From positions 186,001 to 250,000 of the forward strand of contig NZ_QAOW01000003.1 of the NCBI RefSeq assembly GCF_003051005.1: 64,000 nucleotides of DNA, given 5' to 3'. Positions 1 through 64,000 of the stretch are shown here, one piece after another. A program made the position numbers and the translations under genes. Below the pieces are notes generated by a model, which had not been told where the DNA came from, ran no database searches, and saw nothing but the letters and a program-made list of their open reading frames with translations. The stretch is from Rhodococcus sp. OK519 (GTDB lineage: Bacteria > Actinomycetota > Actinomycetes > Mycobacteriales > Mycobacteriaceae). Numbering within the stretch: position 1 is the stretch's first letter; every line of letters starts with the position of its first letter.

Positions 1-13
1 CGGTAACAATGAT

Positions 14-802
14 GTGGTGCGCAAACTCATCATCGGCCTGGTATGCCTCGTCGGACTTGTCGTCGTCGTCGATTTCGGCGCCGCCGCCTACTCCGAGTTC
101 CGGGTCTCACGCGCGCTACGGGAGGGCGGATCGCTCAACGCGGACCCCGAGGTGACCATCCACGGATTCCCGTTCGTCACGCAGGCGTGGAACGGCAAGT
201 ACGAGAACATCGAGATCCGTGCGCAACAGGTCGAGGCCGACATGATCGGCGAGGTCACGATCGAGGCGACCCTCAACGGGGTCTCCGTCCCGCCGTCCGC
301 ACTGATCGACGGCTCGGTCCACACAGTTCCGGTCGATCATCTCGAGGGCCGCATGAAGATCGACGCCACCGACCTCGGCAAGTTCCTCGGCATCCCCGAC
401 CTGCAGGTTTCCGCACCACCGGCAAGTAAGTCCGACGGCACCGGCGGGTCCGGCGGATCCGGTTCCACCACCGACGACGGCGGCATCGTGCTCACCGGCA
501 CGGTTCCGGTCGGACCGCTGCAGACTTCGGTGAGCGTGCAGGCGGACCTGGTGCTGCGCGGCGAGCAGTTGATGATCGTCGCCACCGATTTCAACTTCGA
601 CCCCACCGGCGAGTCCGAGTTCACGGTGCCGGCCCCGTTGCGCCAGCAGGTGCTCGACCGCTTCACCAAGACGATCGACCCGCAGTCGCTGCCGTTCGGC
701 ATCATGCCCACCGATGTGTACGCGCAGGGGTCGCAGATCGTCATCGAGGGAAGCGGCGACGACCTGACGATCAACCTCGACGAGTTGCAGGCCCAGCTGT
801 GA
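14..802 (+). CDS. lmeA: LmeA-like phospholipid-binding protein (DUF2993)
   Basis: A 262-aa envelope protein with an N-terminal hydrophobic segment (about residues 5-25, LIIGLVCLVGLVVVVDFGAA) acting as signal or anchor. The body has the DUF2993 pattern of alternating beta strands, with a Gly/Ser/Thr-rich linker near residues 136-152. In mycobacteria LmeA (Rv0817c) is a periplasmic phospholipid-binding protein needed for lipomannan/lipoarabinomannan maturation; that role is inferred here from family and position. The GTG start lies almost at the window edge, so its promoter is not visible. Its stop overlaps the thioredoxin start (GTGA), implying translational coupling. Confidence 0.75.
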   Translation: MVRKLIIGLVCLVGLVVVVDFGAAAYSEFRVSRALREGGSLNADPEVTIHGFPFVTQAWNGKYENIEIRAQQVEADMIGEVTIEATLNGVSVPPSALIDGSVHTVPVDHLEGRMKIDATDLGKFLGIPDLQVSAPPASKSDGTGGSGGSGSTTDDGGIVLTGTVPVGPLQTSVSVQADLVLRGEQLMIVATDFNFDPTGESEFTVPAPLRQQVLDRFTKTIDPQSLPFGIMPTDVYAQGSQIVIEGSGDDLTINLDELQAQL

Positions 803-1272
803 CCGCTCTCATCATTCTCGTCGCGGCGGTCGCGGCGACGGTGGCCGTGGGGTTGGTCCTGCAGTCCCGCGCCGGCAAGGTTCGCGCCTCCACACCGTCG
901 ACCACCGGAGTGGTGGACGACGAACGGGCAGCCCAGTTCGCGGCCGCCGGTGTCACCGCGACCGGACGACCGATCGTGCTGCATTTCTCGGCCGACTGGT
1001 GCGGCCCGTGCGCCGCCGTCCGACGCGTCGTCGAACAGGTCGTCTCTCGCCTCGGCACCGACGCCGACGGCCTCCCCGCCGCCACCGAGGTGGAACTCGA
1101 CATCGACCGGCATCCCGCTCTGGCAAAGACTCTGGGCGTCCTGTCGCTGCCGACGACCTTCATCCTCGACGGCGCGCTCACCGAGCGATTCCGGATTTCC
1201 GGGGTACCGTCCGCCGCCGATCTCGAGACTGCGCTCGCGCCCCTACTCCAAACAGGGCACCCCGATTCCTGA
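799..1272 (+). CDS. Membrane-anchored thioredoxin-like protein
   Basis: A 157-aa protein with an N-terminal transmembrane helix (about residues 2-22) followed by a thioredoxin fold carrying the active-site motif SADWCGPCAAV (CGPC, residues about 68-71) and the cis-proline strand LSLPTTFIL. It probably works as a dithiol reductase on the outer face of the membrane. It is the positional equivalent of mycobacterial ThiX (Rv0816c), next to sulfurtransferase genes. Translation is coupled to the upstream LmeA-like gene by the GTGA overlap. The substrate is unknown; supply of reductant to the neighbouring sulfurtransferase system is an inference from gene order. Confidence 0.8.
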   Translation: MTALIILVAAVAATVAVGLVLQSRAGKVRASTPSTTGVVDDERAAQFAAAGVTATGRPIVLHFSADWCGPCAAVRRVVEQVVSRLGTDADGLPAATEVELDIDRHPALAKTLGVLSLPTTFILDGALTERFRISGVPSAADLETALAPLLQTGHPDS

Positions 1273-1281
1273 AAAACCGGG

Positions 1282-1287
1282 TACGCT
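1282..1287 (+). promoter_or_regulatory. Probable -10 element of a leaderless promoter
   Basis: TACGCT lies seven bases before the GTG at 1295, with no ribosome-binding site in between. This is the geometry of an actinobacterial leaderless transcript whose first base is the start codon. No convincing -35 is visible, as is common for such promoters. Confidence 0.5.
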
Positions 1288-1294
1288 GCACCAC

Positions 1295-1381
1295 GTGTAC
1301 GCCAACCACGAGCTGATGCTCACCCGTCGCCGCGCAGTCGATCTGTGCCGCCTCGGTGGTTGTTGCTGTCCCTGCTGCTGA
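1295..1381 (+). CDS. Poly-cysteine leader peptide of the sulfur operon
   Basis: A 28-codon ORF starting with GTG and ending ...LCRLGGCCCPCC-stop: six cysteines, five of them among the last six residues. It lies 137 bases before the DUF4395/sulfurtransferase operon. Leaderless poly-cysteine short ORFs are known in mycobacteria as cysteine-responsive attenuators of sulfur genes: translation through the Cys codons reports the charged Cys-tRNA pool. Codon content, position before a sulfur operon and a hairpin beginning at the stop codon all fit that role. The peptide itself probably has no separate function. It overlaps the end of a non-genic frame only. Confidence 0.85.
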   Translation: MYANHELMLTRRRAVDLCRLGGCCCPCC

Positions 1382-1439
1382 TCACGCAGACGGTCTGTTT
1401 TCTGCCCAGCGCTTCTCGCTGAGATCCCCGTCCGTGATC
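1380..1439 (+). promoter_or_regulatory. Candidate attenuator hairpin starting at the leader stop codon
   Basis: GATCACG (1380-1386) plus GACGG (1389-1393) can pair with CCGTC (1428-1432) plus CGTGATC (1433-1439), leaving a two-base bulge. The left arm begins inside the leader stop codon, so a ribosome stalled on, or terminating after, the Cys run would cover it. No T-tract follows. The action may therefore be on translation or Rho access rather than intrinsic termination. The pairing is read by eye. Confidence 0.5.
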
Positions 1440-1518
1440 GGTGAATCCCCGAGTCCGGTCCCTGCCGCGATTTCCCGGCGGCATGTCAACAATCGGTAGC
1501 CCGCAGGAGCACTCCACA

Positions 1519-1995
1519 ATGGCATCTCCCACGTCCACACTCACGGCCCAGCAGGTCGACATCCGGGGTCCGCGCTTCGCCGCATGGGTCACCACCGCCG
1601 TCCTGGTCGTGGTGCTGGCGCTGTCGACGGGCTCCACACTCGCCGCAGGCCTGCTGCTGGCCGCGCAGGCCGTGGTCTTCGCGATCGGCGCCGTCGCCGG
1701 TCCCCGCCGCAGCCCGTACGGCCGGTTGTTCGCGGCCTTCGTCGCACCACGACTGAGCCCGACGGTCGAGCGCGAACCCGTCGCCCCGCTGCGTTTCGCG
1801 CAGGGAGTCGGCCTCGCTTTCGCCGCCGTCGGCACGGTCGCCTTCCTGCTCGGCGCGGGAGTCGTCGGCGGCATCGCGACCGGCTTCGCGCTGTTTGCCG
1901 CGCTGCTCAACGCCGCCTTCGGCATCTGCCTCGGCTGCCAGATCTACCCGCTGGCCGCCCGCCTGCGCGGCGGCACCACGCCCAGCGCAGCCTGA
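1519..1995 (+). CDS. DUF4395 membrane protein
   Basis: A 158-aa integral membrane protein with about four hydrophobic helices. It begins MASPTSTLTAQQVDIRGPRF, the usual DUF4395 opening, and carries a C-terminal GICLGCQIYPL motif with paired cysteines. The start at 1519 is preferred over the upstream GTG at 1441 because AGGAG lies nine bases before it. DUF4395 genes commonly sit beside thiosulfate sulfurtransferases and thioredoxins in actinobacteria. A role in sulfur or thiol transfer across the membrane is likely but not established. It is the first structural gene behind the cysteine leader. Confidence 0.75.
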   Translation: MASPTSTLTAQQVDIRGPRFAAWVTTAVLVVVLALSTGSTLAAGLLLAAQAVVFAIGAVAGPRRSPYGRLFAAFVAPRLSPTVEREPVAPLRFAQGVGLAFAAVGTVAFLLGAGVVGGIATGFALFAALLNAAFGICLGCQIYPLAARLRGGTTPSAA

Positions 1996-2108
1996 CCCGA
2001 CGTTCCGGATTCCGCCCACGGTACGAGCCTGTGCCCGTACGGATTCCGCACGCTCCACCGCTCTCCAACCCGTTCTCACCCGCCGTTCCACCATCGAAAG
2101 GACACTTC

Positions 2109-2942
2109 ATGGCTCGCTCCGACGTCCTGGTCTCCGCAGACTGGGCAGAGCAGAACCTCAACGCTCCCAAGACCGTCTTCATCGAGGTCGACGAGGACAC
2201 CGCCGCCTACGAGAGCAGCCACATCGAGGGCGCGATCCGGCTCGACTGGCGCAAGGATCTGCAGGACGGCGTCCGCCGCGACTTCCTGAACCAGGAGCAG
2301 TTCTCGGCCCTGCTGTCCGCCAAGGGCGTCGCCAACGACGACACCGTGGTCCTGTACGGCGGCAACAACAATTGGTTCGCCGCCTATGCGTACTGGTACT
2401 TCAAGCTGTACGGCCACCAGGACATCAAGCTGATCGACGGCGGCCGCAAGAAGTGGGAACTCGACGGCCGTCCGCTGTCGAGCGAGACCGTCACTCGTCC
2501 GGCCACCGAGTACAAGGCTGCCGCAGCCGACACCTCGATCCGCGCGTTCCGTGACGACGTGATCGCCGCGATCGGTTCGGCCAACCTGGTCGACGTCCGC
2601 TCCCCCGACGAGTTCTCGGGCAAGATCCTGGCCCCGGCCCACCTTCCGCAGGAGCAGGCGCAGCAGCGCGGACACGTCCCGGGCGCCATCAACATCCCGT
2701 GGAGCACCACCGCCAACGAGGACGGCACCTTCAAGTCCGACGAGGCCCTCGCGAAGCTGTACGCGGACAAGGGCTTCGACGAGACCAAGGACACCATCGC
2801 CTACTGCCGCATCGGCGAGCGCTCGAGCCACACCTGGTTCGTGCTGCAGGAGATCCTCGGCAAGCAGAACGTGAAGAACTACGACGGCAGCTGGGTCGAG
2901 TACGGCTCACTGGTCGGCGCACCGATCGAGTTGGGAGCATAA
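2109..2942 (+). CDS. cysA2: Thiosulfate sulfurtransferase (rhodanese, CysA2/SseA type)
   Basis: A 277-aa cytosolic tandem-rhodanese enzyme, the same length as mycobacterial CysA2 and very similar to it by recognition. It transfers sulfane sulfur from thiosulfate to thiophilic acceptors through a persulfide cysteine. An N-terminal inactive rhodanese domain (to about residue 140) is followed by the catalytic domain with the active-site loop CRIGERS near residues 234-240 and the signature DVRSPDEFSG. A GAAAGGAC ribosome-binding site precedes the ATG. It lies between DUF4395 and sseC and is probably under control of the cysteine leader. Confidence 0.93.
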   Translation: MARSDVLVSADWAEQNLNAPKTVFIEVDEDTAAYESSHIEGAIRLDWRKDLQDGVRRDFLNQEQFSALLSAKGVANDDTVVLYGGNNNWFAAYAYWYFKLYGHQDIKLIDGGRKKWELDGRPLSSETVTRPATEYKAAAADTSIRAFRDDVIAAIGSANLVDVRSPDEFSGKILAPAHLPQEQAQQRGHVPGAINIPWSTTANEDGTFKSDEALAKLYADKGFDETKDTIAYCRIGERSSHTWFVLQEILGKQNVKNYDGSWVEYGSLVGAPIELGA

Positions 2943-2947
2943 GAGAT

Positions 2948-3253
2948 ATGTGCGGAGCACCTGTTCAGACCCAGACCCTGCCCGCGGGCGTCAACGTCGA
3001 GAAGGAAACCGTCATCACCGGCCGCGTCGTGGCCGCTGACGGTCAGCCGGTGGGCGGCGCATTCGTCCGCCTGCTCGACGGCACCGACGAGTTCACCGCC
3101 GAGGTCGTCGCATCCGCGACCGGCGACTTCCGCTTCTTCGCCGCGCCCGGCACCTGGAAGGTGCGCGCGCTGTCGAGCACCGGCAACGGTGACGTGACGA
3201 TCAATCCGGACAGTGCCGGCGTCTACGCCGTCGACGTGACCGTCGCCAAGTAG
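2948..3253 (+). CDS. sseC: SseC-like protein (DUF1416)
   Basis: A 101-aa all-beta protein of the DUF1416 family, with the conserved centre GRVVAADGQPVGGAFVRLLD and DFRFFAAPGTWKVRAL. A cysteine sits at position 2 (MCGAP). The invariant partnership with CysA2 (here six bases downstream of its stop) suggests an accessory role in sulfur handling, possibly as an acceptor or carrier. Biochemical function is not established. It is the last gene of the operon and is followed by a strong terminator. Confidence 0.9.
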   Translation: MCGAPVQTQTLPAGVNVEKETVITGRVVAADGQPVGGAFVRLLDGTDEFTAEVVASATGDFRFFAAPGTWKVRALSSTGNGDVTINPDSAGVYAVDVTVAK

Positions 3254-3273
3254 GTCGATACCGAACTGAGAAG

Positions 3274-3308
3274 GGGGCACCACTCCGCTCGGAGTGGTGC
3301 CCCTTTTT
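3274..3308. terminator. Strong intrinsic terminator, probably bidirectional
   Basis: GGGGCACCACTCC (3274-3286) pairs perfectly with GGAGTGGTGCCCC (3291-3303) around a four-base loop, followed by TTTTT. It lies between the convergent sseC and cutinase-like genes. The T-tract serves the plus strand; the hairpin may also stop minus-strand transcripts. Confidence 0.92.
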
Positions 3309-3315
3309 CCGTCGT

Positions 3316-4548
3316 CTAGCCCCCGGCCGCCGGGAGGGTGTCGATCCAGTCGGTGACCCTCCCGCTGTCGCCGAGAAGCGGGGCGGGACCGGGAAGCCAG
3401 TACAGGATGTGCTGGAGCGGACCCAGCACGATGTACGGCTTCACGATCAGGTCGACGATGCCGCGATTGTCCTCGAGGAACCCGGCGCCCTCCGCTGCCA
3501 GCTTGGCCCGGACCACCTCGGCACCCGGGCCACGAGCCCAGGCATCCAGTGCGGCAACGCGTTCCGGAGTGGCCTCAGCAGTCGCCGCATCGTCGCGGTA
3601 CGTCTGGTCCGCAACCGTGCGCAGAACGTCGAGCAGCGACTCGCCGGACGTGAACCAGTCCTCGCGGGAGACGATGTGGGCGATCGCGCGCGCAGACATG
3701 TCGGAGGCGACACGGCCGAAGTCCGCGAACGTCTGCACGGGGTTGAGGATCGTGAACCGCATCTGCCCCAGAACCCCGAGCGCGAGTTCGAGCAGCGCGA
3801 CGTCCGGCGGGGCGTCGCACGCGATGTCCATCGGACGGCAGTCGTAGAGGATCTTGCCGTCGAGCGCGCCGTAGTCGGCCGGCTCCGACGCCATGAAGCC
3901 GCCACCGGCCGGGCCCGGTTCGCCGAGTGACGGTGTCCCGGCGGGCCGGTACGGGTCACCGACCAGCGCGACACCGGCGATGTCGGCGGCGGTGACCGCC
4001 GCTGACGCTCCCCGGTGACCGATGTCGCGCGAGACGCGCTCGGTGACTTCGGCACCCACGCTGTAGCCGAGCAACGCAAACCTCGTCGCAGTGCCGCACT
4101 GGGTCTTCTTCTCGTCCAGGATCCGGTTCAGCGACGTCACACCGGCCGCCACCGAATCCTGGTACGTCGGCACATCCGACAGCAGGCCCAGGCCGTACGT
4201 CGACGGGTACGGCACGTACACCCACCCGACCCTGCCGGGTTGCTCACGGTTGGCCTCCCCGAGCGGCACCGTGACCTGGTTGAGCCAGTTGGACCCCGGC
4301 ACCCGGTCCTTGTCGTCGAACGGATCGCGATCGGCGGTCGAATCCCCGGCACCCGACGTCGCGACCACCAGAATGTCGGGACAGTCGGCCCCGTAGTTGT
4401 TCGGATTCACGGTCGGCGTGCGCGTCGAACCCGATCCGGAGTCCGCCGATCCCTCCGCCGCTGCAGCGACACCGGTCCCGAGCAGCATCACCGCGGTGAG
4501 CAGCCCACCCAGAGTGCACGCGACCGCCCGACACCTCGTCCGACTCAT
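3316..4548 (-). CDS. Secreted cutinase-family serine esterase
   Basis: A 410-aa protein with a signal peptide (residues 1-31, hydrophobic core and AAAAE cleavage region), then an alpha/beta-hydrolase domain of the cutinase type. The nucleophile elbow is GYSVG with Ser about 163. [10 protein letters not shown] is the likely Asp strand, and several cysteines (GADC, TQCG, YDC, IACD) could form disulfides. Actinobacterial cutinase-like proteins hydrolyse lipid or polyester esters outside the cell. The start chosen has GGAGG seven bases upstream; an in-frame ATG 27 codons earlier lacks this. The long C-terminal half, after about residue 260, is not one I recognise. Confidence 0.8.
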
Positions 4549-4713
4549 CGACACCTCCGACCGTTCGCACCACTGCAGACGTGGCTGATCTTGTTCCGTT
4601 GGCGATTCGGGAGCACCGTACTCCCGCATTTCGGGCGTCGAGGCGGATTCCGCCGGATCGATTCACCCGACCGCACAGTCCCGTCCGATTTCTGACGCCG
4701 CGGGGACGCGGTC

Positions 4714-4719
4714 TAAGAT
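4714..4719 (+). promoter_or_regulatory. Probable -10 element of a leaderless promoter
   Basis: TAAGAT with six bases between it and the GTG at 4726. No ribosome-binding site precedes that start, so the transcript is probably leaderless. Confidence 0.6.
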
Positions 4720-4725
4720 GGGCCC

Positions 4726-4824
4726 GTGGTCATCTTCTTCGAGGTTCTCCTGGTTCTTGCTGCCATCCTGATCACCTGGTTCTCGCTGTACGTCGTGTAC
4801 CGACTGGTCACCGACAAGCCGTGA
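4726..4824 (+). CDS. Leaderless 32-aa single-pass membrane peptide
   Basis: A 32-codon ORF: one hydrophobic helix ([20 protein letters not shown]) followed by a short basic tail ending RLVTDKP. The GTG start sits six bases after a good -10 box, and the stop overlaps the next start as GTGA (4821-4824), coupling it to the nitrobindin-like gene. Codon use is like the neighbours. I do not recognise a family. It may be a small membrane protein in its own right or mainly a coupling device for downstream translation. Confidence 0.65.
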
Positions 4825-5519
4825 ATCAGGATCCGGACGCGGGCTCAGAAAAGCAGCCTGACGACACCGAGTCGCACGTTGTCCGTGGCAGCGGCGACCG
4901 TGCAGTCGCGGCTGCCGAAGAGCGCGCGAAGGACACGGCGGGACGCAACATCCCGACGCTGCCCGATCTCCCCCTGCCCGAGGACACCGCGAATCTGCGA
5001 CTCGGGCCGGACCTGAACCCCGGCATGCTCGCGCTCCTGCCGCTCGTCGGCGTGTGGCGCGGCGAGGGCGAGGGTCACGACCCGGAGACCGGCGACTACC
5101 CGTTCGGCCAGCAGATCATCATCTCGCACGACGGCGAGAACTACCTGGCGTGGGATTCCCGCAGCTGGCGTCTGGATGCCGACGGCGGTTACGTCGGCCC
5201 CGATCAGCGCGAGAGCGGCTTCTGGCGGGTCGCCGGCGACGGCATCCCCGGCAGCACCAACGAGGAAGTCGTCGAGCTCCTCCTCACGCACGCGTCCGGC
5301 GTCGTCGAACTGTTCTACGGTCAGGCGCTCACGCAGTCGTCGTGGGAACTCGCGACCGACGTCGTGATCCGCAGCGAGTCCGGTGAGCTCATCGGTGGGG
5401 CCAAGCGCCTCTACGGCATCGTCGAAGGCGGCGATCTGGCATACGTCGAGGAGCGCGTCGTCGCCGACGGCCCCCTCGCGCCGCGGTACTCCGCACGCCT
5501 CCAGCGCTACATCGGCTGA
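4821..5519 (+). CDS. Nitrobindin-like beta-barrel (FABP-like) protein
   Basis: A 232-aa protein with a polar, probably disordered first 55 residues, then a ten-stranded barrel beginning [13 protein letters not shown] (the GxWxGxG motif, about residues 77-83). It is the positional and sequence counterpart of mycobacterial Rv0813c. Classical nitrobindins bind ferric haem through a histidine near the C terminus; the C-terminal stretch here ([14 protein letters not shown]) has no histidine, matching the nitrobindin-like subgroup without the haem ligand. Haem binding should not be assumed. The GTG start overlaps the upstream small peptide stop. Confidence 0.8.
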
Positions 5520-5538
5520 CCACCCCAGAACAGCAGCG

Positions 5539-5577
5539 ACCCCCGGGCCCGTCCACGAGACGAAGCCCGGGGGTTTC
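5539..5577 (+). terminator. Intrinsic terminator of the nitrobindin-like gene
   Basis: ACCCCCGGGC (5539-5548) pairs with GCCCGGGGGT (5565-5574), followed by a short TTT. It lies 20 bases after the stop codon. Confidence 0.8.
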
Positions 5578-5928
5578 GCATTTCGTGGAGTTCCGATCTG
5601 GACGTGACCGGAGGGCTCGGGGGTCGGGTAGCTGCCTGGGATTCGCCAGCCGTCGTGCGGTCAGTGATCCCGAGAGCATCGTGGCTAGCGGACAGCCACC
5701 TCACGTGTCCGTTTGTCATTCAACTTCAGACCACCTCCTTCCTCGCGTAAGCCCGAAGTTACGCCCGCGGCGCGGACTCGGCAACGGGTTTTTCGGTCGA
5801 GGTGGCCTTCGCAACGAGACGAGCCCCGCCCCGGACAGTGCCGGGACGGGGCTCATTCGGTGCGCCAACGGGCGTTCACGGCACGCTTTTACGCTCCGGG
5901 CGTGCCGTGACTTCCCGTTCGGGGCGGA
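5578..5928. other. Non-coding gap with two hairpins
   Basis: I see no credible gene here. One hairpin has arms near 5821-5834 and 5841-5854 (GAGCCCCG.. with ..CGGGGCTC). Another has CACGGCACGC (5877-5886) against GCGTGCCGTG (5900-5909). Both lie just past the minus-strand secreted-protein gene and may end its transcript. The rest shows nothing I can name. Confidence 0.5.
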
Positions 5929-6645
5929 CTAGCTCATGTTGCCGAGCACGTTGCCCAGGATTCCGCCGACCACGTTGGAGATCGAACCCTGGGGGTCGGT
6001 CAGAGAACCGAAGACCTGACCACCGACGCCGATGCCCTCGAGGCTGCCCGTGCCGGCCTCGACGGGATTCGGCTGACGGATCGTGACGCACACGCCCATC
6101 GGGTTGATGTTCCAGTCGCCGGCCGCGAGCACGATGTTGGTGCCCGCGCCGCTGTCCAGCTTGCTGCCGACCACGGCGTTGTCCGGGACCTTGTACGTGG
6201 TTTCCAGGGCGATGACTCCGCCGCCCGCCGTGGTCCACCCGGTGCCCTTGGCGATGACGGCATTGTTGCCGACGACGGCGGTGCCCGTGACGTCCTCCCA
6301 CTGCTGGCCCCCGAGGACCCACTTGACGTTCACGCGCGCCTTCACCAACTGGAAGCCGGCCGGGTGGAAGTCGCGGATCTGGTTCACGAGCGCCCCCGAA
6401 CCGGACACCTTCGTGAGGTAGGTGACGGTGTGGCCCGGTGCGGCAGTGCCGTCGCCGACGATCTCCTTGCTCACGGTGTACGGCGTCCCGAAGGAGCCGG
6501 GCCAACTGTCAGTGACCGACTGGTTGAGCGCGCATGCGGGCGTGGCCTGTGCCACCGACGTTCCCAGGCCAACGGTGACGCCGGCGGCGAGGATCGCCAT
6601 CGAGGCGGTTGCGGCGACGGCGTGGCGTAACGAGCGACGTGACAT
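5929..6645 (-). CDS. Secreted protein of unknown function
   Basis: A 238-aa protein with a clear signal peptide (SRR start, hydrophobic core about residues 9-28, cleavage near VAQA-TP). The mature part is rich in beta-strand-like segments with the phrase GDGTAAPGHTVTYLTKVSGSG, which loosely resembles Ig-like or DUF11-type surface repeats. It has two cysteines that could form a disulfide and a Gly/Leu/Val-rich C-terminal tail (GGILGNVLGN). GGAG lies about eight bases before the ATG. Export is supported; function is not. It is a monocistronic unit divergent from nothing and downstream of a 280-base gap after cydC. Confidence 0.6.
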   Translation of the reverse strand: MSRRSLRHAVAATASMAILAAGVTVGLGTSVAQATPACALNQSVTDSWPGSFGTPYTVSKEIVGDGTAAPGHTVTYLTKVSGSGALVNQIRDFHPAGFQLVKARVNVKWVLGGQQWEDVTGTAVVGNNAVIAKGTGWTTAGGGVIALETTYKVPDNAVVGSKLDSGAGTNIVLAAGDWNINPMGVCVTIRQPNPVEAGTGSLEGIGVGGQVFGSLTDPQGSISNVVGGILGNVLGNMS

Positions 6646-6776
6646 ATAAAGCTCCGTTCAGTGGGGTGTGAAGTCCAGCCTGAGGGGGAAGGTAGAACGT
6701 GTTTCAGTATCGAGAGTGCAACTCGGCCAAGTTGCCCAATCCGCAGTGAAGTCGCTCACATACTAGCTACGAATTC

Positions 6777-6788
6777 GGACGTACGTCC
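6777..6788. promoter_or_regulatory. Perfect 12-bp palindrome, possible operator
   Basis: GGACGTACGTCC, in the 280-base gap between cydC and the secreted-protein gene, about 130 bases upstream of the latter's start. The rest of this gap shows no gene. The regulator is unknown. Confidence 0.35.
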
Positions 6789-6925
6789 AGAAATCTAGCA
6801 CCGAGGTGGCAGGCACTTTTCATCGTCTCGCTGCAGGTAACGCGCTCACCCTCGCAAACGATCACTGGAAAACTGGAACGTGTTACACCCACGGAGGCAG
6901 GGCGTGGAGGGGAAGGACCCCGAGG

Positions 6926-8653
6926 TCAGGTGTGGCGTCCGACACCGAGCGGTTCGCCCGGACTGACACCGTCTCCCATTCCGGCCGGTCCGCCACCCAC
7001 GGTGACAACTCGATCCGGGCGTGCATCCGCGGGCAACTGGTGCGTGACCAGCACGACGGTGCGGGCGGGATCGACCAGCGCGCCGCGCCGGTCGAGCAAC
7101 TCCCGCAGGATCTGCGCGCCGTCCGTCGCGTCGAGATGCTCGGTGGGCTCGTCGAGCAGCAACACCCGGGCGGGCGATACGAGCGCCCGGGCGAGCAGCA
7201 GACGTCGGCGCTGGCCGCCCGAGATCGCGCGGGCCCCGCCACCGAGCATCGTGTGGACCCCGCGCGGCAGCCCTGCCACCCACTCCCCCAGACCCACGGT
7301 CCGCAGCGCCTCGACGGCGCCGGCCTCGTCGAGATCGCCACGTGCCACCCGCAGGTTCTCGAGCACGGAAGTGTCGAACAGGTGGGCGTCCTCCGCGAAG
7401 AATCCGATCTCGCGGCGCAGCTCGTCCGGCCGGAAGTCGGCGAGCGGGTCGCCGTCGACGGTCACCGTTCCGGACAACGGCGGCAGCAGTCCCGCCACCG
7501 TCATCAGCAGCGTGGTCTTGCCTGCACCACTACCGCCGACGACCGCGACGCGCGCGCCCGGGGGCAGGTCGAGGTCCAGTGGCGCGGTCACCCTGTCGCC
7601 GCCGGGCCACCCGCACCGCACGTCCTGGATGCGAACATGCGCCGGATCGGGTGGCGTCCGCGTGCCGCCGGGATGCGACTCGCCTGCACGATCGAGGAGC
7701 GCGAGAATCCGCGACGACGCGATCCGTGCACGGGTCAGCGCGACGGCCGCCGCAGGCAGCGCACCCGTCGCCTCGAATGCGGCGAGCGGCACCAGGACGA
7801 GGATCGCCAGCGACATCGGTGTCATGGCGCCCGGCGAGCCGCCGTCCGGCCCGTACAGCGTGATGCCGATGAGTAGCGAGCCGAGCACGCTCGCACCGAT
7901 GGCAAGCGGGGTAGCGGCAGCCGCGAAGGCGGCAGGCATCGCGGCGCGATCGGCGGCGCGGACGGCGGCGTCGTCGGCGGCCTCGGCGCGAGCGACGACG
8001 TCGTCGAGACGCCCGGCCACCCGTAGTTCGGCGGCGTGGTCCAACGCGGTGACGGCGGTTTCACTGAACAGTGCCGTCGCCGCGGCACTCTCGGACTCCG
8101 CAATACGCGCCGCGCGTGCCGACAGCCACGGCGCCAGGATCCCGGACACCGCCAGCGCGACGGCGAGCACGAGAGCGGCGGCCGGCGAGATCAGCCCCAG
8201 CACGAGCACCGCGGACAGCGCCATGACAACGGCGACCGCGATCGGCACCAGCGCCCGAATCACGACATCGCCGAGCGCATCGACGTCCGCGCCCGTGCGC
8301 GCGAGCAGATCGCCGCGACGCAACCCGGCGGCAGCCGCGGGGTCGCCGTCGGCCAGGCGCCGGTAGATCATGGTCCGCGCCGACGTCGTACCGCGCAGTG
8401 CGGCGTCGTGCGTCGCGAGACGTTCCAGGTAGCGGAAGACACCACGGGAGATACCCAGCGCGCGCACGGCCACCACCGCAACGGTGAGGTCGAGCACGGG
8501 CGGCATCTGCCACGCCTTGGTGATCAGCCAGGCCGACAGCGCGGCCAGGGCGAGTGCGCTGCCGAGCGTCGCGACGCCGGCCGCGATCGCCGCGAGGACT
8601 CGCTTCGATTGGAGGTCGAGCAGGCGGATCGCCCGCACCAGATCACGATTCAT
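6926..8653 (-). CDS. cydC: CydC subunit of the CydDC ABC exporter
   Basis: A 575-aa half-transporter with an N-terminal six-helix membrane domain and a C-terminal ATPase with Walker A GGSGAGKTT, signature SGGQRRRLLLARAL and Walker B VLLLDEPTEHLD. CydDC exports reductant (glutathione/cysteine in E. coli) and is required for assembly of cytochrome bd. It is the last gene of cydABDC and overlaps cydD by 11 bases. The tail after the ATPase (about residues 535-575) is longer than usual and low in complexity. Confidence 0.93.
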   Translation of the reverse strand: MNRDLVRAIRLLDLQSKRVLAAIAAGVATLGSALALAALSAWLITKAWQMPPVLDLTVAVVAVRALGISRGVFRYLERLATHDAALRGTTSARTMIYRRLADGDPAAAAGLRRGDLLARTGADVDALGDVVIRALVPIAVAVVMALSAVLVLGLISPAAALVLAVALAVSGILAPWLSARAARIAESESAAATALFSETAVTALDHAAELRVAGRLDDVVARAEAADDAAVRAADRAAMPAAFAAAATPLAIGASVLGSLLIGITLYGPDGGSPGAMTPMSLAILVLVPLAAFEATGALPAAAVALTRARIASSRILALLDRAGESHPGGTRTPPDPAHVRIQDVRCGWPGGDRVTAPLDLDLPPGARVAVVGGSGAGKTTLLMTVAGLLPPLSGTVTVDGDPLADFRPDELRREIGFFAEDAHLFDTSVLENLRVARGDLDEAGAVEALRTVGLGEWVAGLPRGVHTMLGGGARAISGGQRRRLLLARALVSPARVLLLDEPTEHLDATDGAQILRELLDRRGALVDPARTVVLVTHQLPADARPDRVVTVGGGPAGMGDGVSPGEPLGVGRHT

Positions 8654-10379
8654 GTTGCTGCGCCCCGACTTCCTGCTGGGCCTCGACGTACACGACGCGA
8701 TCGCCCACCGCGAGCACGGTCGGCCGGTGCCCGACCACCACGACGGTCCGTCCGTCCCGCGCCAGGTCGCGCAGCGAGTTCAACACGGTCCGCTCGGTGT
8801 CGTCGTCGAGGTGCGCGGTGGGCTCGTCGAGCAACAGCACCGGCCGCGGCGACACCAGCAGACGGGTCAGCGCGAGACGCTGGCGCTGACCGAGAGACAG
8901 GCCCAGTCCACCGGCCCCGACGACGCTCTCCCAGCCGCGCGGCAGTTCCGCGAGAACCACGTCGAATCCGGTTGCCCGACAAGCCTGGCGGAGTTCCTCG
9001 GAACCGAGATCCACAGTCCCCACGAGGGCGAGGTTCTCGGCCAAGGTGCCCGGCACGATCACCGGGTGTTGCGGCAGCCACGCGATCTGGTCCCACCACC
9101 GCGCCCGATCGAGATCGGCGACATCGACGTCGCCGACCCGCACCTCGCCCTCGACCGGTTCGGCGAGGCCCAGGATCACCTGCAGCGCCGTGGATTTCCC
9201 GGATCCGTTGGCGCCGGTCAGCACTGTCACCTCACCGGGCCGACACATCGCGTCCAGACGGTGCGGCGCGAGACCCGACCGCGAGTTCATACTGACTCCG
9301 ACCAACTCGATGGAGTTGTCGTCGGGCACCGCGGAACCGGTTCCGGACGAGCGGCGCTCGGGCGCCTCGCCGATCACCGCGAATGCCTTGTTCGCCGCGG
9401 CGAGGCCGTCCTCGGCCGCATGGAACTGCGCCCCCACCATCCGCAGCGGCAGATAGACCTCGGGGGCGAGGATGAGCGCCACGATGCCGGGTTCGAGTTC
9501 CATGTTGCCGAACACCAGGCGCAGGCCGATGCTCACCGCGATGAGCGCCACCGACAGCGTCGCCAGCAACTCGAGCACCATCGAAGACAGGAACGCCACC
9601 CGCAGCGACGACATCGTCGTCTTGCGGTGCGCGTCGCCGAGTTCCCGCACCCGCGCGGCCGGGCCGTGTTCGCGGCCGAGGGCCCGCAGCGTCGGCAGGC
9701 CGGCGAGCAGATCCATCAGCTGACCCGAAAGGCGGGTCATCGCACCGAGATTCTCCTCGGACTTCCCCTTGGTCAGCAATCCGATGAGGATCATGAATAC
9801 CGGGATCAGCGGCAGGGTGATCACGACGATCATCGCAGCCGTCAGGTCCTGCAGGATGATCACGAGCAGGGTCGCGGGGGTCAGCGTCGCCGCCAGGATC
9901 AGCGCCGGAAGGTAGCCGGTGAGGTACGGCGCGAGCCCCCGGATGCCTCGGGTGAGGACCGTGGCGATCTCGTCGCGGCGCGGATCGAGGTCCCGCGGCG
10001 ACATCCGGGTCGCGGCCTCGAGCACCTCCACCTCGAGTTCCGCGACCACGCGGTTCGCGGAGCGGTGCGCGTAGCGCGCGTGCAGCCACGACGCCAGCGC
10101 CCGTACCGCGACGGCCACCGCCAGCCACGTGAGGTCGGTGCGCCAGTCCGCGAGGCTGCGCCGATCCGACGTGATGACCCCGGCGAGGATCGTGCCGATC
10201 AGCACCGCCGAGACGATCACCATCGCGACGTTCACCGCCGACAGCACCACCGTGAGGATCAGGTAGCCGCGCGCCGACGCCGAGTACTTCCACAGGCGCG
10301 GGTCGACGGGACCTCCACGCCGCTCTTTGCGGCGCCCCGCCCGTCGTGATCGGGCGGGGCGTTCGATCTGCGTACTCAT
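8643..10379 (-). CDS. cydD: CydD subunit of the CydDC ABC exporter
   Basis: A 578-aa membrane-ATPase half-transporter. A basic N terminus (RSRRAGRRKERRGG) precedes the membrane domain. The ATPase carries Walker A TGANGSGKST, signature LSLGQRQRLALTRLL and Walker B VLLLDEPTAHLD. It pairs with CydC as a heterodimer for cytochrome bd maturation. Its start abuts the cydB stop (they share position 10379) and it overlaps cydC, so translation of the operon is tightly coupled. Confidence 0.93.
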   Translation of the reverse strand: MSTQIERPARSRRAGRRKERRGGPVDPRLWKYSASARGYLILTVVLSAVNVAMVIVSAVLIGTILAGVITSDRRSLADWRTDLTWLAVAVAVRALASWLHARYAHRSANRVVAELEVEVLEAATRMSPRDLDPRRDEIATVLTRGIRGLAPYLTGYLPALILAATLTPATLLVIILQDLTAAMIVVITLPLIPVFMILIGLLTKGKSEENLGAMTRLSGQLMDLLAGLPTLRALGREHGPAARVRELGDAHRKTTMSSLRVAFLSSMVLELLATLSVALIAVSIGLRLVFGNMELEPGIVALILAPEVYLPLRMVGAQFHAAEDGLAAANKAFAVIGEAPERRSSGTGSAVPDDNSIELVGVSMNSRSGLAPHRLDAMCRPGEVTVLTGANGSGKSTALQVILGLAEPVEGEVRVGDVDVADLDRARWWDQIAWLPQHPVIVPGTLAENLALVGTVDLGSEELRQACRATGFDVVLAELPRGWESVVGAGGLGLSLGQRQRLALTRLLVSPRPVLLLDEPTAHLDDDTERTVLNSLRDLARDGRTVVVVGHRPTVLAVGDRVVYVEAQQEVGAQQHES

Positions 10380-11413
10380 CAGACCTTCGTGGATCCGGCC
10401 TTGCGCGGCAGCCCGATGGACGGCGGAATGTGCTTGGTGGAGATCCGCTTACGGAACACCCAGTACGTCCAGCCCTGGTAGATCATCACGATGGGCGTGA
10501 GGATCACGGCCGCCCACGTCATCACCTTCAATGTGTACGGACTCGACGACGCGTTCTCGATCGTGAGGTTGTATGCCTCGTTCGTCGTCGACGGCATCAC
10601 GTTCGGGTACAGCGACGCGAACAGCAGCACCACCGTGGCGATCACCGCGAGCGTCGTGAACGCGAACGCCCAGCCCTCGCTCTCGGCGCGGGTGAGGAAC
10701 ACGACCGCGATCACCGCGACGGCCGCGAGCGCCACCAGGATCCACGTCCAGCCCTTGCCGTGGGCCAGCTGGGTCCACAGCACGAACCCGCCGGCGATCG
10801 GCACGGCCGGGATGGCGAGTTTCTTCGCGAGTTCCGCAGCATCGATGCGCACGTCGTCCGCCGTCTTGAGCGCGATGAACACCGCGCCGTGCAGCGCGAA
10901 CACCAGCGCGGTGGTGATGCCGCCCAGCAGCGCATACGGATTGAGCAGATCGAAGAAGCTCGACGTCACCTTCTTGTCGGCGTTGATCTCGACGCCCCGG
11001 ACGATGTTCGCGAAGGCCACACCCCACAGCACCGCCGGGACCCACGAGCCGATCATGATGCCCAGGTCGGCACGGGCCCGCCACTTGTCGTCGTCGATCT
11101 TTCCGCGCCATTCGATGGCCACGATTCGCAGGATCAGCGCCACCAGGATGATCAGCAGCGGTAGATAGAACCCTGAGAAGAGTGTTGCGTACCAGTCCGG
11201 GAACGCCGCGAACAGCGCACCACCGCCGACGATCAACCACACCTCGTTGCCGTCCCACACCGGTCCGATGGTGTTGAGCAGCACGCGGCGACGCTTCTCG
11301 GTCTTGCCCAGTACCGGCATCAGCATGCCGACACCGAAATCGAATCCCTCGAGCACGAAGTACCCGACGAAGAGCACCGCGATGAGAATGAACCAGAACT
11401 CCTGCAGTCCCAT
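10379..11413 (-). CDS. cydB: Cytochrome bd oxidase subunit II
   Basis: A 344-aa polytopic membrane protein opening MGLQEFWFILIAVLFVGYFVLEGFDFGVG, the standard CydB N terminus, and containing GPVWDGNEVWLI. It forms the quinol oxidase with CydA and supports the dioxygen channel and proton path. Its length matches mycobacterial CydB. It is nine bases downstream of cydA and directly followed by cydD. Confidence 0.95.
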   Translation of the reverse strand: MGLQEFWFILIAVLFVGYFVLEGFDFGVGMLMPVLGKTEKRRRVLLNTIGPVWDGNEVWLIVGGGALFAAFPDWYATLFSGFYLPLLIILVALILRIVAIEWRGKIDDDKWRARADLGIMIGSWVPAVLWGVAFANIVRGVEINADKKVTSSFFDLLNPYALLGGITTALVFALHGAVFIALKTADDVRIDAAELAKKLAIPAVPIAGGFVLWTQLAHGKGWTWILVALAAVAVIAVVFLTRAESEGWAFAFTTLAVIATVVLLFASLYPNVMPSTTNEAYNLTIENASSSPYTLKVMTWAAVILTPIVMIYQGWTYWVFRKRISTKHIPPSIGLPRKAGSTKV

Positions 11414-11422
11414 GACGGTCTC

Positions 11423-12940
11423 CTAGTAGGCGAACGAAAGTAGTTCGTCGGCTTCCGATTCGCCCGGTTCCCCGGGGCCACCGGCCTTCGGTTTCGGGCC
11501 CTCACCCGGCGGGTGCAGATCGTGTGGCGACGGCCCCTCGATCGCGTATCGGCGGATCAGATAGAACCACACGACACCCAGCGCGCCGTACAGCAGCGTG
11601 AACACCACGAGCGAGGTGACGACCAGCCCGACCGGGTGATCGGAGACGCCCTGGTCCACGGTCAATCGGATCAGGTCCACCCCGGTGGGATTGGGGTGCA
11701 CCACCCAGGGTTGACGACCCATCTCGGTGAAGATCCAGCCCGCGCTGTTCGCGAGGAACGGCATCGGAATCGCAATGAGGCACAACCACTTGAACCAGTT
11801 CTGGTCCGGGACTCGGCCTCGCCGCGTGACCCAGAGTCCGGCCAGCGCCAGCGCGAGCGAACCGGCAGCCAAGCCGATCATCGCGCGGAACGACCAGTAG
11901 GTGACGAACAGGTTCGGGCGGTAGTTGCCGGGGCCGAACTGGTCCTCGTACTGCGCCTGCAGGTCCTCGACGCCTTGCAGCGTGACGCCACTGAACTTGC
12001 CCTCGGCCAGCCACGGCAGGACGTACGGCACCTTGATCACGTGGCTGACGCTGTCGCAGTTGTTGTGCGTCCCGACCGTGAGGATCGAGAAGTCGGGATC
12101 GGTCTCGGTGTGACACAACGACTCCGCAGAGGCCATCTTCATGGGCTGCTGCTGAAACATCAGCTTGCCCTGGACGTCGCCGGAGTAGATCACCCCGATG
12201 CCCGCGATGATCATCACGAGCATGCCCAGGCGGGCCGCCGGCCGGAACATTCCCCGCGCGTCCCGGGCCAGCGTCTCGGCCTCCTCCGGCGCCGCGGTCT
12301 TGGCCTTGCGCATGTTGCGCACCATCCACCAACCGGCGATACCGACCACGAAGGTCGCGGCAGTGAGGAAGCCGCCGGCGACGGCATGGAAGTACGCCGC
12401 GATCGCCGTGTTGTTGCTCAGCAACGCCCAGATGCTCTCGAGCTCGGCGCGTCCGGTCTCGGGATTGAAACGCGCGCCGACGGGGTGCTGCATGAACGAG
12501 TTGGCGACGATGATGAAGTACGCCGAAGCGTTCACACCGATCGCGGCCAGCCAGATGGTCGCGAGGTGCACGCCCTTCGGCAGTCTGGTCCAGCCGAAGA
12601 TCCACAGGCCCAGGAAGGTCGATTCGAGGAAGAACGCGACGAGTCCCTCCAACGCCAGTGGCGCGCCGAAGACGTCGCCGACGAAGCGGGAGTACTCGCT
12701 CCAATTCATGCCGAACTGGAATTCCTGGACGATGCCTGTCGCGACACCGATCGCGAAGTTGATGAGGAAGAACTTGCCGAAGAACTTGGTGAGGCGATAC
12801 CAATGGTCCTTCTTCGTCACCACCCACATGGTCTGCATGATCGCGACCAGTGGAGCCAGTCCGATCGTGAGCGGAACGAAGATGAAGTGGTAGACGGTGG
12901 TGATTCCGAACTGCCACCGCGAGACATCCAAGACATCCAT
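11423..12940 (-). CDS. cydA: Cytochrome bd oxidase subunit I
   Basis: A 505-aa polytopic membrane protein that oxidises menaquinol and reduces oxygen using haems b558, b595 and d. Visible features are the haem histidine near residue 18 (VYHFIF), the Q-loop motif GRQPW, and QQQPMKMASAESL. The Q-loop carries two cysteines 19 residues apart (LCHTETD ... NNCDS). Actinobacterial bd oxidases have the same spacing and it forms a disulfide there. The Q-loop is the short form. A Pro/Gly/Glu-rich tail ends the protein. It is the first gene of cydABDC, probably induced at low oxygen or when the cytochrome bcc-aa3 branch is blocked. Confidence 0.95.
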   Translation of the reverse strand: MDVLDVSRWQFGITTVYHFIFVPLTIGLAPLVAIMQTMWVVTKKDHWYRLTKFFGKFFLINFAIGVATGIVQEFQFGMNWSEYSRFVGDVFGAPLALEGLVAFFLESTFLGLWIFGWTRLPKGVHLATIWLAAIGVNASAYFIIVANSFMQHPVGARFNPETGRAELESIWALLSNNTAIAAYFHAVAGGFLTAATFVVGIAGWWMVRNMRKAKTAAPEEAETLARDARGMFRPAARLGMLVMIIAGIGVIYSGDVQGKLMFQQQPMKMASAESLCHTETDPDFSILTVGTHNNCDSVSHVIKVPYVLPWLAEGKFSGVTLQGVEDLQAQYEDQFGPGNYRPNLFVTYWSFRAMIGLAAGSLALALAGLWVTRRGRVPDQNWFKWLCLIAIPMPFLANSAGWIFTEMGRQPWVVHPNPTGVDLIRLTVDQGVSDHPVGLVVTSLVVFTLLYGALGVVWFYLIRRYAIEGPSPHDLHPPGEGPKPKAGGPGEPGESEADELLSFAY

Positions 12941-13021
12941 GGCTACTCCGAAAACTCGGCCCGTAGGACAGGCTTCGGGGTCGAGGCGTGGGCGTCCGCT
13001 CGATCCCTGTTCACAAAGCTA

Positions 13022-13044
13022 CTGCGGTGAGAAGCTCACCGCAG
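13022..13044. promoter_or_regulatory. Perfect 10-bp inverted repeat upstream of cydA
   Basis: CTGCGGTGAG (13022-13031) and CTCACCGCAG (13035-13044) are separated by only AAG. It lies about 80-105 bases before cydA, on the 5' side. It could be an operator or a hairpin in the cydA 5' UTR or at the end of the pabC transcript. Confidence 0.5.
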
Positions 13045-13052
13045 CTATTTGT

Positions 13053-13069
13053 TACTACGGAATGTAGTA
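13053..13069. promoter_or_regulatory. BlaI/CopY-like operator candidate upstream of cydA
   Basis: TACTAC-GGAAT-GTAGTA is a perfect 6+5+6 inverted repeat in the pabC-cydA gap. The half-sites resemble those bound by BlaI/MecI/CopY-family winged-helix repressors. No such regulator is encoded in the window, so the assignment is inference. Confidence 0.45.
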
Positions 13070-13096
13070 GACCGAGTGGTTCCCGCCTAGCCCAGG

Positions 13097-13957
13097 TCAG
13101 TCCGAACCGACCGTCTCGACCGCCAACGCGACGAGGGAGGCAACATCCTCGGCCGCCGGAGCGGCTGGCAACACGAGCCCGTCGAGGGTGTGGACACGGG
13201 CCGCGAGCGTGACACTCGAGACCAGCCAGACACCTTCTGCCGCAATGAGATCAGCAGGAAAGAGGGGTGCGTACTCACACGCGTAACCCTTGTCCGGAGC
13301 CACCTCGAAGAGCGCCTTCTGCGTGGTGCCCGGCAGGATGCCCTGCGCCGGTGGCGGAGTGATCAAAGTCTTACCCCGAGCGACGATGACAGTGGAGCGT
13401 GGACCCTCGAGAACTCGGCCCTCGCTGCTCGTGAAGACGACATCGTCGGCGCCCTGGGACTGCGCGTGCCGCAGGGCCGCCATGTTGGTCGCGTACGACA
13501 ACGTCTTCGCGCTCAACAGTTGCCACGGCGCCGACGCGGAGAGATCGACCGAATATCCTCGCGGCAGCGTCAGAACCGACACCCCGTCCTGTCTGGCCCG
13601 CAACACGCGCTCCGCGACCGCGCCGACGGTCACGAAAGCCGTCGGTCCGCCGCCGCCCTCGCGCCCCCGGCTGAGTACCAGTCGCATCCAGCCCTCGCGG
13701 TCGCGTCCCCACTCACGGGCCGCCGCCTCGACTGCACGGGTCCACAGACCGCGCCCGGGCCACGGTAGACCGAGGGCGCGCGCGGACTCCTCCAACCGAT
13801 CGAGATGCAGGGCCTGCTTGCAGGCACGCCCGTCGCGCACCAGCAGTGTCTCGAACACGCCGTCGCCGCGGACCACCGCGAGGTCGTCCACGTGCAGCAG
13901 GGGCGTGCCGGCGTCCCGGACCTGCCCGTCGAGGGTCACCAGAACCAGCTCAGCCAT
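13097..13957 (-). CDS. pabC: 4-amino-4-deoxychorismate lyase
   Basis: A 286-aa PLP-dependent class-IV aminotransferase-fold enzyme that converts aminodeoxychorismate to p-aminobenzoate and pyruvate for folate synthesis. Recognisable segments are RGDGVFETLLVRDG near the N terminus, LSAKTLSYATNMAALRHAQ with the PLP lysine (SAKTLSY), and EGRVLEGPRSTVIV. The internal ATG at 13957 (MAELVLVTLDG) is preferred over the frame's first ATG because the earlier 61 codons are Arg-rich with no homology signal; GGTGGG precedes it. It is divergent from the folate-dependent YgfZ-like gene. Confidence 0.88.
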   Translation of the reverse strand: MAELVLVTLDGQVRDAGTPLLHVDDLAVVRGDGVFETLLVRDGRACKQALHLDRLEESARALGLPWPGRGLWTRAVEAAAREWGRDREGWMRLVLSRGREGGGGPTAFVTVGAVAERVLRARQDGVSVLTLPRGYSVDLSASAPWQLLSAKTLSYATNMAALRHAQSQGADDVVFTSSEGRVLEGPRSTVIVARGKTLITPPPAQGILPGTTQKALFEVAPDKGYACEYAPLFPADLIAAEGVWLVSSVTLAARVHTLDGLVLPAAPAAEDVASLVALAVETVGSD

Positions 13958-14034
13958 GCGCCCACCATAGCCATCGACGCGTTGAGACCGGCCGGTCCGA
14001 CGTCGCTCCGCCCGACCCGCCCGTCCGGCGCTCA

Positions 14035-14040
14035 TAGAAT
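14035..14040 (+). promoter_or_regulatory. Probable -10 of the leaderless ygfZ promoter
   Basis: TAGAAT, six bases before the GTG at 14047, which has no Shine-Dalgarno sequence. The transcript is probably leaderless. Confidence 0.55.
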
Positions 14041-14046
14041 GGGGCC

Positions 14047-15180
14047 GTGGCCGACACTCCGCTCGTTGCATCCAGTCCGCTTCTCTCCATCCCCGGCGCC
14101 GTGCCGCCGCTCGACGGGTCACCCGACCCCGGTGTCGCATGGCACCACGGGGACCCGTTCGCCGAGCAGCGCGCCGCGATCCGATCGGCGGCGGTTGTCG
14201 ATCGCTCCCACCGGTTCGTCATCGCGATCTCCGGCGAGGAACGGCTCACGTGGCTGCACACCATCTCGAGCCAGCACGTGGCCGCCCTGCCCGACCGGAC
14301 GAGCGCCGAGAATCTCAGCCTGGATCTCAACGGCCGCGTCGAACACCACTTCGTGATGACCGACCTCGACGGCGTGACGTGGATCGACACCGAGGCCGAC
14401 CGCGGCCCCGACCTGCTCGGCTTCCTGCAAAAGATGGTGTTCTGGTCCAAGGCCGAGCCTCGTGACGGCAACGAACTGGCCGTTCTGAGCCTGATCGGCC
14501 CGGACGTCGAGACGTCTCCCGCGTTCACCGCGGCACTGGGTGTGGCTTCGCTGCCCGGCGTGTACGAGGCCGTGCCGCTCGACGGCGGCGGATTCGTCCG
14601 GCGCATGCCGTGGCCCACTGCCGACTCGTTCGATCTCCTCGTCCCCCGCGCCGACCTGCCCCGGTGGTGGTCGCGGCTCACCGAAGCCGGCGCCCGCCCG
14701 GCCGGCACGTGGGCCTTCGAGGCGCTGCGGGTGGCCGCGCACCGGCCCCGCATCGGCCTCGACACCGACGACCGCACCATCCCCCACGAGGTGGCGTGGA
14801 TCGGCGGTCCCGCCGAGCACGGCGCCGTGCACCTCGAGAAGGGCTGCTACCGCGGCCAGGAGACCGTCGCGCGGGTCCACAATCTCGGCAAGCCGCCACG
14901 CCACCTGGTCATGCTGCACCTCGACGGGTCCGCCGAGGGACTGCCCGAGGTGGGCGAGGCGCTGACCGCAGACGGCCGGGCGGTGGGCCGCGTGGGCACC
15001 GTCGTCGACCACTTCGAAGAGGGCCCGATCGCGCTGGCCCTCGTCAAGCGGTCCGTGCCGGCCGACACCGCACTCGTCGCCGGTCCCTGCGCCGCCGCCA
15101 TCGACATCGACTCGGTGCCGCGACACGACGAGCTGCAGGCGGGCCGGGCCGCCGTGGACCGCTTGCGCGGCCGCGGGTGA
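14047..15180 (+). CDS. ygfZ: YgfZ/CAF17-like folate-binding protein
   Basis: A 377-aa protein with the GcvT-like aminomethyltransferase fold, carrying the diagnostic motif KGCYRGQE near residues 276-283 (consensus K-G-C-x-G-Q-E, with its redox cysteine). YgfZ proteins bind tetrahydrofolate and support assembly or repair of certain Fe-S enzymes. It heads an operon with MOSC and asparaginase genes, joined by 4-base and 1-base overlaps. It corresponds to the gene I recall next to pabC in mycobacteria. Length is normal for the actinobacterial form. Confidence 0.88.
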   Translation: MADTPLVASSPLLSIPGAVPPLDGSPDPGVAWHHGDPFAEQRAAIRSAAVVDRSHRFVIAISGEERLTWLHTISSQHVAALPDRTSAENLSLDLNGRVEHHFVMTDLDGVTWIDTEADRGPDLLGFLQKMVFWSKAEPRDGNELAVLSLIGPDVETSPAFTAALGVASLPGVYEAVPLDGGGFVRRMPWPTADSFDLLVPRADLPRWWSRLTEAGARPAGTWAFEALRVAAHRPRIGLDTDDRTIPHEVAWIGGPAEHGAVHLEKGCYRGQETVARVHNLGKPPRHLVMLHLDGSAEGLPEVGEALTADGRAVGRVGTVVDHFEEGPIALALVKRSVPADTALVAGPCAAAIDIDSVPRHDELQAGRAAVDRLRGRG

Positions 15181-15824
15181 CCGGCCGGGTCGACGCGGTA
15201 TGCGTCGTGTTCACCGAACTCGACGTACCCAGCCGGCGCTCCCCGCGAACCGCCATCGACAAGCGCCCCGTGGCGGGCCCCGTGTGTGTCGAGACGGGCG
15301 GGCTGGCCGGCGACCACGTATGCGATACGAAGTTCCACGGTGGACGCGACAAGGCCGTCTATGCGTACTCCGCGGAGGAGGCCGCGCGCTGGCGCGTCGA
15401 ACTCGGACGTGAGCTGCCGCCCGGGTGGTTCGGCGAGAACCTGCGCGTCACGGGGGTCCCGACGACCGACGCGGTGATCGGAACCCGCTGGCGCGTCGGC
15501 ACCACCGAACTCGAGGTCACGGAACCGCGCGTGCCGTGTGGGACGTTCGCACACTGGGCGGACGAACCACAGTGGGTCAGACGCTTCACCGACCGCGCCG
15601 ACGTCGGCGCGTATCTGAGGGTGCTGGTGCCCGGCCACCTGCAGTCCGGCGATCCGATCGACGTCGTGTCGGTCCCCGCACACGGGGTGACGATCCGCGA
15701 CCTCTTCGTCGGCGACGAGCCCGCCAAGCTCGAAGCACTCCTGGCCGATCAACCCGATCTCGCGGACGGGGCCGAGACCCGCGCCCGCAAGTTCCTCGAC
15801 CGTGTGGAAGCGCAGGTGCAGTAG
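15177..15824 (+). CDS. MOSC-domain protein (YiiM type)
   Basis: A 215-aa single MOSC domain protein. It has TGGLAGDHVCDTKFHGGRDKAVYAYS in its N-terminal half and the conserved cysteine in EPRVPCGTF (about residue 121), expected to bind molybdenum cofactor or carry sulfur. YiiM-type proteins reduce N-hydroxylated compounds; the substrate here is unknown. GTG overlaps the ygfZ stop (GTGA), indicating coupling. The pairing of a cofactor/sulfur carrier with a Fe-S maintenance protein is suggestive but unproved. Confidence 0.88.
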   Translation: MTGRVDAVCVVFTELDVPSRRSPRTAIDKRPVAGPVCVETGGLAGDHVCDTKFHGGRDKAVYAYSAEEAARWRVELGRELPPGWFGENLRVTGVPTTDAVIGTRWRVGTTELEVTEPRVPCGTFAHWADEPQWVRRFTDRADVGAYLRVLVPGHLQSGDPIDVVSVPAHGVTIRDLFVGDEPAKLEALLADQPDLADGAETRARKFLDRVEAQVQ

Positions 15825-16777
15825 TGAGCGTCGAACTGGTGGAAGTGGTCCGGTCCGGGTTCCGCGAGTGCGTGCACCGCGGGTCGCTGGTCGTGCTGTC
15901 CCCGGACGGCTCCCCCAGCGTCGAGGTGGGCGAAGTACACACCCCCATCTACCCGCGCTCGACGAACAAGCCGATGCAGGCCGTCGCGCTGCTCCGCGCC
16001 GGCTTCGTGCCGACGTCGACGGAGGAACTGGCCATCGCGTCGGCCTCGCACGAGGGCGAGGCCGCGCACGTCGAACTGGTCGAACAACTCCTGGGTCGCA
16101 CCGGACTCGACGAGAGCCGGCTGCTGTGCCCGCCCGACCTGCCCGCCAACGAGCAGGCCCGCGCCGAGGTCATCGCGGCAGGCGCCCCGCGCCGCCCCGT
16201 CTACATGAACTGTTCGGGCAAGCACGCGGCCATGCTCGCGGCGTGCGTCGCGAACGAGTGGCCCACCGACTCCTACCTGGATCCGGCGCATCCGCTGCAG
16301 AGGATCGTGATCGAGACGATCGCGGAGCTGTCCGGCGAGCCGGAGACCGAACTCGGCATCGACGGCTGCGGACTGCCGATCATCCCGGTCTCGCTCACCA
16401 ACCTCGCACGCGCGTTCGGTCGTCTCGTCACCGCGGACCCGGGCTCACCGGAACGCTCCGTCGCCGACGCGATCCGCGCCCACCCCCGACTCGTGTCGGG
16501 CACCGGACGCGACGACGCCCGGCTGATGCCCGCGGTCCCCGGACTGCTGTGCAAGGCGGGCGCGGACGGCGTCCACGCCGGCGCGCTGCCCGATGGCACC
16601 GCCTTCGCGTTCAAAATCGACGACGGGCACGAACGGGCACGGCTGCCGCTGACCGCTGCGCTCCTCCACCGACTCGGCGTGAACTGGTCCGAGGACCACG
16701 CCGCTCTGGCGTCCCAGCCGGTACTCGGCGGAAACGTCCGAGTCGGCACGATACGCGCAATTCCCGGCGTGTTCTAG
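15824..16777 (+). CDS. L-asparaginase II family protein
   Basis: A 317-aa protein of the Asparaginase_II (thermolabile, Rhizobium type) family rather than the AnsA/AnsB family. Recognisable blocks are RSTNKPMQAVALLRAGF, SASHEGE, NCSGKHAAMLAACV, GIDGCGLPIIPV and CKAGADGVHAGALPDG. Members of this family hydrolyse asparagine to aspartate and ammonia using a serine, lysine and structural or catalytic cysteine arrangement. The GTG start shares one base with the MOSC stop, so it belongs to the ygfZ operon. The cytosolic location follows from the absence of a signal peptide. Confidence 0.88.
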   Translation: MSVELVEVVRSGFRECVHRGSLVVLSPDGSPSVEVGEVHTPIYPRSTNKPMQAVALLRAGFVPTSTEELAIASASHEGEAAHVELVEQLLGRTGLDESRLLCPPDLPANEQARAEVIAAGAPRRPVYMNCSGKHAAMLAACVANEWPTDSYLDPAHPLQRIVIETIAELSGEPETELGIDGCGLPIIPVSLTNLARAFGRLVTADPGSPERSVADAIRAHPRLVSGTGRDDARLMPAVPGLLCKAGADGVHAGALPDGTAFAFKIDDGHERARLPLTAALLHRLGVNWSEDHAALASQPVLGGNVRVGTIRAIPGVF

Positions 16778-16961
16778 CCTGCACAAATCGGGCATCCGAG
16801 CAGCTCACGGGCCCGCTGAGACCAATCAGACACCGCTGACGACGGCACGTGGAGGCGGAAGCGAGTTTTGCACGCTAGAGTGTGGGTCAGGAAAACATCA
16901 ACACTCACGCGGGGCCGCCAAATTCCCCAGGCCGCCCCGCGAAAGCGCGAGGGGGTCAGCC

Positions 16962-17177
16962 ATGGGCCGCGGCCGGGCTAAGGCAAAGCAGACCAAGGTT
17001 GCACGGGAGCTCAAATACAGCTCGCCGTCCACGGATTTCGACAGCTTGCAACGAGAGCTCTCGACCGGCGGAGCACCGAGCTCACCCCGCAACGGCGGAG
17101 TGATCGCGGACAAGCGCGCCGACGAGGAGCCTCGCTCGCGCTGGGACGAGGACGACTACGACGATTGGCGTCGTTGA
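16962..17177 (+). CDS. DUF3073 small protein
   Basis: A 71-aa highly charged protein beginning MGRGRAKAKQTKVARELKYSSP and ending in an acidic-aromatic tail (DEDDYDDWRR). This is the conserved actinobacterial DUF3073 family (Rv0810c equivalent); function unknown. The basic N terminus and acidic C terminus suggest binding to nucleic acid or ribosomes, but that is a guess. GAGGGGG lies about nine bases before the ATG. A possible -10 (TAGAGT, 16876-16881) would give a roughly 75-base 5' UTR with an 8-bp stem (16908-16915 with 16934-16941). Confidence 0.85.
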   Translation: MGRGRAKAKQTKVARELKYSSPSTDFDSLQRELSTGGAPSSPRNGGVIADKRADEEPRSRWDEDDYDDWRR

Positions 17178-17206
17178 CTGTCCTAACAGAAGCACCTCAC
17201 TTGCCT

Positions 17207-17244
17207 CGAAATGAGGGGGAGCCCGACGGCTCCCCCTCATTTCG
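17207..17244. terminator. Long terminator hairpin after the DUF3073 gene
   Basis: A 17-bp perfect stem: the left arm is 17207-17223 (CGAAATGAGGGGGAGCC), the right arm 17228-17244, with a CGAC loop. There is no long T-run, but its strength and place after the stop codon support termination. Confidence 0.8.
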
Positions 17245-17312
17245 TGGTATCCGGCGATCGCCGTAGCCCTCAACGGGCACAGTCCCGTTCGCAGCCGCCG
17301 CCGAAAACACGA

Positions 17313-17348
17313 CGTCCCCGGAACCTCTGGTCGAGGCCCGGGGACGTA
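17313..17348 (-). terminator. Probable purM terminator
   Basis: ACGTCCCCGG (17313-17322) and CCGGGGACGT (17339-17348) form a 10-bp stem 18 bases past the purM stop. Confidence 0.65.
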
Positions 17349-17365
17349 CGTGATGGAAGTGAGCG

Positions 17366-18445
17366 TCAGAAGCGCGGGTGATCACCCAGGAGCAGCGCAC
17401 GCGCGGCGTCGGCGTCCGATGCCTTCTTGACGGTGCCGAGCGTCCAGCAGTCGATGTGACGTGCCGTCAGCACCGCCAGGGCGCGATCCACGTCCTCGGG
17501 CGCGACGATCGCGACCATGCCGACGCCCATGTTGAACGTCTGCTCCATCTCGGCGCGCTCGACACGACCGCGCTGCGCGATCATCGTGAACACCGGCGCA
17601 GGGCTCCAGGTGCCGCGGTCCATCTCGGCGACCAGGCCCTTGGGCATGACGCGCGCGAGGTTGTTCGCAAGGCCACCACCGGTGACGTGGCAGAAGGTGC
17701 GCACGTCGGTCTCGGCCGCGAGTGCCAGGCAGTCCTTGGCGTAGATCTTGGTGGGCTCGAGCAGTTCCTCACCGAGGGTGCGGCCGAATTCCTCGACATG
17801 ACCGGTGAGCGACATGTGGCTGATCTCGAGCAGCACCTTGCGGGCCAGCGAGTAACCGTTGGAGTGCAGACCCGACGCACCCATGCCGATGACGACGTCG
17901 CCCGGGCGGACCCGGTCCGGGCCCAGCACCTGGTCGGCCTCGACGACACCGACGCCGGTGGCGGACAGGTCGTAGTCACCGTCGGCCATGACGCCGGGAT
18001 GCTCGGCCGTCTCGCCACCGAGCAGCGCGCAGCCGGCCTGGATGCAGCCCTCGGCGATGCCGCCGACGATCTCCGCGACCCGCTCCGGCACGACGCGGCC
18101 GACGGCGATGTAGTCCTGCAGGAACAGCGGCTCGGCGCCGCACACGACCAGGTCGTCGACGACCATCGCTACGAGGTCGAGGCCCACCGTGTCGTGCTTG
18201 TCCATCGCCTGCGCGACCGCGAGCTTGGTACCGACACCGTCGGTGGACGCCGCCAGCAGCGGCTCCTTGTAGCCGCCCTTGAGGGAGAACAGTCCGGCGA
18301 ATCCGCCGAGGCCACCCATGACCTCGGGACGGCTGGCCTTCTTCGCCAGCGGCGCGAACAGCTCGACTGCCCGGTCGCCCGCTTCGATGTCGACTCCGGC
18401 GGCGGCGTAAGAAGCGCCCTGCGTGCGGGTACTGTCCTCGGTCAT
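17366..18445 (-). CDS. purM: Phosphoribosylformylglycinamidine cyclo-ligase (AIR synthetase)
   Basis: A 359-aa ATP-dependent cyclase making 5-aminoimidazole ribonucleotide from FGAM, step 5 of purine synthesis. Characteristic segments are GGFAGLF, AASTDGVGTKL, DLVAMVVDDLVVCGAEPLFLQDY and HVTGGGLANNLARV. The start at MTEDSTRTQGASY is chosen because an upstream 30-codon extension lacks similarity and GGAGCC precedes this ATG. It lies downstream of purF with a hairpin between them, so it may have its own promoter. Confidence 0.95.
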   Translation of the reverse strand: MTEDSTRTQGASYAAAGVDIEAGDRAVELFAPLAKKASRPEVMGGLGGFAGLFSLKGGYKEPLLAASTDGVGTKLAVAQAMDKHDTVGLDLVAMVVDDLVVCGAEPLFLQDYIAVGRVVPERVAEIVGGIAEGCIQAGCALLGGETAEHPGVMADGDYDLSATGVGVVEADQVLGPDRVRPGDVVIGMGASGLHSNGYSLARKVLLEISHMSLTGHVEEFGRTLGEELLEPTKIYAKDCLALAAETDVRTFCHVTGGGLANNLARVMPKGLVAEMDRGTWSPAPVFTMIAQRGRVERAEMEQTFNMGVGMVAIVAPEDVDRALAVLTARHIDCWTLGTVKKASDADAARALLLGDHPRF

Positions 18446-18551
18446 TGGGTTCTGGCTCCAGCCTTGATACTCGGTGAATGTCTCAACTGCCGCAATCAGC
18501 AGCAGTTGCGGATGCATGTGCGCATGCGCAATCACCTCGATTGCGCCCTTA

Positions 18552-18584
18552 CGCTACCGGAGTGCCCAGGGCACACCGGTAGCG
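18552..18584 (-). terminator. Hairpin between purF and purM
   Basis: CGCTACCGG (18552-18560) pairs with CCGGTAGCG (18576-18584), with GTGCC/GGCAC nested inside. It sits ten bases past the purF stop without a T-tract. It is either a terminator or an attenuator controlling read-through to purM. Confidence 0.55.
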
Positions 18585-18593
18585 TCCTGCGAA

Positions 18594-20174
18594 CTAGGGA
18601 CGGGACAGCGCGTCCGCGTTGTCGTTGTCGTGGCTCATCGCCGCACCGGCCGCCGACTCCAACATCCCCTCGAGGACGTTCTTGCCGATGCCCCCGGCCG
18701 GCAGCGCGATCGGGTAGGTGCCGTCGAAGCACGCCGCGCACAGGCGCGTACTGGGCTGCTCGGTGGCCGCGACCATTCCGTCGATCGAGATGTAGCCGAG
18801 CGAGTCTGCGCCGATCGACCGGCGCACGCCGTCGAGCATCTCGTCGAACGTGGCGTTCACGCCGCTGCCCTCCGCGCCGTTCGCGATGAGCTCGGCGGGC
18901 GAGGCGAAGTCGATGCCGTAGAAGCACGGCCACTTGACCGGCGGCGACGCGATGCGGACGTGGATCTCGAGGGCGCCGGCCTCACGCAGCATGCGGATCA
19001 GGGCGCGCTGGGTGTTGCCGCGCACGATCGAATCGTCGACCACGACGAGGCGCTTGCCGCGGATGACTTCCTTGAGCGGGTTCAGCTTGAGGCGGATACC
19101 CAGCTGGCGGATGGTCTGCGACGGCTGGATGAAGGTGCGGCCCACGTAGGCGTTCTTCATCAGACCCTGGCCGTACGGAATACCCGAGCCCTGCGCGTAG
19201 CCGACCGCGGCGGGGGTACCCGACTCCGGCACCGGGATCACCAGATCGCCCTCTGCGGGATGCTCCTTGGCGAGGCGGCGGCCGATCTCGACGCGAGTGG
19301 AATGCACCGAACGGCCGGAGATCACGCTGTCCGGACGGGCCAGGTAGACGTACTCGAACACGCAGCCCTTGGGCTCCGGGTTCGCGAAGCGGGAGGACCG
19401 GACGCCGTCGGCGTCGATCGCGAGCAGCTCACCGGGCTCGATCTCGCGCACGAACGACGCGCCCACGATGTCGAGGGCTGCAGTCTCGCTGGCGACCACC
19501 CAGCCGCGGTCGAGACGACCGAGACACAGCGGGCGGATGCCGTGCGGATCGCGCGCCGCGTACAGCGTGTGCTCGTCCATGAACGTCAGACAGAACGCGC
19601 CGCGCAGCGTCGGCAACAGCTTCATCGCGGCCTGCTCGATTGTGCTGTCGGCGGCGGCGTGTGCCAGCAGCGCGCCGACGATGTCCGAGTCGGAGGTGGC
19701 CGCGCCGGGACGCTTGTCGTTGATCAGGCCGGCCTCGCGGGCCCGCTGCGCCAGCTCGGCGGTGTTGACCAGATTGCCGTTGTGACCGAGCGCGACACCG
19801 GTGCCGGCGGCGGTGGTGCGGAAGATCGGCTGCGCGTTCTCCCACGTGGTGGACCCGGTGGTGGAGTAGCGGCAGTGGCCCACGGCGACGTGCCCCGGCA
19901 TGGCGCCGAGAGTCTGCTCGTCGAACACCTGGCTGACCAGGCCGAGATCCTTGAAGACCAGCACCTGCGAGCCGTCGGCGACGGCGATGCCGGCCGCTTC
20001 CTGGCCACGGTGCTGGAGGGCGTAGAGCCCGTAATACGTCAGCTTGGCGACATCCTCGCCCGGCGCCCAGACACCGAAGACGCCACACTCTTCGCGAGGT
20101 TCGTTCTCGTCCTCGTCTGGTGCGGTGGTAGCGAGAAGATTCCGACTGTTGACCGACAGTTCGGCACGAGTCAC
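18594..20174 (-). CDS. purF: Amidophosphoribosyltransferase
   Basis: A 526-aa enzyme for the committed step of purine synthesis: PRPP plus glutamine to phosphoribosylamine. A short propeptide precedes EECGVFGVW, where Cys becomes the N-terminal glutamine-amidotransferase nucleophile. The phosphoribosyltransferase domain has the PRPP loop VVVDDSIVRGNT. Four cysteines in the C-terminal half (CFYGIDF, CAACFDG) fit the Fe-S-cluster class of PurF. The GTG at 20174 with AAGGGAG seven bases upstream is preferred over the longer frame. Purine feedback control is expected from the family. Confidence 0.95.
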   Translation of the reverse strand: MTRAELSVNSRNLLATTAPDEDENEPREECGVFGVWAPGEDVAKLTYYGLYALQHRGQEAAGIAVADGSQVLVFKDLGLVSQVFDEQTLGAMPGHVAVGHCRYSTTGSTTWENAQPIFRTTAAGTGVALGHNGNLVNTAELAQRAREAGLINDKRPGAATSDSDIVGALLAHAAADSTIEQAAMKLLPTLRGAFCLTFMDEHTLYAARDPHGIRPLCLGRLDRGWVVASETAALDIVGASFVREIEPGELLAIDADGVRSSRFANPEPKGCVFEYVYLARPDSVISGRSVHSTRVEIGRRLAKEHPAEGDLVIPVPESGTPAAVGYAQGSGIPYGQGLMKNAYVGRTFIQPSQTIRQLGIRLKLNPLKEVIRGKRLVVVDDSIVRGNTQRALIRMLREAGALEIHVRIASPPVKWPCFYGIDFASPAELIANGAEGSGVNATFDEMLDGVRRSIGADSLGYISIDGMVAATEQPSTRLCAACFDGTYPIALPAGGIGKNVLEGMLESAAGAAMSHDNDNADALSRP

Positions 20175-20293
20175 GGCAAGCGCTCCCTTAGGGGATTCGG
20201 TGCGGGGGGCGTGCCCCATTCTAACTACCGCTCGGCGCGAGTACGACGGTCGGTGCACAGGATCACGCCGATGAGACTCGAGTCACAGACAAG

Positions 20294-20680
20294 TTACAGG
20301 CGCAGCAGCGGCAACCAGTGCCCGATCTCCCCCGCCCGACTGCCCGATGCGGTGAGCGAACCACTCGCAGCGGCGGCGTCGAAACCGAGCAGCCCGGTCG
20401 CCAGCAGCAGCCAGGTGCGTGGGTCCGTCTCGACGACGTTCGGCGGGGTGCCGCGGGTGTGCCGGGGACCCTCGATGCACTGCACCGCCACGAACGGCGG
20501 CACGCGAACCTCGACGCTCGAGCCGGGCGCGATCTGCTCGAGGGTGCGGGCGCTGAGCCGCACCGCGGCCGCGAGCACGGGGCGCGCGGGCTTGTCCTCG
20601 ACCTCGCCGCGCAGCCACGGCCCGACGGCGAGCAGCGCACTGCGGAGTTCGGCGGGATCGACGGCGCGGCGAGCGGGCAT
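20294..20680 (-). CDS. Sterol-carrier-like (SCP2 superfamily) small protein
   Basis: A 128-aa protein beginning MPARRAVDPAELRSALLAVGPWLRGE, with ARTLEQIAPGSSVEVRVPPFVAVQC and RGTPPNVVETDPRTWLLLATG. This pattern is the actinobacterial sterol-carrier-family protein found beside purF (Rv0807 type). It presumably binds a lipid or hydrophobic ligand; the ligand is unknown. It is cytosolic with no signal peptide. The ATG is chosen by homology because the open frame continues far upstream without meaning. It is divergent from the PPOX-family gene and upstream of purF on the same strand. Confidence 0.75.
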   Translation of the reverse strand: MPARRAVDPAELRSALLAVGPWLRGEVEDKPARPVLAAAVRLSARTLEQIAPGSSVEVRVPPFVAVQCIEGPRHTRGTPPNVVETDPRTWLLLATGLLGFDAAAASGSLTASGSRAGEIGHWLPLLRL

Positions 20681-20749
20681 GCGCGCCAATCTATCGAGCC
20701 GATTGCCCGCGACCGGAACAAGCCCGCGCACATCGCGGTTGCACGGGTC

Positions 20750-21193
20750 ATGAGCACCGACGATGCGCAGCGCCAGCTCCTCGATCTGGTCGCGTCGCAG
20801 AACCGGGCGGTCCTGGCGACGCTGAAGCGGGACGGTCGGCCGCAACTGTCGAACGTCCTGTACGCGTGGGATCCGGACACCGGCACGGCCGGCATCTCGG
20901 TCACCGCGGACCGCGCGAAGACCCGCAACGCCGCGCGTGAACCGCGGGTCTCGCTGCACGTGAGCGCGCCCGACTTCTGGAGTTACGCCGTGGTGGAGGG
21001 CAACGCCGATCTGAGCGCTGTCGCGGCCGACCCGCACGACGCGACGACCGACGAACTGGTCGACATGTACCGGGCCGCGACGGGACGCGAACACGAAAAC
21101 TGGGAGGAGTTCCGGCAAGCGATGGTCGACGAGCGACGCCTCGTCCTCCGAGTGCGGGCCGATCGCGTATACGGAATGGCGCAGCTGCCCTGA
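20750..21193 (+). CDS. PPOX-family, probably F420-dependent, oxidoreductase
   Basis: A 147-aa split-barrel flavin/F420-binding protein of the pyridoxamine-phosphate-oxidase-like superfamily. It opens MSTDDAQRQLLDLVASQNRAVLATLKRDGRPQLSNVLYAWD, and SVTADRAKTRNAAREPRVSLHV is the phosphate/cofactor-contact region. Such proteins in F420-producing actinobacteria reduce diverse small molecules; the cofactor choice here is inferred from similarity. It is a single gene, divergent from the sterol-carrier-like gene and convergent with the CPBP protease gene (seven bases apart). Confidence 0.8.
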   Translation: MSTDDAQRQLLDLVASQNRAVLATLKRDGRPQLSNVLYAWDPDTGTAGISVTADRAKTRNAAREPRVSLHVSAPDFWSYAVVEGNADLSAVAADPHDATTDELVDMYRAATGREHENWEEFRQAMVDERRLVLRVRADRVYGMAQLP

Positions 21194-21200
21194 CGTCCAC

Positions 21201-21866
21201 TCACACCAGCGTCGGCGGCACCTCACCTGCCCGGGCGGTCATCTGGAGGCGTCGCAGCAGCAGCGCGCCACCGACGTTGACGGCCAGGTGCAGCAGCGCG
21301 GGCGCGAGGACGCTGCCACTGCGGGCACGCAGCCAGTCGAACACGAGCGACGCGGCGGCCGTGAACGCGACGGTGCCGGGCACCGAATCCCGCGCGACAT
21401 GCGCCGGATGCACATGCCACAAACCGAACGTGGCCGCGCGGAATCCCGTTGCCGCCACCGGCGGGAACGCCCGATCGGTGAGTGCCGTGAGCAGCCCACG
21501 GAACAGCAACTCCTCCGTGAAGACGGTGCCGAACGGAATGTGCGCCGACACCCATTCGGTGAAGTCCTGCCGCACGTCGTCGGGCACGGCGAAACGACTG
21601 TGCAGCGACGGCGTCGCGAGCGCCACCGCGTAACCGGCGACCGGGATCGCGGCAGCGGCACTCCCCCACCGCAGCCCGGACCGAATGTCGGCCAGCCCCA
21701 ACTCGTCCCGGCGCAGACCGCTCGCCAGCCCGGCCGCGGTCGCACCCGCTGCCACCACCGTCCCGGCGGTCGCCCGCCCCCGCGGCGACAACCGCAGCGC
21801 GGGCAGCACCCCGTTGCTCCACGCGACCAGCGCCGTGCCGAAGCCCAGCGCCGCCGCGCGCCTCAC
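21201..21866 (-). CDS. CPBP-family intramembrane metalloprotease
   Basis: A 221-aa membrane protein with the CPBP/ABI signature: TEELLFRGLL (EExxxR), FGLWHVHPAH (second-motif His) and HLAVNVGG (HxxxN). About six hydrophobic segments are visible. Family members include CAAX prenyl endopeptidase-like and bacteriocin-immunity proteases; the substrate is unknown. The GTG start overlaps the upstream hydrolase stop, so the two are translated together. Confidence 0.85.
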   Translation of the reverse strand: MRRAAALGFGTALVAWSNGVLPALRLSPRGRATAGTVVAAGATAAGLASGLRRDELGLADIRSGLRWGSAAAAIPVAGYAVALATPSLHSRFAVPDDVRQDFTEWVSAHIPFGTVFTEELLFRGLLTALTDRAFPPVAATGFRAATFGLWHVHPAHVARDSVPGTVAFTAAASLVFDWLRARSGSVLAPALLHLAVNVGGALLLRRLQMTARAGEVPPTLV

Positions 21867-23644
21867 TTCTCGGGCCCGTCGTGCCCGCGCAACCCTTCGA
21901 GCACGCCGCGCACGCGCTCGGTGTCGGAGGGCGTCCAGCCGTCGGGCGCGGCGACGGCGACCCAACCGTCGAGGATGACGGTGCCGTAGTTGTGCCCGTG
22001 CCCGTCGGGCACGCCTGCCGCGTTCGCGAGGTCGGCACTCACCTGCCAGAAGGTGACGAACGGGAACCACTTCATCGACGGGAGACGGTCGAAGCCGGGC
22101 GGCTCCGACAGCCAGGCCGGCCGGGAGAAGGCCAGATCCGGCGACCACCACACGACCGGATCGGACGGATGCTGGATGTACAGCACCCGGGGCTCGAGCC
22201 ACGGTCCGGGCCCGCCAGGGATCGCGTCCGCGTCGTCCGCGAACCTGACGACGAGGCCGTCCGCATAGACCGGTTGCACCTCGGGCGTACCCGGGTCGCG
22301 CCGCTCGGTGAGCGCACTCCACAACGGGTTGGAGTTCGGCGGGCCCACCCACAGCACCCCGTCGACGGTTTCCCGGATGTCGGCGAGGCCGTCGAACGCG
22401 CCTTCCCCGGCCTGCGTACCGAGGCTCTCGCCGTACACGTAGAGCTTGGGCCGGGTGGCCTCGGGCTTGGTGAGCCACCGGTCGTGCACGGCGTGGATCA
22501 GCGCGTTGCCGGCGACGGCGGCCTTGCCGCGGTCGGCGATGAACGAGATCCAGCTGGGCAGGTACGAATACTGCGCCGCGACCAGGGCGCTGTCGCCGTT
22601 CTCGACGAGTTCGATCGCTTGGGCGGCGGTGGGATTGACCCAACCGGTGCCCGTGGTGGGGACGATGACGAGCGCCTTGCGGTCGAAGGCGCCGGTCCGC
22701 TCGAGCTCGTCGAGTACGACATCCATTCGCTTCGCCGTCGTGTCCGCGGTCTCGAGCCCCGCGTACACGCGGATCGGCTCCTTGGCGGGCGTGCCGTTCG
22801 CGGCGGAGAGTTCATCGGCGGGGATTCCGCCGGAGACGAAGTTGCGTCCCTCGAAGCCGAGGGAATCCCACTGCGCCAGCGAGTCCGGACTACCCGACTT
22901 CTCGGGCAGGATCGGCTGCACCGCACCCGGCCTGGTCTCGTTGTTCTGCAAGCTGAACGCCGAGTTCACGAGGGAATAGCCGACCCGCAGCAGGATGCCG
23001 TCGACGAGCATGAACACCAAGACCAGGACGACGGCGAAGCCACCCGCCGACGCGGCGGGGCGGGGGATCTTCAGCCACTTGTTGAGCTGCCGGGCGATCC
23101 AGCGGACGAGGTCACGCAGCACCCGCCACAGCGCGATGAGCAGCGCCGCCACCAGCAGGCTCAGCCCGCCGGTGCGGATGTAGCCGGTGGTGGTGGTGCC
23201 CTCGGCGTTCATCAACGCCGAGAGTTCCCGCTGCCATCCGGCGGCGTAGATCAGCATGGTCACCGCCGCCAGCGCCGAGGCCACCGGCACCACGACCTTG
23301 ATGGCGCGCATGTACCGGTCGGGCAGCGGCCACCACGGCCGGCGCGCAAGCCCGAACTCGTAGACCACCCAGCCGACGGCGGTGCCCACGGCGTAACCGA
23401 TTGCGGCGTTGATGCCGCCGATCAGTCCCTGGAAGAGCCAGTCACGCGGTAGCAGCGACGGCGTCAGCGACCAGCAGAAGAACAGTGATGCGAAGGCGAT
23501 ACCGGTGAAGTCGAGCTTCAGCAGTCCCCACGCCCAGAGGGCGAACGGGTGCCGCTGACAGAACCCGGGGACGGCAGGGGTCGGTGGCTGCGAGTCCTCC
23601 CGCAGCTCAGCGACCGCCTCCCGTTCGATCCCCGAGTCCGTCAC
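21863..23644 (-). CDS. Polytopic membrane alpha/beta-hydrolase
   Basis: A 593-aa protein with an N-terminal half containing about five membrane helices (residues about 30-240) and a C-terminal alpha/beta-hydrolase domain with nucleophile motif YGESLGT (GxSxG) near residue 418. This is the actinobacterial alpha/beta-hydrolase pair of N-terminal membrane and catalytic domains (Abhydrolase_9 type). It probably acts on lipid or cell-envelope esters on the outer face, but no substrate is known. GTG starts three bases after the purL stop, and its end overlaps the CPBP gene, forming purL-hydrolase-protease. Confidence 0.85.
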   Translation of the reverse strand: MTDSGIEREAVAELREDSQPPTPAVPGFCQRHPFALWAWGLLKLDFTGIAFASLFFCWSLTPSLLPRDWLFQGLIGGINAAIGYAVGTAVGWVVYEFGLARRPWWPLPDRYMRAIKVVVPVASALAAVTMLIYAAGWQRELSALMNAEGTTTTGYIRTGGLSLLVAALLIALWRVLRDLVRWIARQLNKWLKIPRPAASAGGFAVVLVLVFMLVDGILLRVGYSLVNSAFSLQNNETRPGAVQPILPEKSGSPDSLAQWDSLGFEGRNFVSGGIPADELSAANGTPAKEPIRVYAGLETADTTAKRMDVVLDELERTGAFDRKALVIVPTTGTGWVNPTAAQAIELVENGDSALVAAQYSYLPSWISFIADRGKAAVAGNALIHAVHDRWLTKPEATRPKLYVYGESLGTQAGEGAFDGLADIRETVDGVLWVGPPNSNPLWSALTERRDPGTPEVQPVYADGLVVRFADDADAIPGGPGPWLEPRVLYIQHPSDPVVWWSPDLAFSRPAWLSEPPGFDRLPSMKWFPFVTFWQVSADLANAAGVPDGHGHNYGTVILDGWVAVAAPDGWTPSDTERVRGVLEGLRGHDGPEK

Positions 23645-23647
23645 GCA

Positions 23648-25927
23648 TCACCCAAACAGGGCCGGGAGGGTCGCCTCGTGCGTCTTCCGCAGCTCGGCCA
23701 TCGTGACCGAGAACTGACCCTGGATCTCGACGGAGTCGGAACCCTCGTCGACCACACCGATACGCACCCACGGAAGGTTACGTGCCGTGCACATAGCGGT
23801 AAAGCGAGTTTCCTCGGTACGCGGCACCGCGACCAGCACGCGGCCGGCCGACTCCGAGAACAACGTCACGAAGGGGTCCTGATCCTCCGGCAGCAGGATC
23901 CGGCAGCCGGTCTCGCCGGCCAGCGCCGCCTCGACGACGGCCTGCGCGAGGCCACCCTCGGACAGGTCGTGCGCGGCGGAGATCAGGCCGTCGCGCGAGC
24001 CGGCGAGCAGGATGTCGGCGAGCAGTCGCTCACGCTCGAGATCGACCTTCGGCGGGACACCGCCGAGGTGGCCGTGCTCGACCTGCGCCCAGATCGAGCC
24101 ATCGAGTTCATCTCGAGTCTCCCCCAACAGGATCAGCGTCTCGCCCGGCTCGAGGCCCAGACCGGTGGGGATACGACGGTGCACGTCGTCGATCACACCG
24201 AGGACGGCGACGACGGGCGTCGGCAGGATCGCGGTGGATCCGGTCTGGTTGTAGAAGCTGACGTTGCCGCCGGTGACCGGGATGCCGAGCTGCGCACAGC
24301 CGTCCGCCAGACCGCGCACGGCCTGCTGGAACTGCCACATGACGCCCGGATCCTCCGGCGAACCGAAGTTGAGGCAGTTGGAGACGGCCTTCGGGGTGGC
24401 GCCGGTGACGGCGACGTTGCGGTACGCCTCGGCCAGCGCGAGCTGCGCGCCGGCGTACGGGTCGAGCATCGTGTAGCGGCCCGACGCGTCGGTGGCCAGC
24501 GCGATGCCGCGTCCGGTCTCCTCGTCGATGCGCACGACCCCGCCGTCCGCGTTCTCCGCGAGCACGGTGTTGCCGCGCACGTAACGGTCGTACTGCTCGG
24601 TGATCCACTTGCGGCTGCACAGCGCCGGCGACGCGATCATCTTCAGCAGCGTGGCCTTCAGCTCGTCCGCGGTCTCGGGACGCTTCAGGTTCGCGGTGGT
24701 GTCGGCGATCAGCGCGTCCTGGGTGTCGGGACGCGCGAGCGGGCGCTCGTACACCGGGCCCTCGTGGGCGATGGTGTTGGCCGGTGCGTCGACAACGGTC
24801 TCGCCGTGCCAGTCGATGACGAGGTGCTCGCCGTCGGTGACCTCACCGATGACGGTGGCCAGGACGTCCCACTTCTTGCAGACCTCCATGAACGCATCGA
24901 CGTTCTCGGGGGTGACGACCGCACACATGCGCTCCTGCGACTCGCTGGAGAGCACCTCCGCAGCGGTCATGCCGGTGGCGCGCATCGGAACCAGGTCGAG
25001 GTCGATGTGCATGCCGCCGTCACCGGCTGCGGCCAGCTCCGAGGTGGCGCAGGACAGGCCGGCACCGCCGAGGTCCTGGATGCCGACGACGAGCTTGGCG
25101 CGGTACAGGTCGAGGCAGCACTCGATGAGCACCTTCTCGGTGAACGGGTCGCCCACCTGGACGGCGGGAAGCTTCTTGGGACGCCCGCCGGCGCTGTCGT
25201 CGAAGGTCTCCGACGCGAGTACCGAGACGCCGCCGATGCCGTCGAGTCCGGTGCGTGCACCGAACAGGATGATCTTGTTGCCGGCGCCGGACGCGAACGC
25301 CAGGTGCAGGTCCTCGACGCGCATCGCGCCCGCGCACAGCGCGTTCACGAGCGGGTTGCCCTGGTAGGAGGCGTCGAAGACGGTCTCGCCGCCGACGTTG
25401 GGCAGGCCGAGGGAGTTGCCGTAGCCGCCGACACCGCGGACGACACCGTCGACGACGCGACGGGTGTCGGCGTGGTCCGCCGCACCGAAGCGCAGCTGGT
25501 CCATGACCGCGATCGGGCGCGCACCCATCGCCATGATGTCGCGGACGATGCCGCCGACGCCGGTGGCCGCACCCTGATAGGGCTCGATGTACGACGGGTG
25601 GTTGTGGGACTCGACCTTGAAGGTGACCGCCCAGCCGTCACCGATGTCGACGACGCCCGCGTTCTCGCCGATACCGGCGAGCATCGAGGCCTTCATCTCG
25701 TCGGTGGTGGTCTCACCGAAGTACTTGAGGTGGACCTTCGAGGACTTGTAGGAGCAGTGCTCGCTCCACATCACCGAGTACATCGCGAGCTCGGCGTCGG
25801 TGGGACGGCGGCCGAGAATCTCCTTGATGCGGGCGTACTCGTCGTCCTTGAGGCCCAGCTCCTTGAACGGCTGAGCGACGTCGGGAGTCGCGGAAGCGTT
25901 GGTGACGGTATCTACCTGCGGAGACAC
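23648..25927 (-). CDS. purL: FGAM synthase, large subunit PurL
   Basis: A 759-aa ATP-dependent amidotransferase subunit of the small PurL class, which needs PurQ (glutaminase) and PurS; both are encoded at 29.5-30.4 kb. Visible motifs are [12 protein letters not shown] with active-site His, [26 protein letters not shown], GGKxG-like SSESQERM and [15 protein letters not shown]. The GTG at 25927 with GGAAGGGA upstream is chosen; the frame extends 32 more codons without similarity. Its downstream neighbours are membrane proteins unrelated to purines. Confidence 0.95.
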
Positions 25928-26058
25928 GGGGCGTGTGGTCCCTTCCCTCTGGGAGCGAATCGGCAGTCCGGGCGGCGGGCTGCCACGCCAAAGTCTAGCC
26001 GGGGGCGCCGACGCGCTGCGCACCCGCTGCGCACACCTCCGTAACCGGACCGGCCGTG

Positions 26059-27342
26059 CTAGCGCACCGGCGTCAGGAAAGCCGCGAGCGCGTCGGCGTA
26101 CATCCCGACGTCGCGTGCACCCATCAGCTCACGAGCCGAGTGCATCGCCAACTGCGGCGCGCCGACGTCGACGGTCGACAGCCCGGTCCGCGACGCGGTG
26201 ATGGGACCGATCGTGCTGCCGCACGGCAGGTCGGCCCGGTGCACGTATCGCTGCATCGGCACACCGGCCCGGTCGCAGGCCAGCGCGAACTCGGCGGCCC
26301 CGGCGGCGTCGGAGGCGTAGCGCAGGTTCTGGTTGACCTTGAGCACCGGCCCGCCGTTGATGTCGATGCGGTGCGCGGGCTCGTGCCGGTCCGGGTAGTT
26401 GGGGTGCGTCGCGTGCGCCATGTCGCCGGATGCGCACACCGAGCCGGACATCGCCCGCAGGAAGTCCTCGCGACCACCGCCGCGCAGCAGCACGATCCGT
26501 TCCAGTACCGAGTTGAGCAGGTCCGAGAAGGCGCCACGGTCGGACATACTGCCGACCTCCTCGTGGTCGAACAGCGCCAACACCGGGGTGCTCTCGCCGG
26601 GCTCGGCGACCGCGGCGAGCAGCGCCTGCAGCCCCGCGTAGCAGGTGCCCTGGTTGTCGAGGCGCGGCGCGCTCACCAGTGACGAGTCCTCCCCGACCAC
26701 CGCGGACGGTGCGAGGTCGTGGGTCATCAACTCCCAGCCGAGCACCGCGTCCGCGGCGACGCCGGCCTCGTCGGCGAGGAAGCCGATGAACGAGCGCGGC
26801 TGCGTGCCGGTCCCCCACACGGCGTTGACGTGCCGCTGCGGGTCGAGCTGGACGCCCTTGCGTTCCTCGGACAGGTGAATCGCCAACTGCGGGACGCGCA
26901 GGATCGGCCGGTCGACGCGGACGAGGACCTCCTCGACGGCGTCGCCCGCACGCACACTGAGCCGACCCGAGATACCGAGGTCGCGGTCGAGCCACGAGTT
27001 GAGCCACGCACCGCCGTACGGTTCGAGGCCCACCATCTGCCAGCCCGCCGACACGAGGTCGGGATGCTGCTTGACCCGCAGGTTGGGGCTGTCGGTGTGA
27101 CCGCCGACGATCCGGAACGGCGACGATGGGCCGCCGCCCGGGACGCCCTCGGTGCTCCACGCGATGAGCGAGCCGCCGCGGATCAGGTAGTACCGGCCGG
27201 GCGCCGACGGCCACGCGTCGGTCTCACGCAGTTCGGTGAATCCGTTCTCGGACAACTCGGCCGCGACCGTTGCACACACGTGGAACGGAGACGGCGAGGC
27301 GTCCACGAACGAGCACAATCCCTGGGCGTCTGCCTGCGTCAT
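26059..27342 (-). CDS. apeB: M18 family aminopeptidase
   Basis: A 427-aa dinuclear-zinc aminopeptidase (aspartyl aminopeptidase family, Rv0800 equivalent), cytosolic. Motifs: ASPSPFHVC at the N terminus, [12 protein letters not shown] (metal-binding HxD), LFDHEEVGS (catalytic Glu and metal ligand) and [13 protein letters not shown] (metal-binding His). The start [10 protein letters not shown] is favoured by alignment with the family; ATGs 3 and 7 codons further upstream are possible. It precedes purL on the same strand and follows a VOC gene closely. Confidence 0.9.
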
Positions 27343-27375
27343 CGATGGCATACCGACAATCATGCAGTACCGGGC

Positions 27376-27726
27376 TCAGTGGGCTCCGGACACGCAGAAC
27401 TGGTTACCCTGCGGATCGGCGAACGTGACCCAGCGGAAGCCGTCCATGTTCTCGCGGTGCACCTCGCTGGCACCGGCGGCCAGGACACGCTCGACCTCCG
27501 CGTCCAGATCCGACGACCCCAGGTCCAGATGCTGGCGGTTCTTGCCGGGCGTCGGATCCTCCACCTTCTGGAAGCCCAACTTCTGTCCCCAGCCGGGGAT
27601 CCCGACCATGTAGAACCAGCCGTCGTTCTCCTGCTCGATGGTGCCGCCCGTGAGGTCTGCCCACCACTTCGCGAGCGGGCCGGGGTCGGTCGAGTCGATC
27701 GTGATCATGCCGAGTGTGAGTGCCAT
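27376..27726 (-). CDS. VOC-family (glyoxalase/bleomycin-resistance fold) protein
   Basis: A 116-aa protein with paired beta-alpha-beta-beta-beta units: MALTLGMITIDSTDPGPLAKWWADLTGG, then QHLDLGSSDLDAEVERVLAAGA and WVTFADPQGNQFCV. Metal ligands of the VOC type are partly present (His in QHLDL; no clear N-terminal His). It may be a small-molecule binding protein or lyase of unknown substrate. It lies just upstream of the M18 gene on the same strand. Confidence 0.8.
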   Translation of the reverse strand: MALTLGMITIDSTDPGPLAKWWADLTGGTIEQENDGWFYMVGIPGWGQKLGFQKVEDPTPGKNRQHLDLGSSDLDAEVERVLAAGASEVHRENMDGFRWVTFADPQGNQFCVSGAH

Positions 27727-27758
27727 GACCGGACGCTAGCGCGTGGGTCCGACAACCG

Positions 27759-28238
27759 TCAGAGTTCCGGCAGCGCGCACACCGCGTCGAGTCCGAGGAC
27801 GTGGTTGAGCCGGCCCGAGACGATCCACGAGCCGATGCTCATGCTCAGTTCGACGAGCTCGCGCTGACTGTAGTGCTCGCCGAAACGCGCGAAGAACTCG
27901 TCGTCCAGGTTGTGGTGGTCGAGTGCGTACCGCTCCGCGTACTCGGCAGCCAGGCGGGTTCGGGCGTCGAAAGCGTCTGTGGTGCGCCAGTTCTCGACGT
28001 CCTCGAAGAACCCGTCCTCGACCTTCTCGCCGTCGCGTTCGGTGCGCCAGTCCATGCAGACGATGCAGCCGTTGATCTGTGCGATCCGCAGACGCGCGGC
28101 CTCGAACTCGCGCAGCGCGAGCGTGGACTGCGAGTAGACCGCCAGCGACAGTTTGGATGCGGCGATACCGATGCCGGGCACCATCTCGCCCCACACGTAG
28201 CCGACGGGGTCCTTGCCCTCGGGGATGTCGATTCTCAT
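27759..28238 (-). CDS. AhpD-like carboxymuconolactone decarboxylase-family protein
   Basis: A 159-aa all-helical protein with the AhpD-type redox motif GCIVCMDWR (CxxC with following acidic residue). Family members act as alkylhydroperoxidase partners or as decarboxylases; the CxxC favours a peroxidase-like role. ATG overlaps the upstream DapB-like stop by four bases, so both are translated together. No AhpC partner lies nearby. Confidence 0.8.
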   Translation of the reverse strand: MRIDIPEGKDPVGYVWGEMVPGIGIAASKLSLAVYSQSTLALREFEAARLRIAQINGCIVCMDWRTERDGEKVEDGFFEDVENWRTTDAFDARTRLAAEYAERYALDHHNLDDEFFARFGEHYSQRELVELSMSIGSWIVSGRLNHVLGLDAVCALPEL

Positions 28239-29362
28239 TGCTGAATCCTTCCGGTTTCCCCCAGTGTGCCCGCCGAGACCGGCCCTGTCGCCGAAAATCC
28301 CAGTGCCGGAGAGGGCCGCAGCGGCACGTCCAGGGCGTCGTACAGCCCCGGTTCGGCCTCGACGAGCCAGTCGATGGCATTGACGAGTCGCCCGACGGCG
28401 GTCGCATTGCCACCCGCGGCGCGGCTGCCGCCCTCGTCGGTGGCTTCCACCGAGACCTCGATGCGCGGACGCCCCTCCACGATCACGCGGTGCGCCCCGG
28501 CACCGCCGTCGGGCGGCATCGGCCAGTCCGTCGCGCACGACGGGTGGATGCGGGTGACGTGCTCGACGACGATCCGCGGCACTCCCCCGACGATGCCCTG
28601 CACCTCGAACCGCAGCGCGCCTTGCGTCCCGGCGGCGAAATCACCCATCGTCGCCGTCGTCACGTCCGATTCGAGGGGACGGCGCTGCACGGTCTCGCGG
28701 ATCTCGTCGAGGTCGACGCCGAGCGCCCGCGCCATCAGCCGGATCTGTCCGCCCCACACCATCGTCGGCACGGAGGGCGCGATCATCGGCGGCTCGTACT
28801 CCATCGGCTGCCCCATGCCGACGAGATAGCGCACCGAGTCGGGCTGGTCGTAGGTGGAGTAGTCGAAAATCTCCTGGCACCGGACCGCGTCCACGACGGA
28901 CCCGAGGCCGCTCACCAGCAGCGGCAGGATGTCGTTGCCCCACCCGGGGTCGACGCCCGACACGAACAGCGAGCCGCCCGCAGCCGTGATCGCGTCGAGC
29001 ACCGGTTCCCGGATCTCGCGCGGCGCGCTGCGGTGGTCGTAGAGCGCGTACACCGACGGCGTCACCACCACGGCCCCGGTGCGCAGGATTCGCACGATGT
29101 CGGCGAGCGCGTCGTCAGGGCGAATGTCGCCCGACGCCGCGTAAACCACGGCGTCGGGACGGGTCGCGAGGACCGCGTCGATGTCGTCGGTCGCCGTGAC
29201 TCCGACATCCGCGCCCACGTCGCCGAGGTCGCCGGCGTCGCGCCCGACCTTGGCGGGGTCGTGCACGACGACCGCGGACAATTGCAGACGGGGATTCGCG
29301 TGCACCGCGCGAATCGCGGCGCGTCCGACGTTGCCGGTACCCCAGACGACGGTGGTGATCAT
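28235..29362 (-). CDS. DapB-like NAD(P)-dependent oxidoreductase
   Basis: A 375-aa protein with an N-terminal Rossmann fold (TTVVWGTGNVGRAAIRAV; GxGxxG) similar to dihydrodipicolinate reductase, and a C-terminal domain like 2,4-diaminopentanoate dehydrogenase. FVSGVDPGWGNDILPL is a conserved block. It is not the lysine-pathway DapB, which is about 245 aa. Substrates of this actinobacterial family are mostly unknown. Coupled to the AhpD-like gene by an ATGA overlap. Confidence 0.75.
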   Translation of the reverse strand: MITTVVWGTGNVGRAAIRAVHANPRLQLSAVVVHDPAKVGRDAGDLGDVGADVGVTATDDIDAVLATRPDAVVYAASGDIRPDDALADIVRILRTGAVVVTPSVYALYDHRSAPREIREPVLDAITAAGGSLFVSGVDPGWGNDILPLLVSGLGSVVDAVRCQEIFDYSTYDQPDSVRYLVGMGQPMEYEPPMIAPSVPTMVWGGQIRLMARALGVDLDEIRETVQRRPLESDVTTATMGDFAAGTQGALRFEVQGIVGGVPRIVVEHVTRIHPSCATDWPMPPDGGAGAHRVIVEGRPRIEVSVEATDEGGSRAAGGNATAVGRLVNAIDWLVEAEPGLYDALDVPLRPSPALGFSATGPVSAGTLGETGRIQQ

Positions 29363-29414
29363 GGGCGGGACGCTAGCGAAGGTCGCGGCCGCGCGTGTCC
29401 ACTTCGGCACAGAC

Positions 29415-29457
29415 GAAGGGACCCTTCGGTCGCTGGTAGCGGCCGAAGGGTCCCTTC
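29415..29457. terminator. Terminator between purQ and the DapB-like gene
   Basis: GAAGGGACCCTTCGG (29415-29429) and CCGAAGGGTCCCTTC (29443-29457) form a perfect 15-bp stem. The loop also pairs (CGCT with AGCG). It lies 25 bases past the purQ stop on the minus strand. Confidence 0.8.
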
Positions 29458-29481
29458 AGGTGTCTCGGTGGTGCCGACGAA

Positions 29482-30159
29482 TCAGGCCGTCAGGACGCTC
29501 TCGAGCGCGGAGTAGAACATGCCCAGGCCGTCGTCACTCGGCCCGGTCAGGGCCTCGGTGGCGTGCTCGGGGTGCGGCATCAGGCCGACGACGCGGCCGT
29601 TGGCCGACGCGATGCCGGCGATGCCGCGCTGCGAACCGTTCGGGTTGTCGCCGACGTAGCGGAACACCACGCGGCCCTCGCCCTCGAGTTCGTCGAGCGC
29701 CTGCTCGGACGCCTGGTAGCGGCCCTCACCCGACTTGAGCGGGACGAGGATCTCTGCGCCCACCTCGTAGCGCGACGACCATGCCGTCGAGTTGGACTCG
29801 ACCTTGAGCCACTGGTCGCGGCACACGAAGTGCAGACCGGCGTTGCGGGTCAGTGCGCCCGGCAGCAGACCTGCCTCGCACAGCACCTGGAAGCCGTTGC
29901 AGATGCCCAGGACCGGCATGCCGCCCTGGGCGGCCTTGACGACCTCGCCCATCACCGGCGCGAAGCGCGCAATGGCGCCGCAGCGCAGGTAGTCGCCGTA
30001 CGAGAAGCCACCGGGAACGATGACGCCGTCGACACCCTTGAGGTCTGCGTCGCCGTGCCACAGGTTGACGGCCTCGCCGCCGGCCAGGCGGACGGCGCGG
30101 GCGGCGTCGACGTCGTCGAGCGTGCCCGGGAAGGTGATGACTCCGATGCGCGCGCTCAC
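29482..30159 (-). CDS. purQ: FGAM synthase, glutaminase subunit PurQ
   Basis: A 225-aa class-I glutamine amidotransferase that supplies ammonia to PurL. The nucleophile sits in [11 protein letters not shown] (Cys about 87) and the His/Glu dyad in [10 protein letters not shown]. Coupled to purS by a four-base overlap. The genes lie 2.1 kb or more from purL, with peptidase and small oxidoreductase-like genes between. Confidence 0.95.
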
Positions 30160-30392
30160 TGGACTCGCGTGACCTTCCAGTCCTCGATCACCGTGTTCGC
30201 CAGCAGCGACTCGGCGATGGTCGCGAGCTCGTCGTCGCTGACGGTGTCGTCGACCTCGATCTCGAATCGCTTACCCTGACGCACATCCGACACGCCGGCA
30301 TGGCCGAGTCGGGACAGCGCCCCGACAATGGCCTGTCCCTGCGGGTCGAGAATCTCGGCCTTGGGCATGACATCGACAACGACACGGGCCAC
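30156..30392 (-). CDS. purS: FGAM synthase subunit PurS
   Basis: A 78-aa small subunit bridging PurL and PurQ in the FGAM synthase complex. It begins [26 protein letters not shown] and contains [14 protein letters not shown]. The GTG start has AGGAG six bases upstream and removes a 14-residue extension without similarity. The start lies 141 bases from the divergent metallo-hydrolase gene, leaving room for a purSQ promoter. Confidence 0.93.
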
Positions 30393-30521
30393 GTGCTGCT
30401 CCTCGCTATGGCTGGGTTCCGCCCGGGATCGCACCGGGCATCCTGGAGTTTACCGTTCAGGCAAACGGCGCTCGGCATCGAGTGATGGTCCGACGCCGCC
30501 CCGCCCGCGAGTGTGATCCCG

Positions 30522-30527
30522 CATACT
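30522..30527 (+). promoter_or_regulatory. Probable -10 of a leaderless promoter (first MBL gene)
   Basis: CATACT, six bases before the ATG at 30534, which has no Shine-Dalgarno sequence. The same hexamer at 31282-31287 precedes the paralogue at 31293 by five bases. Confidence 0.5.
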
Positions 30528-30533
30528 CGTTTC

Positions 30534-31181
30534 ATGCGACTGACGCACTTCGGCCATTCCTGTGTCCTGGTTGAGCTCGACGGCGCGAAGATCCTGTTCG
30601 ATCCCGGCAATTTCTCGCACGGATTCGAGGGGATCACGGGGCTCGACGCCATCCTGATCACACACCAGCATCCCGACCACGCCGACCCGGCACGACTGCC
30701 GGCGCTTGTCGACGCGAACCCCGGCGCCGGGCTGTACGCCGATCCGCAGACGACGGCGATGCTGGGCGAGACCTGGACGGCGGTGTACCCGGGCGACGTC
30801 TTCAACGTCGGCGAGGTGCAGGTGACCGGGACCGGCGGCACGCACGCGGTGATCCATCCGGAGATCCCGCTGATCGACAACACCGCGTACCTGCTCGGTG
30901 ACGCCGAGAACCCGGCCAAGTTGATGCACCCGGGCGACTCGCTGTTCGTCCCGGAGCAGAAGGTCGACGTCCTCGCGGTCCCCGCGGCGGCGCCGTGGCT
31001 CAAGATCTCCGAGTCCGTCGACTATCTGCGCGCAGTGCACCCGCGGGTCGCCGTCCCGATCCACCAGGGTGTGGTCGCGAAGGAAGCCCGCGGCATCTAC
31101 TACGGACGGCTCACCGAAATGGGCCCGGGCGGAACAGAATTCCGGGTGCTTCCCGAGGAATCGAGCGTCGAGGTGTCGTAG
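30534..31181 (+). CDS. MBL-fold metal-dependent hydrolase, copy 1
   Basis: A 215-aa UlaG-like metallo-beta-lactamase-fold protein. It starts MRLTHFGHSCVLVE with the family's GHSC-type block, has the zinc motif THQHPDHAD (HxHxDH), and later DNTAYLLG, HPGDSLF and PIHQGV supplying further ligands. The substrate is unknown; relatives act on phosphodiester, lactone or N-acyl substrates. It is closely similar to the next gene, so the pair arose by tandem duplication. Confidence 0.85.
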   Translation: MRLTHFGHSCVLVELDGAKILFDPGNFSHGFEGITGLDAILITHQHPDHADPARLPALVDANPGAGLYADPQTTAMLGETWTAVYPGDVFNVGEVQVTGTGGTHAVIHPEIPLIDNTAYLLGDAENPAKLMHPGDSLFVPEQKVDVLAVPAAAPWLKISESVDYLRAVHPRVAVPIHQGVVAKEARGIYYGRLTEMGPGGTEFRVLPEESSVEVS

Positions 31182-31192
31182 CCGACGCCCGC

Positions 31193-31220
31193 GGATCCGG
31201 CGCCGGCACGCGCCGGATCC
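31193..31220 (+). terminator. Hairpin between the two MBL genes
   Basis: GGATCCGGCGC (31193-31203) pairs with GCGCCGGATCC (31210-31220). It lies 11 bases past the first stop, with no T-run. It separates two units that each have their own -10. Confidence 0.6.
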
Positions 31221-31292
31221 AAGCACCGGGACGATCCCGGCAATCCACCCGGAGCAGTGGCATCGCGACCGTGGATCGCCGCATACTGAGGT

Positions 31293-31955
31293 ATGCGGCT
31301 CACGCACTTCGACCATTCCTGTTTGCTGGTCGAGCGGGATGGCGCACGCATTCTGTTCGATCCCGGCGACTTCTCCCATGGGTTCGATGGAATCACCGGA
31401 CTCGACGCCATCTTGATCACCCACCAGCACCCCGATCACGCGGATCCCGACCGTCTGCCCGCCCTCGTCGAGGGCAACCCGGATGCGGCTCTCTACACGG
31501 ACCCACAGACGGCTGCACTGCTCGGCGACCCGTGGACCGCGGTTTTCCCCGGCGACGAGTTCCGGATCGGGAAGGTGCGGGCGACCGGCGCGGGCGGAGT
31601 GCATGCGGTCATCCATCCGGACATGCCGCTGATCGACAACACTGCGTTCTTCCTCGGCACGGCGGACAATCCGTACGAGTTCCTGCATCCGGGCGATTCG
31701 CTGTTCGTCCCCGCGAAGGCGGTCCCGGAACAGTCGGTGGACGTCCTCGCGTTTCCGGCAGCAGCACCGTTCCTTCGTATCGGCGACGCGATCGATTACC
31801 TGCGGGCCATGAAACCCCGGGTGGCGGTGCCCATCCATCAGGGAATGCTCAATGACCACGGGCGCAAGCTCCATTACAGCCGCTACACCGCGCTCGGTCC
31901 AAGCGATACGGAGTTTCGCGTTCTTCCGTTGGAATCGAGCACCGAGGTGTCCTGA
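31293..31955 (+). CDS. MBL-fold metal-dependent hydrolase, copy 2
   Basis: A 220-aa paralogue of the upstream gene with the same landmarks: MRLTHFDHSCLLVERDG, THQHPDHADPDRLP, DNTAFFLG, HPGDSLFVP and PIHQGM. It carries a short insertion (FVPAKAVPEQSVDVLAFP) relative to copy 1. The GHS of copy 1 is DHS here. A leaderless start fits a -10 (CATACT) five bases upstream. It converges on the DUF2334 gene nine bases away. Confidence 0.85.
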   Translation: MRLTHFDHSCLLVERDGARILFDPGDFSHGFDGITGLDAILITHQHPDHADPDRLPALVEGNPDAALYTDPQTAALLGDPWTAVFPGDEFRIGKVRATGAGGVHAVIHPDMPLIDNTAFFLGTADNPYEFLHPGDSLFVPAKAVPEQSVDVLAFPAAAPFLRIGDAIDYLRAMKPRVAVPIHQGMLNDHGRKLHYSRYTALGPSDTEFRVLPLESSTEVS

Positions 31956-31964
31956 CCGGACCTC

Positions 31965-32669
31965 TCACGCCACCTCGCGCACGGCAGCCTGCATCGGCCA
32001 GCGGTAGACGGTGGCCGCTGCACCGTGGTGCAGCGCGAGGTCGACGGCGTCGAGCACCGTTTGGCGCGGGCCGGTCTTGCCGAGTTGCTTCGCCGAGACG
32101 GCCAGGCGCACGAGCCTTCCGCGCCGGGCGCCGCGGGAGGCGCTCAGCACCATCGCCCGGCACCGCCACGGCTCGGCGCGGAAGCCGTCGCCCAGTCCGA
32201 TGACGTGGCTGCGCACGGCGGTGTCGTGCGCGAGGTCGCGGACGGCGGTCATGCCCGCCAGCAACCGGAATCCGGCGTTCGGCAGCACGGCGACGGCTCC
32301 CGGGGACGCGACCCAGCGCGGCGGCGCGAACAGTCGGGTCCGCAGACCGACCTCCTCGAGCACCCGATCGGCGGCGATCAGTCGCAACCGCGCCTCGTGT
32401 TCGGGCAGCACCGCGAACTCCGCGCGGCGGTACTTGGTGGCGGCCTGGTCGTAGCCGTGCAGAACGATCGCGTCACCGCGGTCGCGCCGATCGCGCAGCC
32501 AATCCTGCGTGACGGCGTCGGAGACCAACCGGTACTTGTCCTCGAGCCGCGGGGCGACCAGCAGCGACAGCGGGACCGATCTGCGGTCCATCTCGGCCGC
32601 GAAATCCGCGACCACCTGGGCCGTCTCTTCCCTGATTCCCGACACCGACACGATCACCTGTCCGGTCAT
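31965..32669 (-). CDS. DUF2334-type deacetylase-fold protein
   Basis: A 234-aa protein beginning MTGQVIVSVSGIREETAQVVADFAAEMDRRSVPLSLLVAP, with GDAIVLHGYDQ (Asp/His strand typical of NodB/polysaccharide-deacetylase folds) and FAPPRWVASPGAV. It lacks a signal peptide. It is probably a carbohydrate-deacetylase-like enzyme, but the catalytic set cannot be confirmed by eye. The start ATG removes 15 meaningless codons. The upstream gene on this strand is gpx, with a terminator between. Confidence 0.65.
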   Translation of the reverse strand: MTGQVIVSVSGIREETAQVVADFAAEMDRRSVPLSLLVAPRLEDKYRLVSDAVTQDWLRDRRDRGDAIVLHGYDQAATKYRRAEFAVLPEHEARLRLIAADRVLEEVGLRTRLFAPPRWVASPGAVAVLPNAGFRLLAGMTAVRDLAHDTAVRSHVIGLGDGFRAEPWRCRAMVLSASRGARRGRLVRLAVSAKQLGKTGPRQTVLDAVDLALHHGAAATVYRWPMQAAVREVA

Positions 32670-32702
32670 GTCGTCGAGGGTGGCACCCGCAGGTGAACGG
32701 CA

Positions 32703-32751
32703 GACGGCGCCCACCTACACATCCGGTGGACGAATGCGAGTGGGCGCCGTC
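32703..32751. terminator. Probable gpx terminator
   Basis: GACGGCGCCCAC (32703-32714) and GTGGGCGCCGTC (32740-32751) make a 12-bp stem with a 25-base loop, 17 bases past the gpx stop. Confidence 0.6.
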
Positions 32752-32767
32752 GACGGAATCGATCCTT

Positions 32768-33262
32768 CTAGCGGGGCAGGACGGCCTCGATGGCCGCGAT
32801 CACCTCGGGGGCGTCGGGCTCGGTGCGCGGACGGAATCGGTTCGCGACGGTGCCGTCGGGCGCGATCAGGAACTTCTCGAAGTTCCACTGGATGTCGCCG
32901 GCCTCGCCGTCGGCGTCCGCCGTCTTCGTCAACTCGGCGTAGATCGGGTGCCGGTTCTCGCCGTTGACGTCGACCTTCTCCATCAGCGGGAACGTGACGC
33001 CGTAGGTGGTGGAGCAGAAGGTCTGGATCTCCTCGGGCGTGCCCGGCTCCTGGCCCATGAACTGGTTGCACGGAACACCGATGACGGTGAGACCGCGCTC
33101 GGCGTACTCCGACGCCAACTTCTCGAGCGTCGCGTACTGCGGGGTGAGACCGCACTTGGAGGCCACGTTCACCAGGAGAACGGCACGCCCACCGTATTCG
33201 CCCAGGCTGGTCGGCACACCGCCGATGGTGTTGATTTCGAGGTTCTGCAACGGAGTCGTCAT
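32768..33262 (-). CDS. Glutathione-peroxidase-family thiol peroxidase
   Basis: A 164-aa GPx-family peroxidase with cysteine rather than selenocysteine at the active site (NVASKCGLTPQY, Cys about 38), the conserved Gln region (GVPCNQFMGQEPG) and Trp in IQWNFEKFLIAPDG. Actinobacteria lack glutathione, so thioredoxin is the probable reductant. The second cysteine in VPCNQF is suited to the two-cysteine mechanism. It reduces hydrogen peroxide and organic peroxides in the cytosol. Single gene. Confidence 0.93.
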   Translation of the reverse strand: MTTPLQNLEINTIGGVPTSLGEYGGRAVLLVNVASKCGLTPQYATLEKLASEYAERGLTVIGVPCNQFMGQEPGTPEEIQTFCSTTYGVTFPLMEKVDVNGENRHPIYAELTKTADADGEAGDIQWNFEKFLIAPDGTVANRFRPRTEPDAPEVIAAIEAVLPR

Positions 33263-33451
33263 GGGCCCAACCTAGCGAAATCCCGTCGACGGAGCCGAAA
33301 CCCTACTCGAGTGCGCCGATTGACGGAAATGCCCGTTCCGCCAGGTGGCAATGGGGACCGTGCCGTCCTACGGAACGCGTGATTGATGTGACACACGCCG
33401 CAATCAACGCTTCTGCCGTCGACCGATGTGGTCGCCGGCTGAAGGAGCGCA

Positions 33452-34816
33452 ATGCAACCCCAAGACACGACGGATACGGAGCCCTCTCCGAAGGACTCTC
33501 GCCGTGCCCTGATCTCCAGCTTCCTGGGATCGACAGTCGAGTACTACGACTTCCTTCTCTACGGAGCAGCAGCGGGCCTGGTATTCCCGAAGCTCTTCTT
33601 CCCGGACTCGATGGATCCGGTCCTCGGATCCACCCTGTCGTTCGTCATCCTGCTGGCCGGCTACATCTCGCGGCCGATCGGTGGCGTCCTGTTCGGGCAT
33701 TTCGGTGACAAGTTCGGCCGCAAGAACATCCTGGTCATCACCCTGCTGATGATGGGCATGGTGTCTGTCGCGATCGGCCTGATGCCGACCTACGCGACGA
33801 TCGGCATCGCGGCTCCGCTGATCCTGGTGGCGCTGCGCGTCGTCCAGGGCCTCGCGGTCGGTGGCGAATGGGCCGGGGCGACGCTGATGGCCGCCGAACA
33901 CGTCGGCGAAGGCAAGCGAGGCTTCGCCGCGTCCATCGCGGTCGCCGGTGGGCCCACCGGATCCGTCCTCGCGACGCTGGTGCTCGCCCTCTTCTCGGGA
34001 CTGCCGGACGACGCCTTCTACAGCTGGGGCTGGCGAGTTCCGTTCCTGATGTCGGCGGTCCTCGTGATCGTGGGCCTGTTCATGCGCTACCGCGTCACCG
34101 AGTCCCCCGACTTCGCCCGGGCCCAGGCCGCCGGCGAGGTGGAAACCGGAACTCCGATCCTGCGCGTTCTCCGGAAGTACCCCGCGTCCACCGTGTACGG
34201 CATCCTGGCCGCCGCCGGACCACTCTTCATGCAGGCGATGCTCGCGGTCTGGATGGTGCCGCACATCGCCGCGCAGGGAACGATGCCGCGCCAGGACGCG
34301 CTGTACATGCTGACCTTCTCGAGCGTCCTGCACATCTTTGCAATTCCGTTCTTCGCGTGGCTCTCCGACAGGCACGGACGCCGCAAGGTCATGCTGGCCG
34401 GCGCGGCGGTGTCGATCGCTCTGGTGTTCCCGATGTTCCTGCTCTTCAACTCCGGCAGCTACTGGCTGGTGGCACTCGGCTTCATCGTGGGTAACCCGAT
34501 CATCCAGGCGTCGATGTACGGCCCGATCGGCGCCTTCCTCGCCGAGAAGTTCGACACCGCGGACCGCTACACCGGTGTCTCGCTGACCTTCCAGGTCGGC
34601 TCCGTCCTCGGTGCGGGAACTGCGCCACTGGTCTGCAACTGGCTCTTCGGTCTCGGCAACGACGGCGGCACGAGCAACATCGCGTGGTACTTCATCGCCC
34701 TCACCGTCGCGTCCGGTGCGGCCGTGTTCCTGTCGAAGGAGACGCTGGCCAAGAAGCGTGCAGCGAAGGTCGACGCCGCCGGTGACGGCGAGAAGGATCT
34801 CGTCACGAACCGCTGA
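33452..34816 (+). CDS. MHS-family (shikimate/proline/alpha-ketoglutarate type) symporter
   Basis: A 454-aa major-facilitator transporter of the metabolite:H+ symporter family, with 12 predicted helices. It opens SSFLGSTVEYYDFLLYGAAAGLVFP, then GRPxG-like SRPIGGVLFGHFGDKFGRKN and RVVQGLAVGGEWAGA. The substrate is not predictable from sequence. AAGGAG lies five to eight bases before the ATG. The 189-base upstream gap holds a loose inverted repeat (GATTGATG ... AATCAAC, about 33382-33409) as the only candidate operator. It borders the siderophore cluster but is separated from it by a strong terminator. Confidence 0.85.
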   Translation: MQPQDTTDTEPSPKDSRRALISSFLGSTVEYYDFLLYGAAAGLVFPKLFFPDSMDPVLGSTLSFVILLAGYISRPIGGVLFGHFGDKFGRKNILVITLLMMGMVSVAIGLMPTYATIGIAAPLILVALRVVQGLAVGGEWAGATLMAAEHVGEGKRGFAASIAVAGGPTGSVLATLVLALFSGLPDDAFYSWGWRVPFLMSAVLVIVGLFMRYRVTESPDFARAQAAGEVETGTPILRVLRKYPASTVYGILAAAGPLFMQAMLAVWMVPHIAAQGTMPRQDALYMLTFSSVLHIFAIPFFAWLSDRHGRRKVMLAGAAVSIALVFPMFLLFNSGSYWLVALGFIVGNPIIQASMYGPIGAFLAEKFDTADRYTGVSLTFQVGSVLGAGTAPLVCNWLFGLGNDGGTSNIAWYFIALTVASGAAVFLSKETLAKKRAAKVDAAGDGEKDLVTNR

Positions 34817-34837
34817 CACGAGCGCGCCACAGTGAAT

Positions 34838-34870
34838 GTGCGGTGCCACCTGTTTCGGGTGGCACCGCAC
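34838..34870. terminator. Terminator between the MHS transporter and the siderophore operon
   Basis: GTGCGGTGCCACC (34838-34850) pairs perfectly with GGTGGCACCGCAC (34858-34870). It lies in the gap where both flanking genes end, so it probably serves both strands. Confidence 0.85.
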
Positions 34871-34906
34871 TTCGCGTTCACGTGAATCGCCGACGCGATT
34901 GTGCCG

Positions 34907-36736
34907 TCAGCTCGTTCCGGCGAACTCCACGAGCGTGGAACCCCACCCGAGTGAACCGAATCGTGTTGTACCGCAGCCCGCCTCCGCAATCAGGGCGGAC
35001 AGCTCTGCCTCGGTGCGTCGGCCCGATCCGTACAGGCACAGCTTGAGCAGGTCGTCCTCGGTCGCGTGATCGTCGGTGGTCTGCGGGTCGAGCAGGTCGG
35101 TGACGAGCACGACCCGACGAGCGGATGCACCGAGCGCACCGATCAGCAGACGTGCGTCGGGATCGGGATGTCCGTCGACCAGGTCGACCGCGACGACGAG
35201 ATCGACCGAGTGCGCGAGAGGCGTGAATTCGCTGCGGTCGACCCGCTCGATTCGACCGCGTCGCGACTCCGCCACGTCGCCCGCGTTGCGCTCGTTCAAC
35301 GCGGGCAGGCCCACGAGGGAGATCGCGAGATCGGGCCGCACCCGTGCGAGGGTGTCGGCATACACCCCGGCGCCCTCACCGTAGATCGCGACGGTGCGAA
35401 CCCCGTCGAGATCCACCGAATCCGGTAGCGCCGGCGCGCGATAGACCGCACCCGCTGCTGCTTCCTCGTGAAAATCGTCCGCGAACCCAGGTTCGCGCTG
35501 TTTGTCGGCAAAGCTGTGACCGACGCCGGGCGCTCCGGTGCGAATCGTCTCGAGCAACCCCAGAAACGCCATGTCGAGCCGGGTGTGGACCTTCCCGAAG
35601 TGCAGAGCCTGGCTGGCGAACGTGTCCGGGTCGGCCAGGATCGACCCCATCTCGGTGAGCCCGACGCGCTCGCCGTCCACCGTCAGGAGATCCATCAGCG
35701 CGAGGTGGCGCACCAACTTCGCCGTGGCGGCCGGGTGCGTGCCGCACTCGGCCGCGATGTCCGCCGCCGTCGCGGCACCACCCTCGACCGCGGCGAACAC
35801 CCCGACCGTGACCGCCGCCCGGATCACCAGGGGCGGCAACAGTTCCGACATCTCGTGCAGCCGTTCGTAGGCGTCGGGCACAGCCTCCGCCTCGATCCCC
35901 TGCGGCCTCCCGTCGGGGTGCACCACCTCGCGGTGCCGCCAGTACCCGGCGATCTCGACGAACTGCTTCGGTATCGCCCTGTCCTGCTTCGCCCACCGGC
36001 GTAGCGGCTTGATCGTCAGTGCCTCACCCGCGACCCACAGGTAGGGCTGCCCCGGCCGCCACTCGACCGCCTGAGTGGTCTCGACCAGACGCGACTCGCC
36101 GCCGTTCTCGGACCGGAACAGCCAGGTGATGTCCACCGGTGCCGCACACTTCAGTTCCTGACGATGCGACGGTTCCGCGACCTCGATGATCACCGTCGCG
36201 GGCAGATCCGCAGGCAGCATCTCGAGACAGCGGGCGATGGCGGGCAGGGCCGTCTGGTCGCCCGCGACGAGCATCCACTCGGCTTCCAGCGGCAGACTGG
36301 AGGAATGTTTGGGCCCGGCCATCAGGATCGTCTCCCCCGGACGCACTCGATACGCCCAGTCGGAAGCCAGTCCCCCCTCGTGCTCCGCGAAGTCGATCGC
36401 CATCTCGCGTGTTTCTGCGTCGTAGCTGCGGACGGTGTAGGTCCGGCTGTACTGGAACGATCCGGCCGGCCAGTCGACCGCACCGGTGTCGGTGTTCCGC
36501 GGCACGTCGAACGGCAATACGCCGGTCGTCGGATCCACCGGCAGGAGCTTGATGTCGTCGTCGAAGCCGTTGGTGCACACCGCGGGCAGCCGGACACCGT
36601 CACGAATGTGGCTGTCCATTGCCGGACCACCCACCGTCACGCGGCGCATGCCCGGGGTGACGTCCTCGACCCGGAGGACCTCCACCTCCCGGATGCAGAT
36701 CGGAAACACCTCGACCTCACGGACGGTCGCTGCCAT
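34907..36736 (-). CDS. Siderophore-interacting flavoreductase fused to a methyltransferase-like domain
   Basis: A 609-aa fusion. Residues 1-about 265 are a siderophore-interacting protein (ViuB/FAD-binding ferric-siderophore reductase) with the FAD motif RTYTVRSYD, then MAGPKHSSSLP, VAGDQTALPAI and WVAGEALTIKPLRRW. Residues about 290-609 resemble O-methyltransferases: a winged-helix dimerisation part (AVTVGVFAAVEGGAATAADIAAECGTHPAATAKLVRHL) and a Rossmann-like half with a weak motif I (AIYGEGAGVYADTLA). The first half should release iron from the imported siderophore. The second may be catalytic or a partner-binding relic. GAGAGAGGG precedes the ATG; the exporter gene ends 31 bases upstream. 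Confidence 0.85.
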   Translation of the reverse strand: MAATVREVEVFPICIREVEVLRVEDVTPGMRRVTVGGPAMDSHIRDGVRLPAVCTNGFDDDIKLLPVDPTTGVLPFDVPRNTDTGAVDWPAGSFQYSRTYTVRSYDAETREMAIDFAEHEGGLASDWAYRVRPGETILMAGPKHSSSLPLEAEWMLVAGDQTALPAIARCLEMLPADLPATVIIEVAEPSHRQELKCAAPVDITWLFRSENGGESRLVETTQAVEWRPGQPYLWVAGEALTIKPLRRWAKQDRAIPKQFVEIAGYWRHREVVHPDGRPQGIEAEAVPDAYERLHEMSELLPPLVIRAAVTVGVFAAVEGGAATAADIAAECGTHPAATAKLVRHLALMDLLTVDGERVGLTEMGSILADPDTFASQALHFGKVHTRLDMAFLGLLETIRTGAPGVGHSFADKQREPGFADDFHEEAAAGAVYRAPALPDSVDLDGVRTVAIYGEGAGVYADTLARVRPDLAISLVGLPALNERNAGDVAESRRGRIERVDRSEFTPLAHSVDLVVAVDLVDGHPDPDARLLIGALGASARRVVLVTDLLDPQTTDDHATEDDLLKLCLYGSGRRTEAELSALIAEAGCGTTRFGSLGWGSTLVEFAGTS

Positions 36737-36767
36737 CGAAAAGCCCTCTCTCTAGTGACATTCGTCA

Positions 36768-38027
36768 TTACACCCGGCTGGGCTCGTCGACGACGTGTGC
36801 GTGTTCGTCGAAGCGCCGCAGCCGCTTGAAGGTGACAGCCAGCACGACGGTCGCCACCAGGCCGGTGGCGCCGTAGACCGCGAGTGCCGCCTCGATCGGT
36901 ACCAGTGCCGCGACGACACCGGCGGCGACAGCCCCCACCGATGCGCCTGCCGTGACCTGGGCCGACCACACACCCGCGATACGCGCGCCGTACTCCTCGG
37001 CGGTGTGCTTCTGGACGATCGAGTAGCGCAGGATGTCGGCGATCGCCTCGCCGAATCCGTGGGCCGCCAGACCGATCACGGTGACGGCGAGGGCTGCGGT
37101 CGCTCCGGCGCCGATGAGACCGGCCGCCGAGAGCAGCATGCCCACGAACACCGCTCGACCCGACCAGCGCACGGTGCCGGTCCATCCGCTGGTGAGGGAA
37201 CCGAGCACGGCGCCCACCGCCGGCGCGGCGTAGAGCAGACCCGTCACCGATGCGCCGACACCCAGCACCTCGGCCGCGTACTCCGGGATCAGGACAGCCC
37301 ACCCGGCGAGCAGCATCGTCACGAAGCCGCATACGAGCACGCCACCGATGACGCGCTGCGACGCCGCATAGCGGAATCCACTGGCGACCGCGCGCAGCGG
37401 TGACTCGCCGGCGGACCGCGGCGGCGGCAGCGACGGCAACCGGGTGATGCAGAACGTCGTGACCGCTGTGGTGATCGCGGCCAGGGCGAACGCGGATCCC
37501 ACTCCACCCGAGGCGATCACGACGCCACCGAGCGCCGGCCCGATCATCGCGCCCAGATCGCCGGTGAGCGCCATGAGCGCGCCCGCCGCAGCCATCTTGC
37601 TGCGCGGCAACAAGGTCGGGGTGACAGACATCAGCACGGTAGCCGAGATGCCCCCGCAGACACCGTCGATGATCGCGGCGAGGTAGACCACCCACAGCTT
37701 CGGGTCGGGCAGGAAGGCGTTGGCCGCGAGAACCGCGAACGCGAGGCCCGCGCATCCCCGAGCGAGAGCGATCACCCGGCGCCGGTCGTACCGGTCGGCG
37801 AGGATTCCGCCCGCGAAGGTCGCACCGAACGTCGTGATCCCCAGCACCGTCGACACCGCCGCGACGTGCGCGGTGGACCCGGTGATCTCGTAGACCTGCA
37901 GCGGGACCGCGACGATGAGGAAGCCGAGTCCGAACAGCGACACCACACGCGCAGTGAAGATGTACCGGAATTCGCGACTGGTCCGCAGCGGGTCGAGGTC
38001 GAGGCTCAGCCTCTCCAGAAGTGCCAC
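36768..38027 (-). CDS. EntS-like siderophore exporter (MFS)
   Basis: A 419-aa 12-helix major-facilitator protein clearly resembling enterobactin exporter EntS: SREFRYIFTARVVSLFGLGFLIVAVPLQVYEITGS, GGILADRYDRRRVIALARG and LLPRSKMAAAGALMALTGDLGAMIGP. It is expected to export the catecholate made by this cluster by proton antiport. The GTG start (VALLERLSLDLDPL) aligns with the EntS N terminus and lies seven bases after the carrier-protein stop. It belongs to the operon lipoprotein-NRPS-ArCP-exporter-reductase. Confidence 0.9.
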   Translation of the reverse strand: MALLERLSLDLDPLRTSREFRYIFTARVVSLFGLGFLIVAVPLQVYEITGSTAHVAAVSTVLGITTFGATFAGGILADRYDRRRVIALARGCAGLAFAVLAANAFLPDPKLWVVYLAAIIDGVCGGISATVLMSVTPTLLPRSKMAAAGALMALTGDLGAMIGPALGGVVIASGGVGSAFALAAITTAVTTFCITRLPSLPPPRSAGESPLRAVASGFRYAASQRVIGGVLVCGFVTMLLAGWAVLIPEYAAEVLGVGASVTGLLYAAPAVGAVLGSLTSGWTGTVRWSGRAVFVGMLLSAAGLIGAGATAALAVTVIGLAAHGFGEAIADILRYSIVQKHTAEEYGARIAGVWSAQVTAGASVGAVAAGVVAALVPIEAALAVYGATGLVATVVLAVTFKRLRRFDEHAHVVDEPSRV

Positions 38028-38034
38028 AGGCGGG

Positions 38035-38259
38035 TCACCGCGGGTCGAGCAGCGCGAACCACTGCTCGAGGTCGGGTTCTGCTGCGAGCGACACGAAGTC
38101 GACATCCGCTCCGGAATCGCGCCAGCGTTCCACGAGTGCCATCAGCCGCACCGAGTCCAGGCCCTGGTCCACCAGGCTCACCGAGAGGTCGATCTCGGCG
38201 ACGTCCACATCCAGGATCTGTGCCGTGTCGGCGAGGATCGTGTCGCGGTCGAGTGACAT
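38035..38259 (-). CDS. Free-standing aryl carrier protein
   Basis: A 74-aa carrier protein: MSLDRDTILADTAQIL, then the phosphopantetheine site LVDQGLDSVRLMALVERW (Ser about 36). The GLDS-VRLM pattern and following VERWR are typical of aryl carrier domains of EntB/DhbB. The isochorismatase of this cluster (60.3 kb) lacks the usual C-terminal carrier domain, so this protein should carry 2,3-dihydroxybenzoate from the AMP ligase to the first NRPS. It sits in the other operon, 47 bases after the second NRPS stop. A phosphopantetheinyl transferase is required and must be encoded elsewhere. Confidence 0.88.
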   Translation of the reverse strand: MSLDRDTILADTAQILDVDVAEIDLSVSLVDQGLDSVRLMALVERWRDSGADVDFVSLAAEPDLEQWFALLDPR

Positions 38260-38305
38260 GTTCTATCTCCCTTGTTTACTGAGGTCTGGGGTCGGTCTCT
38301 CCGGG

Positions 38306-41300
38306 TCACGGAAGCGCGGGTGCCGGCACGCCCAGCAGTGCCACCATCGCCCGCTGCCACGCGGACGCGATCGCGTCGAGGGTGGCGTCGTCCAGCACGC
38401 CGGACGCCGCGAACTCACAGTCCAGGATCGGCCCGTCCGCCGTGTCCTCGACGACGGCATCCACCTGCAGGACGTGGTCGAGCGGCGTCGTCGGATCCAC
38501 CGATCCGCCCAGCGCCACACCCTCGGGTGCGCCGCTCCACGGTCCACCGGCGTTCTCTCCCAGCGTCATCCGGCCCAGGTAGTTGAACACGATCTGCGGA
38601 CGCACGTATCCGGCGAACGGGTCCTCGTTCGCGAGACGTCGCAATACGCCGAAACCGATCCCGTTGTCCGGCACCGATCGGAGCGACCGCGCGGCGCGCT
38701 CACCCGCCTCGTTCGCGGGCGCGAGGCCGTCGAGCACCTCGGCGACGTCGATGCCGCCGAGATCGAACGCGACGGGATACATCGACGTGAACCAGCCGAC
38801 CGTGCGGGCGACGTCCGCGCCGGGCACCACCTGTTCCTCGCGGCCGTGGCCCTCGAGTTCCACGCGAACCGTGGCGCCGCCGCGCACCGACGACACCGCG
38901 AGTGCCAGCGCCGCGAGCAGGGTTTCGTCGACGGCACCGCGGAGGGCTCGTTCCGTGATCGCCACCGGCAGCACACGCTTCACCGACCGGATCGCGGACA
39001 CCGTGTCGAGCGCCGGGTCGAGCGTTCGGACGCCGAGCACCGGTTCCCCGATCTCGGTGGCGCGCCGCCAGTATTCCGCGGTGGCGCCGATCTGTTCCGA
39101 GGCCGCCGCGTCGACGAGGCCGCGCGTCCAGGCCCGGAAGGGCGTGCCGGCGTCGGGCAGTGCGACGGGTTCGCCGCGAAGCGCCTGCCCGACAGCGGTC
39201 GCGAGGTCGGGTACCACGATCCGCCACGAGACGCCGTCGACCACCAGGTGGTTGATCGCCACGAACACCCGGTCCTGACGTCCGGGGCCGAAGTCGAACC
39301 ACACCACCTGCATCATCAGCCCGTCCTGTGGACGCAGTGTCGCGTAGGTGTTCTCCCGCTCGGCCGCGAACACCGCGCCCCACTCCTCGTCTGGGCACGA
39401 GGAGACGTCGACCCTGCGGACCACCGTCGAGACGTCCGGTACCTGTTCGGGCACCGACCATTTCACAGTGCCGTCCACTGCCGCGAACCGGGACCGCAGC
39501 ATGGGATGCACTTCCAGGAGCCCCACGACCGCGGCCTCGAGCACCGCCACCGTGAGCCCGTCGGGCGCCACCAGCAGGCGCGCCTGCGAGAACCGGCCCA
39601 GGTCGGTACCCCAGTTCACTGCTTCCCAGACGATCGGTGTCGGCAGCACCTCGCCGGTCCCCGGTGTAGCGGCCAGGGCCGCCGCCGCCGCGTCGAACTC
39701 CGGCTGTGGCGCCTGCCCGCACACGGCGGCAATAGCCGCGACGGTGCGCAGTTCGAACACCTGCCGTGCGGTCAGGCGCAGGCCCGCCGCGCGGCATCGG
39801 GACACCAGTTGGATCGAGACGATCGAGTCGCCGCCGAGCGCGAAGAAGTCGTCGTCGATGCCGACCCGCTCGAGTCCGAGCACGTCGGCGACCACCGCAG
39901 CGAGCATCGCTTCGGTATCTGTCCGGGGCTCACCGGATCCCACCAGCGCGGCGAAGTCCGGTTCCGGCAACGACTTCCGATCGATCTTTCCGTTCACAGT
40001 GAGGGAGAACTCCGCGAGCACCAGCACGGCCGCGGGAACCATGTAGTCGGGCAGGCATTCCGCGACGGCGGTGCGCGCCGTCGCCGGATCGAGGTGTCCG
40101 TCGGGGGTGACGTAGCCGACCAGGCGCGTCACTCCGCGGGTGTCGGTGTGTGCGACGACGATCGCGTCCCGCACCCCGCGGACTCCGGCCAGCGCGGCCT
40201 CCACCTCGCCGAGTTCCACGCGGAATCCACGGATCTTCACCTGGTCGTCGCCGCGCCCCAGGAACTCGAGTGCCCCGGTGATGCCGCGCCGCACGGTGTC
40301 GCCCGTGCGGTACATCCGCTCTCCCGTGACGCCGAACGGATCGGCCACGAATCGTGCGCCGGTCAGATCCGGTCTGCCCAGGTAGCCGCGCGCCACTCCG
40401 GCCCCCGCGATGTACAACTCGCCGGTGCTGCCGGCCGGGACGGGTCGCAGCATCCGGTCCAGCACGTACGCGCGGCCACCGTGGACCGCCCGACCCAGGC
40501 ACGGCTCGTCGGCCTCGGTGACCTGTCCGACGAGCGCGTCGACGGTGCACTCGGTGGGCCCGTACAGGTTGAACGCTCGCCCTTCGGTGAGCTCTCGCAG
40601 CCGACGCCACGATGCCGGGTTGACGGCCTCGCCGCCGAATCCGACGGTGGCGGGACGGTGTTCGCGATCGAAAAGACCGGCCGCCAGCATGCGGTCGAGA
40701 AACGACGGCGTCACCTCGAGGAAGTCGAGTCGGTGGTCGACGATGTAGTCGGTCATCGCGTCCGGGTCGCGCATGGTGTCCTCGTCGAACACGTGGACGG
40801 TGTGCCCGTCGAGCAGCCACAGCGTGGGCTGCCACGACGCGTCGAAGCTGAACGACCACGCGTGGCCGACGCCGATCGACTCCCGCCCGGTCGCCGTGAC
40901 CGTGGGGCGGTACAGGTCGGCGCGGTGACTCTCGAAGAGGTTGAGCAGGTTCGAGTGGGTGACGGCGACGCCCTTCGGCAGGCCCGTCGAGCCGGACGTG
41001 TAGATGACGTACACGGTATGGCCGGGTCGCAGGACGGCGAGACGGTCCACGTCGGTGACGGGAGTGCCGGCCAGAGTCCTCAGCACCGCTTCGACACTCG
41101 GGTCGTCGAGCACGACGACGGCGGTGCCCCGCAGGACGGGTTCGAGTACCGCATGCGCCGTGCTGTCGGTGACGACGACGGCCGGTGTCGAGTCGGCGAC
41201 CATGTGCGCCAGCCGGTCCGCTGGATACGACGGGTCAATCGGGACGTACGTGCCACCCGCGGCGATCACCGCGGCGATCGCCACCACCATCTGCTCCGAA

Positions 41301-44300
41301 CGCGGCAGCGCCAGGCCGACAACGGTGTCGGGGCCCACGCCGGACCCGATCAGCAGGCGTGCCAGGCGCGACGAGGCGGCACCGAGTTCTGCGAATGTCA
41401 GGCGGTCGTCACCGAACACGACCGCATCGGCGTCCGGTGACGTCGCGACCCGCACGGCGAGCAGGTCCGCCATCGTGGCGCACCCCGTTGCGGGCGCCGG
41501 CGCGGTGGCGGCCCAGTCGCCCACCAGCAGCGCCCGTTCCTCGCCCGAGAGCAGGTCCACGGCCGCAACGGTCGTGGCGTCCGGCGCGGACAGTTGCTCG
41601 AGGACCCGGACCAGACGCTGCCCGAGGGCGTCGACGTCGATCTCGCTGAACAGCGCCCGCTGGAATTCGAGCGTGAGAGCCAGTTCGTCGTCGAGTGCCG
41701 CGACGAGGACGAGCGGGAAGTTCGTGGCGTCGTGGCCGCGGACGTCGCTCACCTCGAGCCCTCCGGATTGCTGCGCGCGAGCCAGGGCGTCGGTGTCGAT
41801 CGGGTAGCTCTCGAACACCAACAGGGTGTCGAACAGTTCGCCGATCCCGACGCGGCGCTGGATGTCGGCGAGGCCCACGTACTGGTCGTCGAGGACGCTG
41901 TTCTGCAGAGCCTGTGCGCGACGGAGGAATTCGTCGATGGGCTCACCGGGTTGCAGGCTCACTCGCACCGGGACGGTGTTGATGAACAGGCCGATCATCG
42001 TCTCGATGCCGGCCACCTGGGGGACGCGCCCGGACACGACGGCGCCGAAGACGACATCGTCGCGGTCCAGCCGGTGACCGAGCAGCAGCCCCCACGCCGC
42101 CTGGACGACGGTGTTGACGGTGACGCCGAGTTCCCGGCTGCGGCGCTGCAGCTTCGCGGCCAATCCAGCCGGCACCGTGATCGCATGCTCCCCGGGCAGG
42201 TCCGCCCGCAGCGACGACCCGGCGGGCGCGAGCAGGGTCGGTTCGACGACCCCGCTCAACAGGTGGCTCCATCGCTGCAGGGCCGCGTCGGTGTTCTGCT
42301 CGGACAGCCACGCCAGGTAATCGGTGAACGGGCGAGCAGGGGCCAGCGCGGCGAGGTCCGCGTCGGCGCCGTAGAGCGTGAACAACTCCCGCATCACGAG
42401 CGGTGACGACCAGCCGTCGAGCAGGAGATGATGCGCCGCGAACACGAGTCGGTGCCGGTTCGGTGCGAGGCGGATCAGGGTGAATCGCAGCAGCGGCGCC
42501 GCACCGATGTCGAAACGGGTGATCCGGTCCTGCGCAACGATCTCGGCGCTGCGTTCGCGCTCCACGTCATCCGTGACGCCGGTGAGATCGACCTCAGTCC
42601 AGAGCAGTTCCGGGTCGGTGAGCACGACACCCATCGGGTCCCCGGCCGCGGTGGCGCGGAATCCGGTGCGCAGCGTCGCGTGCCGAGCCAGCAGGGCACG
42701 GGCGCTGCGCCGCATGACGTCGACGTCGAGATCGCCGCCCAGGTCCAGGACGGTCTGCATCGCGTAGACGTCGCTGTCCGAGTCGAGTTCGGCGAGGAAG
42801 AACAGGCCCCGCTGCAGCGGGGTCAGTGGTACGACGTCCTCGATCGGGCCCACTTCAGCTGCGAGGGAGAGCAGTTCCGGATAGTCGAAGCCTCGGTAGG
42901 TCAGGTCCGACGCGGTCCTGCCTCCCGTCGCCGCTGACGGCGTGTGCCGGGCGAGGGCCCCGAGGGCGTCGACCCAGCGGTCCGCGATCCGTGCCACCGT
43001 GTCGTGGTCCAGAATCTCGGCGGCAGCGGTGAACTCGCAGACCAGTTCGGGACCGTCGATGCCGTCCTCGGTCACCGCGTTCACATCGAGGATGTGCTCG
43101 AGCGGGGTCGCCGGATCGACGGCGCCACCGAGTGCACCCTCCTCCGGGGCTGCAGACCACGCGCCACCCGACTCCTCACCCAGGGTCAGCCTGCCGAGGT
43201 AGTTGAACATGACGTCGGGGGCCCGGTATCGATCGAGCCGGCCGGTCGCGTCACCGAGTCGTCGCAGTATTCCGAAACCGATGCCGCTGTCCGGGATTCG
43301 CCGCAGGCCGTCCTTGACCCGGGCGAGAGCAGTACCGGCGGCGGCGTCCCCGGACAGCGCGCCGGCCACGTCGATACCGCTGAGGTCGAGGACCGCCGGG
43401 TACAGCGACGTGAACCATCCGACGGTGCGCGACAGATCGGCGCCCGGCACCACGTGTTCCTCGCGTCCGTGGCCCTCGAGGTGCACGCGCACGTGTTCGC
43501 CGCCGCGCTCCGCGGCGATCGCGAGGCCCAGTGCGGTCAGCAGCACGTCGGCGACGCCCGCACGGTAGGCGGCGGGCGCCGTCGTGAGCAGACGCTCGGT
43601 GACGCGAGCCGGAACCCGGACTTCGACGGAGCGGGCGGATGCGACGGTGTCGCGCGCCGGATCGAGATCGCGCGCGCCGAGGGCAGGCTCCTCCTCGCCG
43701 GACAATTCCCGCCACATCGGCAGCGAATCGAGTATTCGCTTCGATCCGGCTGCCGACTCGAGTCCGACGGCCCAGTCCCGGAACGATGTTCCGGTCTCGT
43801 CGAGGGCGACGGTTGCGCCGCGCACTGCCTGTTCGACGGCCGACGCCAGGTCCGGCACCAGGATTCGCCACGACACGCCGTCGACCACCAGGTGGTGTAC
43901 GGCGATGAAGACACGCCCCGGACGTGCGGGGCCGAAGTCGAACCACACCGCCTGCAGCATCACGCCCGCATCGGGACACAGCGCCGCGTAGGCCTTCTCG
44001 CGTTCCGCTGCGAAAGTCTCGGACCATGATTCTTCGGTGACCGGCACTCGGCGCACCAGATTGTCGGCGCTCGGGACCTGCTCCGGGACAGTCCACTCCG
44101 GGACCGCGCCGGTGACGATGAACAGGGATCGCAGCATGTGATGGGTGGTGAGCAGAGCGGTCACCGCCGCCCGCAACGCGTCCTCGGTGATCGAGTCGGG
44201 AGCGACCAGCAACCTGGACTGGGCGAACCGGTCGAGCGGCGCGCCGTGGGAGACGGTGTCCCACACGATCGGTGTCGGCGGCACCTGACCGGTCGCCGCA

Positions 44301-47300
44301 ACGACGGTCCGCGACTCGCTCACCGGAATGTCCGGGGTGTCGTGTGCGGCGGCGAGGGCCGCGACGGTCCGCAGTTCGAACACCTGACGCGCAGTGATCC
44401 GGAGGTCGACCGCGCGAGCCCTGCTGACGAGTTGGATCGAGACGATCGAATCGCCGCCGAGGGTGAAGAAGTCGTCGTCGATGCCCACCCGTTCGAGATC
44501 GAGCACCTCGGCGACCACGGCGGCCAGGGCGGTCTCCGTCTCGGTGCGGGGCTCACCGGAGCCCACCAGCGCAGCGAAGTCCGGTTCCGGCAGCGCCCTC
44601 CGATCGACCTTGCCGTTCGCGGTCAGCGGGAACCGGGGCAGCGGCACGATCACCGCGGGGACCATGTAGTCGGGCAGGCGCTCGCCCACCTCCGCGCGCA
44701 CCGAGAGCGGGTCGGCCCCGCCTGCGACATACCCCACCAATCGGGTCACGCCGCGCCCATCGGTGTGTGCGACGACGACGGCCTCTCGCACACCGGACAC
44801 CTCCGTGAGTACCGACTCGATCTCCCCGAGTTCGACGCGGTAGCCGCGGATCTTCACCTGGTCATCGGCTCGGCCCGCGAACTCGAGTGCGCCATCGGAG
44901 GTCCACCGCACGACGTCGCCGGTGCGATACATGCGCTCCCCCGCGGCGCCGAACGGGTCTGCGACGAAACGTGATCCGGTGATCTCGGGCCGGTCGTGGT
45001 AGCCGCGCACCACGCCTGCGCCGGCCACGTACAGCTCACCGGCGACACCCGGTGGAGCATGCCGCAGCCAGCGATCGAGGACGTACACGCGGGTGCCGGG
45101 AATAGGCCTGCCGATCACGACGGCCGCGCCGCCGATCCGAGCGAACGTCGCATCGACGGTGCATTCGGTGGGGCCGTAGCAGTTGAAGGCCGCGACACCA
45201 CGGGCGCCTGCGGCATCGAGCCTGTCCCACAGTGCCTGCGACACAGCCTCCCCGCCCACCGTGAGTTGGGCCGGGACGTGTTCGGTGGACTCGAGCAATC
45301 CGGCGTCGAGTAGTTGGTTCATCAGCACCGGCACGCAGTCGACGTAGTCGATCCGATGGGCGCGGACGTAGTCGACGATGTAGCCGACGTCGGCGCGCCG
45401 GTCCTCGGCGAGCACGTGCAGGGTGTGGCCGTCGAACAGCCAGGTAAGTGCGGCGACCGCGGAATCGAACGCGAAGGGATACGTCAGCAGTACCCGGCGC
45501 GGGCGACCGGACACCACCGGCATCATCGTCTCCCGCTGCGCGGCATGCAGATCAGAGAGGTTGGCGTGGGTGACGACGACACCCTTGGGCAGACCGGTGG
45601 ACCCGGACGTGTAGATGACATAGGCGGCGTTGTCCGGTCGCAGCGGCGCGAGTCGGTCCGTGTCCGTGACCGGCGCCGGATCGAGTCCCGCCAGTTCCGC
45701 GCGCACGCCGGGGTCGTCGAGCACCAGAACCTCGGTCGGCGCGAGCACATCGTCCAACGACTCTGCGACCGCCGCCGTCGTCACGACGACGGTCGGGCGG
45801 GCATCGGCGACCATGTGCGTCAACCGATCCGTCGGGTACGACGGATCGAGCGGTAGGTACGCGCCCCCCGCGGCGAGCACCGCGGCGACCGCCTCCACCG
45901 TCGACGCCGAGCGCGGTAGGGCCAGCCCCACCCGAACATCGGGTCCGACGCCGCGGCCGATCAGCAACCGTGCCAGTCGTGCCGAGCTTGCGGCCAGTTC
46001 ACCGAACGTGCGCTGCTCGTCGTCGCAGATCACCGCGGGCAGCGCGGGATCGTGCCCGGAGAGCAGATCGACAACCGGCACGGCCGAGGTCGCGGCCGGC
46101 GTCGTCGACCACGCGTCCAGCGCCCGCATTTCGGTTTCCGGTAGCAGGGAGAGTGCGGCGATCCGCCCGGCGGGATTGCCCGCGAGCGCACCGAGCGTCG
46201 CGACCAGCCGCCGGCCCAGCGCCTCGACGTCGCTCGCGCGGAACAGTGAAGGGCGGTAGTCGAGTTTGACGACCAAGCGATCCGCGACGCCCGCGGTGAG
46301 CACGAGCGGATAGTTCGTGGCATCCACCGCGTCGACACCTGCGATCCCGACACCGCCTGCGCGCTGCGCGCGTTCGAGCGCGTCGCGGTCCACGGGGTAC
46401 GACTCGAAGATCGTCAGGGTGTCGAACAGTTCGCCCAGTCCGGTCTCGCGCTGCACCTCGGCCAGACCCAGGTACTGATGGTCGAGGGTGCGTGACTGAT
46501 CCGTCTGCACGCGGCGCAGCATGTCGGCCACGGTCGCGGCTGGGTCGAGACGAACCCGGACCGGCACGGTGTTGATGAACAGGCCCACCATCGATTCCAC
46601 GCCCGGCAGATCCGCAGGACGGCCCGACACCGTTGCGCCGAACACGATGTCGTCACGGCCGACCAGACCCGCCAGAAGCAGGGCCCATCCGGTCTGCAGC
46701 ACGGTGTTGAGCGTGACACCGCAGTCTCGCGCCAGCCCCGTCAACTGTTCGGTGAGGTCGGCGGAGACGTCGACGTCGATCGCGGTGGTGCCCTGCGTGT
46801 CACGCGTCGTTCCGGGCGGGGCGACGAGCGTCGGCTCGGACAGCCCTGCGAGCGATTCACGCCAGAGGGCTCGCGCCGTGTCGTGATCCTGGCGTCCCAG
46901 CCACGACAGGTAGTCACGGTAGGGCCGGACGCTCGGCAGCGCCGCGGCACTGCCACCGGCCGCGTAGATCTCGAGCAGTTCGCGCACCAGGATCGGTGTG
47001 GACCAGCCGTCGACGACGGTATGGTGCGCGGTCAGCAGCAGGCGCACGTCGTGGTCGGCGACTCGGATCAGCGCCCAGCGGACCAGCGGTGGTGCAGTGA
47101 GGTCGAACCACGTGTGCAGGTCCGCGTCGAGCAGGTCCGCAAGATCGCGTTCCGCATCGGTCGATCCTCGTAGATCCACACTGCGCCAGAGCACCTCGAT
47201 GTCCTTGACGACCAGGCCGGCGACGCGCCCGTCCTTGCGGGGACGAAAGCACGTACGCAGCGCCGCGTGCCGGTCCAGCAACGCCTGCGCCGAACGGTGC

Positions 47301-47473
47301 AGACGCTGCTCGTCGACGTCGCCGGTCAGTCGCAGCACCGACTGCACGGTGTACGCATCCGGCTCCTCCTGCGGCGCACCACGCTCCTCGACGATGGGAG
47401 CCGCGACTGTACTCAGGTAGTGCAGACCCTGCTGCAGGGGCGACAGCGGGACGACGTCTTCGAGCTTGGACAT
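38306..47473 (-). CDS. Siderophore NRPS, modules 3-4 (C-A-PCP-E-C-A-PCP-E)
   Basis: A 3055-aa two-module synthetase. Approximate domains: C 1-450 ([10 protein letters not shown], His about 150), A 460-965 ([11 protein letters not shown] near 625), PCP 975-1050 ([11 protein letters not shown]), E 1060-1500 ([18 protein letters not shown]), C 1525-1965 ([10 protein letters not shown]), A 1985-2500, PCP 2515-2590, E 2605-3055. Both C domains follow E domains and open [22 protein letters not shown], as D-accepting condensation domains do. Hand-read specificity codes: DSADTGCVD and DAQEGGLVD; substrates not assigned. The final E domain has NHLVVDG in place of HHLVVDG. No thioesterase or reductase follows. 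It acts after the NRPS at 48.7-56.4 kb. Confidence 0.9.
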
Positions 47474-47510
47474 GCAGTCGGTCTACTTCCGGTCGAGAGG
47501 GGTACCGGTA

Positions 47511-47551
47511 CGAGCACGGCCCCCGCGCAGGGGCGTCGGGGGCCGTGCTCG
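47511..47551 (-). terminator. Strong hairpin inside the siderophore operon
   Basis: A perfect 15-bp inverted repeat, CGAGCACGGCCCCCG (47511-47525) and CGGGGGCCGTGCTCG (47537-47551). It lies between the binding-protein stop and the NRPS start. It may partially terminate or stabilise the upstream mRNA so that the lipoprotein is made in excess over the synthetase. Confidence 0.6.
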
Positions 47552-47561
47552 AGCCGGGGTG

Positions 47562-48578
47562 TTACTGCTTGGCCGCGGGCAGCGCTCCGAGACCCTCGTC
47601 GATCGAATCGAGGGCGAGTAGCGCAGTCTGATGCGTTGCGGCCTGGGCGTGCTTGACCTGAACGATGTTCCCGGCCTTCACAGCGGGCAAGTTCTGCCAC
47701 AGCGGCGACGCGATCAGTTCCTGCATCTCCGGCGTGACGGATCCGTCGAGCTCGACCCCGTAGACGATGACGTCGGCGCCACTGAGCTTGTCGGAAATCC
47801 TCTCGAACGCAACGTACTCGGAGTGTCCGTCCTCCGGGTTGTCGGTCTGGCCGGGGAACTGCAGACCGAGATCGTCGAACAGGTTCGTGACGTACGAGGA
47901 CTTGTACTCGCGGACGAACTCACCCGGGTCGGGGAAACACACGCTGCACACACCAGCGAACGTCAGTCCGCCGAGCTTGTCCTGGTACTTCTTCGAAATC
48001 TCTTGGGTCCGTGCGTCGTACTGGTCGATGAACGCACCGTACGAATCGGAAACGTTCGCGGCATCCGCGAACTGCTCACCGAGTGTGCGCCAGTCCGCCG
48101 GTGTCGTGGGGCCGAGGAACACGACCGGTGCCAGTGCCTGCAGCTTGCCCATGTCGACCTGCGACTGGGCGCGAGACGGTACACCGAGGATGATCAGGTC
48201 CGGCTTGGCCGCCGTGACCGCCTCGTAGTTCAGTTCGCTGATCGAGCCGTCGGGACCGACCTTCGGAAGGGCGTCGTACGCCTTCTTGGTGTCGGCGTCC
48301 ATGTTGTCGTCCTCGCGGCCCCACTCACAGATGCCGGAGAGATTGGCGCCGGACTGGATCAGCGGCAGCACTGCGTAACCGCAGGCAACGATGCTCTGGG
48401 GATCGCTCGGGATTTCGATCGTGCCGTTCTGCGCCTCGAACGTGCGGGTCGTGGCAGCAGCGGTGGCCTCGTCCGATCCCTTGTCGTCGTCGCTGCCACA
48501 CGCCACCAGTCCAGCGCTCAGCAGCGCGGCGGCGCCGACCACGGCTGCCCGGCGGGCCCAGCCCATGTTCACCTGCAT
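47562..48578 (-). CDS. Iron-siderophore-binding lipoprotein (FecB/FepB type)
   Basis: A 338-aa class-III periplasmic-binding-like protein anchored by a lipobox (LSAGLVACG; lipidated Cys about residue 27). The domain motifs are IVACGYAVLPLIQSG, AAKPDLIILG, and VIVYGVELDGS...AVKAGNIVQVKHA. It should deliver the ferric siderophore to an ABC importer that is not in the window. The ATG chosen has GGGGAG about eight bases upstream; an earlier ATG eight codons upstream does not. Two cysteines in VCSVCFPDP are unusual for this family. It is the first gene after an IdeR box. Confidence 0.9.
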   Translation of the reverse strand: MQVNMGWARRAAVVGAAALLSAGLVACGSDDDKGSDEATAAATTRTFEAQNGTIEIPSDPQSIVACGYAVLPLIQSGANLSGICEWGREDDNMDADTKKAYDALPKVGPDGSISELNYEAVTAAKPDLIILGVPSRAQSQVDMGKLQALAPVVFLGPTTPADWRTLGEQFADAANVSDSYGAFIDQYDARTQEISKKYQDKLGGLTFAGVCSVCFPDPGEFVREYKSSYVTNLFDDLGLQFPGQTDNPEDGHSEYVAFERISDKLSGADVIVYGVELDGSVTPEMQELIASPLWQNLPAVKAGNIVQVKHAQAATHQTALLALDSIDEGLGALPAAKQ

Positions 48579-48631
48579 GCGAGTGTCTCCCCTAGATTTC
48601 ATCGTTCGATGCCGAGCGGTCGCTCGAGTCG

Positions 48632-48650
48632 ATTGGTTAGGCTAACCGAA
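48632..48650. promoter_or_regulatory. IdeR/DtxR iron box before the binding-protein operon
   Basis: ATTGGTTAGGCTAACCGAA matches 16 of 19 positions of the IdeR consensus TTAGGTTAGGCTAACCTAA, with the 13-bp core perfect. It lies 54 bases before the lipoprotein start and should repress lipoprotein, NRPS, ArCP, exporter and reductase genes under iron-replete conditions. Confidence 0.9.
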
Positions 48651-48688
48651 CTTTGCCCTGGTTCCAAGAGCGCGCCCGATCATCGGAC

Positions 48689-51600
48689 TCACAGGAATTC
48701 CATTTCGAACTCGTCGATTTCGGACTGATCGAGGTCGGCGAGGGTCAGATCGGACGGCGTCAACCCGCCTGCGGCGTCTCCCGCGCAATGCCCGCTCAGC
48801 GCACACAGCGCGTCGACCCATGCTCCGGCCAGGCTCGTGACGACTTCGGCATCGACCACCGCGGGACTGAAGCCCCAGGTGGCACGGAGCACCGGGCCGT
48901 GCTCGGTGTCCTCGGTGACGGCGCCGATCTCGACGGCGTGGCTGACGGGCATGTCCCCGTCGGCCGCTCCACCGAGCGTGCTCGATTCCGGTGCACTCGT
49001 CCACGACCCACTCGCCGACTCCCCCAGCGTGAACCGGCCGAGGTAGTTGAAGCCGATCTCGGACCCGCGCCCGGTCGCCAACACGGCCTGCGAAGCAGGA
49101 TCGAGGTGACGGAGGATGCCGAAACCGATTCCGCTGTCGGGAATGCGACGCATCTGCTCCTTGACGGATTTGAGTGCATCGCTCACTGATTCGCCGCCGG
49201 CGAACGCGTCCGGCAGATCCACCCCGTCCACGTCGAGCAGCACCGGGTACAGCGTCGTGAACCACCCGACGGTGCGCGACAGGTCGGCGCCCGGCACCGC
49301 CTGCTCCTCGCGTCCGTGGCCTTCGAGGTCGATCGGCAGGGCGCCCGGCCCCTGAATCTTCGCGACGGCCAGGGCCAGGGCGGTGACCAGAACGTCGTCG
49401 ACGCGCGCGTTGAACCGCTCCGGCACGATCGTCAGCAGTGCGTCGGTCACGTCCCCGGGTACGGCGACCTCGATGGTTGAGGTCCCGGACATCGTGTCCC
49501 GCAGCGGATCGACGGCCCGGGTGCCGATCGCCGCTCGGTTCGGCGCATTCGCCGCGGCCAGCCACATCGGGAGTTCGCTCCGCCGTTCGGAGGCCGTCTC
49601 GACCACGCCGCGAGACCATGTGCGCAGCGGCGTTCCGGTCACCGAGAGCGCGGTACCCGCGCATGCGTCCGCGAGGTCCGGCACGAGGATGCGCCACGAC
49701 ACACCGTCGACCACGAGGTGGTGGATCACCAGCAGCACGAGCGACTCGGACTCACCCGCGTCGAACAGCACCACGCGCACCATCGCACCGCCGGCCGGAT
49801 CGAGGCGCCCGTACGCGTCGTCGGTAGCGGACCGAACAGCCTCGCTACGCGCGTGGCCGTGAAGTCCGCGGATATCGATGTGAGACACGATATCCGCGGC
49901 GGGCACCGCACCGGGCGAGGGGATCTCGAACAAGCGGTCGGTCTCATCGAAGGACGCGCGCAACGCGTCGTGCGTGTCGAGCAACGCCTGCACCGCGTCG
50001 GTGAGCGTCGCGAGCGTCAACCCGTCCGGCGCGCGCAGAAGTCGCGACTGCGCGAACCTCGAGTACGGACCGCCGCGGTCGAGAAGATCGTGAACGATCG
50101 GGGTAGCAGGCGCGAATCCGAGCCCGGCCTCGGGATCCACGGGGGCGGCGTCTTCCTCCGCCTCTGCGACTGCCGCCACTCCCGCGGCCGTCCGGTGTTC
50201 GAAGACGTCGCGCGCAGTGAATCGAATCCCGGCGGCGCGGGCGCGAGAGACCAACTGAATCGAGACGATCGAATCCCCTCCGAGGGAGAAGAAGTCGTCA
50301 CCGGGCCCCACGTCGTCGAGACCCAGAACGTCCGCGACCACGGCGCACAGGCGGCGCTCGAGATCGGTCCCGGCATCGTGTGCCGTGCCCGACGATGTGA
50401 AGTCCGGCGCCGGCAGCGCCTTGCGATCGACCTTGCCGTTGGGCGTGACCGGCAGTGCATCGAGCACGACGACGGCGGCGGGCACCATGTGCGCGGGCAG
50501 ACGCGAGGCCAGATGCTCCCGCAGGCCGTCACCGTCGACAGAATTCGCCACGGCCACGTACCCGACGAGGCGGCGTCGGCCCGGTTCGTCCTCGCGCACG
50601 ACCACCGTCGCCGCCGCCACCGCGGGATGAGACGCGAGCGCCGACTCGACCTCGCCGAGTTCGATACGGAAGCCGCGGATCTTCACCTGGTCGTCGGTGC
50701 GGCCCAGGTATTCCAGCGAGTACTCGAGTCCACCCGATCGCTTCCATCGCACCAGATCCCCGGTGCGGTAGAGCCGTTCGCCGGGCTCACCGAACGGATC
50801 CGCCACGAAGCGTTCCGCGGTGAGCCCGGGCCGGTTCAGATAGCCGCGGGTGACGCCTGGCCCTCCCACGTACAACTCGCCCGGAACCCCACTGGGCACC
50901 AGACGCATCCGTGCATCGAGCACGTGAGCACGTGCTCCGTCGACCGGAAGGCCGATGTGGGGCCGAGTACCCGTGATGTCACCGATCGTGGCATCGACGG
51001 TGCATTCGGTGGGACCGTACATGTTGGTGGCGCGGACGTCGTCTGCGTCGGCGAGTGCGGCCCACAGATCCTCGGAGACCGCCTCACCACCGACGGCGAG
51101 CAGGCCCGGACGGTGCGCTGCAGCAGGATCGAGCAGGCCCGCGCGCAGCAGTTCGGTCATCAACAGCGGTACACAGTCGACGGCGTCGATCCGTGCGCGG
51201 CGCACGCAGTCGACGATGCCCGCCGCGTCCGCAGCGAGGTCGGCGTCGAGCACGTGCAGCGTGTGCCCGGCCAGCATCGACAGCAACGGGTCGATCGCCG
51301 AGTCGAAGGCCAGCGCGTACGTGAGCAGCACCCGCAACTGCCGGTCGTCGGCGGAACCGAACGTCCGGCGGCGTTGCGTCGCCATCAGATTCACGACACC
51401 GCGGTGCGGGACGACGACGCCCTTCGGAACGCCCGTCGACCCGGACGTGTAGATCACGTACGCGGCGTTGTCGGCGGTGGATGTGCCGAGTCGCTCGCCG
51501 GTCGCGAGCGGCCCCGACGCCAGCGCCGGGTCCACCGCGGCGAGGGCGGCCTCGTCGAGCACCAGCACGGGCGCAGCATCGGTGAGCATGTGTGCAATCC

Positions 51601-54600
51601 GGTCGGCAGGATAGGCCGGGTCGATCGGCAGGTAGGCGCCGCCGGCCTGCCACACCGCGAGCGCCGCGATCACGATGTCGGAGCCGCGGGGAAGCTGCAG
51701 GGCCACCACAGTTTCCGGACCGACACCGCGGGCGAACAAATGCCGTGCGAGGCGATTGACGCGCCCACCCAGATCCGCGAATGTGAACTCGGTCCGTCCC
51801 TCTACGAGGGCGATCGCATCGGGCGTGCGCGCAACCCGATCGTCGAACGCCGCTGCCGCGGTCTGGAAGCCGACATGGGCGGCGGGGATCAGCGAGCCGC
51901 AGGTGAGGCGTTCACGCTCCTCGGCCGACAGCAGGTCGACGTCCGACAACCGGGCCTCGGGTGTGTGGACCAGGGCACTGAGCGCCCGCACCACCCGGTC
52001 CACCAGGCCCTCGGCCGTGGCCGCGTCGAACAGGTCGTGGGCGTACTCGATCCGGACGCGTAGCCCGTCGCCGGGCAACTCGACGACGTCGACGGTGAGA
52101 TCGAACATCGCGGCGCCGGTGTCGATCGTGACCACACTCGGTTCGAACTCCGCGAAGTCCCCGACGACGGGCGGCATCCGGTGCTGCACCAACACCTGGA
52201 ACAGCGGGTGCCGGGACGCCGAACGCTCGGGATTGAGCGCCTCCACCAAGCGATCGAACGGAAGATCCTGGTGGGCATAGGCTTCGAGATCCTCCGCGCG
52301 GACGCGAGTGACCAGCTCACGCAGGGTGGGATCCCCCGACAGATCGGAACGCAGCACCACGAGGTTGACGAAGAAGCCGACGAGCTGGTCGAGTTCGGCG
52401 GCCGGCCGACCCGCGGTGGGCGTGCCGACCACGACGTCGGCGCCGGCACCGCTGCCGCTCAACGCGAGCGCGACCGCGGTGTGCGAGAGCATGAACATCG
52501 ACGCGCCTGCCGAACGCGCGAGACTGCGCAGGCCGTCGGCGACGTCGGCGGAGACGGCACGCTCGACGAGGCCGCCCGTGGACGTCGCTGCCGCCGGACG
52601 GTGCCGATCCGTCGGCAGCGCGATCTCCTCCGGCATTCCGGCCAGGCGCGTACGCCAGAACTCGTGCTGCGTGGATGCGAGGCCGTCCAGGTCGTCGTCG
52701 GATCCGAGCAGATCCCGCTGCCACAGTGCGTAGTCCGCGTACTGCACAGGTAGTGCCGCGACCGAGAACTCATCGCCCGCGACAGCGCCGCGGTACGCGG
52801 TACCGAGGTCGCGCAGCAGCACGGGCGTCGACAACTCGTCACTCGCGATGTGGTGGGTCAGCACGAGGAGCACCGACTCGTCGCCGGTCACGAACAAGCG
52901 CAACCGGATCGGGAACTCATTGTCGAGATCGAACGGGTATCGGGCCGCATCCACGAGGATCGAGTCCAGCTCACCGGCATCGACGTGTTCCACGGCGAAC
53001 GGCACTGCCTCGGGGACAGGGCGCACGTGCTGCATGCCGACGCCGTCGACGTCCGCGAGCACGGTGCGCAGCACCTCGTGGCGGCCCAGTACCGCTGTGG
53101 TCGCCACACGCAGGGCCCCGGCGTCGGGCACGCCGCGCAGACGCAGAGCCACGGGAATGTTGTAGGTGGAACTCGGGCCCTCGAGCCGGAACTGGAACCA
53201 CAGCCGCTGCTGGGCCGCCGACAGCGGCGAGACCGGGCCCCGGTCGACGGGCCGCACCGCCGGGCGGTTCCCCGCTCCCGCGGCGACAGCGCACTGTTCG
53301 GCCAGACCGAGGACGGTGGGATGGTCGAACACGGCCCGGATGGCCAGTTCGACACTCACCGCATCGCGCACTCGGGCGATCAGCTTCGCGGCCGCCAGCG
53401 AATGGCCGCCGAGTAGGAAGAAGTCGTCGTCCACCCCCACGGTATCGAGGCCGAGGACGTCGGACACGAGCGCGCACAGCACCCGTTCGAGCTCGGTGGA
53501 CGGCTCTCGCGCCGGGATCGCCGTGGTGAAGTCGGGGTCCGGCAGCAGTTTCCGGTCGATCTTGCCGTTCGACGTCAGGGGCAGCGCGTCGAGGAACACG
53601 AACGCCGCAGGAACCATGTAGGCGGGCAGCCACTTCGCGACCCGGTCCCGGGCACCCGTGTGGTCGCCGTCGCCCCCGACGAGGTACGCGACCAGGCGCG
53701 CCGATCCGGTGGAGTCGGGGCGGGCGACCGCGACGGCGCGGGCGACGCCGGGCAGACGCAGCATGGCGGCCTCGACCTCGCCGAGTTCCACCCGGAAGCC
53801 GCGGATCTTGACCTGATGATCGGTCCGGCCGCGGTAGACGATCTGCCCGTCTGCCGTGCGCTGCACGACGTCTCCGGTCCGATACATCCGCGAGGAATCG
53901 CCCGTCGGATCGACACAGAACGGGTTCGCGACGAAACGTGATGCCGTCAGCGCCGACGCGCCCAGGTAGCCGCGCACCACGCCCGGTCCGGCAACGTACA
54001 GCTCGCCCGGTGCTCCGTCGGGGACCGGGTTCAGTCCCGAATCGAGCACGTACGCGCACAGGTTCGCGACCGGACTTCCGATGACGGGCTCGGAGGCATC
54101 GGTGATCTCGGCGACCACGACGTCGACGGTGCCCTCGGTGGGGCCGTAGAAGTTGAACGCTGTGCCCCCTCGCTCGCGCAGTCGACGCCACAGGTTCTCG
54201 CTCACAGCGTCACCGCCGAAGCCCAGCGTGGGGACGATGTCGGCGGGCAGCAGGTCGGCGTCGACGATGTGCTCGAGTTGCGACGGCGACAGTTCCACGA
54301 AGTGCCAACCCTCGGCCCGCGCCTGCGCCGCGAGCAGCGCCGGATCGCGTTGTGTGTCCTCGTCGACCACCCGCAGTTCGTGCCCCGCGAGCATCCACAG
54401 GTGTGGGCCCCACGACGCATCGAAGGCGAACGACCACGCGTGTCCCACCCGAAGTCGATCCCGCCCCGCGACCGCGCATGCCCGGGAGAACACCCGGTCC
54501 CGGTGGCTGTGGAAGAGACTCACGGCGCCACGGTGCGGCACCTCGACACCCTTGGGCAGCCCCGTGGAACCGGACGTATGGATGATGTAGGCGATGTCGA

Positions 54601-56437
54601 GATCGTGCAGACGATGGCCGCGTTCGGCGGCGGTCAGCGGTTCGTCGGTTCCGACGCTCAGGTCCAGCGCTGCGAAGTCGACGATGCGAAGCTCGCCCGT
54701 CACATCGCGGAGTCGTTCCCCCACATCACCGCTGGTGACGATGCATCCCGGTTCGGTCTCGGCCAGCACGTGAGCGATGCGGTCGGCGGGATGGCCGCGG
54801 TCGATCGGCACGCACGTGCCACCGGCCTCGAGGACCGCGAAGAGCGCGACGAGGGTGTCGACCCCGCGTGGGAGGGCGACCGCGATCCTTCGGTGCGGGC
54901 CGAGGCCGCTCGCGAGCAGCATGCGGGCAAGTCGCCGAGCCCGGGACGCCAACTCGCCGAACGTCAGCGACGTCGACGCGTCACCCGCCGCGGGCGCATC
55001 CGGATCACGGAGTACCTGCGACTGCAGGAGGTCGGGCAGCGTGAGCCCCGACGGAACCGGCACGGTCTTGCCGGCGGAGCCGTCGAGCAGTGCCCGACGC
55101 TCGATGGGGGTGAGTACGGGCAGTCGGGCGAGCGCAACGGATCCGGGATCAGCGAGGGCCGCCACCGAATCCATCAGATGTGCGAGCCGATTCGCGTGTA
55201 CGGCGAGGTCGTCGTCGGTGTAGCGCTCGGCGTCGACATCGATCCACACCTCGAGACCGCCGACGTGGTCGAGGGGGCGCGCGGTGACCATGAGGTCCTG
55301 CAGCGGCCCCCGAGCCACCGAGTGCACCGCGGCGTGTAGGTCGTCGAAGCGCAGGCGGTCGCCGAAGGGCTTCACGTTCACGGACGGGCCCACGACCCCG
55401 CGGGATCCGGCGGGCAGACGCAGATCGTTCTGAATGTCCTCGCCGCGGTAGCGGTAGTGACCGCGGCACCCGGCGACGGCGTCGCGGACCTGCTCGACGA
55501 GCGCACCGACGGTCATCGACGGCGCCGGATCCAGGCGCAGCGGAACAACGTTGACGGCGGACATCGGAACGGCAAGCGCCGCACTCCCCAGACGGTTCAT
55601 CACCGGGAACCCGACGACGATGTCACCGCGCCCACTGGCACCGCGCAGGTAGACCGCGACCGCCGCCGTGAGGACATCGCCCCAACTGGCCCGTGCCGTC
55701 TTACCGACGGCGGCCAGCCCGCGCTGCTGCTCGGCGGTGAGGGTGAGCCGCATTCCACGTGACGCGCGTGCGATTCCGGCCGCGCCCGCCGACAGCGTCA
55801 CGGCCTCCGCGGCGTCGTCGAGGTAGTCCGCCCAGAACACGCGGTCGACCTCGAAATCGGGCGATTCGCGGTAAGCCGCCTCCTCCGCCACGACGGGAGC
55901 GAGGGACGTGAACTTGCAGGCCGGACGGTCCTGTCCGCGCGCGTCGGCGGTGTAGATCTCGGCGATCCTCCGCATCAGCAGCCCGAAGCCGTAGGCATCG
56001 ATGACCAGATGGTGAATGCACAAGTACAGCAGAGCTATACGGTCGTCCAGTTGGAAAACCGTGGCACGCACACAGGATTCCGATCGCGGGTCGATCACCC
56101 GCCGGTGATCAGCCTCCATCAGGCCTTGGGCAGCGGACCACGAGTCTCGCCGATGACGCAGATCTCGAACCGACACGTCGCCGAGACGATGGGCAGCGGG
56201 CCGCAGATGCGCGGTGCCGTCGGACGCGATCTCGACTGCGGCAGTGAGCACTTCGGCCTCGCCGACCGCCACCCTGACAGCACCGACAAGCATCTCGATG
56301 TTCACGTCGCCGCGAAGTTCGATACATTCGGCGGTGTTGAAGATCGGATTGTCGGGGTCCAGCTGCTGAGCGAACCACACGCCGGCCTGGGCTCGGGTCA
56401 GTGGAAATGCCGAGGTCGACGGGCCGGTCGGGGACAC
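48689..56437 (-). CDS. Siderophore NRPS, modules 1-2 (C-A-PCP-C-A-PCP-E)
   Basis: A 2582-aa synthetase. Approximate domains: C 10-445 ([10 protein letters not shown], His 142-143; accepts the DHB group), A 460-970 ([11 protein letters not shown]), PCP 985-1050 ([11 protein letters not shown], Ser 1013), C 1070-1505 ([10 protein letters not shown], 1195-1201), A 1535-2015, PCP 2025-2090 ([11 protein letters not shown], Ser 2056), E 2110-2582 ([28 protein letters not shown]). The GGHS and GGDS carrier sites fit a non-epimerising and an epimerising module. Hand-read codes: DAGEGGFVD and DSDDAGMVD; not assigned. The GTG with AGGAG upstream at 56437 is preferred over the ATG 25 codons earlier. Confidence 0.9.
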
Positions 56438-56526
56438 TGACCATCTCCTGTTCTGTAGACGAATCCGACTGCGCCGTAACGCTTCACACGAAGGCTGCAG
56501 AAGCCGAAACAAGATCGAAGAGTACC

Positions 56527-56545
56527 AAAGGTTAGGCTAACCGTA
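56527..56545. promoter_or_regulatory. IdeR/DtxR iron box in the divergent NRPS-dhbC promoter
   Basis: AAAGGTTAGGCTAACCGTA matches 15 of 19 positions of the IdeR consensus, with GGTTAGGCTAACC perfect at 56530-56542. It lies between the first NRPS (minus) and the DHB genes (plus), about 90 and 71 bases from their starts, so one site can control both directions. Confidence 0.9.
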
Positions 56546-56615
56546 TATGTTCTAACCGGTCGGCGCATCCCCACCGATCCATTCCCACGTCACCGCCATC
56601 GAAAGGTGAGCGCTC

Positions 56616-57761
56616 ATGCCTGCACCGGTCGTCGCAGCGAACACCCCGCACCTCACCGGAACGACGGTCACGAACCCGTTCGTCCTGTCCCGGCCACAGG
56701 GAAGCATTCGCGCAGAGGGTGTTCTGCGTCACTTCGACCACGCCGGTGAGGCGGCGGACGCGCTGCGCGCCGGCGATGTCACCGCCCTGACCGGCGCGCT
56801 GCCCTTCGATCCCGACACTCCCGCGGCCCTCGTCGAACCCGGACTACTGTGGCGCAGCGACAAACCCTGGCGCAGCATCCCCACCTCGGACCTCCCGGAA
56901 TGCGGCGTCGAGCAGCGCCTGCCCGGCGAGGACGAGCACGTGGCCCGCGTCCGAACGGCCCTCCACCGCCTTCGCGACGACGCCGATCCCCTGCGCAAAG
57001 TGGTACTCGCCCGGATGTTGCGGCTGCGCTCGCATGGACGGCTGGATCCGGAGTCGTTGCTGCAGAGCCTCATCGCCAACGATCCTGCGGGCAACGGCTA
57101 CTGCGTCGATCTGTCCGCGGCCGGTCCGGGGAGTGCCGGTCAGTGGCTGGTCGGATCCAGCCCCGAGGTCCTGATCCGCAAGCAGGGCCGGGCGATCAGC
57201 TGTCATCCGCTGGCCGGGTCGGCACGACGCCTGGACGATCCGCTCGCCGACTGGGAATCGGGACGCGCGCTGGGAGAATCCGCGAAGAACCTGGACGAGC
57301 ATCGGTTCGTCGTGGACGCGATCCGGGACAGCCTCGCGCCGCTGTGCACCGAACTCGAGATTCCGGAGCGACCGACGCTCACCCACACCCCACAACTGTG
57401 GCATCTGGGTACCCCGATCCGGGGCGTGCTCGCCGACACTTCGGTGACAGCGCTCGACCTGGCGATGACGGTGCACCCCACGCCGGCGATCTGCGGCACC
57501 CCCACCCGCGCGGCGTTCGAGACGATCAGCGCGCTGGAAGGCGACCGCGGCTTCTACGCCGGCGCGGTCGGCTGGTGCGACGAGCGCGGCGACGGCGAGT
57601 GGATGGTCACCATCCGCTGCGCCCGGATCGACGCCGACGGCACCGGTCTCACCGCATACGCCGGTGGCGGCATCGTCGCCGATTCCGTCCCCGAGGACGA
57701 GTTGGCCGAGACCGCAACCAAGTTCACCACCATCCTCGACGCACTGGGAGTGACCGCATGA
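56616..57761 (+). CDS. dhbC: Isochorismate synthase
   Basis: A 381-aa chorismate-utilising enzyme of the EntC/DhbC type, converting chorismate to isochorismate with magnesium. Recognised blocks are LRKVVLARMLRLRSHG, WLVGSSPEVLIRKQGRAISCHPLAGSA, HRFVVDAIRD, HPTPAICGTPTRAAFETI and FYAGAVGWCDERGDGEW. It catalyses the first step of 2,3-dihydroxybenzoate synthesis. AAAGGTGAG precedes the ATG, and the stop overlaps dhbA by four bases. The upstream IdeR box should make it iron-repressed. Salicylate synthases share this fold, but the neighbouring DHB genes favour isochorismate. Confidence 0.92.
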   Translation: MPAPVVAANTPHLTGTTVTNPFVLSRPQGSIRAEGVLRHFDHAGEAADALRAGDVTALTGALPFDPDTPAALVEPGLLWRSDKPWRSIPTSDLPECGVEQRLPGEDEHVARVRTALHRLRDDADPLRKVVLARMLRLRSHGRLDPESLLQSLIANDPAGNGYCVDLSAAGPGSAGQWLVGSSPEVLIRKQGRAISCHPLAGSARRLDDPLADWESGRALGESAKNLDEHRFVVDAIRDSLAPLCTELEIPERPTLTHTPQLWHLGTPIRGVLADTSVTALDLAMTVHPTPAICGTPTRAAFETISALEGDRGFYAGAVGWCDERGDGEWMVTIRCARIDADGTGLTAYAGGGIVADSVPEDELAETATKFTTILDALGVTA

Positions 57762-58531
57762 CCGCACCGCTGTGCCTGGTGACCGGTGCCGGACGGGGCA
57801 TCGGTCGCACCACGGCTGTCACCCTGGCACAGCGCGGGTGGCGCGTCGCCGTGCTCGACCGTGACACCGACGCGCTCGAGCGAACCGGGGAACTCGTCGG
57901 CGCCGCGTGCGTCGCCGCCCATGCCGTCGACATCCGCGACCGCGCGTCCGTGGCCGACGCCGTGGCCACGATCGAATCGCTGCACGGTCCGCTGGACGGT
58001 CTCGCGCACGTCGCCGGTGTCCTCGAGACCGGGTCGGTGCTCGACAGCGAACCCGACTCGTGGAAACGCGTATTCGACGTGAACGTCACGGGTCTACTGA
58101 ACGTGCTGCGCGCCGTCGGAGTGTCGATGCGCGAGCGCGGATGTGGTGCGATCGTCGTCGTGGGCTCCAACGCCGCGGGGGTTCCGCGCACTGGAATGGG
58201 GGCCTACGGCGCCTCGAAGTCTGCGGCGACCATGATCGCACGGGTCACGGGACTCGAACTGGCGCAGCACGGTATCCGTGTGAACGTCGTGGCGCCCGGT
58301 TCCACCGACACCGACATGCAACGATCCCTCTGGCCCGATCCGGGCGACGACACCGGTGCGCGCGGTGCCATCGAGGGCAGCCTCGCCGACTTCAAGGTGG
58401 GAATCCCGCTGGGCCGCATCGCCGCCGCCGAGGACATCGCCGATTCGGTCGAGTTCCTGCTGTCCGACCGCGCCCGGCACATCACGATGCAGGCGCTCTA
58501 TGTCGACGGCGGCGCGACGCTGCAGGCCTGA
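57758..58531 (+). CDS. dhbA: 2,3-dihydro-2,3-dihydroxybenzoate dehydrogenase
   Basis: A 257-aa short-chain dehydrogenase that oxidises 2,3-diDHB to 2,3-dihydroxybenzoate with NAD+. It has the TGAGRGIGR cofactor loop, the Asp of VLDRD expected for NAD, catalytic Ser in VGSNAAG and Tyr/Lys in GAYGASKSA. Placement between isochorismate synthase and the DHB ligase supports this substrate over other SDR roles. It is coupled to dhbC by ATGA. Confidence 0.9.
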
Positions 58532-58581
58532 CCGCCGTCGCACTTCCGTGCAACTCGCCACCCACCCGAAAGGAGAACGTC

Positions 58582-60264
<1,683 letters not shown>

Positions 60265-60271
60265 GTCACCG

Positions 60272-60916
60272 ATGTCCCTGCCTCGCTCCGTCTCCTACCC
60301 GATGCCCACCGAGTTGCCCGTGAATCGGGCGCCCTGGCGGGTCGACCCGGACCGCGCGGTGCTGCTGGTCCACGACGCGCAGGAATACTTCATCCGTGCG
60401 TTCGACCGCACCGCCGACCCGGCCCGCACCATGATCTCGAACATCGACGCGATCCGCACCGCGTGCCGGGCCGCCGGGGTGCCGATCATGTACACCGCGC
60501 AACCGGGCGACCAGAACCCCGAGCACCGCGCGCTGCTCACCGACTTCTGGGGCCCGGGTCTGTCGGCCGACCCCGCCGAGACCGCGATCATCGCAGACCT
60601 CGCACCGGAACCCGAAGACGTCCTGCTCACCAAGTGGCGCTACAGCGCGTTCGCGAAAACCGATCTGCGGCAGCGACTGTCGGACCTCGGCCGCGACCAG
60701 TTGATCGTGACGGGCGTGTACGCCCACATCGGGTGCCTCACCACCGCACTCGACGGCTTCATGCAGGACGTCGAGATGTTTCTCGTCTCGGACGCTCTGG
60801 CCGACTTCTCGTCGGCCGAGCACCGGCAGGCTCTCGACTACGCCGCCGCGCGCTGCGCCGTGGTGACGCCGACCGCGCACGTGCTGCCGGGCCTGGCGAT
60901 GCCCGTCCCGGTGTGA
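60272..60916 (+). CDS. dhbB: Isochorismatase without carrier domain
   Basis: A 214-aa isochorismatase converting isochorismate to 2,3-dihydro-2,3-dihydroxybenzoate and pyruvate. Motifs: AVLLVHDAQEYFIRAFD (Asp), LTKWRYSAF (Lys) and TGVYAHIGCLTTALD. EntB/DhbB enzymes usually run on to about 290 aa with a C-terminal aryl carrier domain. This one stops after the hydrolase domain, and the carrier is the separate 74-aa protein at 38.0-38.3 kb. It is the last gene of the DHB operon, eight bases after dhbE, followed by a terminator. Confidence 0.9.
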   Translation: MSLPRSVSYPMPTELPVNRAPWRVDPDRAVLLVHDAQEYFIRAFDRTADPARTMISNIDAIRTACRAAGVPIMYTAQPGDQNPEHRALLTDFWGPGLSADPAETAIIADLAPEPEDVLLTKWRYSAFAKTDLRQRLSDLGRDQLIVTGVYAHIGCLTTALDGFMQDVEMFLVSDALADFSSAEHRQALDYAAARCAVVTPTAHVLPGLAMPVPV

Positions 60917-60920
60917 AGCG

Positions 60921-60958
60921 ACGGTGGGGCGGGCGCCCGAAGGTGCCCGCCCCACCGT
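60921..60958. terminator. Terminator between the DHB operon and ptrB
   Basis: ACGGTGGGGCGGGC (60921-60934) pairs with GCCCGCCCCACCGT (60945-60958). It lies between two genes ending toward each other and probably acts in both directions. Confidence 0.8.
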
Positions 60959-60971
60959 CACATCGAGTCGG

Positions 60972-63101
60972 TTACGCGGCGCCCGCCGTGTCGAGCACCC
61001 ACGCGTACTCGAACGCGACTTCCTTCCACTTCTCGTACCGGCCGCTGACGCCGCCGTGGCCTGCGCTCATCTCGGTCTTGAGCAGCAGCGGCGCGTCGCC
61101 CGTCTTCGTCGAACGCAGTGCCGCAACCCACTTGGCGGGCTCGACATAGAGAACCCGGGTGTCGTTGATGCTCGTGATCGCGAGGATCGCCGGGTAGTCG
61201 TGGGCCGCGACGTTCTCGTACGGGCTGTAGGAGCGCATGTACTCGTACACGTGCGGGTCCTCGAGCGGGTTGCCCCACTCGTCCCACTCGATCACCGTGA
61301 GCGGCAGATCCGGGTCGAGAATGGACGTGAGCGGATCCACGAACGGCACGTTCGCGAGGATCCCCGCGAACAGTTCGGGGGCCAGGTTCGCGACCGCACC
61401 CATCAACAGACCGCCGGCGCTACCGCCGTCGGCGACCAACTGCTCTGGCGTCGTACGCCCCTCGGCGATGAGATGCCTTGCGCACGAGACGAAGTCGGTG
61501 AAGGTGTTCTTCTTCGTGAGCATCTTGCCGTTCTCGTACCAGTGCCGGCCCATCTCGCCGCCGCCGCGCACGTGGGCGACGGCGAACACCATGCCGCGGT
61601 CGAGCAGCGACAACCGCGCCACCGAGAATGCGGGATCCATGCTGGCCTCGTACGAGCCGTAGCCGTACAGCAGCGTCGGTGCCGGATCGCCGCCGATTCC
61701 CTTGCGCCGCACGATCGAGAGCGGGATGCGGGTGCCGTCCTCCGCCGTGGCCCACTCGCGGTGCTGCTCGTAGTCGGCAGGATCGAACCCACCCAGGACG
61801 GGCTGCGCCTTGCGCAGCAACAGCTCACCGGTCGCGAGGCGGTAGTCGTAGACGCGCGAGGGCGTCACGAACGACGTGTAGCCCAGGCGCAGCGTCGGCT
61901 GGTCCCACTCCGGATTGGAGCCCAGACCGACCGAGAACAGCTCCTCGTCGAACTCCATCTCCGTCAGCTCGCCGTAGCCCTCGGGCGTGAGCGGCCAGAT
62001 GGCCAGCCGCGTGAGCACGTCCCGGCGGTAGCTGAGCACGAGGTGATCGGCGAACGTGTCGATGTCCTCGAGCCGCACGTCGTGGCGGTGCGGGATCAGG
62101 ATCTCCATCGCTCCCGGATCCGACACGGGGGCCTGCGCCAGCACGAAGTTCTCGGCCTTCTCGCCGTCCACCACGTCGTTGTGCAGGATCAGGAAACGGT
62201 CCTCGCCGCCGACCACGGCGTGCTCGGCCGAGTATTCGACACCCTCACGGCGCGGGAGGATGACGCGGAACTCGCCCTCGGGGTTCGTCGACTCGAGGAT
62301 CCAGCCCTCGGTGGTCACCTTCGACCCGAGCCAGATCATCAGGTACTTCTCGCTGCGCGTCGAGCCGACCGCCACCCAGTAGCGCTCGTCCGGCTCGTGG
62401 AAGACCTTGACGTCGTCGGCCTGCCCGGTGCCGAGCTTGTGCCGCCAGACCGTGTCCGGCCGCCACGACTCGTCGACCGTCAGGTAGAAAATGTGCTGGT
62501 GATCGACGGCCCACGTCGCACCGGGCGCGGTGTTCGGGATCTCGTCGGCGAGCAGCTCACCGGTCTCGAGGTTCTTGAACCGCAGCGTGTAGCGCTCGTC
62601 GCCGACGACGTCCACCGAATACGCCAGCAGTGTGCCGTCGTGGCTCAGCGAGAACGCGCCGACTGAGAAGAACTCGTGGCCCTCGGCCAGTGCGTTGCCG
62701 TCGAGCAGGATCTGCTCGCCCTCGACCGCGGTGTCGGCCGACAGTTCGGGCGGCGTCCAGTCGTCCGGGCCCGAGATGGGGCAGCGGCAGTTGACGCCGT
62801 ACTGCTTGCCCTCGATGGTGCGGGCGTAGTACCACCAGTCACCCAGCCGCGTCGGCACCGACATGTCGGTCTCCTGCGTGCGCGACTTGATCTCCTGGAA
62901 AACCTTCTCCCGCAACGGCTCCAAATGCTCGAGCTGCTGCGCGGTATACGCATTCTCCGCCTCGAGGTACTCGATGACCTCCGGGTCTTCCTTGGCCCGC
63001 AGCCACTCGTAGTGATCGACGAACGTATCCCCGTGATGCGTCCGCTCGAGCGGAACACGCTTGGCGACCGGCGGCGGAGTTGGCGTCGAGGGCGCAGTCA
63101 T
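60972..63101 (-). CDS. ptrB: Oligopeptidase B (S9A family)
   Basis: A 709-aa prolyl-oligopeptidase-family serine peptidase that cuts short peptides after basic residues. An N-terminal cap and beta-propeller (to about residue 410) precede the hydrolase domain, with the nucleophile in DGGSAGGLLMG and the catalytic His in SAGHGGVSGR. NYRLSY-like blocks and FVDPLTSILDPDLPLT are typical. It is intact here; in M. tuberculosis the equivalent is recalled as split into two ORFs. It follows purC with a one-base gap. Confidence 0.93.
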   Translation of the reverse strand: MTAPSTPTPPPVAKRVPLERTHHGDTFVDHYEWLRAKEDPEVIEYLEAENAYTAQQLEHLEPLREKVFQEIKSRTQETDMSVPTRLGDWWYYARTIEGKQYGVNCRCPISGPDDWTPPELSADTAVEGEQILLDGNALAEGHEFFSVGAFSLSHDGTLLAYSVDVVGDERYTLRFKNLETGELLADEIPNTAPGATWAVDHQHIFYLTVDESWRPDTVWRHKLGTGQADDVKVFHEPDERYWVAVGSTRSEKYLMIWLGSKVTTEGWILESTNPEGEFRVILPRREGVEYSAEHAVVGGEDRFLILHNDVVDGEKAENFVLAQAPVSDPGAMEILIPHRHDVRLEDIDTFADHLVLSYRRDVLTRLAIWPLTPEGYGELTEMEFDEELFSVGLGSNPEWDQPTLRLGYTSFVTPSRVYDYRLATGELLLRKAQPVLGGFDPADYEQHREWATAEDGTRIPLSIVRRKGIGGDPAPTLLYGYGSYEASMDPAFSVARLSLLDRGMVFAVAHVRGGGEMGRHWYENGKMLTKKNTFTDFVSCARHLIAEGRTTPEQLVADGGSAGGLLMGAVANLAPELFAGILANVPFVDPLTSILDPDLPLTVIEWDEWGNPLEDPHVYEYMRSYSPYENVAAHDYPAILAITSINDTRVLYVEPAKWVAALRSTKTGDAPLLLKTEMSAGHGGVSGRYEKWKEVAFEYAWVLDTAGAA

Positions 63102-63102
63102 C

Positions 63103-63987
63103 TCAGCCCACCCAGTCCGCGAAGGACAGACCCGAGATGCGCTCGTACGCCTCGATGTAGCGGGCGCGGGTGGCGTCGACGATGTCCTGCGGCAGCGGCG
63201 GCGGCGGTGTGTCCGACGCGCGGTCCCAGCCCGAAGCCGGGCTGGTGAGCCAGTTGCGCACGAACTGCTTGTCGAAGCTGGGCTGCACCTTGCCGGGCTC
63301 GTAGCCGTCGACCGGCCAGTACCGCGACGAGTCGGGCGTCAGCACCTCGTCGGCGAGGACGAGGTTTCCGTCGGAGTCGAGACCGAACTCGAACTTGGTG
63401 TCGGCGAGGATGATCCCGCGATCGCGCGCGAAGCTGGCAGCGCGGAAGTAGATGTCGAGGGTGTCCTCGCGCAGCTTGACGGCGAGGTCCTGGCCCACCT
63501 TGTCGATGACGGCGGCGAAGTCGATGTTCTCGTCGTGGTCGCCCAGATCAGCCTTGCTGGCGGGCGTGAAGATCGGGTCGGGCAACTGGCTCGCCTCGAC
63601 CAGGCCCTCGGGCAGTTCGACGCCGCACACCGCGCCGGTGCTGTTGTAGTCCGCCAGGCCCGAGCCGGTGAGGTAGCCGCGGGCGACGCACTCGACCGGG
63701 AGCATGTTCAGCTTGCGCACGACCAGCGCGCGGCCGAGAACCTCCTCGGGGATGCGCTCGTCGAGCGGATCGCCCGCGAGGTGGTTGGTGCCGCCGAGTT
63801 TCTCGAAGAAGAACACGCTCATCGCGGTGAGCACGCGCCCCTTGTCCGGGATGGGCGTGCTGAGCACGTGGTCGTAAGCCGAGATCCGGTCACTGGCGAC
63901 CAGCAGCAGGTGCTCGTCGTCGATCGTGTACAGATCGCGGACCTTGCCGCCGGCCAGGTGGGTGTAGGACTCGAGTGTAGGACGCAC
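63103..63987 (-). CDS. purC: SAICAR synthetase
   Basis: A 294-aa ATP-dependent enzyme of purine synthesis joining aspartate to CAIR. Motifs are [27 protein letters not shown] at the N terminus, [22 protein letters not shown] and LADTKFEFG. It starts with GTG close to the window edge (GAGGAC upstream), so its promoter is only partly visible. It is the sixth purine gene in the window, separated from purSQ by the siderophore region. Confidence 0.95.
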
Positions 63988-64000
63988 GTCCTCAACCCTA

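Follow-up and report, generated by a model that had tools for sequence, protein, structure and literature searches.

A Rhodococcus siderophore assembly line ending in an epimerisation domain without a thioesterase, and the probable release of its product as a hydroxyornithine lactam

The rhequibactin-like siderophore line of Rhodococcus sp. OK519 ends in an epimerisation (E) domain, after which no thioesterase (TE), reductase, terminal condensation (C) domain or COM tail is found at the locus. The terminal domain appears to be a genuine epimerase, and the chain is probably released by self-lactamisation of a terminal D-hydroxyornithine, a TE-less ending with precedents among a few related siderophores. 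The DNA analysed, referred to as the window, is a stretch of 64,000 nt (positions 186,001 to 250,000 of contig NZ_QAOW01000003.1, assembly GCF_003051005.1), and its features are collected in Table 1.

Table 1. Features of the siderophore locus, numbered from the first base of the window
Feature	Positions	Strand	Remarks
Siderophore-interacting (ViuB-like) reductase fused to O-methyltransferase-like domain	34907..36736	-	
EntS-like MFS exporter	36768..38021	-	21/21 loci
Stand-alone carrier protein	38035..38259	-	74 aa, GLDSVRLMALVE; PF00550 28.9 bits (cut-off 20.8); 21/21 orthologous loci
NRPS2 (IupT-like)	38306..47473	-	3055 aa; DCL-A-T-E-DCL-A-T-E; no COM-like tail
Terminal epimerisation domain	38357..39634	-	HHxxxDG motif intact
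Last peptidyl carrier domain	39725..39904	-	PF00550; would hold the finished chain
Last adenylation domain	40379..41452	-	pocket DA(W)EGGLVD; predicted N5-hydroxyornithine
Ferric-siderophore binding lipoprotein (Peripla_BP_2)	47562..48602	-	21/21 loci
Iron-box core GGTTAGGCTAACC	48635..48647	.	upstream of binding protein and NRPS2
NRPS1 (IupS-like)	48689..56437	-	Cstart-A-T-LCL-A-T-E; DHB acceptor and first two residues; COM-like donor tail at end
Iron-box core GGTTAGGCTAACC	56530..56542	.	between NRPS1 and entC
Isochorismate synthase (EntC/DhbC-like)	56616..57761	+	TIGR00543 over cut-off; DhbC and EntC models under theirs
EntA-like short-chain dehydrogenase	57758..58531	+	
EntE-like 2,3-dihydroxybenzoate-AMP ligase	58618..60264	+	start approximate; TIGR02275 712 bits, just under cut-off 724
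EntB-like isochorismatase	60272..60916	+	214 aa, without carrier domain

Architecture of the line and its orthologues

Both synthetase reading frames are intact, that of NRPS2 at 38306-47473 and that of NRPS1 with either a TTG (48689-56512) or a GTG (56437) start. Pfam detects four condensation-type, two adenylation (A) and two peptidyl carrier (PCP) stretches in NRPS2, and the C and E subtypes of both proteins were assigned with domain models built for this analysis. Together these confirm the order C-A-PCP-C-A-PCP-E plus C-A-PCP-E-C-A-PCP-E proposed in an earlier sequence-only reading, which was also right that the line starts from DHB and leaves its chain bound to a carrier next to an E domain. 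A Cy domain was seen in neither synthetase. The same reading recognised the synthetases and overlooked the 74-aa stand-alone carrier encoded directly after NRPS2, presumably the DHB aryl carrier. Its term "catecholate line" fits the start of the line but probably not the whole product: with N5-hydroxyornithine as the predicted substrate of the last module, a mixed catecholate-hydroxamate siderophore is expected. The two iron-box cores at the locus compare with none in 100 shuffles, and a box lies between NRPS1 and NRPS2 in 21/21 loci with at most one mismatch allowed. The locus may be under iron control.

A search of 401 family genomes at a threshold of E <= 1e-125 recovered the line in 21, with several Rhodococcus species represented. 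All 21 lines end in an E domain without a TE, while the number of NRPS2 modules varies (one in two loci, two in 17, three in two). By sequence comparison, the locus is orthologous to rhequibactin iupS/iupT, orthologues with the same domain order being present on a contig of the R. equi type strain, with 79% identity in the terminal region. The rhequibactin locus of Rhodococcus (Prescottella) equi is described as iupS/iupT, rbt1 and REQ08140-60 with REQ08100-30 (PMC2947987); as in the window, DhbCAEB-like genes adjoin its NRPS genes, and siderophore-binding protein and MFS genes lie near (PMC2947987). The 2010 paper speaks of a "dimodular" synthase (PMC2947987), whereas four modules in two proteins are counted here and in R. 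equi. The literature text searched gives no rhequibactin structure; where the review PMC7502451 names rhequibactin among other siderophores, it refers to its Table 1 and to a figure showing siderophore structures. The sequence-only reading, which could name no matching rhodococcal siderophore with confidence, missed this correspondence to the published R. equi locus.

The terminal domain and the search for release genes

A phylogeny of 49 C and E domains places the NRPS2 terminal domain within the E clade (20 E rows; support 100/100) and apart from every C class, and it groups with internal E domains of the same line; the C/E phylogeny that the sequence-only reading had called for thus rules out a releasing C domain. 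Of the active-site residues, the second His and the Glu are retained in all 21 terminal E domains. Judged by this conservation and by its place beside internal E domains of the line, the terminal domain would be an ordinary epimerase. In 11 of the 21, Asn or Asp replaces the first His of HHxxxDG, compared with 2/42 other E domains of the family and 7/107 other E domains, so that activity could be altered. The TIGR01720 model scores 133.5 on the E domain of NRPS1 and 63.6, under the cut-off of 74.2, on the terminal one.

This frequent replacement of the first His might suit an epimerase with a second activity in lactam formation, which would thereby catalyse release itself. So might the persistence of E as the last domain while module number varies, and the scatter of terminal E domains over four separate parts of the E tree in lines whose last module is of the hydroxyornithine or lysine type. 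Nevertheless, the domain sits among ordinary epimerases with its active site kept, both His are kept in five terminal E domains of Amycolatopsis and Lentzea, and residue comparison revealed no signature shared by such terminal domains as a group, yielding only two alignment columns with no functional reading. A catalytic role of this kind is improbable. A wider proposal would have a single E active site couple epimerisation to N-hydroxy-lactam formation, with convergence on this in at least four actinobacterial lineages, so that "E, no COM tail" would be a general mark of release alongside TE, reductase and terminal C domains and different from them; it is likewise improbable.

The absence of a TE or reductase from the locus, claimed in the sequence-only reading, is borne out by whole-genome searches. 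PF00975 gives 13 matches (five strong ones within NRPS ORFs of other loci, another within an ORF of 1655 aa, and seven weaker), of which the sole one on the window's contig is under the cut-off and ~190 kb beyond the window end, and the thioester-reductase model PF07993 gives six, none on that contig. Comparison by eye with the loci of the 20 relatives placed no TE or reductase there among the matches listed. Nor is a hidden or frameshifted TE, which that reading had named as refuting, present past position 38306: the EntS-like exporter probably starts at a GTG ~285 bases further on, and the interval encodes the 74-aa carrier. That a TE was lost through mutation or assembly error might be entertained for an assembly of 28 contigs; the ending is uninterrupted within its contig, however, an intact carrier gene and exporter follow, and the same ending occurs in 21/21 genomes, so this explanation has almost no probability.

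NRPS2 might instead pass its chain to a further NRPS or a stand-alone C domain encoded elsewhere, as E-ended synthetases like NRPS1 do, and the genome holds an orphan C-domain-like ORF of 512 aa (C1:651519-652460; PF00668 76.6 bits). This ORF lies on another contig and scores 41 bits against the LCL model, far under the line's own C domains. Moreover, E-ended donors of the TycA/GrsA kind carry a COM donor tail after E; a COM-like tail is present in 21/21 NRPS1 but in 0/21 NRPS2 of the orthologous lines. Handover to another NRPS is rejected on this ground, and the route in general is very unlikely.

The last substrate and the proposed release

In aligned stretches read by eye, the last A domain has FDASWQP, EVTP[ST], GFGG, L and VD in 21/21 lines. 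The pocket was read as far as DA(W)EGGLVD, and the assignment of W to position 239 hinges on the placement of one gap; DAWEGGLVDK is reported as the hydroxyornithine code of scabichelin (PMC7692728), while position 239 of MbtF is printed as Q, not W (PMC12195549). The domain is predicted to load N5-hydroxyornithine, a substrate that sequence cannot separate from ornithine, and the first module of NRPS1 likewise has a hydroxyornithine-like pocket. Among 28 E-ended ORFs outside the family, seven lack the tail, and five of these seven have an E-G-G-L-V-D pocket; in tailed E-ended ORFs outside the family (n = 20), this pocket occurs in 0 of the 19 read. Two tail-less terminal E domains, in L016 and L048, come without a hydroxyornithine pocket and contradict the notion that only hydroxyornithine lines have a tail-less end, which was abandoned.

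A strong ornithine N-oxygenase is encoded in all 21 line-bearing genomes, in 18 on the NRPS contig. Two loci, both from another genus, have it 3' of entCAEB within the operon; in the 19 remaining genomes it is encoded elsewhere. In the window's genome, the only strong one (C3:285959-286978) is ~39 kb past entB and beside another siderophore NRPS, so that hydroxyornithine supply would be cross-talk. This neighbouring NRPS is rhequichelin-like and ends in a C domain, for which reason it was rejected as a model of E-ended release.

In the proposed pathway, DHB would be activated by EntE and loaded onto the stand-alone carrier. NRPS1 would add residue 1 and residue 2 and epimerise the latter, and its COM-like tail would mediate transfer to NRPS2, which would add and epimerise residue 3 before adding the last residue, predicted to be N5-hydroxyornithine. 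Once the terminal E domain had converted this residue to the D form, its side-chain hydroxylamine could attack its own thioester, and the chain would leave as a six-membered N-hydroxy-lactam, with no TE needed and with the lactam doubling as a bidentate hydroxamate ligand for iron. We infer lactam release because the last pocket is of the hydroxyornithine type, the N-oxygenase lies in the same operon in another genus, and the end group of kasichelin offers a precedent. The choice left by the sequence-only reading, between an outside enzyme and a last domain of changed function, was too narrow, and self-release of the last substrate as a lactam fits better (PMC12305651).

Related siderophore lines and implications

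The line shares with those of the kasichelin, scabichelin and amychelin kind a last C-A-T-E module that no further domain follows, a hydroxyornithine code and an ornithine N-oxygenase in the genome. Five Amycolatopsis and Lentzea lines (L018, L038, L043, L050 and L056), which we take to be amychelin-like, likewise encode a protein ending in DCL-A-T-E with the same readable pocket residues and no COM-like tail, but differ in having terminal E domains that fall in a clade of their own; their other modules are read as Ser-like. By look only, a formyltransferase-like gene also accompanies these lines. L134, scabichelin-like by code alone, and Phytohabitans nrps-3 have DAWEGGLVDK in the last A domain followed, as here, by T-E and no TE, although scabichelin, a hydroxamate siderophore, contains no DHB and the terminal E domain of L134 occupies another part of the tree. 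Mycobactin has a hydroxylysine lactam at its end, and L133, named MbtF-like from its pocket, resembles the present line in ending A-T-E with a 12-residue end and no TE, but differs in its Lys-type code, seven-membered lactam, HHxxxDV motif and distant E domain. In contrast, EntF and DhbF of enterobactin and bacillibactin have a C-terminal TE and a Ser/Thr module; neither was found in the window's line, whose four A domains include no Ser/Thr-like code, and an enterobactin-like trilactone is rejected on both counts.

In the kasichelin line, KasG is C-A-PCP-E without a TE, and the product ends in a D-N-hydroxyornithine lactam according to Marfey analysis (PMC12305651). KasE/KasG (Streptomyces; PMC12305651) resemble the present line in their hydroxyornithine C-A-PCP-E, lack of TE, single-domain carrier and aryl cap, whereas a Cy domain and an oxazoline followed by only two residues set them apart from the four residues here (three to five in relatives) and the absence of any visible Cy domain. 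Amychelin, with a similar ending, is reported to be released by a stand-alone hydrolase, AmcB (PMC12305651), and a discrete AmcB-like hydrolase encoded elsewhere could form the lactam or hydrolyse the chain here too, several further ORFs of the genome having weak PF00975 matches. However, no hydrolase is found among the window genes tested that are present in all 21 loci, the S9 peptidase PtrB is near the cluster in 16/21 loci but on either side and with purC, and the same paper says that the kasichelin cluster is without an AmcB homologue (PMC12305651). Around two amychelin-like clusters, no conserved ORF fits the GxSxG pattern used. Such a hydrolase is rather unlikely, and self-lactamisation remains the preferred reading.

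Rhodobactin combines two catecholates with one hydroxamate. The gene cluster of this mixed siderophore from R. rhodochrous OFS is said to be unidentified (PMC7502451), and the present cluster type is a candidate for it, as a lead only. A terminal E domain, no COM tail and a hydroxyornithine pocket together may provide a sequence rule for TE-less siderophore lines, and the natural three-, four- and five-residue lines with like ends would suit a comparison of spontaneous, E-assisted and hydrolase-driven lactam release. What looked like a defect of the line thus becomes a prediction, namely that the rhequibactin-type product would be a mixed catecholate-hydroxamate siderophore ending in a D-hydroxyornithine lactam.

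The siderophore cluster and its conservation

The line of Rhodococcus sp. OK519 (genome of 5.28 Mb in 28 contigs; window at C3:186001-250000) comprises an IupS-like synthetase (NRPS1) and an IupT-like synthetase (NRPS2), and the sequence-only reading of two synthetases ending in an epimerisation (E) domain is borne out, since both reading frames are intact, their domain order could be read, and NRPS2 closes with E. A gene for a ferric-siderophore binding protein sits between them, and the products of a divergent entC-entA-entE-entB set would, judging from their sequences, supply and activate 2,3-dihydroxybenzoate (DHB). Past NRPS2 follow genes for a 74-aa carrier, an EntS-like exporter, and a fusion of a siderophore-interacting reductase with an O-methyltransferase-like domain; besides the window, G004 and G002 from its genus and G159 have the C-terminal part of this fusion, 4 of 21 loci in all. 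Because the EntB-like isochorismatase lacks a carrier domain, the small carrier is likely the aryl carrier for DHB, and its GLDSVRLMALVE motif is one that we take to be similar to that of EntB. The window also holds two similar ORFs in tandem, whose opening residues presumably resemble those of metallo-beta-lactamase-fold hydrolases. Its sole two exact iron-box cores (0 in 100 shuffles), matched to an assumed consensus, lie ahead of the binding-protein gene and between NRPS1 and entC; with at most one mismatch, a box is found between NRPS1 and NRPS2 in 21/21 loci and, as scored, near the NRPS1 start in 18/21.

Features of the siderophore region in window positions (Cstart, LCL, DCL, condensation classes; A, adenylation; T, carrier)
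Feature	Position	Strand	Remarks
ORF 1 of tandem pair	30486-31178	+	
ORF 2 of tandem pair	31290-31952	+	
Reductase/O-methyltransferase-like fusion	34907-36736	-	PF08100 above cut-off, PF00891 just below
Small carrier protein	38035-38259		74 aa; after NRPS2
NRPS2	38306-47473	-	intact; DCL-A-T-E-DCL-A-T-E
Terminal E domain	38357-39634	-	last domain of NRPS2
NRPS1	48689-56437	-	intact; Cstart-A-T-LCL-A-T-E
EntB-like isochorismatase	60272-60916	+	
ptrB and purC	60972-63999	-	

A search of 401 family genomes, a sample of a larger group, recovered the line in 21 at E <= 1e-125, the window included; all 21 loci were inspected, one of which (G106) is truncated by a contig end within NRPS1. NRPS1 shows a single architecture in the other 20, while NRPS2 most often has two C-A-T-E modules (17 loci), and one or three in 2 loci each. 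E is the last domain of the line in every locus, and the ending without a thioesterase (TE) that had been remarked on earlier is thus a real and conserved feature. The 74-aa carrier, exporter, and binding protein are each present in all 21 loci, entC and entA in 20 (absent from the cut locus), and entE in 20, the match at the cut locus being one of 27% to an NRPS frame. Within the stretches fetched (one locus cut), entB occurs in 11 of 21, and loci without it may draw an isochorismatase from elsewhere. ptrB and purC border the cluster in 16 of the 21 loci. In 4 of these, the window included, they adjoin its entB end, and in the remaining 12 its exporter end; the block looks as if inverted or re-inserted at a single chromosomal spot.

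The rhequibactin locus of R. equi has been described as comprising DhbCAEB homologues (REQ08100-30), Rbt1/IupS (REQ08140-60), and MFS and binding-protein genes (PMC2947987), with two named NRPSs, IupS and IupT (PMC5550956). The R. equi type-strain contig carries orthologues in the same order as the window, the terminal 498 residues being 79% identical, and by these correspondences the window line is an orthologue of the rhequibactin line; the published term 'dimodular' matches neither the type-strain contig nor the window.

The terminal epimerisation domain

A 49-row tree places the closing domain of NRPS2 within the E clade (support 100/100) and apart from every condensation class; it does not cluster with releasing C-type domains, a possibility raised beforehand. 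Larger trees unite the terminal E domains of the family in a single clade (support 98 with 12 loci, 100/99 with 6), nested among other E domains of the same line, a placement that points to origin by duplication of an ordinary epimerase. Epimerisation catalysis depends on two residues, the second His in the HHxxxDG motif and the Glu in EGHGR, and both are retained in 21/21. Among the 21 terminal E domains the first His is altered in 11 (Asn 10, Asp 1) and kept in 10, compared with 2/42 other family E domains and 7/107 elsewhere. Mean orthologue identity is similar for the NRPS1 E (0.654), the first internal E (0.644), and the terminal E (0.655), indicating that the last is not decaying. A COM-like donor tail follows E in NRPS1 in 21/21 loci and in NRPS2 in 0/21, and the curated model TIGR01720 accords with a tail on NRPS1 and none on NRPS2.

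Substrate pockets and chain release

The last A domain bears the pocket DA(W)EGGLVD in all 21 loci, and DAWEGGLVDK has been given as the scabichelin hydroxyornithine code (PMC7692728). The first A domain reads FDAS, G.G, F, and VD in 21/21, E at 278 being read in 7 only and V replacing W in 2, while the middle modules show DS..D.G...VD wherever the script could read, a pattern like lysine codes. All four A domains belong to one clade (100/100; tree of 51 A domains), which includes an MbtF-like domain and the DMENLGLINK-type domain of the host's other siderophore NRPS.

The most economical reading of these sequences is self-release as a lactam, in which the terminal epimerase would produce D-hydroxyornithine and its hydroxylamine would displace the thioester, closing a six-membered N-hydroxy-lactam. 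The step that frees the chain would then also create the last iron ligand, which would explain why the last residue needs neither a TE nor an acyltransferase. The predicted product is DHB-L-X-D-Y-D-Y-D-cyclo-hydroxyornithine, X being hydroxyornithine-like and Y lysine-like. The ornithine N-oxygenase gene is the last gene after entCAEB in G061 and G077, from another genus; the remaining 19 genomes have it apart from this gene set, on the contig of NRPS1 in 16 (roughly 25-80 kb from NRPS1, by coordinates) and on another contig in 3. Hydroxyornithine supply in the window's genome would therefore need cross-talk, which counts against lactam release. A hydrolase acting in trans may release the chain instead, as AmcB is described to do for amychelin; the kasichelin cluster is described as having no AmcB homologue (PMC12305651). 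Among the window genes tested, no hydrolase is common to all 21 loci. Lactam formation at the chain end has a precedent in kasichelin, whose line, including KasG (C-A-PCP-E), is described as TE-less and whose product bears a D-hydroxyornithine lactam (PMC12305651).

Other lines with the same ending

Outside the family, 28 E-ended ORFs (loci L011-L075) were chosen for their likeness to the window line's terminal E; they are non-independent, and a simple script read their pockets. The tail is absent from 7, of which 5 have the E-G-G-L-V-D pocket; among 20 tailed ORFs this pocket occurs in 0 of 19 read (one unread), and one further ORF bears a different long extension. MbtF-like and scabichelin-like synthetases are likewise E-ended and tail-less. 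Terminal E domains of the tail-less lines with hydroxyornithine- or lysine-type last modules occupy four separate places in the tree, supported branches forcing at least four changes with the other E domains being a sample. Two long E-ended NRPSs without a COM-like tail, from Lolliginicoccus (L016:2-16240) and Williamsia (L048:2-16267), have last pockets that we take to be Gln-like.

R. rhodochrous makes rhodobactin, a siderophore of mixed hydroxamate-catecholate type for which no genes are reported to have been identified (PMC7502451); as a lead, lines like this one are candidates for producing it. Once the last substrate is read, the TE-less E ending is ordinary, and by its genes the window line belongs to the TE-less, E-ended hydroxyornithine-lactam siderophore lines, a type already known, to which it adds a further member.
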